Below are positions 1-64,000 of a DNA stretch of 64,000 nt, piece after piece. Position numbers and translations under genes: made by a program. Numbering within the stretch: the stretch's first letter is position 1; every line of letters begins with the position of its first letter. The notes under the pieces were generated by a model, which saw only the letters and a list, made by a program, of their open reading frames with translations, did no database searches and was not told the DNA's origin. Location: positions 1 to 64,000 of the forward strand of contig NZ_POTW01000001.1 of NCBI RefSeq assembly GCF_003236295.1, given 5' to 3'. Origin of the DNA: Jiangella anatolica (GTDB lineage: Bacteria > Actinomycetota > Actinomycetes > Jiangellales > Jiangellaceae).

Positions 1-119
1 CGCCGACCCCGTCCGCCACGCCGACGGCGACGCCGACCCCGTCGCCCAGTCCGACGACGAGCCGGCCCCGGCCGACCTCGGTGCCGCGGCCGACCGGCCG
101 GCCGACCGGCTGGGGCTGA
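1..119 (+). CDS. C-terminal tail of a Pro/Thr-rich protein (partial, 5' end outside window)
   Basis: Reading from base 3, an open frame of Pro, Thr, Ser and Arg codons ends at a TGA at 117-119. The composition (repeated PTP, TPSPSP-like units) matches the low-complexity tails of actinobacterial secreted or membrane proteins. There is no recognisable domain in the visible 38 residues, so the function is unknown. It lies 37 bases upstream of the DUF305 gene in the same direction and could be part of the same transcript. Confidence 0.5.
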   Translation, partial: PTPSATPTATPTPSPSPTTSRPRPTSVPRPTGRPTGWG

Positions 120-156
120 CCGTCGTGACCGCCGGCGCGCGAGGGAGGAGGTTCGG

Positions 157-834
157 ATGTCGCTGGACCTGGACGAGCCCGTCCTGACCGCGCCGGCCGG
201 CCGGCGGCGCGGGTCACGGTGGCTGCCGTGGCTCGCGGTGGCGGCGGCCCTGGTGCTGCCGGCCGCCTGGGTGACGACGGCCGGCGGCGGCCACGACACG
301 CACGCCGCCGGCGGGGCCGCGACTGCGGCGCCCGCCGGGGACGTGCCGACCGCCGCCGACGTCTGCTTCGTCGAGATGATGATCCCGCACCACGAGCAGG
401 CCGTGGAGCTGAGCGACCTGCTGCTGGCCAAGCCGGGGGTGTGGGAGCGCGGGCGCCGGTACGCCGAGTTCGTCCGCGCCGCGCAGTCCCGCGAGATCGA
501 GGCGATGCGCCGCTGGCTGGACGCGTGGGGCGCGGCGACCCACGGCGCGCATGCGGGCGCCGCGGCCGGCTGCGGCCACGCCGGCCCGATGCCCGGGATG
601 CTGCCGGCCGAGCGCGTCGACGCCCTGGCGGCGGCGGACGGTCCCGCGGCCCAGCTGCTGTACCTGCAGCTGATGATCCCGCACCACGAGGGCGCGGTCG
701 AGATGGCCTACGACGAGATCGCCGCCGGCTCGAACGTCTACGCGATCTCCGTCGCCAAGCACGTCGTCCAGGACCAGCTCGGTGAGCTCGCCGCGATGGA
801 GTCGATGCTCGCCGAGCTCGCCGCGGTTCCGTGA
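157..834 (+). CDS. DUF305 family protein, membrane-anchored
   Basis: The 225-residue protein has a basic N-terminus and one hydrophobic segment (about residues 24-42), which should anchor or export it. A His-rich linker follows, then two copies of the DUF305 signature: MMIPHHE near residue 74 and LMIPHHE near residue 172. The family is ferritin-like and helical; some members (CopM type) bind copper, so metal binding through these His/Met clusters is plausible but inferred. A GGGAGGAGG ribosome site at 142-150 supports the ATG at 157. The stop overlaps the start of the signal peptidase gene (GTGA), indicating translational coupling. Confidence 0.88.
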   Translation: MSLDLDEPVLTAPAGRRRGSRWLPWLAVAAALVLPAAWVTTAGGGHDTHAAGGAATAAPAGDVPTAADVCFVEMMIPHHEQAVELSDLLLAKPGVWERGRRYAEFVRAAQSREIEAMRRWLDAWGAATHGAHAGAAAGCGHAGPMPGMLPAERVDALAAADGPAAQLLYLQLMIPHHEGAVEMAYDEIAAGSNVYAISVAKHVVQDQLGELAAMESMLAELAAVP

Positions 835-1373
835 CCCGGGCGCGGCCGCGGGCCGGGCGGCTCCGGCTCGCGGCCGTGCTCGTCCTGGCGCTGCTCGTGG
901 GCGGGTTGCTGCCCGCCCGGGTGGCCCACGTCTTCACCCTCGACAGCACCTCGATGCTGCCGACCCTCCAGCCCGGCGACCGGGTGGTCGCGAACCGGCT
1001 GGACCGCCCCGGCCGCGGCGACCTCGTCGTGTTCCGCGACCCGGGCGGCTGGGTGCGCTCCGGCGCCGGCGAGTACCTCGTCAAACGGGTCATCGGAGTG
1101 CCCGGCGACCGGGTGAGCTGCTGCTCCCGCGGCGCCCTTGTCGTCAACGGCGCCCGGTTGCCAGAGCCGTACCTGTCCGCCGGCCCGGCCAGCGCGCTCG
1201 CCTTCGACGTCACCGTGCCCGGCGGCACACTCTGGGTGATGGGCGACAACCGCGCCGACTCCAGGGACTCCCGCTCCGACCCGCTCGGCGAGCACGGCGG
1301 CGCCGTCGGCCTGGAGCTCGTGGTCGGCGTGGCCGTCCTGGCCTGGGGCGACGACGGCCTGCGCGCCCTCTGA
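831..1373 (+). CDS. lepB: Signal peptidase I (S26 family)
   Basis: The 180-residue protein has one N-terminal transmembrane helix (about residues 11-30) followed by the periplasmic-side serine/lysine protease fold. The nucleophile is Ser41 in STSMLPTL, the general base is Lys85 in LVKRVIGVPGD, and the GDNRADSRDSR box lies near residue 141. It would cleave signal peptides of exported proteins at the outer face of the membrane. It starts at a GTG overlapping the DUF305 stop. It is short but complete for the Gram-positive form, and probably a paralogue rather than the housekeeping copy, given its linkage to DUF305. Confidence 0.93.
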   Translation: MTRARPRAGRLRLAAVLVLALLVGGLLPARVAHVFTLDSTSMLPTLQPGDRVVANRLDRPGRGDLVVFRDPGGWVRSGAGEYLVKRVIGVPGDRVSCCSRGALVVNGARLPEPYLSAGPASALAFDVTVPGGTLWVMGDNRADSRDSRSDPLGEHGGAVGLELVVGVAVLAWGDDGLRAL

Positions 1374-1383
1374 CGCGGCCTCG

Positions 1384-1422
1384 GTTGCACATCCTAAATC
1401 ATACCGTTGCACATTATGCAAC
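1384..1422. promoter_or_regulatory. Predicted IclR-type operator (half-site plus palindrome)
   Basis: A half-site GTTGCAC (1384-1390) is followed 22 bp later by the palindrome GTTGCA-CATTA-TGCAAC (1406-1422). The same arrangement occurs beside the iclR gene (19668-19705) and upstream of the second esterase (22200-22238). The region is AT-rich against a GC-rich background and lies about 225 bp upstream of the esterase gene. Assignment to the IclR protein of this window is inference. Confidence 0.6.
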
Positions 1423-1427
1423 CAATC

Positions 1428-1443
1428 ACAACGTTATAAATGC
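1428..1443. promoter_or_regulatory. Predicted LacI operator, copy 1
   Basis: The 16 bases ACAACGTTATAAATGC are repeated exactly at 5072-5087 in front of the sugar-binding protein gene. The core AACGTT with flanking A/T is the usual LacI-type centre (CG at the dyad). The LacI gene at 3890-4924 lies between the two copies. Confidence 0.65.
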
Positions 1444-1456
1444 CGCCTCAGAAGTA

Positions 1457-1520
1457 TTGACACCCTCCGAGCGGCGCCGCCAGCATGGGCGTCGGGCCAT
1501 TTTTGCCGACGTTGTAAATG
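1457..1520 (+). promoter_or_regulatory. Candidate promoter and second LacI-like site for the tandem esterase
   Basis: TTGACA at 1457-1462 is a good -35; the -10 is poor (CAGCAT or CATGGG region, about 1481-1488). Downstream, GACGTTGTAAATG at 1508-1520 matches the LacI site AACGTTATAAATG in 11 of 13 positions. Two such sites would bracket the promoter, an arrangement suited to repression by looping. Confidence 0.45.
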
Positions 1521-1646
1521 AGGAGGGCGCCCACACGTCGCGACCGGCCCGCCCGCACGGCCGAGGGTGAACGGCTCTCTCGGTGGTCGCATCCGTGTCG
1601 TCCCGCGCCGCGCCGGACGACGACGGACTCAGGACAGAGAGGATCA

Positions 1647-3839
1647 ATGGTGATGGCATCTCGCCAGAGACGAACGCGCCGGTTCGGGATCGGGCGGCGC
1701 TTGGCCGCCCTGCTCCTCGGCGCTGCGATGGCCGTAGCCGGCTTGGCGGCCGCGCCGCCCGCGGTGACGGCGGAAGCGCCGTGGGTCAGCGTGGACGAGA
1801 ACGGCTTCGTCACGTTCACGATCTCCGCCGAGGAGGCACAGAGCACGTTCGGCGACTTCAGCCAGATCGTCGCCGAGGGCAACTTCGGCCCGTCGGCCAA
1901 CTGGGCCCAGTGGGGTCTCGCGCGCCGCGGGGCCAACTGGACGTCGGTGATGGGGCCGCTGGAGCCGGGCCTGTACTACTACCAGTTCACCGCCGACGAC
2001 ACGAACGTCGTGAAGGACCCGACGAACCCGACGAGCGTCGCGTCGGAGCCGGAGTGGAGCACGTTCTTCGTCCCCGGCGACTCCGCCGACCTGCTCGCGG
2101 ACGTGCCCGAGGGAAGCGGCGGCGCGGTCGAGACGATGACCTATCGCAGCACCGTCACCCGCGGGGAGCGTTCCGCCCTGGTGTGGACGCCGCCGGGCTA
2201 CGACGCCGACCGCAGCGAGCCGTACCCGGTGCTGTACCTGCAGCACGGGGGTGGGCAGGGCCACCGCGACTGGGTCGAGGTGGGCCGCGCGAAGCAGATC
2301 TTCGACAACCTGACGCTCCGGGGCGAGATGGAGCCGATGGTGGTCGTGATGGGGGACGGCAACGTGGCGGACTTCCAGAAGGAGCTGCTGCGCAACATCA
2401 TGCGCGAGGCCCGGCACGACTACAACATCTCCCACAGCCCCTCGCAGCAGGCGCTGGCCGGCCTGTCGATGGGCGGCGGGCAGACGTTGGCCACCCTGTC
2501 CGAGCGCCCGGGTGAGTTCGCGTACCTCGGTGTGTTCGCCGGCGCACGCAACCTGACCACCATCGACGCCGAGAAGATCAACGAGGGCACCGAGCTGCTG
2601 CGGCTGTACACCGGCAACGTCACCGACGGGGCGCACAACCGCACCTACCGCCTCATGCAGCAGCTCGACGCGGCCGGCGTCGAGTACCAGTTCGACGGCG
2701 TCAACCCCGACCGCGGGCACAACTGGAACGCCTGGCAGGAGAACCTGATCGACTTCGCGCCGCGGCTGTTCCAGAAGGTCGACGACGACGGCCCCAGCCC
2801 CGGGCACCTGCCGCTGGAGGGCGAGTTCACCCTCCCGCCGACCGGCACCACCCCGACCCCGTGGATCACCGAGGACCGCTTCGTCACGTTCGAGACCACC
2901 ACGGACTTCAAGGACGCCGAGCACGTCACCGTGTGGGGCAACTGGGCGCCCGGCGGCAGCTGGATCCGCGTCGAGATGGCGCGCGTCGGCGACCGGTGGC
3001 GCGCCACCATCGGCCCGCTGAAGCCCGGTTTCCACCACTACCGCCTCATCGTCGACCGCGTGTCCACGAAGGACACGTCGAACCCGACCAGAGTGACCTC
3101 GGAGCCGACCTGGAGCACGTTCTTCATCCCCGGTGAGGAGGCTCGCCTCCTGGCCGACGTCCCGGAAGGTCAGGGCGGCACCGTCGAGACGATGACGTAC
3201 CAGAGCACGGTCGCCGGGGCCGAGCGGAAGGCCTACGTCTGGACCCCGCCCGGCTACGACCCGAACCGGGCCGAGCCGTACCCCGTGTTCTACCTGCAGC
3301 ACGGCGGTGGGCAGAACTACACCGACTGGATCGAGATGGGCCGCGCCAAGCAGATCCTCGACAACCACTTCCTCGACGGCAACCTCGAGCCGATGGTCGT
3401 GGTGATGGGCAACGGCAACTCCTCGAACTTCACCAGGGAGTTGCGGGAGAACATCGTCCCGGTGTCGTTGGAGCGGTACAACATCTCCGACGAACCGTCT
3501 CAGCGGGCGCTGGCGGGCCTGTCGATGGGCGGCGGGCAGACGTACACCGTGCTCAAGGCCTTCCCGGGTGAGTTCGCCTACATCGGCACGTTCTCGGCCG
3601 GGTTCGGCAGCGCCACGGGGGTCGATGCCCAGGCGATCAACGACGGCACGACGCTGCTGAAGATCTACGTGGGCGATCCCACGGACTTCGTGTACCCGTC
3701 GTTCATCAACTCGCTGGCCGTCATGGACCAGCTGGGGATCGACTACGAGTACGACGGCCCGACCCCCGGGCCGCACGGCTGGGACGCATGGCAGAAGAAC
3801 CTCATCGACTTCGCACCGCTGCTGTTCCGGTCGGAGTGA
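1647..3839 (+). CDS. Secreted tandem-repeat CE1-like esterase (two esterase D / feruloyl esterase units)
   Basis: The ATG at 1647 follows an AGAGAGGA site and opens a basic, hydrophobic signal peptide ending near the AAPPAVTAEA region; longer upstream starts would be untranslated leader. The 730-residue product is an internal duplication. Each half has an N-terminal immunoglobulin-like (E-set, CBM48-like) module and a Fes/XynZ-type alpha/beta hydrolase. The nucleophile serines sit in GLSMGGGQT (Ser274 and Ser626), and the C-terminal His in RGHNW (His358) and GPHGW (His710). Families of this type cleave feruloyl or acetyl esters from xylan and arabinan. Linkage to GH51 and GH5 genes supports that role; the exact ester is unknown. 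Confidence 0.88.
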   Translation: MVMASRQRRTRRFGIGRRLAALLLGAAMAVAGLAAAPPAVTAEAPWVSVDENGFVTFTISAEEAQSTFGDFSQIVAEGNFGPSANWAQWGLARRGANWTSVMGPLEPGLYYYQFTADDTNVVKDPTNPTSVASEPEWSTFFVPGDSADLLADVPEGSGGAVETMTYRSTVTRGERSALVWTPPGYDADRSEPYPVLYLQHGGGQGHRDWVEVGRAKQIFDNLTLRGEMEPMVVVMGDGNVADFQKELLRNIMREARHDYNISHSPSQQALAGLSMGGGQTLATLSERPGEFAYLGVFAGARNLTTIDAEKINEGTELLRLYTGNVTDGAHNRTYRLMQQLDAAGVEYQFDGVNPDRGHNWNAWQENLIDFAPRLFQKVDDDGPSPGHLPLEGEFTLPPTGTTPTPWITEDRFVTFETTTDFKDAEHVTVWGNWAPGGSWIRVEMARVGDRWRATIGPLKPGFHHYRLIVDRVSTKDTSNPTRVTSEPTWSTFFIPGEEARLLADVPEGQGGTVETMTYQSTVAGAERKAYVWTPPGYDPNRAEPYPVFYLQHGGGQNYTDWIEMGRAKQILDNHFLDGNLEPMVVVMGNGNSSNFTRELRENIVPVSLERYNISDEPSQRALAGLSMGGGQTYTVLKAFPGEFAYIGTFSAGFGSATGVDAQAINDGTTLLKIYVGDPTDFVYPSFINSLAVMDQLGIDYEYDGPTPGPHGWDAWQKNLIDFAPLLFRSE

Positions 3840-3848
3840 TGCAGTCGT

Positions 3849-3888
3849 CGCGGGCGCCGGCCCTCCGCAGCAGGCGCCGGCGCCCGCG
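3849..3888. terminator. Bidirectional hairpin terminator
   Basis: A perfect 12-bp stem, CGCGGGCGCCGG (3849-3860) with its complement at 3877-3888, encloses a 16-nt loop. It fills the 50-bp gap between the convergent esterase and LacI genes. No U-tract is needed in many actinobacterial terminators. Confidence 0.7.
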
Positions 3889-3889
3889 A

Positions 3890-4924
3890 TCAGCTCGACC
3901 CGGTGGACCCGGTGGACTCGCGGGCGACGATGCGGAACTCGGACTTCACCAGCAGCGGCGGTATCGCCTCGCCGTCCTTCTCGTTGATGCGCTCGACCAG
4001 CAGCTCGACCGCCGTCTCGGCGATCTCCTGCCGGCCGGGGTCGACGCTGGACAGCGACGGGATGGAGTACCTGGCCTCGTCGATGTCGTCGAACCCGATG
4101 ACGGCGACGTCGTCGGGGACCCGGACGCCGGCGTCGCCGAGGGCGCGCAACGCACCGAGCGCGAGGGTGTCGTTGAGCGCGAACAGGCCGTCGAACGCGA
4201 CGCCGGACGCGATGAGGTCGCGCATCGCCTCGGCGCCGTTCTCGCGGTGCCACGGCGCCGCGACCCGGATCAGCTGCGGGTCGACGGGGATGCCGGCCGC
4301 GCCGAGGGCGCGCTTGTAGCCCCGCACCCGCAGGTCGGCCGAGCGGATCTCTTCGCGCTGGTCCGGGTGCGCGCCGATGATCGCGATGCGCCGCCGGCCG
4401 ATCTCGAGCAGGTGTTCGGTGGCCGCCTGCGCGGAGCTCACGTTGTGCATCGTCACGTGGTCCGTGGGGCCGCCGAAGATCCGCTCGCCGAGCAGCACGA
4501 AGGGGAACTTGGGTTGGATGAGGTCACGGTCGTCCTGGCCGAGACGTTCGGGGCTGAACAGCAGCCCGTCGGTGAGGCGCAGCCGGCCGGCGCCGGTGAC
4601 CGCGGCGATCTCGCGCTCGCGGTCGCCGCTGGTCTGCTCGACCAGCACGCCGAGGTCGTGCTTCTCCGCCGCGCGGATGATCGCGTCGGCCAACTCGGCG
4701 AAGTAGTTCTGCCGCAGCTCGGGCACCGCCAGCCCGATGACGCCCGTGCGGCCGGACCGCAGGCCGCGCGCCGACAGGTTCGGCCGGTAGCCGAGCTCCT
4801 CGATGGCGGAGAGGACCCGCATCCGCGTCGACGGCCGGACGTGGGGAAAGTCGTTGATCACGTTCGAGACCGTCTTGATGGAGACTCCGGCCACCCGTGC
4901 GACGTCGTGCATCGTCGGGGTCAC
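3890..4924 (-). CDS. LacI family transcriptional regulator
   Basis: The 344-residue protein begins with a LacI helix-turn-helix (TMHDVARVAGVSIKTVSNV, residues 4-22) and hinge, followed by a periplasmic-binding-protein-like sugar sensor ending in VIGFDDIDEARYSIPSLSSV. It is divergent from the sugar importer operon and convergent with the esterase. A shared 16-nt operator lies in both target promoters. It most likely represses esterase, importer and arabinofuranosidase genes until an arabino- or xylo-oligosaccharide is present; the ligand is inferred. A TACAAT -10 (4969-4974, minus strand) and a GGAGG site precede the start. Confidence 0.93.
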   Translation of the reverse strand: MTPTMHDVARVAGVSIKTVSNVINDFPHVRPSTRMRVLSAIEELGYRPNLSARGLRSGRTGVIGLAVPELRQNYFAELADAIIRAAEKHDLGVLVEQTSGDREREIAAVTGAGRLRLTDGLLFSPERLGQDDRDLIQPKFPFVLLGERIFGGPTDHVTMHNVSSAQAATEHLLEIGRRRIAIIGAHPDQREEIRSADLRVRGYKRALGAAGIPVDPQLIRVAAPWHRENGAEAMRDLIASGVAFDGLFALNDTLALGALRALGDAGVRVPDDVAVIGFDDIDEARYSIPSLSSVDPGRQEIAETAVELLVERINEKDGEAIPPLLVKSEFRIVARESTGSTGSS

Positions 4925-5023
4925 GTGGGTGCCTCCTCTGTCCGGCGGCGCGGCGGCGCCGCCTCTGCATTGTATGGGCCGACCTGCGCTCCGACGGTGC
5001 AGAGAGCGCTGGCCACGTCGGTC

Positions 5024-5052
5024 TTGACAGGGGTGAAGCGCGTTGCCATAGT
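5024..5052 (+). promoter_or_regulatory. Sigma70-type promoter of the first sugar importer operon
   Basis: TTGACA (5024-5029), a 17-bp spacer and CATAGT (5047-5052) form a near-consensus promoter upstream of the binding protein gene. The LacI operator lies 16 bp after the -10, where bound repressor would block initiation or escape. Confidence 0.7.
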
Positions 5053-5068
5053 CGCCTTTATCGCTAAA

Positions 5069-5087
5069 TATACAACGTTATAAATGC
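5069..5087. promoter_or_regulatory. Predicted LacI operator, copy 2
   Basis: TATACAACGTTATAAA (5069-5084) is an imperfect palindrome centred on AACGTT. Bases 5072-5087 are identical to 1428-1443. Its place just downstream of the -10 fits repression by the adjacent LacI protein. Confidence 0.7.
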
Positions 5088-5127
5088 TCTCCGCGGCCGA
5101 CTCAGCATCTGGAAGGGAACTCACGCA

Positions 5128-6501
5128 ATGAAGCGCAAGCAATTCCTCGCCGCGGCGGCGACCCTCGTCCTCGCCGGCTCGCTCGCCGCCTGTTCGTCCG
5201 ACGACGACGGCGCCAACAGCAGCAGCAGTGAGGGCGGCGGCGGGTCCGACGCCACCAACTGCACCAACACCATTCCCAAGCCGGACCTGCCCGCCGTGAC
5301 GCTGTGGGCCTGGTACCCGAACATGGAACTGGTCGTCGACAACTTCAACGAGCAGAACGACGAGGTCCAGGTGTGCTGGACCAACGTCGGCGAGGGCGGC
5401 GACGAGTACGAGAAGTTCCAGACCGCCATCGCCGCCGGCACCGGCGCGCCCGACGTCATCATGATCGAGGCGGACCGGATCCCGACGTTCCAGGTGCAGG
5501 ACGCGCTGGTCGACATCAGCGACTTCGGCTACGAGGACGTCAAGGACGACTACAGCGAGGGCGCCTGGCAGGACGTCTCGGTCGGCGACGCGGTCTACGG
5601 CGTCCCCGTCGACGGCGGGCCGATGGGGATGATCTACCGCAAGGACATCTTCGAGCAGTACGGCATCACGCCCCCCACGACCTGGGCGGAGTACGAGCAG
5701 GCCGCGCAGACGGTGCGCGACGCCGGCGGCCCGCTGTTCGGCGACCTCGGCGCCAACGTGCCCGCGGTGATGATGGCGCTGCAGATCCAGAACGGCGCCG
5801 ACCCGTTCACCTACGACACCGACAACCCGGAGAACATCGGGATCGCGCTGAACGACGAGGCGTCGAAGGAGGTGCTCGACTACTGGGGCGGCCTGGTCGA
5901 GAAGGGCCTCGTCGGCACCCAAGACCAGTTCACGCCGGAGTACATCGCCGGGGTCATCAACGGCGACTACGCCACCTACATCTCCGCGGCCTGGGCGCCG
6001 GGCTACCTCACCGGCGCCGGTGTCGGCGCGGGCGCGGACTCCGGCCAGTTCGCGGTCGCGCCGCTGCCGCAGTGGGACCCGGCCAACCCGGTCCAGGTGA
6101 ACTGGGGCGGGTCGGCGTTCTCGGTGACCAGCCAGGCCTCGGACCCGGAGCTGGCGGCGCAGGCGGCCTTCGGCCTCTACGCCGACGAGGCGTCGCTCAC
6201 CGACGGCTGGACCAACCAGGTCATCTTCCCGCTGAACCTCAACGCGCTCGAGGACCCGGCCTTCGCCGACCTCGCGGTGGAGTTCTTCGGCGGCCAGCAG
6301 GCGAACAAGGAGGTCTACGTCCCGGCGGCGAACGCCTACGAGGGCTTCACCTACAGCCCGCTGCAGCAGTACTACTACGACGCGATGACCGAGCAGCTCG
6401 CATCGGTCAACGAGGGCTCGATCACGGGCTCCGAGGCGGCGGACCGGCTGCACGAGGACGTCGTGGGCTACGCCGAGGAACAGGGGTTCACGGTCGAGTG
6501 A
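5128..6501 (+). CDS. CUT1-type extracellular sugar-binding lipoprotein
   Basis: The 457-residue protein has a lipoprotein signal peptide with lipobox LAAC (Cys22), an acidic Ser/Asp/Gly-rich linker and a family 1 solute-binding fold (sugar-binding cluster B; motifs such as VTLWAWYPNMELVVDNFNEQ and AAGTGAPDVIMIEADR). It should capture an oligosaccharide outside the membrane and deliver it to the two permeases that follow. A GGAAGGGA site precedes the ATG. Linkage to GH51 and GH5 genes suggests an arabino- or xylo-oligosaccharide. No ATPase gene is in the operon. Confidence 0.93.
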   Translation: MKRKQFLAAAATLVLAGSLAACSSDDDGANSSSSEGGGGSDATNCTNTIPKPDLPAVTLWAWYPNMELVVDNFNEQNDEVQVCWTNVGEGGDEYEKFQTAIAAGTGAPDVIMIEADRIPTFQVQDALVDISDFGYEDVKDDYSEGAWQDVSVGDAVYGVPVDGGPMGMIYRKDIFEQYGITPPTTWAEYEQAAQTVRDAGGPLFGDLGANVPAVMMALQIQNGADPFTYDTDNPENIGIALNDEASKEVLDYWGGLVEKGLVGTQDQFTPEYIAGVINGDYATYISAAWAPGYLTGAGVGAGADSGQFAVAPLPQWDPANPVQVNWGGSAFSVTSQASDPELAAQAAFGLYADEASLTDGWTNQVIFPLNLNALEDPAFADLAVEFFGGQQANKEVYVPAANAYEGFTYSPLQQYYYDAMTEQLASVNEGSITGSEAADRLHEDVVGYAEEQGFTVE

Positions 6502-6508
6502 CCTGACC

Positions 6509-6546
6509 GGGTGGGACCGGCGCACCCCCCGGCGCCGGTCCCACCC
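6509..6546 (+). terminator. Intercistronic hairpin between binding protein and permease genes
   Basis: A perfect 15-bp inverted repeat, GGGTGGGACCGGCGC (6509-6523) and its complement (6532-6546), has an 8-nt loop. It begins 8 bases after the binding protein stop and ends 37 bases before the permease start. Such structures commonly end part of the transcription or protect upstream mRNA, giving excess binding protein over permease. Confidence 0.7.
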
Positions 6547-6583
6547 ACCGCCCCTGCCCGTCCACCCACTCCGGAGCTCGAGA

Positions 6584-7528
6584 ATGACCCTGCAGATCAC
6601 CGAGACCGCGCCACCGCGGACCCCGAAGACAAGACGCAAAGCGCCCAAGTTACCGCTGCGCGAGCAGCTCATCGGCTGGCTCTTCATCGGGCCGTTCGGG
6701 CTGGTCTTCCTCGCCTTCCTCGTCGCCCCGCTGGTCTACGCGCTCTACCTCAGCCTGTTCCGGAAGGCGATGATCGGCGGGACCAGCTTCGTCCTCCTGG
6801 AGAACTACACGAAGGCGTTCACCGACCCGAGCTTCCTCGACGGCGCGTGGTTCGTCATCCGGTTCTCGCTCGTCCTCATCCCGGTGCAGATGCTGATCTC
6901 GCTCGCGATGGCGCTCATCCTCGACATGGTCACGTCGCGGTTCGCGCGGTTCTCGCGGCTGATGATCTTCCTGCCCTACGCGATCCCCGCGGTCATCGGC
7001 GCCCTGATGTGGGGGTTCCTGTACAGCAAGAACTTCGGCCCGCTCGGTGACTTCTTCGGCCTGTTCGGCGCCACCGCGCCGGACTTCCTCAGCCGGGACC
7101 TGATCTTCTACGGCCTGCTCAACATCGTCACCTGGCAGTGGGCCGGCTACTACATGATCATCCTGTACGCCGCGCTGCAGGGCATCGACCCGACCCTGTA
7201 CGAGGCCGCCCGCATCGACGGCGCCAGCAACTGGCAGATCACGCTGCGGATCAAGATCCCGCTGATCACACCGGCGCTGTTGCTCATCCTGGTGTTCGCG
7301 CTGATCGGGACGCTGCAGTTCTTCAACGAGCCGAAGATCCTGCGCGACCTCGCCGCCGGCGCGATCGGGCCGGACTTCACGCCGAACATGTACGCCTACC
7401 AGCAGGCGTTCGGCCTGGCGAACTTCAACTACGGCTCGGCCATCTCGTTCGCGCTCGGCGCTGTCGTCTTCGTCTGCGTCTACATCTTCCTGTTCGCGAC
7501 CCGCAAGCGGGGGAGCTTCCTCTCATGA
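6584..7528 (+). CDS. CUT1 sugar ABC transporter permease (MalF-like)
   Basis: The 314-residue integral membrane protein has about six hydrophobic helices, the first near residues 27-55. The EAA loop reads YEAARIDGASNWQ around residue 206, which contacts the ATPase. A Pro/Lys/Arg-rich cytoplasmic N-terminus precedes the first helix. It pairs with the next gene, whose start overlaps its stop by four bases. The ATPase is presumably a shared MsiK-type protein encoded elsewhere. Confidence 0.93.
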   Translation: MTLQITETAPPRTPKTRRKAPKLPLREQLIGWLFIGPFGLVFLAFLVAPLVYALYLSLFRKAMIGGTSFVLLENYTKAFTDPSFLDGAWFVIRFSLVLIPVQMLISLAMALILDMVTSRFARFSRLMIFLPYAIPAVIGALMWGFLYSKNFGPLGDFFGLFGATAPDFLSRDLIFYGLLNIVTWQWAGYYMIILYAALQGIDPTLYEAARIDGASNWQITLRIKIPLITPALLLILVFALIGTLQFFNEPKILRDLAAGAIGPDFTPNMYAYQQAFGLANFNYGSAISFALGAVVFVCVYIFLFATRKRGSFLS

Positions 7529-8409
7529 CCGTGTCCATCGACGCCGCCTCGCGACGCCGGCGGCCGCAGCGCCACCTGCCGTTGCAGATCCTCCTCGGCT
7601 TCCTGCTCGTCTACTTCCTCATCCCCTTCTGGTGGGTCGTCGTCAACAGCTCGAAGGACGCCTCGGGCCTGTTCGGCGGCGGCAGCGCGCTCTGGTTCGC
7701 CGAGGACGTCGACTTCATCGGCAACCTGCGGGAGCTGTTCACCTACAGCGGCGGCATCTACACCCGCTGGCTGCTCAACTCCACGCTCTACGCCGTCGTG
7801 GGCGGGGTCGGCGCCACGGCGCTGGCCGTCCTGGCCGGCTACGGCTTCGCGAAGTACCGCTTCGCCGGCCGGCGGTTCAGCTTCGCCGTCCTGCTCGGCG
7901 CGGTGATGGTCCCGGCCACCGCGCTGGTCATCCCGACGTTCATCATGTTCTCCCGGCTGGGCCTGACGAACACGATCTGGGCGGTGATCCTGCCGTCGCT
8001 GCTCAACCCGTTCGGGGTGTACCTGATGCACGTCTACGTGCGCGACGCCGTTCCCGACGAGCTGCTGGACGCCGCCCGCGTCGACGGCGCGGGCGAGCTG
8101 CGCTCGTTCCTCCAGGTCGCGCTGCCGATGATGCGACCGGCGATGGTGACCGTCCTGTTGCTCTCGATCGTGGCCACCTGGAACAACTACTTCCTGCCAC
8201 TGGCGATGCTGTCGGACAACGACCTGTATCCCGTGACGGTCGGCATCGGGCAGTGGCAGGGCATCGCCTCGGCCAACAACTCCGGCGGCACGTCGCTGTG
8301 GAGCATCATCATCATGGGATCCCTCGTCTCGGTCATCCCGCTGATCATCGCCTTCCTCACGCTGCAGCGTCACTGGCGCGGCGGCCTGGCGATCGGCAGC
8401 TTGAAGTAG
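7525..8409 (+). CDS. CUT1 sugar ABC transporter permease (MalG-like)
   Basis: This 294-residue permease starts at the ATG in the ATGA overlap with the previous gene, placing the basic leader and first helix (LLGFLLVYFLIPFWWVVV) correctly. The EAA loop is LLDAARVDGAGELRSF near residue 183, and the C-terminus RHWRGGLAIGSLK is typical of MalG-type proteins. It forms the heterodimeric channel with the upstream permease. A longer open frame upstream is shadow sequence inside the first permease gene. Confidence 0.93.
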   Translation: MTVSIDAASRRRRPQRHLPLQILLGFLLVYFLIPFWWVVVNSSKDASGLFGGGSALWFAEDVDFIGNLRELFTYSGGIYTRWLLNSTLYAVVGGVGATALAVLAGYGFAKYRFAGRRFSFAVLLGAVMVPATALVIPTFIMFSRLGLTNTIWAVILPSLLNPFGVYLMHVYVRDAVPDELLDAARVDGAGELRSFLQVALPMMRPAMVTVLLLSIVATWNNYFLPLAMLSDNDLYPVTVGIGQWQGIASANNSGGTSLWSIIIMGSLVSVIPLIIAFLTLQRHWRGGLAIGSLK

Positions 8410-8452
8410 GCCGGCGCACGTCGCTGCCCGTCCGTCGACCGATAAGAGGATC

Positions 8453-9961
8453 ATGAACCGCGCTCATCTGACCATCGACCCCTATTTCACCGTCGGCACC
8501 GTCAACCGCCGCCTCTTCGGCTCCTTCGTCGAGCACCTCGGCCGCGGCGTGTACGACGGCATCTACGAGCCCGGCCACCCGGCCGCCGACGAGAACGGCT
8601 ACCGCGAGGACGTCATCGCGCTGGTCCGCGAGCTCGGCGTTACGGCCATCCGCTACCCCGGCGGCAACTTCGTGTCCGGCTACCGCTGGGAGGACGGGAT
8701 CGGCCCGCGCGAGCAGCGGCCGCGCCGGCTCGACCTCGCCTGGCACTCGATCGAGACCAACGAGGTCGGGCTGGACGAGTTCGCCGCCTGGCTGCGCAAG
8801 GTCGGCAGCGAGCTCATGTACGCGGTGAACCTCGGCACCCGCGGCATCCACGAGGCGCTGGACGTGCTCGAGTACGCCAACGTCCCGTCGGGCACCCGGC
8901 TGTCCGACCTGCGCATCGCGAACGGCACGCCCGCGCCGCACGACATCAGGATGTGGTGCCTGGGCAACGAGATGGACGGGCCGTGGCAGCTGGGCCACGG
9001 CGCCGCCGAGGAGTACGCGAGCCTCGCCGCCAAGACCGCCCGGGCGATGCGGCAGGTCGATCCCGGCCTCGAGCTCGTCGTCTGCGGCAGCTCCAGCGCG
9101 CAGATGTCGACGTTCGGCAGCTGGGAGCGGACGGTGCTCGAGGCGACCTACGACGAGGTGGACTACATCTCCTGTCACGCCTACTACGAGCCGAAGGACG
9201 GCGACCACGCCAGCTTCCTCGCCTCGGCGGTGAACATGGACCGGTTCATCGAGTCGGTCGCGGCGACGGCCGACCACGTCAAGGCCGAGCGCCGCAGCCC
9301 GAAGACCATGTACATCTCCTTCGACGAGTGGAACGTCTGGTACCAGTCGCGCTACCGCGCCGAGCGCCACACCGGCATCGGCGACTGGCCGATCGCGCCC
9401 CGGCTGCTGGAGAACACCTACTCGGTGATGGACGCGGTCGTCTTCGGCAACCTGCTCATCTCGCTGCTCCGGCACGCCGACCGCGTGACGTCGGCCAGCC
9501 TCGCCCAGCTGGTCAACGTCATCGCGCCGATCATGACCGAGCCCGGCGGGCCGGCCTGGCGCCAGACGACGTTCTTCCCGTTCGCGCTCACGTCCCGGCT
9601 GGCCCGCGGCGAGGCGCTCGAGGTCAAGCTGGACAGCCCGACGTACGCGTCGGGCCTGCACGGCGACGTCACGGTCGTCGACGCGGTCGCGACACACGAC
9701 GCCGGCAGCGGCGCGACGGCGGTGTTCCTCGTCAACCGCGACGAGGAGGCGGAGGCGGAGATCGAGATCGACGTGCGGATGCTCGGCGAGGTCCGGGTCC
9801 GCGACGTGTGGACGCTCAGCGACAAGGACCCGCACGCCGTCAACACACTGGAGCAGCCGGACCGGGTGCGGCCGGCGGCGAACCCGACGGCCGCCCTGGC
9901 CGACGGGACGGTGACGGTGTCGCTGCCGCCCGTCTCGTGGACCGCTCTCACCCTCGGATGA
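8453..9961 (+). CDS. GH51 alpha-L-arabinofuranosidase
   Basis: The 502-residue enzyme has no signal peptide, so it acts on imported oligosaccharides. It starts with the family N-terminal strand and RRLFGSFVEHLGRGVYDGIY, continues with the TIM barrel (acid/base Glu173 in CLGNEMDG; nucleophile Glu292 in SFDEWNVWY) and ends in the family's beta-sandwich. It removes arabinofuranosyl groups from arabino-oligosaccharides or arabinoxylan fragments. It follows the importer by 43 bases, after an AAGAGGA site, and overlaps the GH5 gene by four bases. Confidence 0.95.
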   Translation: MNRAHLTIDPYFTVGTVNRRLFGSFVEHLGRGVYDGIYEPGHPAADENGYREDVIALVRELGVTAIRYPGGNFVSGYRWEDGIGPREQRPRRLDLAWHSIETNEVGLDEFAAWLRKVGSELMYAVNLGTRGIHEALDVLEYANVPSGTRLSDLRIANGTPAPHDIRMWCLGNEMDGPWQLGHGAAEEYASLAAKTARAMRQVDPGLELVVCGSSSAQMSTFGSWERTVLEATYDEVDYISCHAYYEPKDGDHASFLASAVNMDRFIESVAATADHVKAERRSPKTMYISFDEWNVWYQSRYRAERHTGIGDWPIAPRLLENTYSVMDAVVFGNLLISLLRHADRVTSASLAQLVNVIAPIMTEPGGPAWRQTTFFPFALTSRLARGEALEVKLDSPTYASGLHGDVTVVDAVATHDAGSGATAVFLVNRDEEAEAEIEIDVRMLGEVRVRDVWTLSDKDPHAVNTLEQPDRVRPAANPTAALADGTVTVSLPPVSWTALTLG

Positions 9962-11355
9962 ACGGAGTCGGCATGCTCAGGATCGACGGAAGCCGGCTCG
10001 TCGCCGGGGACGAGCCGGTGGTGCTGCGAGGGGTCGGCCTCGGCGGCTGGATGAACATGGAGAACTTCATCACCGGCTATGCGGGGACGGAGTCGCAGCA
10101 TCGGCGGGCGCTGCGCCGGGTGCTGGGCGAGGAGGGCTACGCCAGGTTCTTCGACCGCTTCCTCGAGGCGTTCTTCACCGACGAGGACGCCGCGCTGCTG
10201 GCGGGGCTGGGCCTGAACTCGGTGCGGATCCCGTTCAACTACCGGCACTTCGAGGACGACGCGGCGCCGTTCGAGCTCAAGCCCGAGGGGTTCGCGCTGC
10301 TGGACCGCGTGGTGGAGGCCTGCGCGCGTCACGGCATCTACACGATCCTGGACCTGCACGCGGTGCCGGGCGCGCAGAACCAGCACTGGCACAGCGACAA
10401 CCCCACGCAGTGGGCGCACTTCTGGGGCCAGCGGCAGTTCCAGGACCGCGTCGTGCACCTGTGGGAGCGGCTGGCCGAGCACTACAAGGACAACGCGTGG
10501 GTGGCCGGCTACAACCCGGTGAACGAGCCCGGCGACGTCGAGGGCACAACGATCGGGCCGTTCTACCGGCGGCTCGAGGCGGCGATCCGGGCCGTGGACC
10601 CCGACCACATCCTGTTCCTCGACGGCAACCGCTTCTCCACCCAGTTCGACCAGCTCGGCGACCCGTTGCCGAACTGCGTGTACACCGCGCACGACTACGC
10701 CCTGCCGGGGTTCGCCGACGGCGGCCCCTATCCCGGCACCAGCAGGGGCCAGTACGTGGACCGCGACCGGGTCGAGGAGACGTTCCTGGCCCGCACCGAG
10801 TACATGCGCCGGACCGGCACCCCCGTCTGGGTCGGCGAGTTCGGGCCGGTGTACACCGGCGATCCGGCGCGGGACGAGCAGCGCTACCGGCTGCTGGAGG
10901 ACCAGCTGGAGATCTACGGCCGGCACGAGGCGAGCTGGTCGCTGTGGACGTACAAGGACATCGGGCTGCAGGGCCTGGTGACCGTCGACCCGGCCTCGCC
11001 CTACGCGCAGCGGGTGGCGCCGGTGGTGGACAAGAAGGCGCGCCTGGGCGTGGACTCCTGGGGCTCGACGGACGCGGGGATCCGGCACATCATGCGGCCG
11101 ATCGAGGAGCTGTTCGAGCGCGAGTTCCCGGACTTCCAGCCCTACCCGTGGGGCGCGGCGCGCTGGATCCACGGGCACGTCCGCCACGTCATGCTGGCCG
11201 AGGCCATGGTCGACGACTTCGCGGCGGCGTTCGACGGCGTGGACCCCGACGAGGCCGAGCGGCTCGCGGACTCGTTCGCCCTCGGCCGCTGCCAGGTGCG
11301 CAAGACGCTCGCCGAGATCCTCCGCCAGGCGACGGCGGGGGAGCTGAGCCGGTGA
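9958..11355 (+). CDS. GH5-like glycoside hydrolase (cellulase superfamily)
   Basis: The 465-residue protein has no signal peptide. It contains GVGLGGWMNMENF near the N-terminus, LDLHAVPGAQN, acid/base Glu190 in YNPVNEPGD and nucleophile Glu294 in VWVGEFGPV, the GH5/clan GH-A pattern. A roughly 100-residue C-terminal helical extension beyond the barrel is not recognised. The start is the ATG overlapping the GH51 stop; a second ATG at 9973 is possible. Its operon position suggests a cytoplasmic exo- or oligosaccharide hydrolase acting with the arabinofuranosidase; the sugar specificity is not determinable here. Confidence 0.85.
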   Translation: MNGVGMLRIDGSRLVAGDEPVVLRGVGLGGWMNMENFITGYAGTESQHRRALRRVLGEEGYARFFDRFLEAFFTDEDAALLAGLGLNSVRIPFNYRHFEDDAAPFELKPEGFALLDRVVEACARHGIYTILDLHAVPGAQNQHWHSDNPTQWAHFWGQRQFQDRVVHLWERLAEHYKDNAWVAGYNPVNEPGDVEGTTIGPFYRRLEAAIRAVDPDHILFLDGNRFSTQFDQLGDPLPNCVYTAHDYALPGFADGGPYPGTSRGQYVDRDRVEETFLARTEYMRRTGTPVWVGEFGPVYTGDPARDEQRYRLLEDQLEIYGRHEASWSLWTYKDIGLQGLVTVDPASPYAQRVAPVVDKKARLGVDSWGSTDAGIRHIMRPIEELFEREFPDFQPYPWGAARWIHGHVRHVMLAEAMVDDFAAAFDGVDPDEAERLADSFALGRCQVRKTLAEILRQATAGELSR

Positions 11356-11394
11356 CGGTCCGGCATTCCGGCCGGAGCGGGGGATGATGGGTCT

Positions 11395-12414
11395 GTGGTG
11401 CGGATGATCGATGTGGCCCATGAAGCCGGCGTGTCGGCCATGACGGTGTCGAACGTGATCAACGGCCGGCCCGGCGTGAGCGCGCAGACCCGGCTGCGGG
11501 TGCTCGCGACGATCTCGAAGCTGGGCTACCAGGTGAACCACGCCGCGCGTCACCTCCGTGCGGGCCGCACCGGCGCCGTCGGGCTGATCGTCCCCGACAT
11601 CGACCGGCCCTACTACGCGCAGCTGGCCAGCCGGCTCGCGGGCGGCGTGGAGAAGCGCGGCCTGCACCTCGTCGTCGAGCGCACCGGCGGCGACGCGGAG
11701 CGCGAGCTGGAGGCGATCTCGTTCGGCCGGCTGCGCATGTACGACGGCGTCGTGATCAGCCCGCTGCGGGTCGACGCCGCCGACCTGGACCAGCTGCGGT
11801 TCGAGACACCCGTCGTGTTCATCGGCGAGCGGCCGGTCCCGGCGTCCTTCGACCACGTCATGATGGACAACGTGGGCGGCGCCCGGCAGGCGGTGCGGCA
11901 CCTGCTCGAGACCGGCTCGCGCCGCGTCGCCGTCATCGGCGGCCGGCACGACGACCAGGTCGACGACATGCCGTCGCTGCGCACCCGCGGCTACCGCCAG
12001 GCGCACGCCGAGCTCGGCGTCGACGTCGAAGAGGAGCTGGTGGTGCAGGTCGAGTCGTTCGACCCCTGGTCGGGCTTCCACGCGGTGAAGCGGCTGCACG
12101 AGTCCGGCGTCGCCTTCGACGGCGTCTTCGCCCTCACCGACGCCGCCGCGACGGGCGTCCTGCGGGCGCTGGCCGACCTCCGGATCGAGGTGCCGCGCGA
12201 GGTCCAGGTGATCGGCTTCGACAACGGCAAGGAGACGGAGTTCCTCGTGCCCCGGCTGTCGTCGGTGGAACCGGGCAACGACGCGATGGCCGACAAGGTC
12301 CTCGAGCTGCTGGACCACCGGGTCGCCGCTGCCGGTGACGGCGGCCAGGACGCGCCGGACCCGACGACCACCATCGTCACCGCACAGCTGGCCCTGCGCG
12401 AGTCGACCCGCTGA
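11395..12414 (+). CDS. LacI family transcriptional regulator
   Basis: The 339-residue protein has a LacI helix-turn-helix (MIDVAHEAGVSAMTVSNVING, residues 4-24) and a sugar-sensor domain ending with VIGFDNGKETEFLVPRLSSV. It lies 39 bases after the GH5 gene in the same direction, so it may be co-transcribed with the arabinan operon. No matching AT-rich palindrome was seen beside it. The GTG at 11395 is used; a Met at residue 4 is an alternative start. Ligand unknown; a second sensor for the same substrate class is likely. Confidence 0.92.
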   Translation: MVRMIDVAHEAGVSAMTVSNVINGRPGVSAQTRLRVLATISKLGYQVNHAARHLRAGRTGAVGLIVPDIDRPYYAQLASRLAGGVEKRGLHLVVERTGGDAERELEAISFGRLRMYDGVVISPLRVDAADLDQLRFETPVVFIGERPVPASFDHVMMDNVGGARQAVRHLLETGSRRVAVIGGRHDDQVDDMPSLRTRGYRQAHAELGVDVEEELVVQVESFDPWSGFHAVKRLHESGVAFDGVFALTDAAATGVLRALADLRIEVPREVQVIGFDNGKETEFLVPRLSSVEPGNDAMADKVLELLDHRVAAAGDGGQDAPDPTTTIVTAQLALRESTR

Positions 12415-12437
12415 GCTCGCGCCGCATGGCCGATCAG

Positions 12438-12466
12438 TTGTCGGCCGGACGTGTGTTCGATAAGAT
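12438..12466 (+). promoter_or_regulatory. Promoter with LexA-like (SOS) box for the DUF222/HNH gene
   Basis: TTGTCG (12438-12443), a 17-bp spacer and TAAGAT (12461-12466) form a promoter. Inside the spacer, CCGGACGTGTGTTCGA (12445-12460) matches the Gram-positive LexA consensus TCGAAC-N4-GTTCGA with a perfect right half and 4/6 in the left half. The transcript leader to the GTG at 12684 would be about 210 nt. The rest of 12415-12683 shows no gene. Confidence 0.55.
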
Positions 12467-12683
12467 CATCGGTAGAAGGTCTGGCCGTCACCGGGAGCGG
12501 CAGCAGTGGGTTCCCGGGCGTTGAAGCAGGGCATCACGCCAGGTGTCCCACCTCGTCCACGGTCGCAGCCGATCAGCGAGTCTGCGGTCGTCCCATCCCA
12601 GCCCGGACGGGCCAATGCGGGTGGCACGCGCTCGCCCCTGAGGGGGTGGGCGTCCTCATCGTGGACGAGAGAGGTGACCCGCC

Positions 12684-14147
12684 GTGTCCGATCCGATCGA
12701 CCACCTGGCCGCCGCGCCGCCGGGCCCAGGGCTGGCCGCGCTGCTGGCCCGGGTGGACCTCACCGTGCTGCCGGCGCACGAATTGGTCGTGGTGGCACAG
12801 GCGCGGCAACGTCAGCTCGCCCACGACGAGGCCGCGCTGCTGCGGGTCTTCGCCGAACTCGCCGCCCGGCCCGAGTACCAACGCTGCAGCGCACCCGACG
12901 ACCTGACACCGGGGCACACCCACCAGGCGGTCCAGGCCGCCGGCGACGAGGTGTCGCTGGCGCTTCGCTGGACCCCGGGCCGCGCCACCGCACGGGTCGC
13001 GCTGGCGGTGGAGCTCGAGGAGGACCTCCCCGACACCCTTGCCTCGCTCGCCACCGGCCACATCGACGCGGACAAGGCACGGCTGATCGCCGAACGCACC
13101 CGCTGCCTGCCCGACCTCGCCCTGCGCCGACGGGTCGAGGCCGCCGTACTGCCCTGTGCCCGGACACACACCCGATGGACGCTGGACCAGCGGCTTCGCC
13201 GCGAGGTCATCGCCGCCGACCCCGCCGGAGCAGAAGAGCGCCACCGCCGGGCGGCCCGAGACCGCCAGGTGAGCCGTCCCGAACCCGCCGCACCGGGCGG
13301 TGAGGACGGCATGGCCACGATGACGCTCTGCGGCCCGGCCGAAGACCTCACCACACTGTGGGCCGCCACCGACGCCGCCGCACGCCACACCCGGACCAGC
13401 GGCGACCCACGCACCCTCGACCAACTCCGCTTCGACCTGCTCACCGGCCAGGCCTGGACCGCGCTCGAGACCGGGCACCTCGGCTGCTGCCACCCCGCCT
13501 GCGCCAACGCCCCCGGCGCCACTGCGCCCACTCGCCCGCCCGACCCCGGCCGACCAGCCGTCCCAGCCGCTTGCGGCGGGCCGGTGGTCCTCGGTCAGCG
13601 TCGAGGCCGCGGTGCCGTGGTGCAGGTCACCGTGCCGATCACCGCTCTGCTCGGGGACGACGGCGTGCCTGGCGAGCTCGACGGATACGGACCCATCACG
13701 GCCGGCGCAGCCCGGCGCATCGCCACCGATGCCACCATGCGCCGGCTGCTCACCGATCCCGCGGACGGCCGCCTGCTCGAGTACGGCCGCACCACCTACG
13801 CCCCGCCGGCCGACCTCGCCGCGCACGTCGTCGCCCGCGATCGCACCTGCCGGTTCCCCACCTGCCACCGCACTGCCACCGAGGCCGAGATCGACCACAA
13901 GATCCCTTACGCCCGCGGCGGCACCACCGACCCGGCCAACGCCTGGGCCCTGCATACCGGCCACCACCGCGCCAAGACCTGGCACGCCTTCACCATCACC
14001 ACCGACACCCATGTCACCACCTGGTGGACCACCCCCGCCGGCCACCGGTACCCGGTCGAACCTGAAGCCATCGGAGCCAATCTCGTGGCGCCGGCCCCAG
14101 CACTCCAGCCGGCTGGCACAGCATGCGTCGAGACGCCGCCCTTCTGA
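12684..14147 (+). CDS. DUF222 / HNH endonuclease domain protein (13E12 repeat family)
   Basis: The 487-residue protein has a helical DUF222 region (about residues 20-330) and a C-terminal HNH nuclease domain: CRFPTCHRTATEAEIDHKIP with paired Cys, then HTGHHRAK, near residues 390-435. These proteins occur in many near-identical copies in actinobacterial genomes and are thought to be mobile or selfish, with unclear function. It starts at GTG after GAGAGGTGA. It separates two sugar loci and converges on the FAH gene with a 17-base gap, consistent with insertion between them. Confidence 0.9.
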   Translation: MSDPIDHLAAAPPGPGLAALLARVDLTVLPAHELVVVAQARQRQLAHDEAALLRVFAELAARPEYQRCSAPDDLTPGHTHQAVQAAGDEVSLALRWTPGRATARVALAVELEEDLPDTLASLATGHIDADKARLIAERTRCLPDLALRRRVEAAVLPCARTHTRWTLDQRLRREVIAADPAGAEERHRRAARDRQVSRPEPAAPGGEDGMATMTLCGPAEDLTTLWAATDAAARHTRTSGDPRTLDQLRFDLLTGQAWTALETGHLGCCHPACANAPGATAPTRPPDPGRPAVPAACGGPVVLGQRRGRGAVVQVTVPITALLGDDGVPGELDGYGPITAGAARRIATDATMRRLLTDPADGRLLEYGRTTYAPPADLAAHVVARDRTCRFPTCHRTATEAEIDHKIPYARGGTTDPANAWALHTGHHRAKTWHAFTITTDTHVTTWWTTPAGHRYPVEPEAIGANLVAPAPALQPAGTACVETPPF

Positions 14148-14164
14148 ACCTCGTCAAGACACGG

Positions 14165-15367
14165 TCAGAGCAGGCCTCGACGGGCGAGGTTGCCCATGAG
14201 GGCTCGGACGCCGAAGTCCCACGGCTCGCAGTCCTCGGCGTGGCGGACCCGGTTGACCAGCGCGCCCAGTGCCGGCGAGCCGATCCGGACGACGTCGCCG
14301 AGCTTGTGGGTGAAGCCCTCGCCCGGACGGTCGCGGTCCTGGATCGGCGCGAACATGGTGCCGAGCATGAGCACCGCGCCGTCCGGGTAGTGGTGGTGGC
14401 GGCCGACCAGCTGGCGCACCAGGGCCTCCGGCTCGCGCGAGATCCGTGACATCTCCGACACCGCCTCGAGGCGGAACCCGTCCTCGCCCTCGATGGTGAG
14501 GCCGACCTCGAGCTCGCGCACCTGGTCCGGGCCGAAGCGCTCGTCGAAGAGGCGGATGAACGGGCCCAGCGCGCAGGAGGCGTTGTTGTCCTTCGCCTTC
14601 GGCAGCAGCAGCGCGGACCGGCCCTCGACGTCGCGCAGGTTCACGTCGTTGCCGAGGGTCGCGCCGACGACCCGGCCGCTGGACTGGACGATCAGCGCCA
14701 CCTCGGGCTCGGGGTTGTTCCAGGTCGACGCGGCGAGCACGCCGACCGGAACGGCGGTGCCCACCGCGGACAGGACCTGGCCCTTGGTGAAGATCTCGGC
14801 GTCGGGGCCGATCCCGACCTCCAGGTACGGGCTCCAGGCGCCCTCCGCCAGCAGCAGGTCCTTCAGGCGCGACGCCTCCTCCGAGCCCGGCGTCAGGGCA
14901 TGGAAGTCGTCGCCGACGTCGGCGAGCATCCGGCCGCGGATCTCCGCGGCGAGGGCGAGGTCGCCGCGGGCCCGTTCCTCGATGACGCGCTCGATCATCG
15001 ACACCGCGAACGTCACGCCCGCGGCCTTCAGCGCCTGCAGGTCCACGGGCGCCAGCAGCCAGGGCCGGGTGGTGTCGCGAACGGCCGCACCGGTGTTGGC
15101 CAGCGCATCAGCGAGGCTCGCGACCGGGCGGCCGTCGAGGCCGGCGACGGCGGCGGCCGGGTCGGGCAGCTCGCAGATGTCGCGGACGGTCGCGAACCGG
15201 TCGCTGAGGTCGAGCAGCTCTCCGTTCCGGACGAGCACGGGGGACGGCCCGCCGGCGTCCGGGTCCCAGACCCGGCCGATCAGGACGCTCCGGTCCGCGT
15301 CCTCCGGCAACGCGTCGGCGGCGGTTCCGAACCAGGCGTCGACCGCCTCGGACGCGGGCACGGTCAT
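14165..15367 (-). CDS. Fumarylacetoacetate hydrolase family protein (likely 2-keto-3-deoxy sugar acid dehydratase)
   Basis: The 400-residue protein carries the FAH fold signature: the metal-binding EVGIGPDAEIFTKGQ stretch, NNPEPEVALIVQSSGRVVGATLGND and KAKDNNASCALGPF. In oxidative, non-phosphorylating pentose pathways a FAH-family enzyme dehydrates 2-keto-3-deoxy-pentonate to 2,5-dioxopentanoate. Here the gene is last in an operon whose previous gene encodes a sugar-acid dehydratase (ATGA overlap), which supports that role. The start is the ATG at 15367. Other FAH reactions (C-C hydrolysis) cannot be excluded. Confidence 0.85.
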   Translation of the reverse strand: MTVPASEAVDAWFGTAADALPEDADRSVLIGRVWDPDAGGPSPVLVRNGELLDLSDRFATVRDICELPDPAAAVAGLDGRPVASLADALANTGAAVRDTTRPWLLAPVDLQALKAAGVTFAVSMIERVIEERARGDLALAAEIRGRMLADVGDDFHALTPGSEEASRLKDLLLAEGAWSPYLEVGIGPDAEIFTKGQVLSAVGTAVPVGVLAASTWNNPEPEVALIVQSSGRVVGATLGNDVNLRDVEGRSALLLPKAKDNNASCALGPFIRLFDERFGPDQVRELEVGLTIEGEDGFRLEAVSEMSRISREPEALVRQLVGRHHHYPDGAVLMLGTMFAPIQDRDRPGEGFTHKLGDVVRIGSPALGALVNRVRHAEDCEPWDFGVRALMGNLARRGLL

Positions 15368-16545
15368 TCGTCGGCTCCCAGGTTGAAGAAGGACCGCTCG
15401 TCGGGCGGGCGGATGTCGTAGACGGCGTCGTCGAACAGGCGCAGCGGATGCGGCGTGAACGGGTGCCGGGCGATCTCCTCCAGGTTCAGCTCGATGCCCA
15501 GCCCCACACCGGGCGGGACGACCACGTCGCCGTCCTCGGTGAGGGTGAGCCGTTCGCTGGTGACGTCCGGACGCCACGGCACATCGGTCGCCATGATCTC
15601 CAGGTACCGGAAGTTGGGCAGGGTGGCGCCCAGCTGCAGGGTCGCCGCCGTGCTCAGCGGACCGCTCGGGTTGTGCGGCGCGAAGCCCACGTAGCTCGTG
15701 GCCGCGAGCGTGGAGATGAAGGCCAGCTCGGCCAGCCCGCCCGCGTGCGTGACGTCGGGCTGGACGAAGTCGACCGCCTGACGCGCGAGGGCGGGGACGA
15801 AGCCCTGCCGGCCGAACCAGCGCTCGCCCGCCGCGATCGGCACCGGCGACGCCCGGCGGACGTCGACCAGGGCATCGAGGTTGTCCGGCGGGCACGGCTC
15901 CTCGAACCAGACCGGCTGGAACTGCGCGATCTCCCGCGCGACCAGGATGGCGTGGCGGACGTCGAAGCGGCCGTGCCCCTCGATGAACAGCTCGACGTCG
16001 GGTCCGACGGCGGAGCGGACGGCGTCGATCTGCGCCAGCACCCGGTCCAGCTGCCGGGACCCGATGACGAGGTCGTGGTTCTCGAACGGGTCCCACTTGA
16101 GCCCGCGGAACCCGGTGGCGACCGTCCGCGCGGCCGCCGCCGCGTAGTCCTCGGGGCTCCTCGCGCCGGAGAACCAGCCGTTGGCGTAGGCGCGCACCCG
16201 GTCGCGGGTGGCGCCGCCGAACAGGCGCGCGACCGGCACGCCCAGCTCGCGCGCCGAGATGTCCCAGAGCGCCATCTCCAGCGAGCTCAGCGCCGTCATG
16301 ACGACCGGGCCGCCGCGCCAGTACCAGTCGCGGGCCAGCTCGTACATCGTGCCGGCGATGCGGGTCGGGTCGAGGCCGGTGACGGCCTCGGCCAGCTCGG
16401 CGAGCGCGCCCTGCACAGCGCGCTCCTTGCCCTCGAGGGTGGCCTCGCCGAGACCGGCGATGCCCTCGTCGGTGGACACGCGGACGATGACGAGGTTCGT
16501 GCGGTAGAAGTCGACGACGAAGGTGTCGACCGAGGTGATCTTCAT
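15364..16545 (-). CDS. Enolase-superfamily sugar acid dehydratase (mandelate racemase/galactonate dehydratase group)
   Basis: The 393-residue protein has the N-terminal capping domain (MKITSVDTFVVDFYRTNLV) and a modified TIM barrel. Putative metal ligands lie in FIEGHGRF, FEEPCPPDN and AAGERWFGR; the catalytic His is in FAPHNPSGP. The Glu-x-His at the first ligand recalls arabinonate/galactonate-type dehydratases rather than muconate cycloisomerases. It would dehydrate an aldonic acid to a 2-keto-3-deoxy acid, the substrate of the downstream FAH enzyme. The exact sugar acid is not assigned. Confidence 0.87.
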   Translation of the reverse strand: MKITSVDTFVVDFYRTNLVIVRVSTDEGIAGLGEATLEGKERAVQGALAELAEAVTGLDPTRIAGTMYELARDWYWRGGPVVMTALSSLEMALWDISARELGVPVARLFGGATRDRVRAYANGWFSGARSPEDYAAAAARTVATGFRGLKWDPFENHDLVIGSRQLDRVLAQIDAVRSAVGPDVELFIEGHGRFDVRHAILVAREIAQFQPVWFEEPCPPDNLDALVDVRRASPVPIAAGERWFGRQGFVPALARQAVDFVQPDVTHAGGLAELAFISTLAATSYVGFAPHNPSGPLSTAATLQLGATLPNFRYLEIMATDVPWRPDVTSERLTLTEDGDVVVPPGVGLGIELNLEEIARHPFTPHPLRLFDDAVYDIRPPDERSFFNLGADE

Positions 16546-16546
16546 G

Positions 16547-17377
16547 TCATCCCTTGACTGCGCCGGCGGTCATGCCGGCGACGACGTACTTCTGCGCGAA
16601 CAGGTAGAACGCGACGGCGGGCAGGGTGAACATGAAGGCCACAGCCATGACCGTCTGCACCGGCGTGCCGACCTCGCCGATGAAGTTCGCGATGCCCACC
16701 GACGCCGGCTGCGTCTCCGGCGCGTAGATGAAGGTCACCGCGAACACGTACTCGTTCCAGGCGTGGAAGAACGCGATGACCGCCGCGGCCGCGATCGACG
16801 GCCCGATCAGGGGCACGTTGATGCGCAGCAGCATGGTCAGCGGCCGGGCACCGTCGACCCGTCCGGCCTCCTCGAGCTCGCGTGGGATGCCGTCGATCGC
16901 GCCCTTGAGGATGAGCGCGACGATCGGCAGCACGAACGCGGAGTTGGCGAGGACCAGCCCGGTGAGCGAGTCGAGCAGGTCGAAGCGGTTGAACAGCGCG
17001 AACAACGGCACGACCATGAGCGCCTCGGGCAGCATCTGGGTCAGCAGCAGCACGACGGCCGTCAGCATCTTGCCGCGGAAGGAGAACCGCGAGAGCGCGT
17101 AGCCGAGCGGGATGCCCAGGCCGATCGACAGCACGGTCGTCCCCAGCGCGATCACCAGGCTGTTGCGCAGCCAGGTCAGCGCCTCGCCGTCGGCCAGCGC
17201 GTCGGCGAAGACGCCGAGCTCGGAGAAGTCCGGGAGCAGCCGGGCGTCGGCGGCGAACAGATCGGCGTTGCTCGACAGGGCCGTGACGAACATCCAGTAC
17301 AGCGGGAAGACCGCGATCCCCATGACGACCAGGACGCCGACCACGCGCAGCGTCACGCCGATCCGGAGCCGGCTCAT
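16547..17377 (-). CDS. CUT1 sugar ABC transporter permease (MalG-like)
   Basis: The 276-residue permease starts at the ATG at 17377 overlapping the upstream permease (ATGA). It has about six helices, an EAA loop LEEAGRVDGARPLTM near residue 177 and the C-terminus AGMTAGAVKG. It ends one base before the dehydratase gene starts. It forms the second half of the importer delivering substrate for the dehydratase/FAH pathway. Confidence 0.92.
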   Translation of the reverse strand: MSRLRIGVTLRVVGVLVVMGIAVFPLYWMFVTALSSNADLFAADARLLPDFSELGVFADALADGEALTWLRNSLVIALGTTVLSIGLGIPLGYALSRFSFRGKMLTAVVLLLTQMLPEALMVVPLFALFNRFDLLDSLTGLVLANSAFVLPIVALILKGAIDGIPRELEEAGRVDGARPLTMLLRINVPLIGPSIAAAAVIAFFHAWNEYVFAVTFIYAPETQPASVGIANFIGEVGTPVQTVMAVAFMFTLPAVAFYLFAQKYVVAGMTAGAVKG

Positions 17378-18315
17378 CGCAGCCCCTCCTTCTCGGCGGC
17401 GCGGGTGACGAGCCGGCTGCCCGCGATGACGATGAGCGAGATGACGACGCCGACCATGCCGATCGCGGCCGCCGTGCCGAGCTGCTTGGAGTCGAACGCC
17501 TGCGCGTAGAGGTCGATGACCAGGGTCTCCGTGGAGCCCACCGGCCCGCCCTTGGTCATCAGCCAGATGAGCTCGAAGCGGCGGATCGACCAGATCGTCA
17601 TCAGCAGCGCGAGCAGCCCCACCGTCGGCTTGATGACCTGCCAGGTGACGGCACGGAACGTCCACCACCGGCCGGCGCCGTCCATCGTGGCCGCCTCGAG
17701 GAGGTCGCGCGGGACCGCCTGCAGCGCCGACAGCAGCACCACGGAGGTGAGCGGGAAGAGCTGCCAGACGGTCGTCACGAGGATCGCCGGCAGGGCGTAG
17801 GTCGAGCTGTCCAGGATCGCCCCGCCAGGGACGCCCAGCCCGACGGCGTCGAGGAACCGGTTCACGATGCCGTACTGGGGGTTGAGCATCCAGGTCGCGA
17901 TGAGCGCGACCGCGATGCCGGGCGCGGCCCACGGGATCGTGACGAGCGCGCGCACGACGCCCCGGCCGCGGAAGCTCCGGTTGAGCAGCAGGGCGACCAG
18001 GAGCCCGGCGCCCACCGAGCCGGCGACGCAGGCGACGACGTAGACGAACGTGGTGCGCAGGGTGCGGCGGAAGTCCTCGTCGCCGAAGATGTCGACGTAG
18101 TTCTCCAGCCCCACCCAGGTGCTGTTCGTGGGATTGAGCAGCGAGGTCCGGGTGAAGCTCAGGTAGACCTCCTGGGCCAGTGGAACGCCCTGGAACAGCA
18201 GGATGAAGATCGCTGCGGGACCGAGGAACAGGTAGGGCGTCCACCGGCTGCCGAGCGGGCTGCGGCGGCGCCCCGCCTCGGTGCGGGGCGCTCGCCTCTG
18301 CTCGAGAAGGGTCAT
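17374..18315 (-). CDS. CUT1 sugar ABC transporter permease (MalF-like)
   Basis: The 313-residue permease starts at ATG 18315 (MTLLEQRRAPRTEAG), five bases after the binding protein stop, with a basic N-tail before the first helix (YLFLGPAAIFILLFQGVPL). The EAA loop is LLEAATMDGAGRWWTF near residue 205. It overlaps the next permease by four bases. No ATPase gene accompanies the pair. Confidence 0.92.
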   Translation of the reverse strand: MTLLEQRRAPRTEAGRRRSPLGSRWTPYLFLGPAAIFILLFQGVPLAQEVYLSFTRTSLLNPTNSTWVGLENYVDIFGDEDFRRTLRTTFVYVVACVAGSVGAGLLVALLLNRSFRGRGVVRALVTIPWAAPGIAVALIATWMLNPQYGIVNRFLDAVGLGVPGGAILDSSTYALPAILVTTVWQLFPLTSVVLLSALQAVPRDLLEAATMDGAGRWWTFRAVTWQVIKPTVGLLALLMTIWSIRRFELIWLMTKGGPVGSTETLVIDLYAQAFDSKQLGTAAAIGMVGVVISLIVIAGSRLVTRAAEKEGLR

Positions 18316-18320
18316 CGGGG

Positions 18321-19580
18321 TCAGCCGACCAGGTCGGTCGCCTGCTCCTGGGCGGTGTCCAGCGCGGTCTCCAGGTCGACGTCGCCCTGGAGCGCGGCGA
18401 TGACGTTCTGGACGACGATCTTGCGGATGTCGGGCGTCTGGGCCTCGAAGCCGAGGACGACCTGCGGGAGGCTGGTCTCGGTGAGCTCGTCGAAGACCGT
18501 GAGGAACGGCATGTCCTGCAGCGACTCCGGGCTGCGCTCGGTCGCCGTCGCGACGCTGCTGGCGCCGAGGATCTCCTGCAGCGCCGCCTGGTTCTCGGCC
18601 TCGAGCGCCCACTGGATGAACGTGGCCGCCTCCTCCTTCGCCTCGCTGGCCTCGTTGATCACGATGGGTGCGAGGATCGCGCCCTGGCTGCGGACCGGGA
18701 AGGGGATCGGCGCGACGCTGAAGTTCAGGTTCGGGCTCTCCGCGCGCAGGTGCGTGGCGTAGCCGCCGTTGTTGAGCTCCATGGCGACCTTGCCCTCAGC
18801 GAACATGCGGCGGAACGTGGCCGCGTCGGCGCCGCGCGGGATGACGTTCGCGTCGTACAGGTCCTTGTAGGCCTGCAGGCCCTCGAGGTTCTCCGGCGCG
18901 TTGATGGTGAGGTTCTCGCCGTCGGACCACGCGCCGCCGAAGCCGTAGACGTAGTTGAAGATGTCCTGCCAGACGCCGGCCTCCTCGGCCTCCGTCTGGC
19001 GGAAGGCCAGCCCGAAGACGTCGCCGGCCGTCAGCGACTGCGCGGTCGCGAAGAAGTCGTCGTAGGTCGTCGGCGGCTCGGGGATCAGGTCCGCGTTGTA
19101 GAACATCGCGTAGTTGGACGCCTCGAAGATGACGCCGTGCCGCACGTCGTCGTGGACCATGAACCGGTCGGGCTCCTCGAGCAGGTCGTACTGCTCGACG
19201 TCGACGAGGTCGTCGAGCGGCGCGATCAGGCCGGCGTCCGACGCCGCCTCGAACTCGGGCATGTCGAAGCGGACGAGGTCCGGCCCTTCGCCGCCGCCCA
19301 TCTGCGTCAGCACCGTCTGGCCGAAGGTCGGGTAGGGGACCGACGCGGCCTCGACGATGATCTCGTCCTGGCTCGCGTTGAACTCGTCGAGCCACTCCTG
19401 CAGCTTCGGCCCGCGGCCGGGATCGCCGAACGTCGACGCGGCGAACGTGAGCGTCGTGACACCGCCGTCGGAGCCCGAGTCCGAGCTCGAGTCCGAGTCG
19501 GAGCCGCAGGCTGCCGTGACGACGAGCCCGGCGGCGGTGGCCGCGGCGACCATGGCGCGGCGAACGCGAGTAGTTCTCAT
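18321..19580 (-). CDS. CUT1-type extracellular sugar-binding lipoprotein
   Basis: The 419-residue protein starts at ATG 19580 after an AAGGAGCA site; the reading frame extends upstream but only through promoter DNA. The lipobox is TAAC (Cys25), followed by an acidic Ser/Asp linker and a family 1 solute-binding domain (VTTLTFAASTFGDPGRGPK, LTQMGGGEGPDLVRFDMPEF). It heads a five-gene operon with two permeases, sugar-acid dehydratase and FAH enzyme. The ligand is probably a sugar, sugar acid or oligosaccharide yielding an aldonic acid. Confidence 0.92.
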   Translation of the reverse strand: MRTTRVRRAMVAAATAAGLVVTAACGSDSDSSSDSGSDGGVTTLTFAASTFGDPGRGPKLQEWLDEFNASQDEIIVEAASVPYPTFGQTVLTQMGGGEGPDLVRFDMPEFEAASDAGLIAPLDDLVDVEQYDLLEEPDRFMVHDDVRHGVIFEASNYAMFYNADLIPEPPTTYDDFFATAQSLTAGDVFGLAFRQTEAEEAGVWQDIFNYVYGFGGAWSDGENLTINAPENLEGLQAYKDLYDANVIPRGADAATFRRMFAEGKVAMELNNGGYATHLRAESPNLNFSVAPIPFPVRSQGAILAPIVINEASEAKEEAATFIQWALEAENQAALQEILGASSVATATERSPESLQDMPFLTVFDELTETSLPQVVLGFEAQTPDIRKIVVQNVIAALQGDVDLETALDTAQEQATDLVG

Positions 19581-19626
19581 CAGGTGCTCCTTGTGGAGTC
19601 GTAGCTCTGATTGAACGTTAAAGGTC

Positions 19627-19705
19627 TGCAACGATCGTAGGAAGTTCTGCAACGCTGTCAAATCACGGTTGCGCATCGCTACATATCCGTTGCGTATAGT
19701 GCAAT
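19627..19705. promoter_or_regulatory. Divergent promoter region with phased IclR-type sites
   Basis: On the minus strand GTTGCA half-sites lie at 19648-19653 and 19627-19632, 21 bp apart, around a TTGACA (19661-19656), 16-bp spacer, TACGAT (19639-19634) promoter for the binding protein operon. On the plus strand GTTGCGCAT (19668-19676) and the palindrome GTTGCG-TATAG-TGCAAT (19689-19705) lie 21 bp apart; TATAGT (19695-19700), inside the palindrome, may be the iclR -10. This fits autoregulation and control of the divergent operon. Confidence 0.6.
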
Positions 19706-19717
19706 CTGGAGGTGGTC

Positions 19718-20491
19718 GTGGCACAGACGATCCAACGGGCGATCGAGCTCATCCGGAGGTCGGCGGAGCACCCGCTGAGCCTCACCGAGGCATCGGAGGT
19801 GCTGGGCGTCCACAAGTCGACGGCGCTGCGGATGCTCCAGACCCTCGAGGCGGCCCGGTTCGTCCGGAAGACCGGCGTCGGCACGTACGTGTTCGGGAGC
19901 GGCCTCATCGAGCTGTCCGAGCTCGCTCTCGGTTCGATGGACCTGCGCCAGTTCGCCTCGGCGCACCTGCGCCGGCTCCAGCGGGAGACCGGCCACACGG
20001 TGCACCTCGCCCAGCTGACCGGCGACGAGATCATCTACATCGACAAGGTCGACAGCCCCGCCTTCGACGCCGTGAAGCTGCCGTCGCGGGTCGGCCGCGC
20101 CGTGTCGATCTATGCCAGCGCCGTCGGCAAGGTGATCCTGGCCCATCTGCCGCGCGAGGAGCGCGACCGCCTGCTGTCCCACGTCACGTTCGAGCGCTAC
20201 ACCGACACCACCTTCGCCGATCGTGCGTCGCTGGAGCTCGAGCTCATCGCGGTGCGCGAGCGCGGCTGGGCGACCGACAACGGCGAGCACGACGCCTACG
20301 TGATGTGCGTCGCCGCGCCGATCAAGGACACCCGGGGCCGGGTCGTCGCCGCTGTCTCGATCACGGCGATCGAGGTCATCGCGACGCTGCCGCAGCTCGA
20401 GGCGCGGCTGCCGCTGCTCCTCGACACCGCGGCGGCCATCTCGGCCGAGCTCGGCCACACCTCCGCCGTGACGGAGGCATCGGCGGGCTGA
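19718..20491 (+). CDS. IclR family transcriptional regulator
   Basis: The 257-residue protein has a winged helix-turn-helix (LSLTEASEVLGVHKSTALRM, about residues 22-41) and the IclR effector domain (HTVHLAQLTGDEIIYIDKV; SIYASAVGKVILAHL; CVAAPIKDTRGRVVAAVSIT). The GTG at 19718 is chosen because GGAGG (19708-19712) overlaps an earlier in-frame GTG at 19712. It is divergent from the sugar-acid operon, which it probably controls in response to a sugar acid or keto-acid. Matching operators occur in front of both secreted esterases of this window. Confidence 0.92.
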   Translation: MAQTIQRAIELIRRSAEHPLSLTEASEVLGVHKSTALRMLQTLEAARFVRKTGVGTYVFGSGLIELSELALGSMDLRQFASAHLRRLQRETGHTVHLAQLTGDEIIYIDKVDSPAFDAVKLPSRVGRAVSIYASAVGKVILAHLPREERDRLLSHVTFERYTDTTFADRASLELELIAVRERGWATDNGEHDAYVMCVAAPIKDTRGRVVAAVSITAIEVIATLPQLEARLPLLLDTAAAISAELGHTSAVTEASAG

Positions 20492-20561
20492 CCGCGCCCG
20501 GGCCGGGCCCGGGACGGCGCCTCGGGATCGAGGAGCCGCCCCGGAACCGGTGCGGAGGTGG

Positions 20562-22127
20562 TCAGCCGGCGTCGGCCGGTGCACTCGACGACCCGTCGAA
20601 CAGGTCGTCGCCCTGGTAGCGGGCGACCACCGGCTCGTCGAGCAATGCGCCCTCGACCGGCCGGTGGAACCGCGCGACACCGTCGCGGACCGGCGCGGAG
20701 CCGAGGTACTGCTCGCCCGCGTAGAACTCGACCCTGCCCGAGGGTGCGGCGACGCTGGTCGTCACGGGATCGACCGTGGCGACCGCGGTCAGGAGCACGT
20801 GCTCCGATCGCCCGACCGGCTCGGCGGTGGCCTCGAGCCCGGTCGTGGTGGTGCGGAAGGCGATCTCGCGCAGGTAGTGGTTCAGCAGCGGCCGCCAGAC
20901 GTGCCAGGTGTGCACGCCCGGGACGTTGTACTCGTCGAGCTCGACGCCGGCCGCCCGCAGTGCGGCGGCGTTGCGCTGGGAGTTCTCGGCGATGTTGCCC
21001 AGGCGGTCCTGCAGCCCGGTACCGATCATGATCCCGCCGGCGACGTTCTTCATGCGGTCGATCTGCGCCTGGCTCGCCTGCGGGCCGCCGGCGCTCCACG
21101 CCGCGTGGTAGCCGAACAGCTCCGTGTGGTCGTACAGCAGGGTGTAGGCGCGGCTCCCGCCCGCCGAGAACCCGGCGAAGGCGCGGTCCTCGGCCCGGCT
21201 GGAGACGTTGTAGTTCTGCTCCACGAACGGGAAGACGTTGTTCCTCAGCTCGTTGACGTAGCCCAGGTTGCCGCCGGGCAGGCCGTTGAAGTCGGTCGAC
21301 ACGATGACCATCGGCTGCACGGCGCCGTCCTGGATGGCGTTCTCCAGGATGCGGTGGGCCACGCCCTGCATCGTCCAGGCGGTCGAGTGGTCGCCGCCGC
21401 CGTGGCTCAGGTACAGCGTCGGGTACGGCGTCGACCGGTCCGGGTCGTAGCCGTGCGGCAGGTACACGACCATGTCGTGGACGCCGGCCGGGTTGGTGGA
21501 CAGCGGCGACGGGTAGCGCCGCGACTCCAGCGTGCCGGCCTTGTTCGGCCGCTGCGGGGCCTGGTAGTCGGTGTCGTAGGTCGGGAACTTCTTGCTCTCC
21601 GGCACGTAGACCGTGCTGCGCACGGCTCCCGGCGCGCCGGGGTACTGGGGCTGGAGCTGCCACGGGTTCGCCGGGTCGTCGTGCAGCGGGCAGCCGGTGG
21701 CCAGCACGTTGGTGCAGTCGTGGGTGAACGCGTAGCGGAAGGTGCCGGCGGGCAGCGGCACCGTGATCGACCAGACGCCGTCGTCGCCGCGCTCCATCGG
21801 CAGGATCTGCCACGGCGTGGCGGCGATGTCGCCCGGCAGCCACTGCGACGGCGGCCGGCCGTCGCCGCAGTCCTGGCAGGTGACGCTCTCGGGACGCGAG
21901 TAGAACCAGTCGCCGTAGATGTGGACCGACTCCACGTCGTCCGGCGCCTCGTACCTGAACGTGACGGAGTGCCCGGTCGGTGGCTGGTCGGTGCGGACGA
22001 CCTCGGGACCGAGCGGCTGCGGCGGCGCGGCCGTCGCCGGCGGCGCCATCGCGGCGGCCGCCACGGCTGCGGCGACGGTGAGGCCGGTCAGCAGCGAGCG
22101 CATCCGGTCGGGGCGTAGCAGGTGCAT
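20562..22127 (-). CDS. Secreted CE1-like esterase with C-terminal Ig-like domain
   Basis: The ATG at 22127 follows GGAGGGAGA and opens a signal peptide (cleavage near ATAAPP); the 521-residue product is exported. It has an N-terminal CBM48/E-set-like module (about 50-170), an esterase D-type alpha/beta hydrolase (YLPHGYDP; nucleophile Ser321 in AGFSAGGSR; His in PGVHTWHVW), and a C-terminal bacterial Ig-like repeat (about 425-521). It resembles one half of the tandem esterase at 1647-3839. It probably deacylates plant polysaccharides. An IclR-type site lies about 75 bp upstream of its start. Confidence 0.87.
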   Translation of the reverse strand: MHLLRPDRMRSLLTGLTVAAAVAAAAMAPPATAAPPQPLGPEVVRTDQPPTGHSVTFRYEAPDDVESVHIYGDWFYSRPESVTCQDCGDGRPPSQWLPGDIAATPWQILPMERGDDGVWSITVPLPAGTFRYAFTHDCTNVLATGCPLHDDPANPWQLQPQYPGAPGAVRSTVYVPESKKFPTYDTDYQAPQRPNKAGTLESRRYPSPLSTNPAGVHDMVVYLPHGYDPDRSTPYPTLYLSHGGGDHSTAWTMQGVAHRILENAIQDGAVQPMVIVSTDFNGLPGGNLGYVNELRNNVFPFVEQNYNVSSRAEDRAFAGFSAGGSRAYTLLYDHTELFGYHAAWSAGGPQASQAQIDRMKNVAGGIMIGTGLQDRLGNIAENSQRNAAALRAAGVELDEYNVPGVHTWHVWRPLLNHYLREIAFRTTTTGLEATAEPVGRSEHVLLTAVATVDPVTTSVAAPSGRVEFYAGEQYLGSAPVRDGVARFHRPVEGALLDEPVVARYQGDDLFDGSSSAPADAG

Positions 22128-22199
22128 GTATCTCTCCCTCCGTTGGGCGATTACATCGTTGGAACCTTCCCGGAGGGAGTGACACCGTGTCAAGAGCCA

Positions 22200-22238
22200 A
22201 TTGCGTATGGCGAGCAACTTCGTTGCGAGATGCGCAAC
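22200..22238. promoter_or_regulatory. Predicted IclR-type operator upstream of the second esterase
   Basis: ATTGCG (22200-22205) lies 22 bp before the perfect palindrome GTTGCG-AGATG-CGCAAC (22222-22238), the same layout as at 1384-1422 and 19668-19705. On the minus strand it sits just upstream of a TTGACA (22192-22187) that could serve the esterase gene. The AraC-type regulator next door is an alternative binder. Confidence 0.6.
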
Positions 22239-22251
22239 GCCTTCGAAGGGG

Positions 22252-23430
22252 TCAGCGCTCCCAGAACGCCTGCCGTGCGACCGCCCCTTTGACCGTCCGG
22301 CGGTAGTGCCCGGGCGACATGCCGGTGTGCTTCTTGAAGACCACGCTCATGTACTCCGAGTGGCTGAAGTTCAGCCGCTCCGCGATCTGCTGCATCGTCC
22401 AGTCCGTCGAGGACAGCAGCTCGGCGACGTGGGCGATGCGGACCCGGATGATCTCGCTGTGGACCGACCGGCCCAGGGTCGCGACGAACCGGAGGTCGAG
22501 CGCGCGGCGCGAGAGGCCGACGTGGCGGAGGACGGCGGTGACGGCGAGGTTCTGGTCCGACCGGACCCGGATGAACCGCAGCGCCTCGGACACGAGCGGG
22601 TCGTCGACGGCGAGGATGTCCGACGACTGGCGGGCGACGACGCGGACCGGCTCGATCAGGCGCAGGCCCGGCTCCAGCGTGTGGCCCTGCAGCATCAGGT
22701 CGAGCAGATGCGCGGCCAGATACCCCGTCGCGGTGGTGTTGGGCTCGATGCTCGACAGCGGCGGCGTGGTGAGGTTGCCGATCAGCTCGTCGTTGTCGAC
22801 GCCGATGACGGCGACCGAGTCGGGGACCGTGAGACCGGCGATCTTGCACGCCTCGAGCACCTCCTGACCTGCGATGTCGTAGCAGGCGAGGACGCCGACG
22901 GGCTTCGGCAGCCCGGTCAGCCAGGCCGCCAGCAGCTCGCGGTCGGCGGCGCGCATGCTCGACGGCTTCATCCGGAACTCGTGCGGCGTCGCGCCGCGCT
23001 GGCGGACGTGGCCGGCGAACCACTCGCCGCGCTTGACCGACCAGGCGAACCGCTCGTCGCCGCAGAAGGCGAAGTGCCGCAGGCCGCGCTCGGCGAAGTG
23101 GCCGACCGCCCAGCGGGCGATCGTGCCGTCGTCGGTCTCGACGCCGGGCAGCTCCGGCACCAGCCGGGCGGCGCTGAGGTCCACCGTCGGCAGGCCGAGC
23201 CGGCGGATGAACCGCGCGGTCTCCTCGTTCTCGATCCGGGCCAGGACGCCGTCGCCCTGCCAGCCCTCGAGCCAGGAGAAGTCGGTCTCGTGCCGGCTGT
23301 GTTCGGCCAGGTAGATCGACCAGTGCGGGTGCTCCTCGACGTACTTCTTCACGCCGACGAGCAGACCGCGGGCGTAGGCGTTGGACGTCTCGACGAGCAG
23401 CGCGACGTGTCGCGTCCCGGTGACAACCAT
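22252..23430 (-). CDS. XylR-like AraC family regulator with sugar-binding sensor domain
   Basis: The 392-residue protein joins a LacI-type periplasmic-binding sensor (VALLVETSNAYARGLLVGVK; VIGVDNDELIGNLTTPPLSS) to a C-terminal AraC double helix-turn-helix (RRALDLRF and LNFSHSEYMSVVFKKHTGMS), the architecture of E. coli XylR. It is divergent from the oxidoreductase/Liv-type importer cluster (85-bp gap), its likely target. A minus-strand TAGATT (23442-23437) lies six bases before the ATG with no ribosome site, so its mRNA may be leaderless. The ligand is probably a pentose or related sugar. Confidence 0.92.
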   Translation of the reverse strand: MVVTGTRHVALLVETSNAYARGLLVGVKKYVEEHPHWSIYLAEHSRHETDFSWLEGWQGDGVLARIENEETARFIRRLGLPTVDLSAARLVPELPGVETDDGTIARWAVGHFAERGLRHFAFCGDERFAWSVKRGEWFAGHVRQRGATPHEFRMKPSSMRAADRELLAAWLTGLPKPVGVLACYDIAGQEVLEACKIAGLTVPDSVAVIGVDNDELIGNLTTPPLSSIEPNTTATGYLAAHLLDLMLQGHTLEPGLRLIEPVRVVARQSSDILAVDDPLVSEALRFIRVRSDQNLAVTAVLRHVGLSRRALDLRFVATLGRSVHSEIIRVRIAHVAELLSSTDWTMQQIAERLNFSHSEYMSVVFKKHTGMSPGHYRRTVKGAVARQAFWER

Positions 23431-23515
23431 GTAAAAAATCTAAGCTCTGCTGCTGGATTGCGCATGGTTTGCCCGGTTGTGTCCTCCGTAGCCTTCACGA
23501 CACAGGAGGTCAACG

Positions 23516-24619
23516 ATGACGCAGAAAGTACGGGTCGCCATCGCCGGACTCGGTTTCGGGTCGGAGTTCGTGCCGATTTATCAGGCCCATCCTGATGCCG
23601 AGCTCGTCGCCGTGTGCCAGCGAACCGAAACCGCGCTCAATGCGACCGCCGACCATTTCGGCGTGCCCGGCCGCTATACGGATTTCGACGCGATGCTGGC
23701 CGATCCGGACATCGACGCGGTGCACATCAACACCCCCATTCCCGACCACGCGCGCCAGACGATCGCCGCGCTGCGGGCGGGGAAGCACGTCGCCTGCACG
23801 GTCCCGATGGCGACGACGCTCGAGGAGTGCCGCGCGATCGTCGAGGCCGTGCGGGAGTCGGGCAAGAACTACATGATGATGGAGACGGTCGTCTACTCGC
23901 GCGAGTTCCTGCACGTCAAGGACCTCGCCGACAACGGGACGCTGGGGCGGATCCAGTTCCTGCGCGGTGCACACCACCAGGAGATGGCCGGCTGGCCCGG
24001 TTACTGGGAGGGCCTCCCGCCCATGCACTACGCCACGCACGCGGTGAGCCCGGTCCTGTCGCTGGCCGGCGCGCTGGCCGAGAGCGTCGTGTGTCTCGGC
24101 TCGGGCCGGATCTCTCCCGAGCTCGCCGAGAAGTACGGTTCCCCGTTCGCCGTGGAGAGCGCGCTCATCACGATGCGCGATTCTCCGGTCGGCGCCGAGA
24201 TCGCCCGGTCGCTATTCAATACCGCCCGCGAGTACGTCGAGAGTTTCACCGTGTTCGGTGAGCTGGCGACGTTCGAATGGGAGCAGACACAGGGTTCCGG
24301 TCACGTGCTGCACGTGGGTGAGATTCCGAAGACCGTCGAGATACCTGACTTCGCGCACCGGCTGCCGGCGCAGATCGCGCCGTTCACGACGCACGGGGTC
24401 TACGACGCCGAGAACGAGCACCTCTCGTTCGTCCAGGGCGGCGGGCACGGCGGGTCCCACCCGCACCTGGCCCACGAGTTCGTCCGCAGCGTTCTCGAGG
24501 GCCGGGCGCCGGCGATCGACGAGGTCACGGCCGCCAACTGGACGTCGGTGGGCATCTGCGCCCACGAGTCGGCGATGAACGGCGGCGCCCGGGTCCGGAT
24601 CCCCGACTACACGAGCTGA
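23516..24619 (+). CDS. Gfo/Idh/MocA family oxidoreductase
   Basis: The 367-residue protein begins with a Rossmann NAD(P)-binding motif (VAIAGLGFGSEF), contains the family's KHVACTVPMATTLEE stretch (usual EKP replaced by TVP) and a C-terminal alpha/beta substrate domain with MHYATHAVSP. Such enzymes oxidise or reduce sugars, often at C3, or inositols. It heads an operon with a Liv-type importer and an epimerase-like enzyme. The E-K-P lysine commonly used in this family is missing at that position, which is worth noting for mechanism. Confidence 0.9.
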   Translation: MTQKVRVAIAGLGFGSEFVPIYQAHPDAELVAVCQRTETALNATADHFGVPGRYTDFDAMLADPDIDAVHINTPIPDHARQTIAALRAGKHVACTVPMATTLEECRAIVEAVRESGKNYMMMETVVYSREFLHVKDLADNGTLGRIQFLRGAHHQEMAGWPGYWEGLPPMHYATHAVSPVLSLAGALAESVVCLGSGRISPELAEKYGSPFAVESALITMRDSPVGAEIARSLFNTAREYVESFTVFGELATFEWEQTQGSGHVLHVGEIPKTVEIPDFAHRLPAQIAPFTTHGVYDAENEHLSFVQGGGHGGSHPHLAHEFVRSVLEGRAPAIDEVTAANWTSVGICAHESAMNGGARVRIPDYTS

Positions 24620-24663
24620 GACCCGGGTCGTCCGACGACACGCACCGACATGTGGAGGTACCG

Positions 24664-25791
24664 ATGACGCCTGCCTCGAACGGACTCGACCAGGTGCGAC
24701 GCGAGGACGAGCGCACGACGAGCACCGAGGTGCGCAGCCGGTCCGCCGCGTCCGTGCGGAGCCGGCTGACGGAGCTTCGCCGGCCCTCGGTCTGGGTCGC
24801 CGCCGTCGTCGCCGTGGCCGTGGCCGCCTGGGTGCTGGTGCTCGCCGACGGCACCCCGGCCGGCGCGGCGGCGGACGATCCGGGCAAGTTCCTGGTCACG
24901 GTCCTGGACGCGGTGACCTTCGCCGGCCTGCTGTTCGTCGCCGCGTCGGGCTTCACCCTGATCTTCGGGCTCATGCGCACGGTGAACATGGCGCACGGCT
25001 CGCTGTTCCTGCTGGCCGCCTACGTCGCCATCCGCGTGCAGGAGGCCATGGTGGGCCGCAGCCGCAACATCGACCCCGCCGACGTCGGGCTGCTCGACTG
25101 GCTGGTGCCGATGCTGGCCGGCGCGGGGGTCGCGGCCGTCCTCGGGCTGGCGATCCAGCAGGTGTTCCTGCAGTGGAACGAGGGCCAGGAGATGCGGCAG
25201 ACGCTACTGACGCTGGCGATCACCGTCGTGCTGGCCGACCAGATGCTGCGCGAGTTCGGCGGGCTGGCGCAGCGGATGGTCTGGCCCGGCGCCGTCACGC
25301 ACTTCTTCACCATCGGCGGCGAGCGGTACGCGGCCACCCGGCTGTTCATGCTCGGCATCGCGGTGCTGGTCGGCGTGCTGCTGTGGCTCTGGCTGAACCG
25401 CACCAGCGTCGGCATGGTCATCCGGGCCGGTGTGGACGACCGGCAGATGGTGCGCGGGCTGGGCATCAACATCAAGCGGGTCTTCGCCCTCACGTTCCTC
25501 GTGGGCTCGTTCCTCGCCGGGGTGGGCGGCGTGCTCGGCGCGTCGTTCGCCGGCGCCGCGCCCGGCACCGACGGCAGCTGGCTGCTGAACTCGCTCGTCG
25601 TCGTGATCATCGGCGGCCTGGGCTCGCTCAAGGGCGCCGCGGCCGGCTCGCTGCTGTACGGCACGGTCGTCGCCTTCTCACCGGCGTACCTGCCGAGCCA
25701 GTACTCCTACTACGCGATCATCATGACGTTCGGCCTGCTGGCCCTCGTGCTGGCCGTGCGTCCCTACGGGCTGTTCGGGAGGCCGGCATGA
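24664..25791 (+). CDS. Liv-type (HAAT) ABC transporter permease, LivH-like
   Basis: The 375-residue membrane protein starts at ATG 24664 after GGAGG (24654-24658); an in-frame GTG at 24652 overlaps that site and is rejected. After a long charged N-tail and one extra hydrophobic segment (about 45-65), the LivH core follows (FAGLLFVAASGFTLIFGLM; VIRAGVDDRQMVRGLGINI; VVIIGGLGSLKGAAAGSLLYG). It overlaps the LivM-like gene by four bases. The family classically imports branched-chain amino acids; the sugar-enzyme neighbours make a different ligand likely. Confidence 0.92.
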   Translation: MTPASNGLDQVRREDERTTSTEVRSRSAASVRSRLTELRRPSVWVAAVVAVAVAAWVLVLADGTPAGAAADDPGKFLVTVLDAVTFAGLLFVAASGFTLIFGLMRTVNMAHGSLFLLAAYVAIRVQEAMVGRSRNIDPADVGLLDWLVPMLAGAGVAAVLGLAIQQVFLQWNEGQEMRQTLLTLAITVVLADQMLREFGGLAQRMVWPGAVTHFFTIGGERYAATRLFMLGIAVLVGVLLWLWLNRTSVGMVIRAGVDDRQMVRGLGINIKRVFALTFLVGSFLAGVGGVLGASFAGAAPGTDGSWLLNSLVVVIIGGLGSLKGAAAGSLLYGTVVAFSPAYLPSQYSYYAIIMTFGLLALVLAVRPYGLFGRPA

Positions 25792-26798
25792 ACCTGCGCG
25801 CACGCCTGACCGGCGAACCGCTCGCCCTGGCCGGACTGGTCCTGTTCCTGATCCTGCTGCCCAGCCTGGCCACGGCGTTCTTCGTCAACTTCGTCATGAC
25901 CCAGACGCTGATCCTGGGGCTGGCCGCCGCGACCATCGTGTTCCTGTCCAGGTACGGCGGCATGACGTCGCTGGCGCAGCTGCTGATGTTCGGGATCGCC
26001 GGCTTCATGTTCGGCAACGCCGCGCTCGACGGCGGCGCCCGCGGCCTCAACCTCGGCTGGCACCCGTGGGCCGCCGTCGGGTTCGCGATCGTCGTCACGA
26101 CGCTGGCCGCGGTCGTGCTCGGCGCGATCGCGAGCCGGACGACGGGCATCTACTTCCTGATGCTCACGCTGGTGTACGGCGTCATCGGCTACTTCGTCTT
26201 CGCCCAGATCGTCGAGATCTCCGGGCCCGGCGGCATCACCAGCATCCAGCGGCCGGACCTGCTGGGCCCGCCGGTCCGGCTCTACTACGCCGGCCTGCTG
26301 CTGTCGGTGCTGGCCTACGTGGGCTTCCGCGCGCTGCGCCGGACCGCCTTCGGGCTCGCGCTGCAAGGGGTGCGCGACGACCCCGTCCGGATGGCGTCGC
26401 TGGGCTTCAACGTACCGCTGCACCGCACGCTGGCCTTCGTGCTGGCCGGGTTCGTGGCGGGGCTGGCGGGCCTGCTGAACGTCTGGTGGAACGGCCAGAT
26501 CGACCCGGCCTCGATCTCGATCGGGCCCACGTTGATCCTGCTGATCATCGCGGTCATCGGCGGCATCTCGTCGCTGGAGGGCGCCTGGCTCGGCGCGTTC
26601 GTCTACGTCCTCGTCTTCACCTACCTGCGCGACCTCCCGCTCGTCGACCGCATCGGCATCACGGAGGCGCGCTTCAACACCGTCATCGGCGTCATCGTCC
26701 TGGCGATCATGGTCCTCTCGCCCGAGGGCCTGACCGGGATCGCGCGCCGGCTACCCGTACGCACGATCCGCAAGGAACTCGGAGGGACACGAGCATGA
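25788..26798 (+). CDS. Liv-type ABC transporter permease, LivM-like
   Basis: The 336-residue permease starts at the ATGA overlap. It shows the LivM pattern: LAQLLMFGIAGFMFG, RTTGIYFLMLTLVYGVIGY, the ATPase-contact loop ALQGVRDDPVRMASLGFNV and IAVIGGISSLEGAWLGA. It also overlaps the binding protein gene by four bases. It pairs with the LivH-like permease as the importer channel. Confidence 0.93.
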   Translation: MNLRARLTGEPLALAGLVLFLILLPSLATAFFVNFVMTQTLILGLAAATIVFLSRYGGMTSLAQLLMFGIAGFMFGNAALDGGARGLNLGWHPWAAVGFAIVVTTLAAVVLGAIASRTTGIYFLMLTLVYGVIGYFVFAQIVEISGPGGITSIQRPDLLGPPVRLYYAGLLLSVLAYVGFRALRRTAFGLALQGVRDDPVRMASLGFNVPLHRTLAFVLAGFVAGLAGLLNVWWNGQIDPASISIGPTLILLIIAVIGGISSLEGAWLGAFVYVLVFTYLRDLPLVDRIGITEARFNTVIGVIVLAIMVLSPEGLTGIARRLPVRTIRKELGGTRA

Positions 26799-28273
26799 GC
26801 AGACAGAGGAGACGGGCATCGCTGGCGCTGTCCGTGACGGCCGGCCTGGCGCTGCTGGCCGCCGGCTGTGGTGGCGGGGACGACGACTCGACGGGGCTGC
26901 CCGCCGACCAGGAGTCCGCCGGCGGCGGGGACGGCTCGCCGGCCGGCGGCGACGAGGGGATCCGCCTGGGCATTCTCGGCCAGTGCGAGGGACCGTTCGG
27001 CGGCTTCCACGAGGACGTCGTCGCCGGCACCACACTGGCGCTGGCGCAGTTCGCCGGCGCGACGCCCAACTCGTCGACCAGCGCGCTGGAGGGGTTCAGC
27101 GGCGCCGAGGTCGCGGGCACGCCGATCGAGCTGGTCGGCATCGGCTGCGGCGACGACACCGCCGACCGCATCGTGCAGGAGGTGCGCCGCCTGGTCGAGC
27201 AGCTCGGCGCGAACGTCATCATCGGCCCGCTCTCCGGCGACGAGGGCATCGCCATCGCTGAGTACGCGAAGGCCAACCCCGAGATCACGGTGTTCGCCGG
27301 CATCTCCGGCTCGCAGGAGCAGACGCTGCAGGTCCAGGCGCCGAACTACTTCCGCTTCTACGGCGACGGCGCCATCTGGAGCGCCGGCCTCGGCGACCTG
27401 CTGCACAACCAGGAGGGCTGGGACACCGTCGCGGTCATCGCCGACGACTACAGCTTCGGCCACACGTCGGCCGCGGGATTCATCGCCGACTTCTGTGCCG
27501 TCGGCGGCGACGTCGTCAGCCGCGTCTTCCCGCCGCTGGGCACCACCGACTACTCGTCCTACATCGCGCAGCTGCCGAACCCGGACGAGGTCGACGGCTA
27601 CTTCTGGGCGGTCGGGGGCACCGGCACGCAGGCCGCGCTCGAAGCGTTCGTCAACGGCAAGGGCGACCTCACCGGCGACCAGCACGCGGGCAACCTGTTC
27701 TTCAACCCGAACCTGGCGCAGGCGCTGGGCACCGGCATCGCCGGGGCCTACGTGGGCGGCTTCGCGACGCTCCCGGGCGACGTTCAGACACCGGAGATCG
27801 AGGAGTACCTGGCCGCCGCCGACGCGACCTGGGAGACCATCCCCGGCTCGCTGAGCGGCAACGAGCCGGCGCCGCCGTCGGTGGCCGCCGCGTTCGGCTT
27901 CTTCTACGGCTACTACACGGCCGGCGTCGCGCTGGTGGAGTCGCTGGAGGCGGTGGGCGGCGACATCTCCGACCTCGACGCCTACCACGCGGCGATCTCC
28001 GATCTCACGCTCGACCTGCCCTACGGCGAGATCAGCCTGGACGAGAACCGCAGCGGCATCGTCGACGTCGGCCTGTCGCGCCTGGTGCTCGACGACGCCG
28101 GCGATGTCGTCCAGGAGACGGTGGCCATCGTGCCCGGCGTCGACCAGACCTTCGGCGGCACGTTCAGCCCCGACACCCCCTCGCCCGGCCGCGACTTCCC
28201 GGCCTGCGAGGAGCGGGATCTGCCGTGGGTGGGCAACGCCATCCCGGTCGTCGACGGCGTGCCGCAGGGCTAG
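26795..28273 (+). CDS. Liv-type extracellular substrate-binding lipoprotein
   Basis: The 492-residue protein starts at ATG 26795 after GGAGGG. The lipobox is LAAGC (Cys25) with a Gly/Asp/Ser-rich linker. The Peripla_BP_6 fold follows (IRLGILGQCEGPFGGF; VIIGPLSGDEGIAIAEYA; VAVIADDYSFGHTSAAGFIA). It is longer than typical LivJ (about 370), with an extended C-terminus. Gene order (permeases, binding protein, ATPases, epimerase) suggests a carbohydrate-derived ligand rather than an amino acid; this is inference. Confidence 0.92.
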   Translation: MSRQRRRASLALSVTAGLALLAAGCGGGDDDSTGLPADQESAGGGDGSPAGGDEGIRLGILGQCEGPFGGFHEDVVAGTTLALAQFAGATPNSSTSALEGFSGAEVAGTPIELVGIGCGDDTADRIVQEVRRLVEQLGANVIIGPLSGDEGIAIAEYAKANPEITVFAGISGSQEQTLQVQAPNYFRFYGDGAIWSAGLGDLLHNQEGWDTVAVIADDYSFGHTSAAGFIADFCAVGGDVVSRVFPPLGTTDYSSYIAQLPNPDEVDGYFWAVGGTGTQAALEAFVNGKGDLTGDQHAGNLFFNPNLAQALGTGIAGAYVGGFATLPGDVQTPEIEEYLAAADATWETIPGSLSGNEPAPPSVAAAFGFFYGYYTAGVALVESLEAVGGDISDLDAYHAAISDLTLDLPYGEISLDENRSGIVDVGLSRLVLDDAGDVVQETVAIVPGVDQTFGGTFSPDTPSPGRDFPACEERDLPWVGNAIPVVDGVPQG

Positions 28274-28282
28274 GCGAGCGTC

Positions 28283-29029
28283 ATGGCGTCCGTCGTCGAG
28301 ATCCGCGAGGTCACGGTGGCGTTCGGCGGGCTGCGCGCCCTGCGCGGTGTCGATCTCGACATCGCGCAGGGCGAGCGGCTGGCCGTCATCGGGCCCAACG
28401 GAGCCGGCAAGACCACCCTCTTCAACGTCATCGCGGGCGACATCGCGCCGACCACCGGCACGGTGGTCATCAGGGGGCAGGACTGCACCCGCCGGCCGTC
28501 GCGGCACCGTCCCCGCCTCGGCCTGGCCCGGACCTACCAGAAGGCCCGCGCCTTCGCCGGCCTGACCGTGCGCGAGAACATCTACCTCGCGCTCGCGGGA
28601 CACCGGGGCCGGCACCGTGCGCTCTGGCGGACGCCGGCCGACCGCGCGATGGGCGACGAGGCCGCGGACGTCGCGGACCGGGTCTGGCTGTCCGGTCAGC
28701 TCGACGAGCTCGCCGGCGAGCTCGCGCACGGGCAGCGGCGCCAGCTCGAGCTGGCGATGGCGATCGCGACCCGGCCGGACGTCATGCTGCTCGACGAGCC
28801 GGCGTCGGGCCTGTCCCGCGGCGAACGGGAGCGTCTGGTCGAGCTGCTCGAGTCGTTCGACGACCGGCTGACGCTGCTGCTCATCGAGCACGACATGGAC
28901 GTCGCGTTCCGGATCGCGCAGCGCGTCGTCGTGATGGCCGACGGCGAGCAGGTCATGGCCGGTACGCCGGACGAGGTCCGGGCCGACCCGCACGTCCATC
29001 GCATCTATCTCGGCACGGAGGCGGCATGA
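28283..29029 (+). CDS. Liv-type ABC transporter ATP-binding protein, LivG-like
   Basis: The 248-residue ATPase has Walker A GPNGAGKTTL, a signature-region LAHGQRRQLELA, Walker B VMLLDEPASGLS and the H-loop LIEHDMD. The signature reads AHGQ instead of LSGGQ, as often in LivG proteins. It starts nine bases after the binding protein stop and overlaps the LivF-like gene by four bases. It energises the importer with LivF from the cytoplasmic face. Confidence 0.94.
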   Translation: MASVVEIREVTVAFGGLRALRGVDLDIAQGERLAVIGPNGAGKTTLFNVIAGDIAPTTGTVVIRGQDCTRRPSRHRPRLGLARTYQKARAFAGLTVRENIYLALAGHRGRHRALWRTPADRAMGDEAADVADRVWLSGQLDELAGELAHGQRRQLELAMAIATRPDVMLLDEPASGLSRGERERLVELLESFDDRLTLLLIEHDMDVAFRIAQRVVVMADGEQVMAGTPDEVRADPHVHRIYLGTEAA

Positions 29030-29760
29030 CACGCGACGACGCGCTGCTCGAGGTCCGCGACCTGCGCTCCGGCTACGGAGCGTCGCTGGTCCTCGACGGC
29101 CTGAGCTTCAGCATGGGGGTCGAGGCGGTCGCCGTCGTTGGGCGCAACGGGATGGGCAAGACCACGCTCTGCGACACGCTGGTCGGGTTCCTTCCCGCGG
29201 CGGGCGGCGAGGTCCGGCTGGCCGGTCGCCGGCTCGACGGCATGGCGCCGGAGGCGGTCGCCCGCGCCGGCCTCGCCTACGTGCCGCAGGGCCGCCGGCT
29301 GTTCCCGTCGCTCACCGTCGACGAGCATCTGGCCATGCTGGCCCGGCGCGCCCGGGGCAGGCGGTGGACGACCGACTCGGTCTACGAGCTGTTCCCGCGG
29401 CTGGCCCAGCGCCGGCACCACGGGGGAGCGGCGCTGTCCGGCGGCGAGCAGCAGATGCTGGCCGTCGGCCGGGCACTGATGCTGAACGCGCCGCTGGTCG
29501 TGATGGACGAACCGTCCGAGGGGCTGGCCCCGACGATCGTCGACGTGCTGGTCGACGCCGTCCACCACCTCGTGGCCGAGGGCGTCGCCGTCCTCGTCGT
29601 CGAACAGAACCTGCGGGCGGCGGTGCGCATGGCGGACCGGCAGCTCGTCATGGTCTCCGGCCGCATCGAGGCCGAGTTCGCCGGCGACGAGTTACTGGAC
29701 CGGCCCGATCTGCAGCACCGTTTCCTCGGCGTTGGCGCTACGGCAGGAGAACCCGCATGA
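29026..29760 (+). CDS. Liv-type ABC transporter ATP-binding protein, LivF-like
   Basis: The 244-residue ATPase has Walker A GRNGMGKTTL, LivF-typical YVPQGRRLFPSLTV, signature LSGGEQQMLA, Walker B LVVMDEPSEGLAP and VEQN. It starts in the ATGA overlap with LivG and ends in an ATGA overlap with the epimerase-like gene. This completes the importer, so unlike the CUT1 systems of the window it does not depend on a shared ATPase. Confidence 0.94.
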   Translation: MTRDDALLEVRDLRSGYGASLVLDGLSFSMGVEAVAVVGRNGMGKTTLCDTLVGFLPAAGGEVRLAGRRLDGMAPEAVARAGLAYVPQGRRLFPSLTVDEHLAMLARRARGRRWTTDSVYELFPRLAQRRHHGGAALSGGEQQMLAVGRALMLNAPLVVMDEPSEGLAPTIVDVLVDAVHHLVAEGVAVLVVEQNLRAAVRMADRQLVMVSGRIEAEFAGDELLDRPDLQHRFLGVGATAGEPA

Positions 29761-30641
29761 CGACCACGAGGGCGCTGGGCGCCAACACCTGGATCTGGAC
29801 CTCGCCGTTGACCGACCGGCGGCTGGCCGAGCTGGCGCCGCGCATCCGCGGCTGGGGCTTCGACGTCATCGAGCTACCGGTCGAGAACGTCGGCGACTGG
29901 GACCCCCGCCGCGCGGCGACCCTGCTCGACGGGCTCGGGCTCTCGGCCACCATCGTCGTCGCGATGGCGCCGGGGCGGGAGCTGGTGGGCACCGACCAGG
30001 AGACGATCCAGACGACGCGCGACTTCCTGCGGCACGTGGTCGACGTCGCGGCGGCCGTCTCGTCGCCGGTGATCGCCGGCCCGATCTACACCTCGGTCGG
30101 GCGGACCTGGCGCCTCGACGACGCGGAGCGGCGCGGCTGCTACCGGCAGCTGCGCGACAGCCTCGGGCCGGTGGTCGGGCACGCGATGGACGCCGGCGTG
30201 ACCGTCGCCGTCGAGCCGCTCAACCGGTTCGAGACCAGCCTGCTCAACACGGTCGACCAGGCGCTGGAGGCGCTGGACGGCCTGCCCACCGCGGGCTGCG
30301 GCCTGGGCCTGGACACGTTCCACATGAACATCGAGGAGCGCAGCATCACCGAGGCCATCCGCCGGGCGGCCGGCCGGATCGCGCACGTGCAGGTGTGCGC
30401 GAACGACCGCGGCGCGCCGGGCGCGGACCACCTGAACTGGCCCGGGATCGTCGCCGCCCTGGACGCGGCCGGCTACCGGGGCCCGCTCGTGATCGAGTCG
30501 TTCACCGGCGACAACGCGACGATCGCCACGGCGGCGTCGATCTGGCGGCCGTTGGCGAAGACCCAGGACGCCATCGCCGTCGACGGGCTCGCGTTCCTCT
30601 CCGGCGTCGTGCGGGGAGGAGGTGTGTCCTCACCGATCTGA
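29757..30641 (+). CDS. Sugar isomerase/epimerase, D-tagatose/psicose 3-epimerase-like TIM barrel
   Basis: The 294-residue enzyme has the xylose isomerase-like barrel of the ketose 3-epimerase group: GFDVIELPVEN near the N-terminus, metal-site Glu in VAVEPLNRFETSLLNT, Asp and His in GLGLDTFHMNIEE, and Glu in PLVIESF. It would move a keto group or epimerise C3 of a ketose or 3-keto sugar in the cytoplasm. Translational coupling to the Liv-type ATPase shows it acts on the imported substrate. Related E. coli YcjR works beside a Gfo/Idh dehydrogenase on 3-keto sugars. Confidence 0.88.
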   Translation: MTTTRALGANTWIWTSPLTDRRLAELAPRIRGWGFDVIELPVENVGDWDPRRAATLLDGLGLSATIVVAMAPGRELVGTDQETIQTTRDFLRHVVDVAAAVSSPVIAGPIYTSVGRTWRLDDAERRGCYRQLRDSLGPVVGHAMDAGVTVAVEPLNRFETSLLNTVDQALEALDGLPTAGCGLGLDTFHMNIEERSITEAIRRAAGRIAHVQVCANDRGAPGADHLNWPGIVAALDAAGYRGPLVIESFTGDNATIATAASIWRPLAKTQDAIAVDGLAFLSGVVRGGGVSSPI

Positions 30642-30688
30642 GCATGTCGGGCTGTTCACATCCGCAACGAAGCGACGGTGAGAGGTCT

Positions 30689-33600
30689 ATGCAACGACTT
30701 TATCGTTACATCACATTCACGCTGGTGGCGGCCCTGCTGGCCGTGGTGTTCCCCGGCGCCGCCAGCAGCTTCGCCCATCCGCCGGAGGAGCCCTACGAGG
30801 TCCTGTTCTTCCACAAGACCACCGGCTTCCGGCACGACTCGATCCCGGCGGCGCTCGCCGCCGTCCAGGCCCTCGGCCAGGAGCACGGCTTCACGGTGAC
30901 GGAGACGCAGGACGCGTCGGTCTTCACCGACGCCGGCCTCGGCGAGTACGCCGCCGTCGTGTTCTACACCGACGGCGAGAACACGCTCACGACGCCGCAG
31001 CGCACCGCGTTCGAGCGGTACCTGCAGCGCGGCGGCGGCTTCGTCGGTCTGCACTCCACCTCCAACACCGACAAGTCGAACTGGCCGTGGTGGAAGGAGC
31101 TGTTCGGCGGCGGGTTCTTCGTCAACCACCCGCCCATCCAGTCCGCCACGGTGAAGGTCGAGGATCCACAGCACCCGGCGACGGCGCAGTTCGGCGCGTC
31201 GTTCCAGTGGCCGAGCGACGAGTTCTACAACCTCGCCGCGAACCCGCGCGCGGCGGGCGTCAAGGTCCTGTTGACCGTCGACGAGTCCACCTACACCGGC
31301 GGGCAGATGGGCGCGGACCACCCGGTGTCCTGGTGCTCGCTCTACGACGGCGGCCGGACGTTCTACACCGCGCTCGGGCACTCGGCCAGCCACTACGCCG
31401 ACCCGGGGTTCCGCCAGCACATCGGCTGGGCCATCGAGTGGGCGTCCGGCACGACCGAGGCCGACTGCGGCGAGCCGCGCGAGGGCATTCCCACCGCGGC
31501 CGCGTTCGAGAAGGTCGCGCTCGACGACAACACGGCCAACCCGATGAAGCTGGACATCGCTCCCGACGGCCGGGTCTTCTACACCGAGCTGGCTGGCGCG
31601 GTGAAGGTCTACCACCCGGACACCCAGCAGATCACGACCGCCGGTCAGATCCCGGTGTACCGGGGCCAGGAGAACGGCCTGATCGGCATCGCGCTGGACC
31701 CGGCGTTCGAGGAGAACAACTTCCTCTACCTCTTCCACAGCGACCCGGCGTCGAGGACCGTCGACGGCATCGCCGGCGGCGTGCAGCACGTGTCGCGGTT
31801 CACGCTCGACCCGGTGAGCGAGCAGATCGACCTGGCCTCCGAGGTCGTCCTGCTGGAGATCCCGCACCAGCGGGTGGAGTGCTGCCACAGCGGCGGGCAC
31901 ATGGACTTCGACGCCGAGGGCAACCTCTACATCTCCACCGGCGACGACACCAACCCGTTCGCGTCGGGCGGCTTCGGCCCGTTCGACTACCGGCCCGGCC
32001 GCCAGCCGTGGGACGCGGCCCGGTCGTCGGGCAACGCCGCCGACCTGCGCGGCAAGATCCTGCGGATCAACCCGATCGAGACGGCCACCAGCACCGACGC
32101 TCCCGGCGTCGGCAGCACCTACGACGTCCCGGACGACAACCTGTTCACCAGCGGTGAGCACGACGCCCTGTTCCCCGGCGGCGTCTACGACCCGGCGCTG
32201 GGCCGGCCGGAGATCTACGTCATGGGCCTGCGCAACCCGTTCACCCTGGACATCGACCAGGCGACCGGCGTGCTGACGTTCGGCCTCGTCGGCCCCGACG
32301 CCAACCCGGCCGGCGGCGTCGACCCGAACCGCGGCCCGCGCGGCTACGACTACTGGGCCCAGGTGCACGAGGCCAGCAACTACGGCTGGCCGTTCTGCAT
32401 CGTCAACAACCAGCCGTACAACCACTTCGACTTCGCCACGAACGTGTCCGGTGAGCCGTACGACTGCGCCGGCGGCCCGACGAACGACTCGCCGAACAAC
32501 ACCGGCATCGACACGCTGCCGCCGGTGGAGCACCTGCCCACCGTCCACTACCCCTACTGCAACAGCCAGGGCGGCTACCCGGCGCCGCCGCCGCACGCGG
32601 GGGTCCCGTGCGGCCCGGTGCCCGGCGGGTCGGCCTATGGGACCGGCCGCGCCGCCTACGCCGGCGACACCTACCACTTCGACCCGGAGGTCACGGCGGA
32701 CGGCCGGTTCCCGGCGTTCTTCGACGGCAAGCCGTTCGTCATGGAGTGGGAGCGCGACTTCATCGCGACGATGACCCTCGACGCGAACGGGAACTACGTC
32801 AACGGGTCGCTGAGCGAGCAGTTCTTCGGCTTCCGGTTCGACGAGAGCCTGCGGCTGCGCAAGCCGCACGACATGGAGTTCGGCCCCGACGGCAACATGT
32901 ACCTGATCGAGTGGGGCGACGAGTTCAACTTCGGCGGCGGCGGGGTCAACCCCGACTCCGGCCTGTACCGGATCAGCTACGTCAAGGAGGGCCGCACGCC
33001 GACGGTCCACACGTCGGCGACGCCGGACAACGGCCAGCCTCCGGTGGAGGTGACGTTCTCCTCCGAGGGCACGTTCGACGCCGACGGCGACGAGATCACC
33101 TTCGCCTGGACGTTCGGCGACGGCGGCACGAGCACCGAGCCGAACCCGACGCACACCTACACCGAGGCCGGCGTCTACACCGCGCAACTCGTGGTCACCG
33201 ACGCCACCGGCCGCTCGGCCAGCTCGAACGCGACGATCACCGTCGGCAACACCGAGCCGGAGGTCACCATCGAGCTGCCGGCCAACGGCCAGGTCTTCGA
33301 GTGGGGCGACGAGGTGCCCTTCCGGGTGACCGTCACCGACGCCGAGGACGGGTCCACGGCCGATGGCGGCATCGACTGCGCGGACGTGACCGTGCAGCAG
33401 GGCGTCTACCACGACACCGGCGGCGCCGTGCACGTCCACCAGGGGGCGTCGCAGAACGGGTGCGAGGGCACCATCGTGACCGACTCCGAGAGCGGACACG
33501 AGGGCCAGAACGTCACCGTGATCGTCACCGCCAGCTACACCGACGAGGGCGATCACCCCGACGCGCAGCCGCTGACCGGCGGCAGCAGCCACCTGCTGCG

Positions 33601-35419
33601 GCCGGCCCGGACGGAGGCCGAGCACTTCAGCGAGTCCTCCGGCATCGTCACCGGCCCCGGCAACGACGCGCAGGGCGGCGGCGAGACGGCGCGGGGCGCG
33701 GACGGCGACTGGGCCGCCTACGACCCGGTGAGCCTGGACGACCTCGAGTCCCTGGACCTGCGGGTCTCGGCGCTCGCCGACACGACCGTCGAGGTCCGCC
33801 GGGACGCGCCGGACGGCCCGCTGCTGGGGACCGCGGACATCCCGGCCACGACCCAGATCGGCCGGGCGGCCGGCCAGAACGGGTTCGGCAACGCCGTCCA
33901 GTTCAACTCCGGAACGGCGAGTCAGTACGCCACCCTGCCCACCGGCGTGGTCAGCGACCTGACCGGCGACTTCACCATCGCCACCTGGATCAACCGGCCC
34001 GCCACCGGCCAGGAGTGGTCGCGGATCTTCGACTTCGGCTCCGGGACCGGTGTCAACATGTTCCTGACGCCGAACGCCGGCGGGGCGCCGGGGCTGCGCT
34101 ACGCGATCAAGCCGCAGGGCGCCTCCGAACAGCAGATCACCTACAACCAGGAGGTTCCCACCGGCTGGCACCACGTGGCGGTGACGCTGTCCGGCACCAC
34201 CGGCACGCTGTGGCTCGACGGCGTCGCGGTCGCGACGAACGCGACCATGACGTTCAACCCGTCCGAGCTCGGCGAGACGACGCAGAACTGGCTGATCCGG
34301 TCCCAGTACGCCTCCGACCCGTACCTGAACGCGACGCTGGACGAGTTCCATGTCTTCGACAGCGCTCTCGGGCAGGCACAGCTCCAGGCGCTCATGGCCG
34401 GGCCGGCTGGTGACGCCGGTGGCAACGTCGTCGCCTACGACTTCGACGAGACCGGTGGCGCCGCCATCGAGGACTCGTCCGGTCAGGGCAACGACGCGAC
34501 CATCGGGGTGAACGCCTCGGTCGCGAACTGGACCGACGTCAGCGTCGACCTCGCCCCGTCGCAGGGCAGCACCCAGCTGTACCTGGTGTTCCCGGGTGCT
34601 GAGGCGAACGTGAACTGGCTGCACCTCAACACGGGTCCGGGTGTCGAGATCCCGGTCGTCTCGGCCGCCGTGGCCCCGGCCTCGCCCGACGGCGACAACG
34701 GCTGGTACGTGACGGCGCCGGCCGTGACGCTGTCGGCCGACGACCCCGGCGCCGCCATCGAGTACCGCGTCGGCGGCGGGGCGTGGACGGCCTACAGCGG
34801 TCCGGTCACGCTGGACGAGGACGGCACGCACACGGTCGAGTACCGGGCGACCAACGCGGCCGGCACGTCCGAGCCCGGCTCCGTCGAGGTGGCGGTCGAC
34901 CTGACCGCGCCGGAGACCGTGGCCACGGTGGACGGCGATCTCGACCAGGACGTCTACCTGGGACCGGCGACGCTGACGCTCGCCGCCTCGGACGCGACGT
35001 CGGATGTGGCCGAGACGCACTACCGGCTGGCCGGCGACGCGGAGCACACGGTGTACTCCGGCCCGGTGACGTTGGATCCGGCGGCGGTGTACGAGGTCGA
35101 GTACCGCGCCGTCGACGCGGCGGGGAACGTGGGCGAGTGGCAGCCGCTCACGGTCGTCGTCGCCGACACGTCGGTGATCGTCGGCGGCGTCGACTCCGGG
35201 GTGGCCAACCGGACGGTGTCGAGCGGCACGACGATCAACGACCTCATCCTGGACGAGCAGCCGTGGCCCAACCGCGCGGCGTTCCTCCGGCACGTCACCG
35301 AGGTCACCCGGCAGCTGCAGGCCGACGGCGTCATCACCGGCCGCGAGGCGAGCAGCATCCAGCGGGCCGCCGCACAGAGCGACGTCGGGAGGAGCGGCGG
35401 CGGCTTCGTGCTCGGCTGA
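30689..35419 (+). CDS. Giant secreted ThuA / sugar dehydrogenase (GSDH) / PKD / CBM6 / LamG protein
   Basis: The 1576-residue product starts at ATG 30689 after GTGAGAGG, with a signal peptide (residues 1-29). Order: ThuA-like domain (about 37-262, LFFHKTTGFRHDS), PQQ-type glucose/sorbosone dehydrogenase beta-propeller (273-771, KLDIAPDGRVFY, GLRNPFTLDI), PKD domain (772-855, AWTFGDGGTSTEPNPTHTY), Ig-like region, CBM6 (976-1056 and 1278-1318) split by a LamG/laminin-like domain (1057-1276), two OmpL47/chitobiase-C-like repeats, and a conserved helical tail. It should bind polysaccharide and oxidise or transform sugars outside the cell. It follows the epimerase gene by 47 bases, so it may belong to the same transcript. 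Confidence 0.88.
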   Translation: MQRLYRYITFTLVAALLAVVFPGAASSFAHPPEEPYEVLFFHKTTGFRHDSIPAALAAVQALGQEHGFTVTETQDASVFTDAGLGEYAAVVFYTDGENTLTTPQRTAFERYLQRGGGFVGLHSTSNTDKSNWPWWKELFGGGFFVNHPPIQSATVKVEDPQHPATAQFGASFQWPSDEFYNLAANPRAAGVKVLLTVDESTYTGGQMGADHPVSWCSLYDGGRTFYTALGHSASHYADPGFRQHIGWAIEWASGTTEADCGEPREGIPTAAAFEKVALDDNTANPMKLDIAPDGRVFYTELAGAVKVYHPDTQQITTAGQIPVYRGQENGLIGIALDPAFEENNFLYLFHSDPASRTVDGIAGGVQHVSRFTLDPVSEQIDLASEVVLLEIPHQRVECCHSGGHMDFDAEGNLYISTGDDTNPFASGGFGPFDYRPGRQPWDAARSSGNAADLRGKILRINPIETATSTDAPGVGSTYDVPDDNLFTSGEHDALFPGGVYDPALGRPEIYVMGLRNPFTLDIDQATGVLTFGLVGPDANPAGGVDPNRGPRGYDYWAQVHEASNYGWPFCIVNNQPYNHFDFATNVSGEPYDCAGGPTNDSPNNTGIDTLPPVEHLPTVHYPYCNSQGGYPAPPPHAGVPCGPVPGGSAYGTGRAAYAGDTYHFDPEVTADGRFPAFFDGKPFVMEWERDFIATMTLDANGNYVNGSLSEQFFGFRFDESLRLRKPHDMEFGPDGNMYLIEWGDEFNFGGGGVNPDSGLYRISYVKEGRTPTVHTSATPDNGQPPVEVTFSSEGTFDADGDEITFAWTFGDGGTSTEPNPTHTYTEAGVYTAQLVVTDATGRSASSNATITVGNTEPEVTIELPANGQVFEWGDEVPFRVTVTDAEDGSTADGGIDCADVTVQQGVYHDTGGAVHVHQGASQNGCEGTIVTDSESGHEGQNVTVIVTASYTDEGDHPDAQPLTGGSSHLLRPARTEAEHFSESSGIVTGPGNDAQGGGETARGADGDWAAYDPVSLDDLESLDLRVSALADTTVEVRRDAPDGPLLGTADIPATTQIGRAAGQNGFGNAVQFNSGTASQYATLPTGVVSDLTGDFTIATWINRPATGQEWSRIFDFGSGTGVNMFLTPNAGGAPGLRYAIKPQGASEQQITYNQEVPTGWHHVAVTLSGTTGTLWLDGVAVATNATMTFNPSELGETTQNWLIRSQYASDPYLNATLDEFHVFDSALGQAQLQALMAGPAGDAGGNVVAYDFDETGGAAIEDSSGQGNDATIGVNASVANWTDVSVDLAPSQGSTQLYLVFPGAEANVNWLHLNTGPGVEIPVVSAAVAPASPDGDNGWYVTAPAVTLSADDPGAAIEYRVGGGAWTAYSGPVTLDEDGTHTVEYRATNAAGTSEPGSVEVAVDLTAPETVATVDGDLDQDVYLGPATLTLAASDATSDVAETHYRLAGDAEHTVYSGPVTLDPAAVYEVEYRAVDAAGNVGEWQPLTVVVADTSVIVGGVDSGVANRTVSSGTTINDLILDEQPWPNRAAFLRHVTEVTRQLQADGVITGREASSIQRAAAQSDVGRSGGGFVLG

Positions 35420-35426
35420 CGAAGAC

Positions 35427-35468
35427 CTGGCCGGGGCGGGCACACTCTCTCCTCCCCGCCCCGGCCAG
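35427..35468 (+). terminator. Terminator hairpin after the ThuA-GSDH gene
   Basis: A perfect 14-bp stem CTGGCCGGGGCGGG (35427-35440) pairs with 35455-35468 around a 14-nt pyrimidine-rich loop, seven bases after the stop codon. It probably ends the 23.5-35.4 kb transcript. Confidence 0.75.
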
Positions 35469-35472
35469 CTAC

Positions 35473-35510
35473 GGCGCCCGCACTACTGCGATCGCAGCAG
35501 TGCGGGCGCC
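35473..35510. repeat. 38-nt palindromic repeat, copy 1
   Basis: Arms GGCGCCCGCACT and AGTGCGGGCGCC flank the inner palindrome CTGCGATCGCAG. A second copy lies at 36048-36085 with 35 of 38 bases identical and all differences in the centre. It could be a second terminator or a REP-like element. Confidence 0.7.
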
Positions 35511-35713
35511 GCCGGCTCTGGGGGCTTCTACCGTTGGCCGTCCCCCTGCTGCCCATTTTCTTAGCCGGGCCGGCGCGCCTCAAGTCCGGCGGCTCTTGCT
35601 GGTTGCTGTCGTGTCGTGGTTGGGGCCGCCGTACTTGACCCGCGTCGTCCCGGCCAAGAACGGGCAGCTATCAGGGGGACGGGGGGAGTGTGGCGACGAC
35701 CGTCGGGGCTCGG

Positions 35714-35830
35714 GCGTCGTGTTGGCGCTTCGTCGGGTTCGCTGGCCCCTCCCGGTGATCTGGCGGGCGTCGCGTTGGCGGCGGTTCTGGTTCGCTGGCC
35801 GCTCCCGGCGGCCTGTCGGGCCAGCGGTGT
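35714..35830. repeat. Degenerate 53-bp direct repeats
   Basis: Units starting at 35714 and 35767 share GTTGGCG, GGTTCGCTGGCC and CTCCCGG blocks at 53-bp spacing; a shorter third remnant begins near 35820. Function unknown. Confidence 0.4.
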
Positions 35831-36047
35831 GGCGTTGGTTTCGCTGGGTGTCCACGTGGTGAGATTTCGCCGCGATTTCCGGGCCGCCCACCAGGCGTAC
35901 TCCCGCTTTGCGAGGCATGCATGGGTGGTAGAGCGGGAGAACGCCTAGTGACGTACCGAATCGTTGATGATCATGGGTATCCACAGTCCGGCAAACGCCG
36001 CAAAACGGGCACCGCGAACTGGTGAAGCGGCGACCAGGGCCGGGGAA

Positions 36048-36085
36048 GGCGCCCGCACTACTGCAGCCGCAGCAGTGCGGGCGCC
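36048..36085. repeat. 38-nt palindromic repeat, copy 2
   Basis: The same 12-nt arms as at 35473-35510 surround CTGCAGCCGCAG. It lies 105 bases before the MMPL gene and is not directly behind any gene, which argues against a simple terminator role for this copy. Confidence 0.7.
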
Positions 36086-36190
36086 GCCGGCGGTTCGGAT
36101 CGAGTAGTCAGAAGCCGGTGATCGGACGACGACGCGGACCGGTCCCGGTTGCGACCGTTGAGGTCTCATCCCCTCGAGATGGAGACCTCG

Positions 36191-38377
36191 GTGGCAACGA
36201 TCTTGGCGAGACTCGGCCGGTTCGCGTTCCGGCGCCGTCGTGCGGTGGTGCTGGCCTGGCTGGCGGTCCTGGGCGCGGCGATCGTCGCGGGACTGACGGC
36301 GCCGCCGGCGCCTCCCGACGACTTCTCGATGCCGGGCACCGAGTCGCAGCAGACGTTCGAGCTGATGCGCGAGCGGTTCCCCGGCCTGGCCGCGGAGGCC
36401 GGCGGCGCGACGATGGTGTTCGTGGCGCCGGACGGCCAGGACGTCGGCGCGGAGCCGAACCGGTCGGCGATCGAGTCGGCGGTCCGGGAGCTGGCCGGTG
36501 GCGAGCAGGTGGCGTCGGTGGCCGATCCGTTCGAGTCCGGCGCGGTCAGCGCCGACGGCTCGACGGCGTACGCGAGCGTGATGTACGAGGTGCCGGCGAG
36601 CGAGGTGACCGCGGACAGCCGGGCCGGGATCGACGCCGCCGCCGACGGCGCCCGGGCGGCGGGACTGACCGTCGACACGCGTGGGGACGTGCTGGAGTCC
36701 GGCGGTCCGGCCGGGGTCGCCGAGCTGATCGCCATCGGACTGGCCGCGGTGATCCTGCTGGTCACCCTCGGATCGCTGGTCGCCGCCGGGTTGCCGCTGC
36801 TGACCGCGCTGCTCGGGGTGGCGGTGAGCATGCTGTCGTTGCTCGCGGTCAGCGACGCGTTCGGCCTGTCATCGACGTCCACGACACTGGCGCTGATGCT
36901 GGGGCTCGCGGTGGGCATCGACTACGCCCTGTTCGTCGTCGCGCGCTACCGCGAGGAGCGGGCCCGTGGCCGGTCCGCCCCCGAGGCGGTGACGACGGCG
37001 GTGGGCACCGCGGGGTCCGCTGTGACGTTCGCGGGGTTGACGGTCGTGATCGCGCTGGCCGGCCTGACGGTCGTCGGCATGCCGATGCTGACCAAGATGG
37101 GGCTGGCGGCCGCCGGGGCGGTCGTGGTGGCGGTGCTGATCGCCCTCACGCTCGTGCCCGCGGTGATCGGGTTCGTGCCGGACAAGGTGCTGTCCCGGTC
37201 GGCCCGCGCGGGCCGGCCGGAGGGCGACCAGGCGCCCAACGCGGCGCAGCGGTGGGCCCGGTTCGTGCTGCGCCGTCCGGTCGCGGTGCTGACGCTGGGT
37301 GTGGTGATGCTCGGTGCGTTGGCGATTCCCGCGGCCGGCCTGCGGCTGGGGATGCCGGGCGACGAGGCCAAGCCGGCCTCGGCCACCGAGCGGCGTGCCT
37401 ACGACGCGCTGGCCGAGGCGTTCGGGCCGGGCGTCAACGGGCCGCTGATGATCGTGGCCGACGCCAGGGGAGCGGCCGACCCGGAGCGGGCGGTCGCGGC
37501 GATCGCCGACGGGATCGCGGGCACCGAGGGCGTGGTCTCGGTCTCGCCGCCGATGTTCAACGACGCGGGGGACACCGCGTTCTTCGAGGCCGTGCCCTCC
37601 ACCGCGCCGACCGACGCGGCGACCAGCGACCTGGTGAACGAGCTGCGTGACCGGCGCCCGGAGCTCGCCGGCGGCGCCGGCGCCACGTTCACCGTCACCG
37701 GGACGACGGCAATCGACATCGACCTGTCGGCCAAGATCCAGGGTGCGCTGGTGCCCTATCTCGCCACCGTGGTCGGGCTCGCGTTCGTGCTCCTGCTGCT
37801 GGTGTTCCGCTCGATCCTGGTGCCGGTCAAGGCGGCCCTGGGGTTCCTGCTCTCGGTGCTGGCCGCGCTGGGCGCGGTGGTGCTGGTCTTTCAGGACGGT
37901 TTCCTGGCCGGGCTGCTGGGGGTCGAGCAGACCGGGCCGATCCAGAGCGCGGTGCCGATCTTCCTGATCGGGGTCGTGTTCGGCCTGGCCATGGACTACG
38001 AGGTGTTCCTCGTCTCGCGCCAGCGGGAGGCCTACGTCCACGGTGAGAGCCCGCGGGCGGCGATCGAGACCGGGCTGCGGCACAGCGGCCGGGTCGTGGT
38101 CGCGGCGGCCCTGATCATGATGGCCGTCTTCGCCGGATTCGTCGTCGAGGTCGATCCGTTCATCAAGATGCTGGGCTTCAGCCTCGCGGCCGCGGTGTTC
38201 CTCGACGCGTTCGTGGTCCGGCTGGCCATCGTGCCCGCCGTCATGGCGCTGCTGGGCCGCAGGGCCTGGTGGCTGCCGGGTTGGATGGACCGGATCCTGC
38301 CCCGCGTGGACGTCGAGGGTGCACAGTTGGACCGGAACCCCGTCGACGAGCCGAAGGTGGTCGCGCATGCTCCCTGA
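36191..38377 (+). CDS. MMPL/RND family transporter
   Basis: The 728-residue protein has about 12 membrane helices in two halves, each with a large external loop, as in MmpL/HpnN proteins that export lipids or drugs. Features are RLGRFAFRRRRAVVLAWLAV at the N-terminus, GIDYALFVVARYREE near residue 240 and GLAMDYEVFLVSRQREAYV near residue 600, the proton-relay Asp-Tyr motifs. GTG 36191 is chosen because GGAGA (36181-36185) precedes it; ATG 36179 is the alternative. The next two genes encode a two-component system that probably controls it. Confidence 0.92.
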   Translation: MATILARLGRFAFRRRRAVVLAWLAVLGAAIVAGLTAPPAPPDDFSMPGTESQQTFELMRERFPGLAAEAGGATMVFVAPDGQDVGAEPNRSAIESAVRELAGGEQVASVADPFESGAVSADGSTAYASVMYEVPASEVTADSRAGIDAAADGARAAGLTVDTRGDVLESGGPAGVAELIAIGLAAVILLVTLGSLVAAGLPLLTALLGVAVSMLSLLAVSDAFGLSSTSTTLALMLGLAVGIDYALFVVARYREERARGRSAPEAVTTAVGTAGSAVTFAGLTVVIALAGLTVVGMPMLTKMGLAAAGAVVVAVLIALTLVPAVIGFVPDKVLSRSARAGRPEGDQAPNAAQRWARFVLRRPVAVLTLGVVMLGALAIPAAGLRLGMPGDEAKPASATERRAYDALAEAFGPGVNGPLMIVADARGAADPERAVAAIADGIAGTEGVVSVSPPMFNDAGDTAFFEAVPSTAPTDAATSDLVNELRDRRPELAGGAGATFTVTGTTAIDIDLSAKIQGALVPYLATVVGLAFVLLLLVFRSILVPVKAALGFLLSVLAALGAVVLVFQDGFLAGLLGVEQTGPIQSAVPIFLIGVVFGLAMDYEVFLVSRQREAYVHGESPRAAIETGLRHSGRVVVAAALIMMAVFAGFVVEVDPFIKMLGFSLAAAVFLDAFVVRLAIVPAVMALLGRRAWWLPGWMDRILPRVDVEGAQLDRNPVDEPKVVAHAP

Positions 38378-38401
38378 GATCCCGCGGGCCCGCGGCTGAC
38401 C

Positions 38402-39577
38402 ATGACCGGCCTGGTGGAGTACGCCGAGCGGCATCCCTGGCTGACCGACGCCATCGTCGTGGCCGCGCTGCTCGGCAGCGGCGTGCTCGGTGTGCACCTG
38501 GTCGGCCCGGGCGACAGCCGGCCGGAGGACGTGTGGGTCGCCGACGCGGTCACGGTGGTGGCCTGCCTGGCGGTGTTCGGCGCCCGCACGCACCCCAGGG
38601 CAACGGTCGTGGTGACCACGGTCTGCGCGGTCGTCGGCGGCGGGCTCGGGTTCCTCCTCACCCCGCTGCTGCTGGCGCCGGTGATGGTCGCGCTGTACTG
38701 GCTCGCCGTCACCACCACGTCCCGGACGGCCTGGACCTACGGCGCCGTCACGATCGTGCTGGTCGTCGGGACGGCCGTCGGAGCCGACATCGACGAGACC
38801 GTCGCGCTGCGCAGCGTCGGGCCGGCGCTGTGGCTGGTGCTGCCGCTGGTCATGGGCAGCAGATCGCGGTTGCGCGACGCCTTGCTGGACGCCGTCCGGG
38901 CCCGGGCCGAGCATGCCGAGCGGACCCGGGACGACGAGGCCCGGCTGCGCGTCACCGAGGAGCGCATGCGGATCGCGCGCGACCTCCACGACGTCGTCGC
39001 CCACCACCTGGCCGTGGCCAACGCCCAGGCCGGCACCGCCGCACACCTGCTCCGGCGCAGCCCGGAGCTCACCCAGAAGGTGCTCGCCGACCTGCAGACC
39101 ACGACCTCCGCGGTCATGCTCGAGCTGCGTGACACCGTCGGAGTGCTGCGCAACGGAGGCGCCGACGAGGACGGCCTCGAACCGGCGCCGGGCCTGGCGC
39201 GGCTGCCCGAGCTGATCGAGGCCTGCGCGTCGGCCGGCCTCACCGTCGACGTCGAGGTGGACGGAGAACCCCGCGAGCTCCCGGCCGGGATCGACCTGAC
39301 GGCCTACCGCATCGTCCAGGAGGCCCTCACCAACGCCACCAAGTACTCCGCGTCCGGGTCCGCGTCACTGCGCCTGGGCTACGGCGCCCGGCTCATCATC
39401 GCCGTCGCGAACGAGACCCGCCCCGGCGATCCCGGCGCCGGCCGGCCCGGCTACGGCATCGTCGGGATGCGCGAGCGCGCCCACGCCGTCGGCGGCGACC
39501 TGCGCGTCAGCGACGCCGGCGGTAGGTTCGAGGTCGTGTCGTCCCTGCCGCTGCACACCCCGGCGGCGACGCCATGA
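38402..39577 (+). CDS. Sensor histidine kinase (NarL-type, HisKA_3)
   Basis: The 391-residue protein has four or five N-terminal membrane segments (about residues 14-150), a dimerisation/phosphoacceptor helix with His196 in IARDLHDVVAHHLAVA, and a HATPase domain (EALTNATKYSASGSA; GYGIVGMRERAHAVGG). It has no extracellular sensor domain of size, as in many actinobacterial kinases that sense membrane stress. The stop overlaps the response regulator start by four bases, so the two form a pair. Confidence 0.94.
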   Translation: MTGLVEYAERHPWLTDAIVVAALLGSGVLGVHLVGPGDSRPEDVWVADAVTVVACLAVFGARTHPRATVVVTTVCAVVGGGLGFLLTPLLLAPVMVALYWLAVTTTSRTAWTYGAVTIVLVVGTAVGADIDETVALRSVGPALWLVLPLVMGSRSRLRDALLDAVRARAEHAERTRDDEARLRVTEERMRIARDLHDVVAHHLAVANAQAGTAAHLLRRSPELTQKVLADLQTTTSAVMLELRDTVGVLRNGGADEDGLEPAPGLARLPELIEACASAGLTVDVEVDGEPRELPAGIDLTAYRIVQEALTNATKYSASGSASLRLGYGARLIIAVANETRPGDPGAGRPGYGIVGMRERAHAVGGDLRVSDAGGRFEVVSSLPLHTPAATP

Positions 39578-40245
39578 CCATCCGCGTCCTCCTCGCCGAC
39601 GACCAGGCGCTGCTGCGCGGCACGTTCCGGCTGCTGATCGACTCCTGCGACGACCTCGAGGTGGTCGCAGAGGCGGCCGACGGCGCCGCCGCCGTCGCGC
39701 TCGCCCGCGAACACCGTCCCGACGTCGTGCTGATGGACGTGCGGATGCCCGGCACCGACGGGCTGGCCGCGACCGAGGCCATCTGCGCCGACCCCCGCCT
39801 CACCCGTACCCGCGTGCTCATCCTCACCACGTTCGAGAACGACGAGCACGTCGCCCGCGCCCTGCGCGCCGGCGCCAGCGGCTTCCTCGGCAAGTACGTC
39901 ACCACCGACACGTTGCTCGACGCGATCCGCACCGTCGCCGCCGGCGAGAGCCTGCTCTCACCCGGCGCGACCAAGGCACTCATCGGCCAGTTCCTCGCCA
40001 CCCCGCCGCCGGCCCAGAGGCCCACAGCACCCGGGATGGACGAGCTCACCAACCGCGAGCTCGAGGTCATGAAGCTGGCCGCCGACGGCAGGTCCAACGC
40101 CGAGATCGCCGGCGAACTGCACCTCAGCGTGCTCACCGTGCGCACCCACGTCCAGCGCGCCATGGCGAAGCTCGGCGCCCGCGACCGCGCCCAGCTCGTC
40201 GTGCTCGCCTACCGCACCGGGCTGGTCTCGCCGGACGGGCGGTGA
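39574..40245 (+). CDS. NarL/LuxR-type response regulator
   Basis: The 223-residue protein has a receiver domain (LLADDQALLRGTFRLL; phosphoacceptor Asp55 in VVLMDVRMPG; conserved Lys in FLGKYVT) and a C-terminal LuxR helix-turn-helix (LTNRELEVMKLAADGRSNAE). It is phosphorylated by the kinase encoded upstream and likely regulates the MMPL exporter. Its last 37 bases overlap the end of the GH68 gene on the opposite strand. Confidence 0.94.
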   Translation: MTIRVLLADDQALLRGTFRLLIDSCDDLEVVAEAADGAAAVALAREHRPDVVLMDVRMPGTDGLAATEAICADPRLTRTRVLILTTFENDEHVARALRAGASGFLGKYVTTDTLLDAIRTVAAGESLLSPGATKALIGQFLATPPPAQRPTAPGMDELTNRELEVMKLAADGRSNAEIAGELHLSVLTVRTHVQRAMAKLGARDRAQLVVLAYRTGLVSPDGR

Positions 40246-41366
40246 GCCGGCACGCGCACCTCGGTCTCGGCGCCGTCGACGGACAGACCGAACACCGGGG
40301 CGAACGTCCCGCCGAACCGGGACCGCGCCTCGTCCGCCGGAGCCTCCCCGGCGTCGACGCCCGCGGGGGTGAGGTAGTCGACGAAGCTGTGCACCTCGAG
40401 CGTGGGCAGCACCAGCCAGCCATAGGCCTGGCCGGGCTGCTCCGGCGGGTTCCGGACGACCAGGCCGGACCGGTTGAGCGGCTCGTACGGCCCGTCGACG
40501 GCGGGGGCGACGAAGCCGTACAGGCCGGTCGGCGCGGCGCCGGCCGGCTCGAACCCCTGCCCGTGGGTGGCGATGAACAGGTAGTACCGCGACTCGTGGA
40601 CAACGATGTGCGGCCGCTCGATCTCGCGGTTGACGCCGTCCGCGACGAGGAGCGGCGCACCCAGCTCCCAGCCGCCGGCGCCGGCCCGGGCGAGCGCGAT
40701 GGCGCCCATGAACCGGTCGCCCCAGGGTACCGAGGCGGCGACGAGCAGGTACTCGGCGCCGTCGGCGGGGTCGCGGAACCGGTAGGGGTCGCGGAACGCC
40801 CGGATCCGGCCGGGGCCGCCCTCGACGTCGTCGGCCGGCAGGTAGTGCGGGGCGCCCGCGCGGAGGATCTCGCGATGCCCGGTCGTGGCGCGCAGGCCGA
40901 CGCCGCCGGCGCCGGTGACCAGTTCGGCCCGCGCCTCGACGACGCGCTGGTGGAACGTGGTGCGGCCGGCGTCACGGCGCCCGGCGGCGGTGTAGTACGT
41001 CGAGACCGAGCCGTCGGCGTGCCGGACCGCGGAGCCGGACCACTCCCGGGTGCCGAGCGACGCGCCGGGCTCGAAGACGTCGCCGTGGTCGGTCCAGCAC
41101 CTGGAGCCGCGGCCCAGCAGCCGCAGCCGGGCCCGGTCGTGGCGCTCCTCGGGATGGCCGTCGGCCGGGGCGGCCAGCGCCATCCAGAGCTCGCCGCCGT
41201 CGACGACCGCGGTCGAGCCGTCGTGCTCCTGGACCGGCCACATGTCCCAGACGTCGTGACCGGGCAGCACCCGGGGCGGCGCGGAGACGATCAGCGGTGC
41301 GGTGGTGCCGGGGACGGTGGCGATGTGGGCGAGCTGATCCGCGGTCCAGCGGGCCGGTCGGCGCAT
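40209..41366 (-). CDS. GH68 family enzyme (levansucrase/beta-fructofuranosidase group), intracellular
   Basis: The 385-residue protein shows GH68 signatures: nucleophile Asp41 in VWDMWPV, EWSGSA, transition-state Asp in RAFRDPYRF, and acid/base Glu in REIERPHIV. It has no signal peptide, unlike secreted levansucrases. It is the last gene of a sugar importer operon, so it probably hydrolyses an imported fructoside such as sucrose, rather than making levan. It starts four bases after the permease stop. Its 3' end overlaps the response regulator by 37 bases, tail to tail. Confidence 0.87.
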   Translation of the reverse strand: MRRPARWTADQLAHIATVPGTTAPLIVSAPPRVLPGHDVWDMWPVQEHDGSTAVVDGGELWMALAAPADGHPEERHDRARLRLLGRGSRCWTDHGDVFEPGASLGTREWSGSAVRHADGSVSTYYTAAGRRDAGRTTFHQRVVEARAELVTGAGGVGLRATTGHREILRAGAPHYLPADDVEGGPGRIRAFRDPYRFRDPADGAEYLLVAASVPWGDRFMGAIALARAGAGGWELGAPLLVADGVNREIERPHIVVHESRYYLFIATHGQGFEPAGAAPTGLYGFVAPAVDGPYEPLNRSGLVVRNPPEQPGQAYGWLVLPTLEVHSFVDYLTPAGVDAGEAPADEARSRFGGTFAPVFGLSVDGAETEVRVPAHRPSGETSPVR

Positions 41367-41370
41367 CTGG

Positions 41371-42195
41371 TCAACCCTTCACGGAGCCCTGGAGCAGGGC
41401 GGCGACGAATCGGCGTTGGAAGACGAGGAAGACGAGCAGCGTGGGCGCGAGGATGAGCAGCGCGCCCGCGCACAGCAGCGGGATGTTCGTGCCCCACTGG
41501 CCTTGGAACGCGCCCAGGGCGCCGGCCATCGTCCGTTTCTCCGGATCGTCGACCAGCACGATGGCCAGCAGGAACTGGTTCCACGTCCACAGGAACAGCA
41601 GGATCGCCAGCGACGAGATCGCGGGCATGGCCAGCGGCACGTGGATGCGCCAGAACTGCTGCCACACGTTGGCGCCGTCCACCTCGGCCGCCTCGGAGAT
41701 CTCCTCCGGCACGTTGATGAAGTGCGCGCGCATCCAGAAGACCGCGAACGGCATGAACAGGCCGATGAGCGGCAGGATGATCGCCCAGCGGGTGTTGAGC
41801 AGCCCCAGGTCGCGGATCTGGTAGTAGAGCGGGGTGACGATGCCCTCGTACGGGAGGGTGAGCCCGAAGACGAACAGCAGGAACAGCGCCCGGCGGCCCC
41901 TGATGCGCAGGTGGCCGATGGCGAATCCCGCCATCGTCCCGAGGAGGACCGCGACGGGGACCACGCCGGCCACGATCAGCGCGCTCGACTCCAGCAGCGC
42001 GCCCATGTTCGACACGCGGAACGCCTCGGCGAAGTTGCCCCACTGCGGGTCGTCCGGCCACTGCAGGCCCAGCGGATAGCTCCCCGAGGGGTGCAGCGCG
42101 GTGACGAAGAGGCTGACGAACGGGACGATCGTCACCGCCATCAGGGCGATGAGGAAGAGCCGGCCGGTCCACGCCTCGCGGCGTCCGACGATCAC
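41371..42195 (-). CDS. CUT1 sugar ABC transporter permease (MalG-like)
   Basis: The 274-residue permease uses GTG 42195 in a GTGA overlap with the upstream permease, preceded by GGGAGG. The EAA loop is ISEAAEVDGANVWQQF near residue 173 and the C-terminus is RRFVAALLQGSVKG, typical of the family. With its partner it imports the substrate of the GH68 enzyme. Confidence 0.92.
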   Translation of the reverse strand: MIVGRREAWTGRLFLIALMAVTIVPFVSLFVTALHPSGSYPLGLQWPDDPQWGNFAEAFRVSNMGALLESSALIVAGVVPVAVLLGTMAGFAIGHLRIRGRRALFLLFVFGLTLPYEGIVTPLYYQIRDLGLLNTRWAIILPLIGLFMPFAVFWMRAHFINVPEEISEAAEVDGANVWQQFWRIHVPLAMPAISSLAILLFLWTWNQFLLAIVLVDDPEKRTMAGALGAFQGQWGTNIPLLCAGALLILAPTLLVFLVFQRRFVAALLQGSVKG

Positions 42196-43145
42196 GATGC
42201 CTCCCGGGTCAGCCGCTGGACGGGGAGCACGCAGGCCAGCACCAGCACCATCAGCACGACGGCGAGCGCGGACGCGACGCCGACCTCGCGGCTGAAGAAC
42301 GCCTGCCGGTAGATCTCCAGGCCCGGGACCATGGTCGAGTTGCCGGGACCGCCTTGGGTCGAGATGTAGACGATGTCGAAGGCGGCCAGCGCGGAGATGA
42401 CGGTGACGGTCACGCAGACGCCGATCTCCTGGCGCAGGCTCGGCACGGTGATCGAGAAGAACTCCCGCACCGGGCCGGCGCCGTCGATCCGGGCCGCCTC
42501 GTACAGCGCGGCGTCGATCTTGCTCATCCCGGCCAGGAGCAGCAGCGTGCACAGGCCGAGCAGCACCCACGCGCCGATCACGCCGACGGCGGGCAGCGCG
42601 GTGCCGAAGTCGCCCAGCCAGGCCCGCGTGACGCCACCGAGCCCGACGGCCGAGAGCACCTGGTTGACCAGCCCGTCCGACGCGAGCAGCCAGCTCCACG
42701 TGATGCCGGCCGCGACCAGCGGGATCACCTGCGGGATGAAGATGACCGTCCGGGCCACGAGGGCGAGCCTCGTCGTCGCGATGCGCCGGATGGTGTTCGC
42801 GATCGCCAGCCCGAGCCCGACCGGGACCACGCAGAAGTACAGGATCAGCTCGAACGCGTGCAGGATCGTGTCGAACAGCTCGGGATCGGTGAAGACCTGC
42901 ACGTAGTTGTCGAGGCCGACCCACGTCGACGCGCCGATGCCGTTCCAGCTGTACAGCGAGTACTGGACCGTCAGGCCCATCGGCCAGAGGACGAACAGCG
43001 CGTAGGCCACCAGCGCCGGCGCGGCGAACAGCCAGCCGGCCGTCTGCCGCCTGCGCCGCCGCGAGCGGCGGCCGGTGCCGCCGTTCGTCCGTGCCGGGAG
43101 GGACCCCGCGGCGTGCGCCGCGGGGTCCAGGGTCGGCCGTGCCAT
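42192..43145 (-). CDS. CUT1 sugar ABC transporter permease (MalF-like)
   Basis: The 317-residue permease starts at ATG 43145, five bases after the binding protein gene, and has a basic Arg-rich N-tail (residues 26-33) before the first helix (GWLFAAPALVAYALFVLWP). The EAA loop is LYEAARIDGAGPVREF near residue 214. Codons 6-15 contain a strong mRNA hairpin (43101-43128). It overlaps the next permease by four bases. Confidence 0.92.
   Translation of the reverse strand: MARPTLDPAAHAAGSLPARTNGGTGRRSRRRRRQTAGWLFAAPALVAYALFVLWPMGLTVQYSLYSWNGIGASTWVGLDNYVQVFTDPELFDTILHAFELILYFCVVPVGLGLAIANTIRRIATTRLALVARTVIFIPQVIPLVAAGITWSWLLASDGLVNQVLSAVGLGGVTRAWLGDFGTALPAVGVIGAWVLLGLCTLLLLAGMSKIDAALYEAARIDGAGPVREFFSITVPSLRQEIGVCVTVTVISALAAFDIVYISTQGGPGNSTMVPGLEIYRQAFFSREVGVASALAVVLMVLVLACVLPVQRLTREAS
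43101..43128 (-). other. Strong hairpin at the binding protein/permease junction
   Basis: GGACCCCGCGGC (43101-43112) and its exact complement (43117-43128) form a 12-bp stem with a GTGC tetraloop, 16 bases inside the permease coding sequence. It could reduce permease translation or stabilise the upstream binding protein message, like the hairpin at 6509-6546 in the first importer operon. Confidence 0.55.
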
Positions 43146-43150
43146 CGGCG

Positions 43151-44515
43151 TCAGCTCCCGACCTGACTCTCGTAGTCGCTCTGGACGGTCTGCAGCAGCG
43201 CCTCGGGCGACTGCTCGCCCGCGAACAGGCGCTGCAGCTGCGGGGTCCAGCTCTCGGCGTAGATGGCGCCGGTGGCGTTGGCGATGAAGTCCATCGCGCC
43301 GTTGTCCTCGCCGATCTGGGCGCCCGCCGCCAGCGTCTCGGCGGTCACCGTGCCCTCCTGGATCTCCGGCATGGGCGCGTCGGGCAGGCCCATCGGGTGC
43401 GATCCGCCGACCTCGACGGCGACGGCGCGCGCCTCCGGGTTCGTCGCGACCCAGTCGAGGAAGAACGCCGCACAGTCGGCGTTCGGCGAGTCCGTGCCGA
43501 TGCCGAACGTCAGCGGCGCGGACATCGTCGCGAGCGCGCCGCCGTCCTGCGCCGACGGGAACAGGAAGAAGCCGACCTCGCCGGGCAGCTGCTGGTCCAG
43601 GTTGCCGGACTCCCAGTCGCCGTTGAACATGAACAGGCCGTCGCCGGCGATGAACTTGCTCATCATCGTCGCGTAGTCCATGGCGTTGGCGTCCGGGTCG
43701 AAGTAGCCGGCCTTGATCCACTCGTCGAGGTGCTGGACCGCCTCCAGGTTCGACGGCGTGTCGATGGTGGCGCCGTCCTGCTGGAAGATCCAGTCGTTGA
43801 TCGGGCCTGGCTCGCCGTACGCCGCCATCAGGTTCTGCAGCGGGAAGGCGAAGCCGCCGGTGGCGCCGCCGTTGAACTGCACGATCGGGGTGACGCCGGC
43901 CTGCTGGGCGCTGGCCAGCACGTCGTCGAACTCGGCCAGCGACGTCGGCGGCTCGGTCATGCCGACCTGCGCGGCGAGGGTCTTGTTGTAGAAGACGCCG
44001 GTCATGCTGAAGTTCAGGCCCATGGCGTACAACGAGCCCTCGCCGCGCGGGCGGCCGCCGTCGCCCAGCCGCAGCTGCTCCAGCTGCGAGGCCGGCCACT
44101 GGTCCCAGCCGAAGGCCTCGGCGTAGCCGTCGAGGTTCTTCAGCAGGCCGTCCTTGACCAGCTCGGAGACCTGCGGCAGCCGCATCAGGTCCGGCGGGTC
44201 GTCGGCCAGCACGCGGGGCGCGTTCTGGGTGATGACCGCGAACTGGTCCTCGCGGATCTCCCAGGTGACGTTCGGGTACTGCGCGGTGAACTCGTCGGTG
44301 AGCGCCTTCGGCATCGGGAACCCGGTCTCGAAGTAGGCGTTCATCGTGACCGGGTCGTCGCCACAGGTCGGCGCGCCGGAGGCGGCGGCGTCCGTGGCCG
44401 TGTCCGACGGCTCAGAGCTGCTGTTGTCGCCGGGCCCGCCGCAACCGGCGGCCAGGATGCCGGTCAGCGCGACGGAGCCCAGCGCAACGCGACGGCGGCT
44501 GATGCGACGCGACAT
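43151..44515 (-). CDS. CUT1-type extracellular sugar-binding lipoprotein
   Basis: The 454-residue protein starts at ATG 44515 after a GAGGGGGA site. It has a twin-Arg-like basic leader, lipobox LAAGC (Cys25), an acidic Ser/Asp linker and a family 1 solute-binding domain (MNAYFETGFPMPKALTDEF; LFMFNGDWESGNLDQQLPGE). It heads the operon that includes two permeases and the GH68 enzyme, so a fructose-containing sugar is a likely ligand. The LacI-type operator at 44576-44591 lies in its promoter region. Confidence 0.92.
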   Translation of the reverse strand: MSRRISRRRVALGSVALTGILAAGCGGPGDNSSSEPSDTATDAAASGAPTCGDDPVTMNAYFETGFPMPKALTDEFTAQYPNVTWEIREDQFAVITQNAPRVLADDPPDLMRLPQVSELVKDGLLKNLDGYAEAFGWDQWPASQLEQLRLGDGGRPRGEGSLYAMGLNFSMTGVFYNKTLAAQVGMTEPPTSLAEFDDVLASAQQAGVTPIVQFNGGATGGFAFPLQNLMAAYGEPGPINDWIFQQDGATIDTPSNLEAVQHLDEWIKAGYFDPDANAMDYATMMSKFIAGDGLFMFNGDWESGNLDQQLPGEVGFFLFPSAQDGGALATMSAPLTFGIGTDSPNADCAAFFLDWVATNPEARAVAVEVGGSHPMGLPDAPMPEIQEGTVTAETLAAGAQIGEDNGAMDFIANATGAIYAESWTPQLQRLFAGEQSPEALLQTVQSDYESQVGS

Positions 44516-44573
44516 TGCGTCCCCCTCGATAGATTTGGGTGACTGACCGGCGGTCCGTGCTGTCGGAGGCCGG

Positions 44574-44602
44574 TTGCTAAATCGGATTAGCACCGTTAGT
44601 GT
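44574..44602 (+). promoter_or_regulatory. Divergent promoter with LacI operator GCTAAATCGGATTAGC
   Basis: The 16-bp operator (44576-44591) has a CG centre with GCTAA/TTAGC arms. Its exact reverse complement recurs at 45780-45795. On the plus strand TTGCTA (44574-44579), a 17-bp spacer and TAGTGT (44597-44602) could be the lacI promoter, so the repressor would sit in the spacer and also block the divergent importer operon. Confidence 0.65.
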
Positions 44603-44662
44603 TTCGACGGCGCAGCCACCTGTCAAGCGCCGATTCCGGTTCGTTATCTTGGAGGTCCCCGG

Positions 44663-45721
44663 GTGAGCCGACGGCGGGTCACGATGGCCGATGTCGCCAG
44701 GCAGGCCGGCGTCTCGCCCACGACGGCGTCGCTGGTCCTGTCCGGGCGAGCGCGTGAGCTGCGCATCTCGCAGGCCGTCGAGCAGCGCGTTCTCCAGGCC
44801 GCGGAGGAGCTGGAGTACCGGCGCAACATCGTCTCCGTTGGCCTGCGGACCGGCACGACCCGCACCATCGGTTTCGTGTCCGACACGGTCGCGACCACGC
44901 GGCTGGCCGGCGACATGATCAAGGGCGCGCTCGAGGGCGCCCGCGAGCGCGGCGTGATGCTGTTCATCGGTGAGACGGAGGGCGAGGCCGATCTGGAGCA
45001 GGGACTGCTCCAGGCGATGCACGACCGCCGGGTCGACGGCATCATCTTCGCGGCGATGTTCACCCGGCCGATGAAGGTGCCGGCCGCGCTGCTCGGCGGG
45101 CCGGCGGTGCTGCTCAACGTGGTGCCGAAGCGGCCGGCGGCGCTGCCGTCGATCGTCCCGGACGAGGTCGAGGCCGGCCGGGCGGCGGCGCGGATCCTGC
45201 TCGACGCCGGGCACCGCGAGGGGATCCACGTCATCGGCGCCGGGCCGCGGCCGAGCGACGTCCCGCCCGACGCGCTGGCCGGCGTCGAGCGGGTCACGGG
45301 GATCCGTGAAGTCCTCGCGGAGGCCGGCGTGAAGCTGGCCGGCGGCCGGGTCTGCCCGGACTGGCTGCCCGAGTACGGCTACGAGGCCACCATGGAGCTG
45401 CTCGCGGCCGAGCGGCCCCGGGCGCTCATCTGCCTCAACGACCGCATCGCCTTCGGCGCGTACCAGGCGCTCGACGACCATGCGCTCGAGGTGCCGGCCG
45501 ACGTCTCCGTGGTCTCCTTCGACGACCATCCGCTCGCCACCTGGATCCGGCCGAAGCTGACCACGATCGCGCTCCCGTTCTACGAGCTCGGCCGGAAGGC
45601 CGTCGACGTGCTGTTCGACGTGATCGAGCGGCAGCGTGAGGGGAAGCCCGCGGGCGACGAGAGCCACCGCGTGCCCATGCCGGTGCGGATCCGCGAGTCG
45701 GTCGCGCCGCCCCGCGCCTGA
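44663..45721 (+). CDS. LacI family transcriptional regulator
   Basis: The 352-residue protein has a LacI helix-turn-helix (MADVARQAGVSPTTASLVLS, residues 8-27) and a sugar-sensor domain (GVMLFIGETEGEADLEQGLL; VVSFDDHPLATWIRPKLTTI). The GTG start follows GGAGG (44651-44655). It is divergent from the importer/GH68 operon and directly upstream of a secreted hydrolase. Both adjacent promoters hold the same operator, so it probably represses both and itself. Confidence 0.94.
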   Translation: MSRRRVTMADVARQAGVSPTTASLVLSGRARELRISQAVEQRVLQAAEELEYRRNIVSVGLRTGTTRTIGFVSDTVATTRLAGDMIKGALEGARERGVMLFIGETEGEADLEQGLLQAMHDRRVDGIIFAAMFTRPMKVPAALLGGPAVLLNVVPKRPAALPSIVPDEVEAGRAAARILLDAGHREGIHVIGAGPRPSDVPPDALAGVERVTGIREVLAEAGVKLAGGRVCPDWLPEYGYEATMELLAAERPRALICLNDRIAFGAYQALDDHALEVPADVSVVSFDDHPLATWIRPKLTTIALPFYELGRKAVDVLFDVIERQREGKPAGDESHRVPMPVRIRESVAPPRA

Positions 45722-45745
45722 CGTTCCGCCGGCCGGATCCGCCTC

Positions 45746-45795
45746 TTGACACCCGGCGGCCGGACCATCATGCTACCGAGCTAATCCGATTTAGC
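45746..45795 (+). promoter_or_regulatory. Promoter and LacI operator of the secreted hydrolase
   Basis: TTGACA at 45746-45751 is a consensus -35; the -10 is unclear (CATGCT or TGCTAC near 45768-45776). GCTAATCCGATTTAGC (45780-45795) is the reverse complement of the operator at 44576-44591 and would overlap the transcription start. Confidence 0.65.
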
Positions 45796-45863
45796 ATCGG
45801 ATCGGCACTCGTGCCCGGTACCTCGCACCACGCGCAACGTCGCCCGATTGGACGGAGGTCCCC

Positions 45864-47171
45864 ATGTTCATCCGCCGCCTCGCCGGCACCGCCCTGATCG
45901 CCGCCGCCCTGATCGTCGCGGTTCTGGCCGGCGCCCTCGCGGCGCCCGCCACCGCGGCGCCGCCGGCCCGCCCCGGCCCGCCCGGCATCCAGAGCGTCAC
46001 GCCCATCACGCAGGTCTACACGTACGGGCAGAAGGTGGCCGCCGTCGCCGTCGAGTACGCGGCGCCGGTCAACCCGTGGGAGCTCGACGCGGACACGTTC
46101 ACGGTGTCGGACAGCATCTACAACTTCCGCTACAACCCGATCGAGGACCTCGCCCGTCGCGCCGACCGCACGGTCACCAGGGTCTACACGAACGACTCGA
46201 TCGCGCTGAACCCTTACGGGCGGTCGACGCCGGGCCGCTACGTGATCGTCGAGCTCGCCGCCGCCGACCCGGGCGGCAACACCGTCATCGCCGAGGGCCG
46301 CTACGTGAAGGTGAACCCGGCCCAGCCGACGCTGGTGGTCCAGAACGAGGACGTCTACGCCCGGCCGGGCAACGGCGTCGGCCGCGGCCGGGTGCTGTCC
46401 GACGCGTCGTCGACCGCGTACCCGCTCAGCGGCGAGTCGGTGGACCTCCTGGCCGACGACTTCGCCTACGAGACGTTCGTCCAGGGCGGGACGGTGCTCC
46501 CGTACGCCTACCACCTGCCCGAGGACTATGACCCCAGCCGCGACTACCCGCTGGTCGTGATCCTGCCCGGGCACGGGATGGGCTTCAACGGCGCCAACGC
46601 CGGCGTCCAGGTGGCCGCCGACATCCCGGCCACCGCGTGGCTGCAGCCGGAGTGGACCGGCGCCGACGAGGACGTCATCGTCCTCGCCCCGCAGAACCAG
46701 CGGGTCGGCGCCGCGGCGGAGTCGGCGCTCATGGTCGCCCTGGTGAAGAGCTTCATGGGCCGCTTCAGCGTCGACGCCGAACGCGTCTACGCCTCGACGG
46801 TGTCCTACGGCTCCACGCTCGCCTGGCAGACGCTGGCCACCGAGCCCGGCCTGTTCACCGCCGTGCTGCTCACCGGCGGCTTCCGGGTCAGCGCCGCCCA
46901 GGCCGCTCAGATCGCCGCGCACCCGACTCCGATCTGGATCACGCACGGCACCAACGACCACCTGCTCCCGGTGGCGTTCGCCCGCGACTCGGCCGTGCTG
47001 CTGCGCGACGCCTACGTCGCCGCCGGCGTGGACCCGGCCGACGCCGCTGAGCTGATCCGCTACACCGAGTACGGGAACGACGCCTTCAGCGAGCCGGACT
47101 ACCACGCCGCCTACGGCCCGACGTACGAGGACGCCTCGATCCTGCAGTGGCTGCTCGGCCAGAAGGGCTAG
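45864..47171 (+). CDS. Secreted alpha/beta hydrolase (esterase/prolyl-oligopeptidase-like)
   Basis: The 435-residue protein has a signal peptide (cleavage near ATAAPP), an N-terminal beta-rich region (about 40-180) and a C-terminal alpha/beta hydrolase with YHLPEDYDPSRDYPLVVILP. The presumed triad is Ser314 in STVSYGS, Asp in THGTNDHLLP and His in SEPDYHAAYG. The nucleophile elbow has Thr where Gly is usual. It probably cleaves an ester or glycoconjugate outside the cell to supply the importer encoded nearby. The substrate is unknown. Confidence 0.82.
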   Translation: MFIRRLAGTALIAAALIVAVLAGALAAPATAAPPARPGPPGIQSVTPITQVYTYGQKVAAVAVEYAAPVNPWELDADTFTVSDSIYNFRYNPIEDLARRADRTVTRVYTNDSIALNPYGRSTPGRYVIVELAAADPGGNTVIAEGRYVKVNPAQPTLVVQNEDVYARPGNGVGRGRVLSDASSTAYPLSGESVDLLADDFAYETFVQGGTVLPYAYHLPEDYDPSRDYPLVVILPGHGMGFNGANAGVQVAADIPATAWLQPEWTGADEDVIVLAPQNQRVGAAAESALMVALVKSFMGRFSVDAERVYASTVSYGSTLAWQTLATEPGLFTAVLLTGGFRVSAAQAAQIAAHPTPIWITHGTNDHLLPVAFARDSAVLLRDAYVAAGVDPADAAELIRYTEYGNDAFSEPDYHAAYGPTYEDASILQWLLGQKG

Positions 47172-47239
47172 GCACGCGATGAAGCCTGCTCACCTGGGCG
47201 TCGAGCGCGTCGATCCCCTGCTCGGCCGGGCCGGGGGCG

Positions 47240-48835
47240 TCACCGCCGGCGGCGGAGCTGTCGCCCGGGGAGAAGACCGGTCGGCTCGGCATCGGCCAGG
47301 GTCGCGATCCCGTTCACGAACACGTGACGGACGCCCGACGCGTACTGAGCGGGCCGGTCGTAGGTCGCCGGCGCCGCGAGCGCCGGGAGGTCCATGACGG
47401 CGATGTCCGCGAACGCGCCCGGCCGGATGACCCCGCGCCCGGCCAGGCCGAAGGTCTGCGCCGGCAGCGAGGTCATCCGGCGCACGGCCTCGGCGACCGG
47501 GATCACCCGCTCGTCTCTCGCGTGGACGCTCAGCACCGTCGCGAAGGCGCCGAACGCGCGCGGATGGGTGACGTGGCCGGCCTCGACGTCCTCGATCGAG
47601 ACGGCCTCGGCGTCCGAGCCCACCGACACCCAGGGCCGCTGGAGGACCAGGCCCGTGGCCGCCTTGTCCGCCACGAAGTAGATGGCGCGCGTGGCCGGGT
47701 CCGCGGCGAGGATCCGGAACATCGCGTCCAGCGGATCCGGCTCGCCCAGGCGCAGCGCGAGCTGCGCGAGCGTTCCGTCGCCGATCGGGCCGAGTCCCGG
47801 CGGCGGGGCCGGGACCAGCACCCCGTCGGCGCCGCCGCTGAGCTCGTACAGGTTCTCCCAGCCGGAGGACGTGGCGATCTTCCGCTTCAGCTCGTCCCGG
47901 CCGCCGGCGGTCGTGAGCGCGGCTGCGAGCGCGCTCGCGTCGGCCCGGATGTCGAGCGGTATCGCGGCGACGAGCCCGGTGGAGGCCGCCTCGTAGGGGT
48001 AGATGTTCGCGGTGACGCGGACGCCCTCGGCACGGGCGGCGTCGATCGCGTCGAGCGCCTGCGCCAGCTTGGGCCAGTTGGCCCGCCCCACCGCCTTGAG
48101 GTGGTAGACCTCGGCCCGTGCTCCGCTGTCGCGGGCGATCTCGATGAGCTCGCCGATCGACTCGAGCAGCCGGTCGCCCTCGCTGCGGATGTGCGAGATG
48201 TACGTGGCCTCGTGCGGCGCGAGCACCCGTGCGTAGCGCAGCAGCTCGCCGGTGTCGGCGAACGCGCCCGGCGGGTAGATGAGCGCCGAGCCCACGCCGA
48301 GCGCGCCGGCGTCGAGCTCCGAGGCGAGCAGGGCGGCGGCGCGGTCGAGCTCCTCGGCGGTGAGCGGGCGCGCCTCGGTGCCGGCCTGGGCGAGGCGGAG
48401 GTTCGCCGCCCCCACGAACGACGCGACGTTGAACCCGACCCCGCGCCGCTCCAGCGCACGCAGCTGCCCGGCGACGCTCGGCCACACCTCGGGGAGGTCC
48501 TTGATGCGCGTCAGCCTGGAGACCATCGCCTTCGTCGCCCGGCCGGTGACGGGGCCGAGGGTGGTGCCCTCCCCGAACACCTGGGTCGTCACGCCCTGGT
48601 ACAGCTCCGAGAGCCCGCGGCCGTCGCGGAGCAGGCTCGCGTGGGAGTGGCTGAGCGGGTTGATCAGGCCGGGCGTCACCAGCAGGCCGTCCGCCTCGAC
48701 GACCTGGTCGCCGGCGAGTGGCCGGACCTGCCCGACGGCGGCGATGACGTCACCGTCGACGGCGATGTCGGCGCGGACGGCGGGACGGCCGGTGCCGTCG
48801 GCCAGCAGCCCGCCGCGGATGACGGTCCGTGTCAC
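47240..48835 (-). CDS. Amidohydrolase, N-acyl-D-amino-acid deacylase-like
   Basis: The 531-residue protein begins with the amidohydrolase beta-sandwich (TVIRGGLLADGTGRPAVRAD) and the barrel motif PLSHSHASLLRDG. It continues with the D-aminoacylase pattern ALGVGSALIYPPGAFADTGE, YISHIRSEGDRLLESI and VGSDAEA. The usual Asp after the HSH motif is Ala-Ser here, so metal use may differ. GTG 48835 overlaps the serine hydrolase stop (GTGA). It would deacylate N-acyl amino acids or N-acyl amines in the cytoplasm; the substrate is unknown. Confidence 0.85.
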   Translation of the reverse strand: MTRTVIRGGLLADGTGRPAVRADIAVDGDVIAAVGQVRPLAGDQVVEADGLLVTPGLINPLSHSHASLLRDGRGLSELYQGVTTQVFGEGTTLGPVTGRATKAMVSRLTRIKDLPEVWPSVAGQLRALERRGVGFNVASFVGAANLRLAQAGTEARPLTAEELDRAAALLASELDAGALGVGSALIYPPGAFADTGELLRYARVLAPHEATYISHIRSEGDRLLESIGELIEIARDSGARAEVYHLKAVGRANWPKLAQALDAIDAARAEGVRVTANIYPYEAASTGLVAAIPLDIRADASALAAALTTAGGRDELKRKIATSSGWENLYELSGGADGVLVPAPPPGLGPIGDGTLAQLALRLGEPDPLDAMFRILAADPATRAIYFVADKAATGLVLQRPWVSVGSDAEAVSIEDVEAGHVTHPRAFGAFATVLSVHARDERVIPVAEAVRRMTSLPAQTFGLAGRGVIRPGAFADIAVMDLPALAAPATYDRPAQYASGVRHVFVNGIATLADAEPTGLLPGRQLRRRR

Positions 48836-50214
48836 CGGTCGGTCCGCCTCGCGGCGAAGAACGGATCGAGCAGGTGCGAGACCTTGCCGGCCGGGTCGCG
48901 GACGAACGCGCGGTCCCAGGGACCCAGCTCCGTGCCGTCGGACGTGACGAACCGGAACAGGTCGTCGCCGAGGGGGAGGAGGCCGAACTCCTCGACCTTC
49001 GCGACGGCGCCGATGCCCGCCTCGTGGGTCGAGCTGACGCTCACGCGCAGGCGGCCGCCGTCCGCGTCGACCCGCATGCGCACCGCGTCGCGCACGTACT
49101 CGCCGGCGTAGTCGGCCGGGTTGTCGACGGTGGTCCCGATCGGGGCGCGGGCACGCGGCTTGCGGATGCCCAGCCGCTCGGGGAGGAGGAAGTCGAGGAC
49201 CGCCTCGCTGAACGGGTGGATCTGGGCCGGCACGTTGCACACGATGGCCAGCGCCGATCCGGACTCCGGGACCCAGTGCACCTGCGAGCCGCCGCCGCGC
49301 ACCATGCCGGGATGCCCCAGCACCCGCCGGCCGTCCCACTGCCGGATCCACGGGCCGAGGCCCCACGAGTCGGCCACGGTGGCGTTGGTGACGGCGACCT
49401 GAGGCGACTGCATGAGGCCGGCCGCCTCGGGCGAGAGGATCCGCCGGCCGGTCCACGCGACTCCGTCGCCGAGGAAGAGGGCGGCGAGGCCGAGGAGATC
49501 CTCCGCCGTGGACGTGATGGTGCTCCCGGTCGGGCCGAACCCGCGCCCGAGGCCCCGGTGGTCGATCACCTCGGCGCCGGCGTCGGTGACCATGTGCCCG
49601 ACGGCGGTGGGCCCGACGATCTGCCGGCGCGGGTCGGCCGTCGTGCGGCCGAGACCGGCCGGGTCGAGCAAGAGCTCCTGTACCGCGCGGTCCCAGGGCA
49701 GGCCGGTGAGGCGTTCGACGATCAGGCCGCTGACGTTCGTCGACGCGTTCGTGTAGGCCCAGAACGTGCCGGGCGCGAACGTCAGTGCGGACATCGCCAC
49801 CAGGCCGACGGCCTTCTCGACCGCGTCCCGCTCGTCGCCGGTGTCGACGTAGCGCCCGTTGTCCAGGCCGCTGCTCATCGACATCAGCATGCGCGGGGTG
49901 ATCAGCTCGGCCGCCGGCGTGTCGGTCCAGATGCCGAGCTCGACGCCGGGCAGGTAGGTCGCCACCGGCCGGTCGAGGTCGACCAGCCCCGCGTCGACGA
50001 GCTGCATCATCAGGATCGCGGTGTAGAGCTTGCTGGTCGAGCCGATCTGGATGCCCGTCGTGGGCGTCATCGCCATGTGCGGGTCGCTCCGCGCGGCGCC
50101 GAACGTGTAGCTCTCCGGCCCGTCCGGGGTCAGGAGCGCGATCTGGGCGCCCACGATCCCGAACGCCGTGCACAGGTCACTGAGGGCAGCTCTCGTGCCC
50201 GGATCCTCCTGCAT
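48832..50214 (-). CDS. Serine hydrolase of the beta-lactamase/D-aminopeptidase superfamily
   Basis: With ATG 50214, supported by AAGGAGA seven bases upstream, the product has 460 residues; ATG 50253 would add 13 residues and overlap the M20 gene. The S-x-x-K motif is Ser59-Thr-Ser-Lys62 in IGSTSKLYT, and the Tyr motif is WAYTNAST near residue 153. A C-terminal lipocalin-like domain is suggested by residues about 355-450. No signal peptide is seen, so it is cytoplasmic. It lies in an operon with M20 and D-aminoacylase-like genes, pointing to amide or ester cleavage. Confidence 0.85.
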   Translation of the reverse strand: MQEDPGTRAALSDLCTAFGIVGAQIALLTPDGPESYTFGAARSDPHMAMTPTTGIQIGSTSKLYTAILMMQLVDAGLVDLDRPVATYLPGVELGIWTDTPAAELITPRMLMSMSSGLDNGRYVDTGDERDAVEKAVGLVAMSALTFAPGTFWAYTNASTNVSGLIVERLTGLPWDRAVQELLLDPAGLGRTTADPRRQIVGPTAVGHMVTDAGAEVIDHRGLGRGFGPTGSTITSTAEDLLGLAALFLGDGVAWTGRRILSPEAAGLMQSPQVAVTNATVADSWGLGPWIRQWDGRRVLGHPGMVRGGGSQVHWVPESGSALAIVCNVPAQIHPFSEAVLDFLLPERLGIRKPRARAPIGTTVDNPADYAGEYVRDAVRMRVDADGGRLRVSVSSTHEAGIGAVAKVEEFGLLPLGDDLFRFVTSDGTELGPWDRAFVRDPAGKVSHLLDPFFAARRTDR

Positions 50215-50234
50215 GACACCGTCTCCTTCGCCGC

Positions 50235-51479
50235 TCATCTGGGTACCAGCCATTCACGTGCCGCACTCGTCAGGGTTCTCGTGCCGAGCCCGATGGTCCG
50301 CTCGGCGGCGGGAGCGAACCGGGGCGAGTGGTTGGACGGCAACTCCGCCGGCGGCCGCCGGAAGTCGAAGGATCGTGCCGGCACGGACTCGAAACCGCCG
50401 ATGAACCAGTAGACCAGCGCGGCGCCCGCGGCCGAGGACAGCTCGCTCACGTCCTCGCTGAGCATGACCGATCCGGGGTCGATGACGCGGACGCCGGCGA
50501 GATCGCGGGCGAACGCCGCGGCGACGCGCTCGGTCGCGCCGGCGTCGTTGACCGTCATCGGATAGCGCTGCTCGTGGAAGAACTCCGGCGGCCGCGGCGC
50601 CGCCGAGGCGGCGCACTCGGCCCGGACGACCCGCTCGACCGCCGCCAGGACCGACTCGCGCACGGACTCGTCGAGCGTACGGACACTGACGTTGAGCTCG
50701 GCCGTGTCCGGGAGGATGTTGGCCTTGGCGCCGGCGATGAGGCTCCCGACCGTGACGACCGCCGCGTCGTGGGCGGCGATCTCCCGGGTGACGATGCCCT
50801 GGAGACGGACGACCACGTGCGCCGCCAGATGCACCGCGTCGACCGTGGTCTCGGGTCTGGACGCGTGCCCGCCCCGGCCGTGCACCACGATGCGAAGACG
50901 GTCGGAGAAGGCCATGAACGGCCCGGCCCGCACCGCGACCGTCTCCACCGGCATCGGCATCACGTGCTGGCCGAGCACCACCTCGGGCCGCGGAACTCGC
51001 TCGAACAGCCCGTCGGCGACCATCGCGGCCGCTCCGCCGGCCGCCTCCTCGGCCGGCTGGAACAGCGCGACCACGGTGCCCGACCAGTCCTGCCTGCTCC
51101 GGGCCAGCAACTCGGCCGCGCCCAGGAGACAGGTCAGGTGGACGTCGTGCCCACAGGCATGCATGACCGGGACCTCGGCGCCGCTCGCGTCCCGCGCCCG
51201 GACGGTGCTGGCGTAGGGGAGGCCGGTCCGTTCGAGCACCGGCAGGCCGTCGAGGTCGGCCCGGAGCAGGACGACCGGACCACTCCCGTTCTCGAGGACG
51301 CCGACGACGCCGGTCTTGCCGATGTGCGTCTGAACCGCGTACCCGAGAGCGCGCAACCGGTCCGCGACCTTCGTCGCCGTGCGGACCTCCTGGAAGGCGA
51401 GCTCGGGGTGGGCATGCAGGTCCCGGTACACGGCCAGCAGCTGCGCGGCCAGGGCCCGCTCGTCGTCGGTCCGGTCCAT
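50235..51479 (-). CDS. M20 family amidohydrolase (hippurate/IAA-amino acid hydrolase-like)
   Basis: The 414-residue enzyme starts at ATG 51479 after AAGGA; an upstream in-frame ATG at 51548 lies within the promoter region. It has the M20D signatures LLRADLDGLPVLERTG, MHACGHDVHLTCLLGAA (metal ligands Cys/His), FQPAEEAAGGAAAMV and VVVHGRGGHASRPET. It hydrolyses N-acyl or N-aroyl amino acids. It heads a three-gene operon divergent from the SRPBCC/DUF4185 pair. Confidence 0.92.
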   Translation of the reverse strand: MDRTDDERALAAQLLAVYRDLHAHPELAFQEVRTATKVADRLRALGYAVQTHIGKTGVVGVLENGSGPVVLLRADLDGLPVLERTGLPYASTVRARDASGAEVPVMHACGHDVHLTCLLGAAELLARSRQDWSGTVVALFQPAEEAAGGAAAMVADGLFERVPRPEVVLGQHVMPMPVETVAVRAGPFMAFSDRLRIVVHGRGGHASRPETTVDAVHLAAHVVVRLQGIVTREIAAHDAAVVTVGSLIAGAKANILPDTAELNVSVRTLDESVRESVLAAVERVVRAECAASAAPRPPEFFHEQRYPMTVNDAGATERVAAAFARDLAGVRVIDPGSVMLSEDVSELSSAAGAALVYWFIGGFESVPARSFDFRRPPAELPSNHSPRFAPAAERTIGLGTRTLTSAAREWLVPR

Positions 51480-51509
51480 CCGGCGTCCTTCCGTCGCTCG
51501 CGCCGCCCC

Positions 51510-51555
51510 TTGTCCGCGGCCGGCCCCTCCTTTATAGTCGAAAACCAAATATTTG
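51510..51555 (+). promoter_or_regulatory. Promoter with CAAATATTTG operator (GntR site)
   Basis: TTGTCC (51510-51515), a 17-bp spacer and TATAGT (51533-51538) form a strong promoter for the SRPBCC gene. The perfect palindrome CAAATATTTG (51546-51555) begins at the predicted start of transcription. The same decamer lies in the GntR gene promoter (54875-54884). Confidence 0.65.
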
Positions 51556-51582
51556 TATACGTAGAGTTAAGGAGGCACGACC

Positions 51583-52107
51583 GTGGAGTACCGGCGGCTG
51601 GACGACAAGGAGTTCGACTCGCACTACCTGTACGTCGAACGAGAGATCCACCACCCCGTGAAGGCCGTATGGCCGCACGTGCTCGCCATCGGCTCGTGGA
51701 TGAACGCGCACGAACTGCGGACGCTGGACGGCGCGCCCGGCGAGGTGGGCTTCTTCGAGCGGGTCCTGCCGCGCGATCTCGCGCCGGACGTCCCGCCGCC
51801 GCACTACCACCTCTATGGGATCGCCCATGTCGTGCCGTACAAGTACGTCGCCCTCGAGGTCTTCCCCGAGCGCGGCGGCAGCTACGGCAAGGCGCGGCCG
51901 AAGATCGATCTGGACGGGATCCACCTCGTCGACGTGGGCGCCTCCACGAAGCTGATCTTCTGCATGATCGACATCCAGCTCGGCGAGGGCCCGCCCGGCT
52001 CGTACGAGCAGCGCGAGTCGGAGCTCGACGGCGTCCGGGGCATGCTCGAGGACTACTTCGACACCCTGGAGGCGCTGGTCGAGGAGTCGGCGGGGCGGGG
52101 CCGATGA
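51583..52107 (+). CDS. SRPBCC (START-like) family protein, uncharacterised
   Basis: The 174-residue protein starts at GTG 51583, seven bases after GGAGG. The pattern VEREIHHPVKAVWPHVLAIG with a basic-hydrophobic start and EDYFDTLEALVEES C-terminal helix suggests a START-like lipid or small-ligand binding fold. No catalytic residues are recognised. It overlaps the DUF4185 gene by four bases, so the two proteins are probably made together. Function unknown. Confidence 0.75.
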   Translation: MEYRRLDDKEFDSHYLYVEREIHHPVKAVWPHVLAIGSWMNAHELRTLDGAPGEVGFFERVLPRDLAPDVPPPHYHLYGIAHVVPYKYVALEVFPERGGSYGKARPKIDLDGIHLVDVGASTKLIFCMIDIQLGEGPPGSYEQRESELDGVRGMLEDYFDTLEALVEESAGRGR

Positions 52108-53357
52108 GCGCGGCCCGGATCACCGGCGCCGTCCGGCGCGACGAGACGATCGCCCGGCTCACCCTCTACTCCAACCCCTTCCACGTGACCTGGGCCGCGG
52201 ACGGCCGTCAGCTCGTGTCCACCTCCGACGGGGTCGGCCTGACCGACCCGCCGAGGGCGTTCCACGCGAACGTCTACGAGGTGATCGGCGACCCGCCGGC
52301 CCTCACGTTCGCCGAGCTCCCGGGGTATCCCGACATGCGCTTGAGGTTCCGCGAGTCCGAGTACGCCTCGTACTGGGCCGGCAGCTGCCTCGCCGTCGGC
52401 GACCGGATCTACCAGGTCCTGATGACGACCAACCACCCATACCTGAACCCGGACCTGACCTTCTGGCCCGGGTTCCGGCGGATCGGCGCCAAGCTGATCT
52501 ACTCGCCGGACGGCGGCAGGACCTGGCACAACCAGGACGGGTCGCACCCGGTGGTGTGGGAGAACTGGGACGCCCGCTCCAGGGCGAACATGCTGTTCTT
52601 CGACGAGGACCCGCCCGGCTCGTTCGCGTCGCCGTCGTTCCTGCAGATGGGCCGGGGCTACGGCGCCAACCGGGACGGCTACGTCTACGTCTACTTCGAG
52701 AACGGCGACGCCGAGCCGGCCGCCAACGAGCTGGGGCTGCTCCGGGTCCCCACCGCCCGGGTGCTGGAGCGAGACGCGTACGAGTACTTCGCCGGCCCGG
52801 CCGCGGCCGGCGGGGCCACGTGGACGAGCGACATCGCGGCGCGCGCGATGGTCCACACCTTCCCGGCGGGGTGGGTCAGCAGCAACGACGAGGACGGCAA
52901 CCTCCCGGCCGGCTGGGCCGTGAACGTCGTCCACAACGAGCCGCTGGGCGTCTACCTGATGGTGGCTCAGGGCACCGGCGTCGGCGCCGACGGGGCCTGG
53001 TTCAGCAAGCCCAGCTACTTCGGCATCTGGGCCGGCCCGACGCCGTGGGGCCCGTTCGAGCAGATCCACGAGGACACGGCGTGGACACCGGCTGGCGACC
53101 TCGGCTCCCGCGCCTTCGCGCCGCAGATCGTGCCGAAGTGGATCGCGCCGGACGGCCGGTCCTTCTGGCTCGTGTGGGCCGACTACCAGTACAAGCGTGA
53201 CTCCTCGACGCTGCACAACCGCGACGCGGACTTCCTCGTCCGGGCCGGGCACATCACCGACGACGACGAGTTCGGCCGGGTCTTCCTGGAGCGGCTCGCC
53301 GCCAACGAGGCCAGGACCGGGTTCAACATCCAGCGGGTCGACCTGCAGGTGGAGTGA
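52104..53357 (+). CDS. DUF4185-like predicted beta-propeller protein
   Basis: The 417-residue protein contains propeller-like repeats: LIYSPDGGRTWHNQDGS, NRDGYVYVYFENGD, GVYLMVAQGTG and APDGRSFWLVWADYQYK. This resembles DUF4185 or GH43/GH32-like propellers that act on glycans. No signal peptide is visible, so it is cytoplasmic. It is the second gene after the GntR-type operator. The catalytic activity is not established; a glycosidase role is inferred from the fold and neighbours. Confidence 0.72.
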   Translation: MSAARITGAVRRDETIARLTLYSNPFHVTWAADGRQLVSTSDGVGLTDPPRAFHANVYEVIGDPPALTFAELPGYPDMRLRFRESEYASYWAGSCLAVGDRIYQVLMTTNHPYLNPDLTFWPGFRRIGAKLIYSPDGGRTWHNQDGSHPVVWENWDARSRANMLFFDEDPPGSFASPSFLQMGRGYGANRDGYVYVYFENGDAEPAANELGLLRVPTARVLERDAYEYFAGPAAAGGATWTSDIAARAMVHTFPAGWVSSNDEDGNLPAGWAVNVVHNEPLGVYLMVAQGTGVGADGAWFSKPSYFGIWAGPTPWGPFEQIHEDTAWTPAGDLGSRAFAPQIVPKWIAPDGRSFWLVWADYQYKRDSSTLHNRDADFLVRAGHITDDDEFGRVFLERLAANEARTGFNIQRVDLQVE

Positions 53358-53367
53358 CGCCGGCCCG

Positions 53368-54855
53368 CTACGACCGGCCGGTCCCCAGGGTGGGCTCCGA
53401 CGCGAGCACCCAGCCGAAGCTGCCGATGGGTTCCCGGGAACCGTCGGCCGCCGGGTGGGCGAAGGAGCCCACCGCCCTCGTCGGCGAGTTGGACACGACG
53501 ACCCGGTCCTCGTGGTTGAGCAGATAGCTCTGCGCGGTCTCGGCTGCGAGCCACGGCGCGAAGTGCGTCTCCAGTGCCGAGACCCGGAAGTCGGCCGCGG
53601 CCACCCCGAGGAACCGTCCCTCGTGCTGGATGGGTGCGGAGATCGTCACGACGTAGTCGTCCACGCCTCCGTAGTCGACATAGGGCCCGGTGGCCCACGC
53701 GCTGCCGTCCGCCCGGGGCCGTGCCATGAACTCGCGGTCGGCGTAGTCGTAGAAGTCGTCGTGCCCCGGGTCGAGGACGTGGCTGGTGTCGCGCTCGAAC
53801 GTCCCGTCGGAGCCGCGGTGCCACCAGTTGATCCAGTACTGGTGCCCGGGCACGACGCCGACCTCCGCGATGACGCCGAACCCGTCCGCGACGGACTCGA
53901 TGTCGCCCAGCCCCGAGAAGACCCGCCGGCCGACGGCCGCGCTCAGGTCCCGGGCCGCGACGCCGCCGGCGAGCTTCGGCGCGACCGCGTCGGCGACCTC
54001 CTCCAGCTGCTGGGTCACCAGCCGGGCGAACTGGCGGATCGCGGGGGCCAGCGCGTCGGCGCCGGCGGCTCCCCGGGGCTGGGTGGCGCCGTCCGAGAGC
54101 AGCTCGAACCGTAGCCGGATGAGCTCGCGGATCGTGGCCGCCTCGGTGTCGACGGCGCGGCCGCGGGCCAGGTCGGGGTCGCGCGCCTCGACGGAGGCGA
54201 CGATCCCGCGCAGGTCCTCGGCGCGCGCCTTCCGGAACTCGGGATCACCCAGGAGCGGGGTGAGCAGGAGGTTGTGGTCCTCGCTCATGGTCAGCTCCGC
54301 CCGCGTCAGGCGCGAGGACTGCGCGGCCGCCGCCAGCTCGAGGTGGAAGCGCCCGAACGCCTGCCGGGCGTCCTGCACGGTGCCGGCCTGCGCGAGATCG
54401 GTCGCGAGCCCCAGCATCCGTTCCATGCTGGAGCGGGACGCGCGTTGTGCCGCCAGGGACGCGGCATACCCGCTGAGCATCTGGCGCCAGTCGCCGATGT
54501 CGATCAGTTCGGAGCTGGAGAGCCCGCGCAGGGCCGTCCTCGCCACCGGGTCGGGGTCGGGCGGCAGCTGCACGAAGCTGCCGCCGTTCTTCCCCGGCCG
54601 GGTCTCGATCAGGCCCTCGGAGCGCAGCAGGCTGAGCGCCTCGCGCAGCGAGAACAACGACACCTCGAGCTGCTTGGCCAGATCGGACTCGCGGGGCAGC
54701 CGGGTGCCGTCGGGCAGGATGCCGACGCCGATGGCCGACCGCAGCCGCCGCGCGATGGCGGAGGGCGCGTCCGAATGCGCGAGCGGCCCGAAGATGGCGC
54801 GATGCAGGGAGACGGACAGGTCCCCGGCGCCGGGCGAGCCGAAGGCGGATTCCAC
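53368..54855 (-). CDS. GntR/FCD transcriptional regulator fused to a Cache-like sensor domain
   Basis: The 495-residue protein has a winged helix-turn-helix (LPRESDLAKQLEVSLFSLRE, about residues 53-72), an FCD-like helical domain (about 120-250) and an unusual 220-residue C-terminus resembling a Cache sensor: WHRGSDGTFERDTSHVLDPG, DFYDYADREFMARPRADGS, TISAPIQHEGRFLGVAAADF. FCD regulators usually end near residue 240. No membrane helix is present, so the Cache part would be cytoplasmic. The GTG start lies seven bases after TAAGTT, implying leaderless mRNA. It is convergent with DUF4185 and divergent from the ALDH gene. Confidence 0.85.
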   Translation of the reverse strand: MESAFGSPGAGDLSVSLHRAIFGPLAHSDAPSAIARRLRSAIGVGILPDGTRLPRESDLAKQLEVSLFSLREALSLLRSEGLIETRPGKNGGSFVQLPPDPDPVARTALRGLSSSELIDIGDWRQMLSGYAASLAAQRASRSSMERMLGLATDLAQAGTVQDARQAFGRFHLELAAAAQSSRLTRAELTMSEDHNLLLTPLLGDPEFRKARAEDLRGIVASVEARDPDLARGRAVDTEAATIRELIRLRFELLSDGATQPRGAAGADALAPAIRQFARLVTQQLEEVADAVAPKLAGGVAARDLSAAVGRRVFSGLGDIESVADGFGVIAEVGVVPGHQYWINWWHRGSDGTFERDTSHVLDPGHDDFYDYADREFMARPRADGSAWATGPYVDYGGVDDYVVTISAPIQHEGRFLGVAAADFRVSALETHFAPWLAAETAQSYLLNHEDRVVVSNSPTRAVGSFAHPAADGSREPIGSFGWVLASEPTLGTGRS

Positions 54856-54862
54856 GTCCGAA

Positions 54863-54891
54863 AACTTACCAAGTCAAATATTTGTGGTCAA
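54863..54891 (-). promoter_or_regulatory. Autoregulated leaderless promoter of the GntR-Cache gene
   Basis: Minus strand TTGACC (54891-54886), a 17-bp spacer and TAAGTT (54868-54863). The spacer contains CAAATATTTG (54875-54884). The start codon is seven bases after the -10, so the transcript should begin at or next to it. Confidence 0.65.
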
Positions 54892-54924
54892 CCGAGATCG
54901 GCCGCAGAGGTGAACGAGAAACTA

Positions 54925-54954
54925 TTTACATTTGAATATTGGGATCCGTATGAT
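54925..54954 (+). promoter_or_regulatory. Leaderless promoter of the aldehyde dehydrogenase operon
   Basis: TTTACA (54925-54930), an 18-bp spacer and TATGAT (54949-54954) precede the GTG at 54961 by six bases; no ribosome site exists. The spacer carries TTTGAATATT, a partial match to the CAAATATTTG operator. Confidence 0.6.
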
Positions 54955-54960
54955 TAGCGC

Positions 54961-56448
54961 GTGCCCACAGACAACCTCGCGAGCGGGTCGGCCCTCCTGG
55001 AGCAGCTGACCCGCGTGCGCGCACCCGGATCCCGAGGCGGCGCCGACGGCTCCATCAGGCAGCTCGTCGATCCCGCGACGGGGAAGCCTGTCGCCACCGT
55101 CGAGGACGAGACCGCGGCCGCCGTCGACCGCGCCATCGCCGGTGCGGAGGAGGCGCTCACGTCGTGGCGGCGGACGACGCCGGCCGATCGCGCGACGGTG
55201 CTGCTCGCCCTCGCCGACGTCGTCGACGCCAACGCGGCCCCGCTGGCCCAGCTGGAGTCGCTGGGCACCGGCAAGCCGGTCGGCATGAGTCTCGGCGAGA
55301 TGACCATGGCGGCCGACGCGCTGCGCTTCTTCGCCGGCGCGGTGCGCGCGCCGGTGGGCCCGGCGCCCGGCACGTATGTGACGGACCATACGTCCCTGCT
55401 GGTCAGGGAGCCGATCGGGGTCGTCGCCGGTATCGTCCCGTGGAACTACCCCCTGCTGACGGCCGTGTGGAAGATCGCGCCGGCGCTCGCGGCCGGCAAC
55501 TGCGTCGTCGTCAAGCCGTCCGAGCTGACCCCGCTCACCACCCTCGCCTTCGCCCAGCTCGCCGAGCAGCAGCTGCCGCCGGGCGTCCTCTCGGTGGTGC
55601 TCGGCACCGGCGCCGTCGTCGGCGCCGCGCTGGCCCGGCACGAGCGGATCGGCCTGGTCTCGCTGACCGGAAGCGTCGCGGCCGGACAGGCCGTGTCCGC
55701 GGCCGCCGCCGGCAGCCTCAAGCGGGTGCACCTCGAACTCGGTGGCAAGGCGCCGGTCATCGTCTTCCCCGACGCGGACCTCGACCACGCCGTCGCGACC
55801 ATCGCGACCATGGGGTTCTGGAACGCCGGCCAGGAGTGCGGGTCGGCCACCCGGGTGCTCGTGCACGAGTCGGTGCGCGGGGAGCTGGTCGCGCGTCTCG
55901 TGCGGGCGACGCGGGAGCTGGCGGTGGGCGGCCCCGCCGACGGCGTCGAGGCCGACGTCGGCCCGCTCATCAGCGATGAGCACCGCCGGCGCGTCGACCG
56001 GCTGGTCCGCGGCGCCGTGGCCGAGGGCGCGCTGGTCTCCTGGGGCGGACGGCCGGTCGAGCGGGCGGGCTTCTTCTACGAGCCGACCGTCATCGAGAAC
56101 GTCGCGCCGGGCATGGAGATCGACCGGGTCGAGATCTTCGGGCCGGTCGTCACCGTTCGTGCGTTCTCCAGCGACGAGGAGGCGGTCGCCGTCGCGAACG
56201 ACAGCGTGTACGGACTGGCCGCGTCGGTCTGGACGTCGAGCGTCGGGCGGGCGCACCGCGTGGGTCACGACCTCGAGTACGGGACCGTCTGGATCAACGA
56301 CCACCTGGCGCTGGCCACCGAGATGCCGTGGGGCGGCTTCCGCTCCTCAGGGCACGGACGCGACCTCAGCGCGCTCGCGCTCGACGAGTACACACGGACG
56401 AAGCACATCATGATCAACACCGAGACGCCGGCGGCGGCCGGGCCCTGA
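54961..56448 (+). CDS. NAD(P)-dependent aldehyde dehydrogenase
   Basis: The 495-residue enzyme has the ALDH landmarks PWNYPLLTAVWKIAPALAAG, KPSELTPLT, SLTGSVAAGQ, the active-site Glu in LELGGKAP and nucleophile Cys in NAGQECGSATR. The overall pattern is closest to aminobutyraldehyde/betaine aldehyde-type ALDHs. It oxidises an aldehyde to an acid in the cytoplasm. It is first in an apparent operon with an Opp-type importer, GH32 enzyme and serine hydrolase. It starts at a leaderless GTG six bases after a -10 element. Confidence 0.9.
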   Translation: MPTDNLASGSALLEQLTRVRAPGSRGGADGSIRQLVDPATGKPVATVEDETAAAVDRAIAGAEEALTSWRRTTPADRATVLLALADVVDANAAPLAQLESLGTGKPVGMSLGEMTMAADALRFFAGAVRAPVGPAPGTYVTDHTSLLVREPIGVVAGIVPWNYPLLTAVWKIAPALAAGNCVVVKPSELTPLTTLAFAQLAEQQLPPGVLSVVLGTGAVVGAALARHERIGLVSLTGSVAAGQAVSAAAAGSLKRVHLELGGKAPVIVFPDADLDHAVATIATMGFWNAGQECGSATRVLVHESVRGELVARLVRATRELAVGGPADGVEADVGPLISDEHRRRVDRLVRGAVAEGALVSWGGRPVERAGFFYEPTVIENVAPGMEIDRVEIFGPVVTVRAFSSDEEAVAVANDSVYGLAASVWTSSVGRAHRVGHDLEYGTVWINDHLALATEMPWGGFRSSGHGRDLSALALDEYTRTKHIMINTETPAAAGP

Positions 56449-56509
56449 CGGGTCGCCGCCGGCCATCCCATCCCTCAATCCCGATCACCCATCGCTCGAG
56501 GAGCGACCC

Positions 56510-58165
56510 ATGAAGCAGACCCGACGCAGCAGGATGCTGTGCGCAGCAGCCGCCGCCCTCGTCCTCGCCGCCGGTTGCAGCTCGCGGCCGGCCACCGAGG
56601 AGCCCGTGGACGCGGGCGGCAGCGGAGTCCCGCTGTTCGTCCCGGCCGGCGCCGGCTCGGACGAGCAGATCGACCTGGTCACCTGGGGCATCCTGGGCGG
56701 CGTCCCGTCCGTGGACCCGGCCCGATCGACCGCCGTGTCGGCACTCGCCGTGATCGCCACCATCCTCGAGCCGCTGGTCAAGGTCAACGGCCGCGGCGAG
56801 CTGGAGCCCAGCCTGGCCGAGTCGTACGAGCAGGTCGATCCCACCACGATCGACATCACGATCCGGGGCGACGTGACGTTCTGGGACGGCTCGCCGCTGA
56901 CGGCCGAGGACGCCGCGTACTCGATCGAGCGGATGGCGGGGCCGGGGTCGGTGAACGCCGGGCTCTTCGGCGCGTTCGAGTCCGCCGAGGTGACCGGCGA
57001 CCGCACGCTGCGGATCACGTTGAAGGAGCCCTCCCGGGACTTCCTCTACGTGCTCTGCCGGGCGGTGGTCGTCCAGAAGGCGTTCACCGAGGCCGCGGGT
57101 GAGGGCTTCGGCTCGTCAGCCGGTGGCGTCATGGGCACCGGGGCGTACCGGCTGGACAGCTACTCGCCGGAGACCGGCGCGACCCTGGTCAGGTACGACG
57201 GGTACTGGGGCGAGGCGCCCAGCGCCGAGACGTTCGAGATCAAGGTGTTCAACGACGCCCAGGCGCTCCGGCTCGCCCTGCAGACCGGCGAGATCGACGG
57301 TGCGAACATGCCGCCGCTGACGATCCCGCCCGCCGAGGCCGACTCGTGGGCCGGCCCCGACGTCACGGTCGCGTTCTCGCAGGGCACCGGGACGTGGTAT
57401 CTCGCCATGGACACCCAGCAGCCGCCGTTCGACGACCTCCACGTGCGCCGCGCCCTCGCCTCGATCGTGGACCGCGAGGGCATCATCCAGGTGACGGACG
57501 GGGAGTACGGCGACCCGATGACCGCGCTGACGCTGCCGCCGCTGTGGACCGGCTTCGTCGACGACCCCGCCGAGATCGACGCCATCCTGGCCGGCCTCTC
57601 GCCGCTGCCTCCGTACGATCTCGACGCGGCGGCGGAGGAGCTCGCGCAGTCGGCGTATCCGGACGGGTTCTCGACGACGGTCGTCGTCCCGCACGAGGCG
57701 AACCCGAACATGACCACGGTCATGGAGGTGATCAGCGAGGCGGGCCGCGAGGTCGGCATCGACATCGAGGTCAAGCGGGTCTCGCTGGCCGAGTGGTCCG
57801 CGACCGGGACGCCGGGGCAGAACCCGCCGCTCTCGCTCTCGGGACAGTCGCCGACCGCCGCGACCCCGCTGGGCTCGGTGCTCCAGCTGCTGCGGCCCAG
57901 CCCGTCGCGCTGGACCAACTACAACACGCCCTCGATCGACGAGGCGATCGACCGGTACCAGGTGGCCGAGAGCAACGACGAGATCATCGCGGCCGCCGAG
58001 GACGTGCTCAACGAGCTGAACGAGCAGCTGCCGCTCATCCCGATCAAGGTGAACCACATCGGGTTCGCCTACCGCAACGAGTTCGTCGTCGCCGAGGACG
58101 TCGGGCAGTGGACCATTCCCGGCAGCAACAACTGGGCCGCCGCGATCAAGCCCGCCGCCGGCTGA
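56510..58165 (+). CDS. Family 5 extracellular solute-binding lipoprotein (Opp/Dpp type)
   Basis: The 551-residue protein has lipobox LAAGC (Cys23) and the SBP_bac_5 fold (LVTWGILGGVPSVDPARSTA; ITIRGDVTFWDGSPLTAEDA; FSQGTGTWYLAMDTQQPPF). The family binds peptides, nickel or oligosaccharides. A GGAGCGA site precedes the ATG. Downstream GH32 and serine hydrolase genes favour an oligosaccharide or glycoconjugate ligand over a peptide, but the upstream peptidase-like genes leave both open. Confidence 0.92.
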   Translation: MKQTRRSRMLCAAAAALVLAAGCSSRPATEEPVDAGGSGVPLFVPAGAGSDEQIDLVTWGILGGVPSVDPARSTAVSALAVIATILEPLVKVNGRGELEPSLAESYEQVDPTTIDITIRGDVTFWDGSPLTAEDAAYSIERMAGPGSVNAGLFGAFESAEVTGDRTLRITLKEPSRDFLYVLCRAVVVQKAFTEAAGEGFGSSAGGVMGTGAYRLDSYSPETGATLVRYDGYWGEAPSAETFEIKVFNDAQALRLALQTGEIDGANMPPLTIPPAEADSWAGPDVTVAFSQGTGTWYLAMDTQQPPFDDLHVRRALASIVDREGIIQVTDGEYGDPMTALTLPPLWTGFVDDPAEIDAILAGLSPLPPYDLDAAAEELAQSAYPDGFSTTVVVPHEANPNMTTVMEVISEAGREVGIDIEVKRVSLAEWSATGTPGQNPPLSLSGQSPTAATPLGSVLQLLRPSPSRWTNYNTPSIDEAIDRYQVAESNDEIIAAAEDVLNELNEQLPLIPIKVNHIGFAYRNEFVVAEDVGQWTIPGSNNWAAAIKPAAG

Positions 58166-58198
58166 CCGCCGCCGAGTCGCCGAAGGGAGGGACCGCGC

Positions 58199-59152
58199 AT
58201 GAAGATCGCCGTATGGCTGGGCCGGCGGTTGATCGCGATCGTCCTGCAGCTGCTGATCATCTCCTTCCTCACGTTCAGCCTGCTGTTCCTGATGCCGGGC
58301 AGCCCGGAGCAGATCCTGATCGGACCCAACCCGGCGACCGCCGAACAGCTGGAGTCGATCCGGGAGCGGTACGGCCTGAACGAGCCGTTCCTCGCCCAGT
58401 ACGCCGACTGGCTGGGCGCCGCCGTCCACCTCGACTTCGGTACGTCCATCGCCAACGGTGAGGAGGTGTCCTCGTTGCTCATCGAGCGGTCGGGTGTCAC
58501 GGTCTCGCTCGCGATCTACGCGATCGTCCTGCTCCTGCTCCTGGCGGTGCCGTTGGGGCTGGTCGCCGGCGCCAGGGCCGGCGGCACGGCCGACCGGGTC
58601 ATCTCCGCGGTGACCACCATGCTGGTCAGCGCGCCGGCGTTCGCGACCGGGCTGCTCCTGCTCTACGTGTTCGGCGTCGTCCTGCGCTGGTTCCCCATCT
58701 TCGGCTTCGGCTCCGGGTTCACCGACGTGGTCTGGCACCTGACGCTGCCCGCCGCGACGCTGGCGATCGCGGTGATCGCGCTGATCGTGCGGCAGACCCG
58801 GGCGGTCGCCGCGACCATCGTCCGCTCGGACTACGTGCTGTTCGGCCGGGCGCGTGGTGTCGCTCCGTGGACGATCTGGACGCGGTACCTGCTGCGCGGC
58901 AGCTCGATGCCCCTCGTCACGTCGATGGGCCTGGTCCTCGGCTTCTTCCTCACCGGAACCGTGGTGGTCGAGCGGCTGTTCTCGATCCCGGGGCTCGGGT
59001 CGCTGCTGATCAACGCCGTGTCGACGAAGGATCTCCCCGTCGTGCAGGGCGCGACCATCCTCGTCTCGTTCTTCGTGCTGCTGGCGAACCTGCTCGCCGA
59101 CGCCTCGCACCTGGCCGTCGACCCACGCGTACGAAAGGCGGTCCTCGCATGA
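58199..59152 (+). CDS. Opp/Dpp-type ABC transporter permease (DppB-like)
   Basis: The 317-residue permease has the DppB start (WLGRRLIAIVLQLLIISFLTF), the GSPEQILIGPNPA external segment, six helices, and the ATPase-contact loop YVLFGRARGVAPWTIW near residue 209. It follows GGGAGGG with good spacing and overlaps the DppC-like gene by four bases. Confidence 0.94.
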   Translation: MKIAVWLGRRLIAIVLQLLIISFLTFSLLFLMPGSPEQILIGPNPATAEQLESIRERYGLNEPFLAQYADWLGAAVHLDFGTSIANGEEVSSLLIERSGVTVSLAIYAIVLLLLLAVPLGLVAGARAGGTADRVISAVTTMLVSAPAFATGLLLLYVFGVVLRWFPIFGFGSGFTDVVWHLTLPAATLAIAVIALIVRQTRAVAATIVRSDYVLFGRARGVAPWTIWTRYLLRGSSMPLVTSMGLVLGFFLTGTVVVERLFSIPGLGSLLINAVSTKDLPVVQGATILVSFFVLLANLLADASHLAVDPRVRKAVLA

Positions 59153-59985
59153 GCACCGGCCTCCAGACCCGCCCCGCACGTCAGTCCTCGGCGCTCGTCG
59201 TCCTCGCCCTGGCCTTCGCCTGCCTGGTGGCGGGGCTGTGCGTCGTGTCGTTCGTGGGGCTGGGTCTCGACCCGCAGACCCAGCGGCTGCTCGAGGCCCG
59301 CCAGCCACCGACGCCCGGGCACTGGCTCGGTACGGACCTCGTCGGCCGCGACGTCCTCGCGCGCGTCGTGCACGGCGCGAGCGTGACCGTGATCGGGCCG
59401 GCCGCCGTCGCCCTGGGCGCCGTGGCGATCGCGGTGCCGCTGGCGCTCGTCGCCGCCGAACGTGGGGGAGTGGTGGACGCGGTCGTGATGCGCACCTCGG
59501 ACACGCTGCTCGCGCTGCCGTCGATCCTCGTGATCATCGTGATCGCCGGGCTCTTCGGCGGCGGCTACTGGCTGGCGGCCGCGGTCCTGGTGTTCCTCAT
59601 CGTCCCGAGCGGGCTGCGCATCGCGAGGTCGGTGGCTCTCGGCCAGAAGAACCTGCCGTACCAGGAGGCGGCCCGCCTCATCGGCGCGTCGACGCCGCGG
59701 CGGATGTTCGTGCACACGCTGCCCAACCTGCTGCCCACGATCGTGGCGACCCTGCTGCTGGACTTCGTCGCGGCGCTGGTCGCGCTGTCCAGCCTCTCGT
59801 TCCTGGGGCTGGGCGCGCCACCGGGCTCGACCGACTGGGGCACGATGCTGGCGGAGAATCTGCGCCTGATCGAGCAGAATCCGTGGGCCTGCCTCGCACC
59901 CGCGGTGATGCTGGTGCTCACGGCCTACTCGGCCACCACCATCGGGGACTGGCTGCATCTGCGACTGGAGGGCCGTCGTGGCTAG
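59149..59985 (+). CDS. Opp/Dpp-type ABC transporter permease (DppC-like)
   Basis: The 278-residue permease starts in the ATGA overlap with the previous gene. It has the DppC motifs HWLGTDLVGRDVLARVVHGA and YQEAARLIGASTPRRMF, and SFLGLGAPPGSTDWGTMLAE before the last helix. It overlaps the ATPase gene by eight bases. Confidence 0.94.
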   Translation: MSTGLQTRPARQSSALVVLALAFACLVAGLCVVSFVGLGLDPQTQRLLEARQPPTPGHWLGTDLVGRDVLARVVHGASVTVIGPAAVALGAVAIAVPLALVAAERGGVVDAVVMRTSDTLLALPSILVIIVIAGLFGGGYWLAAAVLVFLIVPSGLRIARSVALGQKNLPYQEAARLIGASTPRRMFVHTLPNLLPTIVATLLLDFVAALVALSSLSFLGLGAPPGSTDWGTMLAENLRLIEQNPWACLAPAVMLVLTAYSATTIGDWLHLRLEGRRG

Positions 59986-61651
59986 CGGGAACGGACGACC
60001 GGGCGCGGACCTGCTGTCCGTCGAGGGCCTGCGGGTGACGGGCCACGACGGGGCGGCGCTCGTCGACGACGTCACCTTCTCCATCCGGCCGGGCGAGACG
60101 GTGGCGCTGGTCGGCGAGTCCGGGTCGGGGAAGTCGTTGACCGCGAAGGCTATCGCCGGGCTGCTGCCCCGGAACCTCACCGCGTCCGGCTCGATCCGGT
60201 GGCGTGAGACGGAGGTCGTCGGCGCCCGCGAGCGCGTCCTCAGAACGCTGCGCGGGCCGCAGGTCAGCATGCTCCTGCAGGATCCGTTCACCCTCCTGAA
60301 CCCGCTGACGCCGGTGTGGCGAACGCTCGCGGAGACCCTGCCCGGCCGCGGCGCCGAACTGCGGCTGCTCATCTCCGAGCGCATCTCCGACGTGGGCATC
60401 GAACCGGCCCGTGCTCGCGACCGGTATCCGTGGGAGCTGTCCGGGGGGATGCGCCAGCGCATCGGACTCGCGGCCGCGCTCTCGCAGAGCCCGGCGCTGC
60501 TGCTCGCCGACGAGCCCACGACCGCGCTCGACGCCACCACCCAGCGCGACGTCCTGCGGCTCATCCACCGGCTCCAGCGCGGCCACGGGATGGCCATGCT
60601 CCTCATCACGCACGACCTGCGCATCGCGACGTCGATGAGCGACCGCGTGGTCGTGATGGCGAAGGGCGGCATCGTCGAGTCAGGGGACGTCGACGACCTG
60701 CGCTCCGGCGGACGGCAGGAGTACACCCGCAGGCTCTGGGCGGCGCAGCTGCCGGTCGATCGCCGGCTCGCGGACCTGCGAGTCGAGGCCCGGCTCGACG
60801 GGGCCGGCGCGGCGCCGGTCCCGGACGCCGCGACCGGCGGCGCCGGCGCCGGGACGACGCCGATCCTGGTGGTCCGGGAGCTGAGCAAGAGCTTCGCGGC
60901 GCGTGGCCACGGAGAGGGGGTCCAGGCGCTCGATCGCGTCGGCCTCGAGCTCGCCCGCGGCCGCAGCCTCGGCGTCATCGGCGAGTCGGGTTCGGGCAAG
61001 ACGACCCTCGCACGGTGCATCCTCGGACTGGAGCAGCCGACGTCGGGCACGGTCGAGCTGACGCCGGGCATCGCGCGCCGGCAGGTGCAGTGCGTCTTCC
61101 AGGACCCGTACTCGTCCCTGAACCCGTCCCACTCGATCGGGTTCGCGCTCGCGGAGGCCGTGCGGCACCGAGCGGGCGCCCCGCTCTCCCGGCGCGAGGT
61201 GGCGGCCGAGATCGCGGCCACCCTGCACAGCGTCGGTCTCGACGCGTCCTTCGCCCGGCGCCGGCCGGAGACCCTGTCCGGCGGCCAGCGGCAGCGGGTG
61301 GCGATCGCGCGCGCCCTGCTGCTGCGACCGGAGATCCTCGTCTGCGACGAGCCGGTGGCCGCGCTCGACCTGACCGTTCAGTCGCAGGTGCTCCAGGTGC
61401 TGCGCGACGCCCAGGCCGGCGGGCTGTCCATGGTGTTCATCACCCACGACATGTCCGTCGCCCGGCAGCTGACGGACGAGGTGATCGTGCTCCACAAGGG
61501 CCGGATCGTGGAGACCGGCCCGACGGCGAGCGTCCTCGACGACCCCCAGCACGAGTACACGGCCCGGCTGCTCGCCTCGGTCCCGTCCGGCGACCGGGAG
61601 TGGATCGCCGGTCCGCCGCTCCAGCGCACCGGGGCGATGACGGATGGCTAG
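59978..61651 (+). CDS. Fused double ABC ATPase (DppD-DppF type)
   Basis: The 557-residue protein contains two ATPase domains in one chain. The first has GESGSGKSL, LSGGMRQRI and LLLADEPTTALD; the second, after a linker near residue 265-300, has GESGSGKTTL, LSGGQRQRV and ILVCDEPVAALD. It energises the two preceding permeases. The linker has a Gly/Ala-rich GGAGAGTTP stretch. GTG 59978 follows GGAGGG. It overlaps the GH32 gene by eight bases, strengthening the functional link between importer and glycosidase. Confidence 0.93.
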   Translation: MASGNGRPGADLLSVEGLRVTGHDGAALVDDVTFSIRPGETVALVGESGSGKSLTAKAIAGLLPRNLTASGSIRWRETEVVGARERVLRTLRGPQVSMLLQDPFTLLNPLTPVWRTLAETLPGRGAELRLLISERISDVGIEPARARDRYPWELSGGMRQRIGLAAALSQSPALLLADEPTTALDATTQRDVLRLIHRLQRGHGMAMLLITHDLRIATSMSDRVVVMAKGGIVESGDVDDLRSGGRQEYTRRLWAAQLPVDRRLADLRVEARLDGAGAAPVPDAATGGAGAGTTPILVVRELSKSFAARGHGEGVQALDRVGLELARGRSLGVIGESGSGKTTLARCILGLEQPTSGTVELTPGIARRQVQCVFQDPYSSLNPSHSIGFALAEAVRHRAGAPLSRREVAAEIAATLHSVGLDASFARRRPETLSGGQRQRVAIARALLLRPEILVCDEPVAALDLTVQSQVLQVLRDAQAGGLSMVFITHDMSVARQLTDEVIVLHKGRIVETGPTASVLDDPQHEYTARLLASVPSGDREWIAGPPLQRTGAMTDG

Positions 61652-63005
61652 CCCACCGGGACGGCCGGCGTTCCACCTCTCCCACCCCGGCCCGGGCTGG
61701 GCGTGGCCGGGAGACCCGAACGGCATCTTCTTCTGGAAGGGCCGGTACCACCTGCACTACATCTACGACCGGGGCGGCGCGGCGGGCATCGACCCGCTCC
61801 GGCGCTTCCTCGACGGCGCCGGCGACTACGCGTTCGCCCACGTCTCCAGCCCCGACCTCGTCCACTGGACGTCGCACCGGACCACCCTGACGCCCGACGT
61901 GCTCGGGCACGGAGCGTTCAGCGGCGGCGGCTTCGTCACGAAGGAGGGCCGTCCGGCGATCGTCTACCAGGGTCAGGGGTCCGGCGCGAACCACGTGGTG
62001 ATCGCCGAGGACGACGACCTCGAGCGATGGACCCGCCCGGCGCCGGCCGTCGTCCACGTCCGGCCCGGCCAGGACGGCAGCGTCATCGCGCACGCCGACC
62101 CGCACGCGTGGCTGGAGAACGACACGTACTACGCGATCTTCGGCGGGACCACGACGGGGAAGCCGGCGACGCTGTTACGGTCGGCGGACCTGGCGGACTG
62201 GGAGTACCTGGGGGTCCTCCTGGACCCGGACCTCCCCGACACCGGCGAGGACACCGACGTGTCGTGTCCCGACTTCTTCCCGATCGGCGACCAGCACATG
62301 CTGCTGTGCATCAGCCACAACAAGGGCTGCCGCTACTACCTGGGGGAGTGGCGGGACGAGCGGTTCGTCCCCGAGGTCCACGGCCGGATGAACTGGCACG
62401 CGACGGACGTCTTCGCCCCGGAGAGCGTGCTGACCCCCGACGGCAGGCGGGTCATGTGGGCGTGGGCGTTCATCGAGGCGCCGTGGTCGGGCATCCAGAT
62501 CCTGCCGCGCGAGCTGGACCTGCCCGGCGACGGGATCCTGCGCATCCGGCCGCTGCGTGAGCTGGAGCGGCTGCGCGCCGACGAGCGGAGCGTGCGGGGG
62601 ATCGCGGTCGACGACGGATCCCGGCTGGTCAGCGACGTCGGCGGCGCTGCGCTCGAGCTCGCGGTCACGTTCGGGCCGGGCGCCGCGCGGCGCTTCGGCG
62701 TCGCCGTGCACTGCGACGCGCGGGGCGGCGGCGGGCTCCGGATCGAGGTCGACCTCGACGCGGGCACGGTCTCGGCCGGCGCGGCCGCCGCGCCGTTCGA
62801 TCCCGGCGACGAGGAGGTGACCCTGCGCGTCTTCGTCGACACTTACCTGGTGGACGTGTTCGCGAACGACCGGCAGGCGATCTTCCTCCCTCACTTCGCC
62901 GACGCGGCGGACGTCCACGTCGCCGTCTTCGCCGACGGCGGCGACCGCGTCGCGGACCTCACCGCCTGGCGGATGACCTCGATGGACGAGGTGACGGCGC
63001 CATGA
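61644..63005 (+). CDS. GH32-like glycoside hydrolase (divergent beta-fructosidase)
   Basis: The 453-residue protein has the GH32 N-terminal motif WPGDPNG with nucleophile Asp24, a five-bladed propeller (FSGGGFVTKEGRPAIVYQGQ) and a C-terminal beta-sandwich (about 320-445). The usual RDP motif reads Ala151-Asp-Pro and the acid/base ECP motif reads Ser207-Cys-Pro, so the canonical acid Glu is missing at that place. No signal peptide is visible. It is coupled to the Opp-type importer and probably acts on an imported fructoside or related sugar. Confidence 0.85.
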   Translation: MASPPGRPAFHLSHPGPGWAWPGDPNGIFFWKGRYHLHYIYDRGGAAGIDPLRRFLDGAGDYAFAHVSSPDLVHWTSHRTTLTPDVLGHGAFSGGGFVTKEGRPAIVYQGQGSGANHVVIAEDDDLERWTRPAPAVVHVRPGQDGSVIAHADPHAWLENDTYYAIFGGTTTGKPATLLRSADLADWEYLGVLLDPDLPDTGEDTDVSCPDFFPIGDQHMLLCISHNKGCRYYLGEWRDERFVPEVHGRMNWHATDVFAPESVLTPDGRRVMWAWAFIEAPWSGIQILPRELDLPGDGILRIRPLRELERLRADERSVRGIAVDDGSRLVSDVGGAALELAVTFGPGAARRFGVAVHCDARGGGGLRIEVDLDAGTVSAGAAAAPFDPGDEEVTLRVFVDTYLVDVFANDRQAIFLPHFADAADVHVAVFADGGDRVADLTAWRMTSMDEVTAP

Positions 63006-64000
63006 CCCGGCTCGGCGGCGGCGCGGCGCCCGGATACGGGCCGGTGGCCGACGCGTTCGTCGCGGGACTGGCCGAGCCGGAGGCGTCGGGCGCGGCGCTC
63101 TCCGTCTGGCACGAGGGCCGGGAGGTCGTCGACGTCTGGGCCGGCGTCGCCGACGCCCGCGACGGACGGCCCTGGACCCGCGACACGGTCACCGTCCTCT
63201 TCTCCTGCTCGAAGGGGCTCGCGGCGCTCGTGCTCGCCCGGCTGCACGCTGCGAGCCGCCTCGACCTCGACGCGCCCATCGCCTCCGTGTGGCCCGAGTT
63301 CGCCGCGCACGGCAAGGGCGGCGTGTCCGTCGCCGACGTGCTCGCCCACCGAGCGGGCGTCTCCGCGCCGATCGCCGACCTCGGCCTCGACGACGTGCTC
63401 GACAGCTCCCGGTTCGCGGCCCGCCTCGCGGCGCAGGAACCTCTGTGGCGCCCGGGCACCGCACACGCCTACCACGCGATCACCTACGGGGCGATCGTGG
63501 AGGAGATCGTCCGGCGCGCGACCGGCCGCGAGCTGCATGACGTGTTCGCCGCCGAGATCGCGGCGCCGCTGGACGCCGACGTCTCGCTCATGCCCGACGC
63601 CGCTCTGCTGGCGCGAGTCGCGCACCTGACCACGACCCCGGCCTACACCCGTCGCGCGGCGGAGGCCGGCGAGTGGCTGGAACGTGCCGCGACGCTCGGC
63701 GGGGCGTTCCCGCGGACGCTCGTCGACGGCGACCGTGGGTTCAACGATCATCGCGTGCTCGCGGCGGGCCTGTCCGCGGCGGGCGGCATCGGCACCGCCT
63801 CGGGGCTGGCGCGGATCTGGGCCGCGACGGTGCGCGAGACGCGTGGCGTCCGGCTGCTCGGTGACGACGACGTCGCGCGCCTGTCCGCGGTGCGCAGCGA
63901 GGGGCCGTGGTTCTTCGATCCGCTCCCTCCGTATCCCCGGTGGGGCGCCGGCGTGCAGCTGGCGTCGGACGCGACGCCGTGGCTCACCCCGGCCTCGTTC
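63002..64000 (+). CDS. Serine hydrolase, beta-lactamase/EstB-like (partial at window end)
   Basis: The frame opens at ATG 63002 overlapping the GH32 stop and stays open to the last base (333 codons), so the 3' end lies outside. The S-x-x-K motif is Ser68-Cys-Ser-Lys71 in LFSCSKGL, followed by VSVADVLAHRAGVSAP and the Tyr of HAYHAITYGAIVEE. This matches family VIII carboxylesterases/class C beta-lactamase relatives. It has no signal peptide and probably cleaves an ester in the imported substrate. Confidence 0.88.
   Translation, partial: MTRLGGGAAPGYGPVADAFVAGLAEPEASGAALSVWHEGREVVDVWAGVADARDGRPWTRDTVTVLFSCSKGLAALVLARLHAASRLDLDAPIASVWPEFAAHGKGGVSVADVLAHRAGVSAPIADLGLDDVLDSSRFAARLAAQEPLWRPGTAHAYHAITYGAIVEEIVRRATGRELHDVFAAEIAAPLDADVSLMPDAALLARVAHLTTTPAYTRRAAEAGEWLERAATLGGAFPRTLVDGDRGFNDHRVLAAGLSAAGGIGTASGLARIWAATVRETRGVRLLGDDDVARLSAVRSEGPWFFDPLPPYPRWGAGVQLASDATPWLTPASF

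Follow-up and report, generated by a model that had tools for sequence, protein, structure and literature searches.

A transporter type that normally serves amino acids, the HAAT (hydrophobic amino acid uptake) importer, appears to have been recruited for a sugar-containing molecule in soil actinobacteria and their relatives; once imported, this molecule is probably cleaved by a glycosidase of an unusual, NAD-using kind. The genes concerned lie in a 64,000-nucleotide stretch of Jiangella anatolica DNA (the window), where we confirmed the order of a divergent xylR-like gene, gfo (encoding GfoA), livH-livM-SBP-livG-livF (SBP, substrate-binding protein), a ketose-3-epimerase-like gene and a ThuA-GSDH gene at 22252-35419 (Table 1). 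As originally predicted, the HAAT importer is complete, coupled to the epimerase-like gene and preceded by a Gfo/Idh-type gene, with the ThuA-GSDH gene downstream and the XylR-like gene divergent; all of these genes are supported by Pfam. Two BPD_transp_2 permeases, two ATPases (110 and 84 bits for ABC_tran in Pfam) and a Peripla_BP_6 SBP are encoded in one cassette, as in other HAAT importers. Overlaps of 4 bases are found at livH/livM, livM/SBP, livG/livF and livF/epimerase, and the remaining gaps are short (9 bases between SBP and livG, 44 between gfo and livH, and 47 between the epimerase and ThuA-GSDH genes).

Table 1. Features of the importer unit in the window, with coordinates, strand and supporting evidence.
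Feature	Coordinates	Strand	Evidence
XylR-like AraC-family regulator with sugar-type sensor domain	22252..23430	-	Peripla_BP_3 130 bits, HTH_18 66 bits, PBP1_XylR 36 bits
Operator-like motif GTAAANANTCTA-N14-ATNNCGCATGG, between xylR and gfo	23431..23467	+	xylR-gfo intergenic comparison
GfoA: Gfo/Idh fold, GH109-like; candidate NAD-dependent oxidoreductive glycosidase	23516..24619	+	GFO_IDH_MocA 90 bits; residues, structural matches
LivH-type permease	24664..25791	+	BPD_transp_2 106 bits; NCBIfam best UrtB 135.8 bits (below cut-off 250.3)
LivM-type permease	25788..26798	+	BPD_transp_2 85 bits; NCBIfam best UrtC 78.5 bits (below cut-off 296.2)
HAAT-type SBP; lipoprotein by eye	26795..28273	+	Peripla_BP_6 114 bits
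LivG-type ATPase	28283..29029	+	ABC_tran, BCA_ABC_TP_C
LivF-type ATPase	29026..29760	+	ABC_tran; NCBIfam best UrtE, below cut-off
Ketose-3-epimerase-like TIM barrel (PF01261)	29757..30641	+	AP_endonuc_2 120 bits; D-tagatose 3-epimerase match
ThuA-GSDH-PKD-CBM6-LamG protein; secreted by signal-like start (by eye)	30689..35419	+	Pfam ThuA 227 bits, GSDH 85 bits, PKD, CBM_6, Laminin_G_3

The MLE, FAH, CUT1-like and IclR genes at 14165-20491 were considered as members of the unit and left out because iclR and the esterase gene were found in only four of 12 Jiangellaceae loci (those examined that carry the window's HAAT and gfo, one of which ends 0.65 kb beyond xylR). The putative esterase gene adjoins the unit at 20562-22127.

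We propose, giving the proposal about an even chance, that the operon serves to take up and open a sugar-containing molecule by means of the HAAT importer and the GH109-like GfoA, under XylR control. This molecule would most likely be a glycoside or a short oligosaccharide set free from a glycan of plants or microbes. The XylR-like sensor would detect a sugar and switch on a single promoter, while the ThuA-GSDH protein, probably secreted and equipped with carbohydrate-binding modules, may act outside on the glycan or its products. The ligand brought in by the HAAT-family ABC importer would then be of carbohydrate type and not an amino acid. In the cytoplasm GfoA with bound NAD+ could, judging from its residues and fold, carry out transient C3 oxidation, aglycone elimination, water addition and re-reduction, and the ketose-3-epimerase-like enzyme would convert the released sugar. 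More tentatively, at somewhat below an even chance, a branch of the HAAT (Liv/Urt) importers may have become, more than once, a dedicated glycoside importer feeding a distinct family of GH109-like, NAD-dependent glycosidases devoid of PF21252, in a modular unit (importer, sensor, single operator and glycosidase) where CUT1 and HAAT importers are interchangeable.

Among 50 loci found via the SBP, the order of divergent xylR, gfo, the HMKGF cassette and the epimerase gene is kept in 13. The original prediction had been staked beforehand on a gene order conserved past close relatives, and seven of the 13 lie outside Jiangella (in Streptomyces, Actinophytocola, Nonomuraea and Phytoactinopolyspora). 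The ThuA-GSDH gene comes next in all 11 order-keeping loci whose sequence extends past the epimerase gene; with this and the order kept in 13 of 50 loci, the arrangement of the unit is not due to chance. High identity between distant genera is a sign of gene transfer, so the 13 loci do not count as independent of one another. The counts of 13 and 50 refer to the named set, to which Jiangella endophytica contributes two loci (L048, L051), in which several loci are short (e.g., L075, 5.3 kb) and which further loci partly repeat (L040/L056, L041/L080, G002/L047).

Gene calls in the related loci came from codon-model scripts, which fail in L070, L074, L092 and L142-L146 (L142-L144 were redone); neighbours were therefore tallied by tblastn at 1e-15, with reference proteins drawn from the same loci. 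Genes for Gfo, PF01261, ThuA or XylB proteins are present in all 23 loci with an SBP at least 74% identical, become rarer at 64-73% SBP identity (7/16) and were detected in none of 11 loci below 60%. Mo-hydroxylase and/or SMP-30 genes occur in seven of the 16 and eight of the 11 loci, respectively; several loci of these two groups are short. As the sugar genes thin out in divergent members while these other genes appear, the ligands probably differ among members of the SBP clade. In favour of the proposal, the same genome has two further HAAT cassettes (L143, L144) with no reference genes within 10 kb; a fourth related HAAT locus (L046) has a Mo-hydroxylase subunit gene as the only one.

The importer is exchanged while the regulator and GfoA stay. 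At one locus of genome G359 (L167), xylR adjoins gfo, the products are 71% (XylR) and 82% (GfoA) identical to those of the window, the same operator-like motif is present, and one PF01261 gene and then a CUT1 importer come next. The second locus of this genome (L166; XylR 68%, GfoA 66%, seven called genes between them) also has a CUT1 importer. In the loci of family f52 (G567 and G671, GfoA 49% and 51%), about 14 kb of DNA contain GfoA, a canonical Gfo, a CUT1 importer and several PF01261 genes, one of them for a DTE-like epimerase. GfoA (72%), epimerase (35%) and ThuA-GSDH (57%) genes flank a HAAT of another lineage in G461, and GfoA and a cupin gene adjoin a third one at L130, so that three HAAT lineages, including that of the window, are found next to GfoA. 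No HAAT or complete CUT1 importer was recognised in 12 of 16 fetched GfoA loci, many of them on short contigs and labelled by similarity and by eye. The context supports, on purely comparative-genomic grounds, a HAAT cassette wired to sugar-type enzymes.

The regulator contains an XylR N-terminal domain, Peripla_BP_3 and an AraC HTH (domain search), and its gene lies next to gfo, in divergent orientation, in all 13 loci with the window's order. The motif GTAAANANTCTA-N14-ATNNCGCATGG is present in 16 of 16 xylR-gfo intergenic regions, with its 19 specified bases matched fully in 12 and with one mismatch in four. Searching ten genomes with up to three mismatches, we found a single copy in eight, always beside gfo; G177 and G461 have no copy, and the backwards control pattern has none in the ten genomes. 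Unlike L167, locus L166 of G359 carries no copy.

The gfo product had been described as a Gfo/Idh oxidoreductase, but its residues are not those of a canonical EKP dehydrogenase. In 23 GfoA proteins (a chosen set, seven encoded at loci that carry the window's HAAT and 16 fetched as GfoA relatives) the position of the catalytic Lys of the EKP motif holds Val (22) or Ile (1) and never Lys; this Lys is kept in 17 of 17 canonical Gfo proteins (GfoC). The position four residues before His175 is occupied by His (9), Asn (9), Trp (3), Tyr (1) or Leu (1) and never by Asp, while His175 itself is non-discriminating, since canonical Gfo proteins have a His too, that of D-x3-H, at a shifted place of the alignment. 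In scyllo-inositol dehydrogenase, catalysis depends on Lys106, Asp191 and His195 (PMC5969746). Glu123 and His311-Gly-Gly are found in all 23 GfoA proteins and Tyr127 and Tyr172 in 22, and the full set is present in 11 of 11 GH109 and 0 of 17 canonical Gfo proteins. His311, kept in 23/23, belongs to a GxGHGG loop, and in GH109 enzymes a loop of this type bears the catalytic His; a role of the GGHGG-type loop in GH109 catalysis was reportedly described by Teze et al. in 2020. GfoA as a plain inositol or levoglucosan dehydrogenase was rejected, as the EKP Lys is absent and the GHGG loop present.

GH109 enzymes are also the best structural matches of GfoA (6t2b, Z 37.7; 2ixa, Z 37.2), by a small margin over levoglucosan dehydrogenase (35.8); by sequence, the best PDB match is DgpA. 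A tree of 15 of the 23 GfoA, seven of the 11 GH109, eight of the 17 GfoC and 12 other Gfo-type proteins joins GfoA and GH109 with support 97/88 and a long-branch warning on exactly that join. Both share the Gfo/Idh fold, Glu-x3-Tyr, Tyr-x-x-His, the GHGG loop, the absence of the EKP Lys and, in part of the members, a PDF-like C-terminus, but GfoA is importer-linked and, at 367 residues, shorter than the solved chains (426-436). Since PF21252, the GH109 C-terminal model, has no match in any of the 23 at E up to 1, we filed GfoA as GH109-like and not as GH109, and we take it for a putative NAD-dependent glycosidase of the 3-keto type, whose substrate would be an imported glycoside. NAD-dependent families include GH177 and GH179 (PMC11701701), and the GH188 sulfoquinovosidase SqgA performs NAD-dependent oxidoreductive hydrolysis on a Gfo-like fold (PMC10755693). 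SqgA (8qc-series) matches GfoA at Z ~34 with 16% identity and has Lys107 at its C3-OH (PMC10755693), whereas GfoA has no Lys at the EKP position.

The best PDB match of the epimerase-like protein is D-tagatose 3-epimerase (E 9.8e-33), and it scores 129 bits with the NCBIfam D-psicose 3-epimerase model, below the cut-off of 300. The Glu, Asp, His and Arg of AVEPLNRFE, LDTFHMNIEE, HVQVCANDRG and VIESF are invariant in the 14-16 relatives covering them and correspond to the E-P-L-N-R-F-E, D-x-F-H, H...R and last-strand E pattern of D-tagatose/psicose 3-epimerases, which we take to comprise their metal and substrate residues. In the GSDH domain a His and an Arg-Asn align, at low scores, with PQQ glucose dehydrogenases, in which they are presumably catalytic and PQQ-contacting, respectively. 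Hedgehog-interacting protein, which is not known to be an oxidoreductase, is also among the GSDH matches, and the known enzymes of the GSDH type oxidise C1 and not C3. These last two points weigh against the scheme first put forward, in which a glycan-derived sugar is turned into a 3-keto sugar outside the cell by the ThuA-GSDH protein, taken up through the HAAT and reduced or epimerised inside by Gfo and the epimerase. The scheme draws on the epimerase motifs, the PQQ-type residues and the company that ThuA-GSDH keeps with GfoA beside the other HAAT lineage of G461; nevertheless we hold it to be unlikely, as no ThuA-GSDH gene was found in the CUT1-type loci tested (both G359 loci and those examined of f52) and GfoA is GH109-like, without the EKP Lys and the Asp before His175. 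The scheme is supported in part: the context speaks for its link of sugar-type enzymes to the HAAT, whereas a GH109-like GfoA makes intracellular, NAD-dependent cleavage of a glycoside through a transient 3-keto form likelier than plain reduction of a 3-keto sugar.

For the SBP itself, no NCBIfam match was obtained at E up to 0.001. Its AlphaFold model (pLDDT 86) superposes on HAAT SBPs along most of the chain, with 4zpj as the best solved match (Z 40.6). The loops of the SBP, judged by sequence, do not discriminate among ligand types. Among the structural matches listed, those closest in fold for which a ligand is named hold aromatic acids; the other ligands named are amides, urea and amino, keto and aromatic acids, and none of the titles, some of them abbreviated, names a sugar or a sugar-bound HAAT SBP. 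Could the HAAT then carry an aromatic acid or a phenolic glycoside (e.g., derived from plant phenolics), from which the sugar enzymes remove the sugar? The top matches, by sequence as well as by fold, include SBPs solved with 4-hydroxybenzoate or vanillate, DgpA is linked to C-glycoside 3-oxidation (PMC11239390) and the esterase gene is close by; but identity to the aromatic-acid SBPs is only 18-21%, none of the genes of the operon was recognised as one for aromatic-ring degradation and the esterase gene is as patchy as described above, which leaves this option improbable. An ordinary amino-acid or amide importer with unrelated neighbours would fit the lack of a sugar-bound HAAT SBP among the structural matches listed and the NCBIfam scores, which for all four Liv permease and ATPase proteins are best with urea-transporter families, although below the cut-offs. 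We consider it quite improbable in view of the 4-base overlaps, the conserved order, the whole unit kept in distant genera, the CUT1 importer swapped in beside the same regulator and operator-like site, and the three HAAT lineages adjoining GfoA. A glycosylated amino acid or amino-sugar derivative (e.g., sugar on serine, threonine or hydroxyproline) split inside by GfoA would unite an amino-acid-type importer with a GH109-like enzyme, and a GH109 enzyme frees GalNAc from GalNAc-serine (PMC11992087), but it is very unlikely, with no amino-acid catabolic gene recognised in the conserved unit and CUT1 importers replacing the HAAT in some relatives. The neighbours, read from their sequences, argue for a sugar-type ligand of the SBP, as in the glycoside import that we favour.

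The cassette resembles LivHMKGF and UrtABCDE in its five-gene composition and differs in its sugar-type regulator and enzymes, in its replacement by CUT1 in some relatives and in an SBP outside the NCBIfam models. Both enzyme types, Gfo/Idh and PF01261, are shared with the 3-keto pathways of levoglucosan (lgdA-lgdB1-lgdC), C-glycosides (DgpA/CGE) and Agrobacterium OGE. In the levoglucosan cluster they occur together with an ABC importer (PMC10066097). Putative sugar phosphate isomerases serve as eliminase and hydratase (PMC10628242). The unit of the window differs from these pathways by a GfoA without EKP Lys, by its HAAT importer and by a PF01261 member closest to ketose 3-epimerases. In the titles and abstract starts of the open-licence literature matches listed, we found no description of a HAAT importer tied to a sugar. 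In genome annotation a HAAT importer tends to receive the label of a branched-chain amino acid transporter; should the present branch take up sugars or glycosides, many of these annotations would be wrong and actinobacterial carbohydrate uptake under-counted. GfoA would also stand for a new, testable group of glycosidases that depend on NAD and form a 3-keto sugar transiently, and the importer exchange offers a natural comparison of two unrelated importers that share one regulator and one enzyme.

In the plasmid collection GfoA has no match at 1e-40, and the SBP has seven distant matches (32-36%), three of which were examined. Beside the HAAT of the Azospirillum plasmid we found no genes of the UPF0261/PEP-hydrolase type; they lie about 8 kb further along from the HAAT in Yoonia, and UPF0261 and PEP-hydrolase genes directly follow it in Thermomicrobium roseum. 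Domain scans of neighbouring proteins took in chosen proteins only, and in one such set glycoside hydrolases account for five of ten.

The original prediction described a complete importer of the HAAT class (Liv/Urt-type ABC importer, gene order HMKGF) preceded by a gfo oxidoreductase gene, followed by epimerase-like and ThuA-GSDH genes and accompanied by a divergent XylR-like regulator. This arrangement is present in the 7.0 Mb genome of Jiangella anatolica. The labels of the cluster genes were upheld by Pfam, and the joints consist of 4-base overlaps at four places and gaps of 9, 44, and 47 bases at three. The epimerase is D-tagatose 3-epimerase-like and retains the motifs of that enzyme. 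The ThuA-GSDH protein also contains CBM_6, PKD, and laminin-G domains (Pfam), and a low-scoring alignment with PQQ glucose dehydrogenases gives counterparts to a His and an Arg-Asn of those enzymes. A putative esterase gene (PF00756 and Big_3_5) adjoins xylR and occurs together with iclR in four of the 12 Jiangellaceae loci inspected. The enolase-superfamily and FAH-type genes, with importer genes (assigned by eye) and an IclR regulator, look like a separate sugar-acid cluster.

Coordinates of the features discussed (positions without locus prefix are those of the window)
Feature	Position	Strand
Enolase-superfamily, FAH-type, importer, and IclR regulator genes	14165-20491	
Putative esterase	20562-22127	
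XylR-like regulator, divergent from gfo	22252-23430	-
gfo	23516-24619	+
livH, livM, SBP, livG, livF, ketose-3-epimerase-like gene	downstream of gfo, in that order (SBP 26795-28273)	+
ThuA-GSDH protein (1576 residues), last gene of the run	ends 35419	+
Inserted gene set, Phytoactinopolyspora endophytica	L056:13156-21545; L141:10493-16501	
Glycoside hydrolase genes (families 95 and 2), Glycomyces harbinensis	L060:16802-21379	

Searches with the binding protein of the importer (SBP) matched 16 of 60 kin genomes at 1e-20 (own genome included) and 17 of 393 genomes of the same class at 1e-40, while a named species collection yielded 50 loci. The higher-group names among these loci are Actinomycetota lineages, with four loci labelled just ‘bacterium’. 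Conservation of gene order beyond close relatives had been set as a test of the prediction, and the order xylR|gfo-HMKGF-epimerase is kept in 13 of the 50 loci, from Jiangella (six), Streptomyces (four), Actinophytocola, Nonomuraea, and Phytoactinopolyspora (one each). ThuA-GSDH comes next after the epimerase in all 11 of these that are long enough to show it. In loci outside Jiangella, the run of eight genes that starts with xylR and ends with the epimerase shows 72-91% identity to the window, which suggests that the cluster moved between genera as a unit. The importer of Glycomyces salinus also adjoins these four partner genes, which there lie on the opposite strand. In Phytoactinopolyspora endophytica, livF is separated from the epimerase/ThuA genes by an extra gene set that we take to be ebo-like; it comprises inositol-phosphate-synthase-like and PF01261 (TIM-barrel family) genes by Pfam, and UbiA-like and other genes by eye. 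Two gene families of this set also lie beside the HAAT of G. salinus (L059).

The xylR-gfo gap, with the presumed promoter at 23431-23515, contains an operator-like motif, GTAAANANTCTA-N14-ATNNCGCATGG, found in all 16 aligned xylR-gfo regions (12 with no mismatch, four with one). When ten genomes were searched with up to three mismatches, eight held a single copy, always adjoining gfo, and G177 and G461 held none; the backwards control pattern gave no matches. XylR thus seems, judging by its sites, to be dedicated to one promoter. Among the 16 regions is L167, a locus with a sugar-type (CUT1) importer. The operon behind this site thus encodes a HAAT in one group but a CUT1 importer in another, which is the strongest argument that the ligand would be of carbohydrate type.

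The importer was also seen to change beside GfoA, the gfo product, which has the Gfo/Idh fold and lacks the EKP Lys present in canonical Gfo proteins (GfoC). GfoA matched 17 of 396 genomes of the phylum at 1e-45 and 15 of 393 of the class. Genome G359 has two loci at which XylR (71 and 68%) and GfoA (82 and 66%) accompany a CUT1 importer, and no HAAT is found at either. Pfam identified the CUT1 binding protein at both and a BPD_transp_1 permease at L167, the remaining permeases being assigned by eye. Both loci lie on contig C3 with their GfoA genes about 12 kb apart, and the second (L166) has no motif copy. Genomes G567 and G671 share the order CUT1 importer (G567 binding protein by Pfam, others by eye), PF01261, canonical Gfo, DTE-like epimerase, two ABC ATPases, and GfoA. 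In G461, from another class, GfoA (72%), epimerase (35%), and ThuA-GSDH (57%) lie around a HAAT that belongs to a different lineage, judging by the grouping of its Liv proteins (tree support 1.000). At L130, GfoA and a cupin gene lie upstream of livH, livM, livG, and livF, which group with those of L046 (support 1.000, with long branches); no SBP gene was called within the 7 kb examined. Together with the window, these loci place GfoA alongside importers of three HAAT lineages and alongside CUT1. Counting against exchange, the DNA examined at the other 12 of 16 GfoA loci inspected showed no recognisable HAAT and no complete CUT1 importer.

A more distant GfoA (46%) in G005 is accompanied by UPF0261 and PEP-hydrolase genes and, by eye, a CUT1-type importer. 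Within the HAAT clade of the window, UPF0261/PEP-hydrolase genes were found in loci of genomes from Jiangellales (one), Euzebyaceae (one), Nocardioidaceae (three), Nitriliruptoraceae (one), Acidimicrobiia (two), and one labelled only Actinomycetota. In several lineages, UPF0261 (Tm-1-like) and/or PEP-hydrolase-like genes adjoin HAAT or CUT1-like importers or share a stretch with them, as in L133 (a Thermomicrobium roseum plasmid), L043-L045, L132, and L169. They may share a function in the breakdown of sugars or sugar acids.

A profile of 23 chosen GfoA sequences, compared with PDB sequences, matched DgpA first and the GH109 enzyme 2ixa second, the latter aligning over two segments (i-E 1.9e-17 and 0.0074). 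The EKP Lys position is Val in 22 of the 23 and Ile in one, and His175 and the His311 of GxGHGG are present in all. Teze and colleagues reportedly located the GH109 acid-base in the GGHGG loop in 2020. For the Akkermansia enzyme, His404, Tyr226, and His259 are named (PMC10755693). Our GH109 comparison set was drawn from PF21252 matches in 12 of 148 genomes; among the 14 loci a usable frame could be read at 11, hence 11 proteins. Glu123, Tyr127, Tyr172, and His311-Gly-Gly are common to GfoA and this set, whereas all 17 GfoC have the Lys and none of these residues. His175 is also common to GfoA and GH109, but its column is non-discriminating since GfoC has a His of D-x3-H shifted in the alignment. 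The GfoA structure model (pLDDT 87) is closest to GH109 6t2b (Z 37.7, 2.4 Å over 339 residues, 21%), followed by GH109 2ixa (Z 37.2) and levoglucosan dehydrogenase (35.8). The tree separates GfoA, GH109, and three GfoA-like sequences from the rest (97/88) and carries a long-branch warning. PF21252 is unmatched in the 23 GfoA members, and we therefore term GfoA, by its residues and predicted fold, GH109-like rather than GH109; its family could be GH177 or GH179.

For this observed set of gene order, conservation, importer exchange, operator-like site, and GH109-type residues and fold, we propose that the HAAT would bring in a glycoside or related sugar compound, which GfoA would split through NAD-dependent transient C3 oxidation. 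The epimerase would act on the freed sugar, and the ThuA-GSDH protein would be active outside the cell. We give the scheme as a whole an even chance. That the HAAT instead imports a 3-keto sugar produced externally, as the original prediction had it, appears unlikely. An aromatic acid or a phenolic glycoside is an equally unlikely ligand, an ordinary amino acid or amide a less likely one, and a glycosylated amino acid slightly less likely again. The SBP model (pLDDT 86) is nearest to 4zpj (title names no ligand) and to 4-hydroxybenzoate and vanillate binding proteins, at 18-24% identity. Among the matches listed in a literature search of open-licence papers, we found no description of a sugar-importing HAAT. 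The component parts of the glycoside scheme are of known kinds; new are their combination, the importer exchange, and the GH109-like branch.

The sugar link is firm close to the window and not general across the HAAT clade. Counting GfoA, GfoC, PF01261 enzymes, the xylose-isomerase-like XI443, ThuA-GSDH, and XylB as sugar genes (tblastn), at least one was found in 23 of 23 loci with an SBP identity of at least 74%, in seven of 16 at 64-73%, and in none of 11 below 60%. Mo-hydroxylase and/or SMP-30 lactonase genes were found in seven of 16 and eight of 11 loci of the latter two ranges, respectively (tblastn). The same genome has two further HAAT cassettes (L143 and L144, 10 kb each); no reference genes were found near these or near an Azospirillum cassette (L134), and a Mo-hydroxylase subunit was the sole one at L046. 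Divergent clade members from Acidimicrobiia (among L062-L096) have varying sets of Mo-hydroxylase, SMP-30, isochorismatase, and SDR genes, and of PAS histidine kinase and LuxR-type response regulator genes, near the importer. Five of ten chosen neighbour proteins scanned are glycoside hydrolases, belonging to families 95 and 2 (L060), 106 (L050), and 3 (L141) or having an arabinofuranosidase-type C-terminal domain (L053). The family 95 and 2 genes of Glycomyces harbinensis lie downstream of the HAAT and ThuA-GSDH genes.
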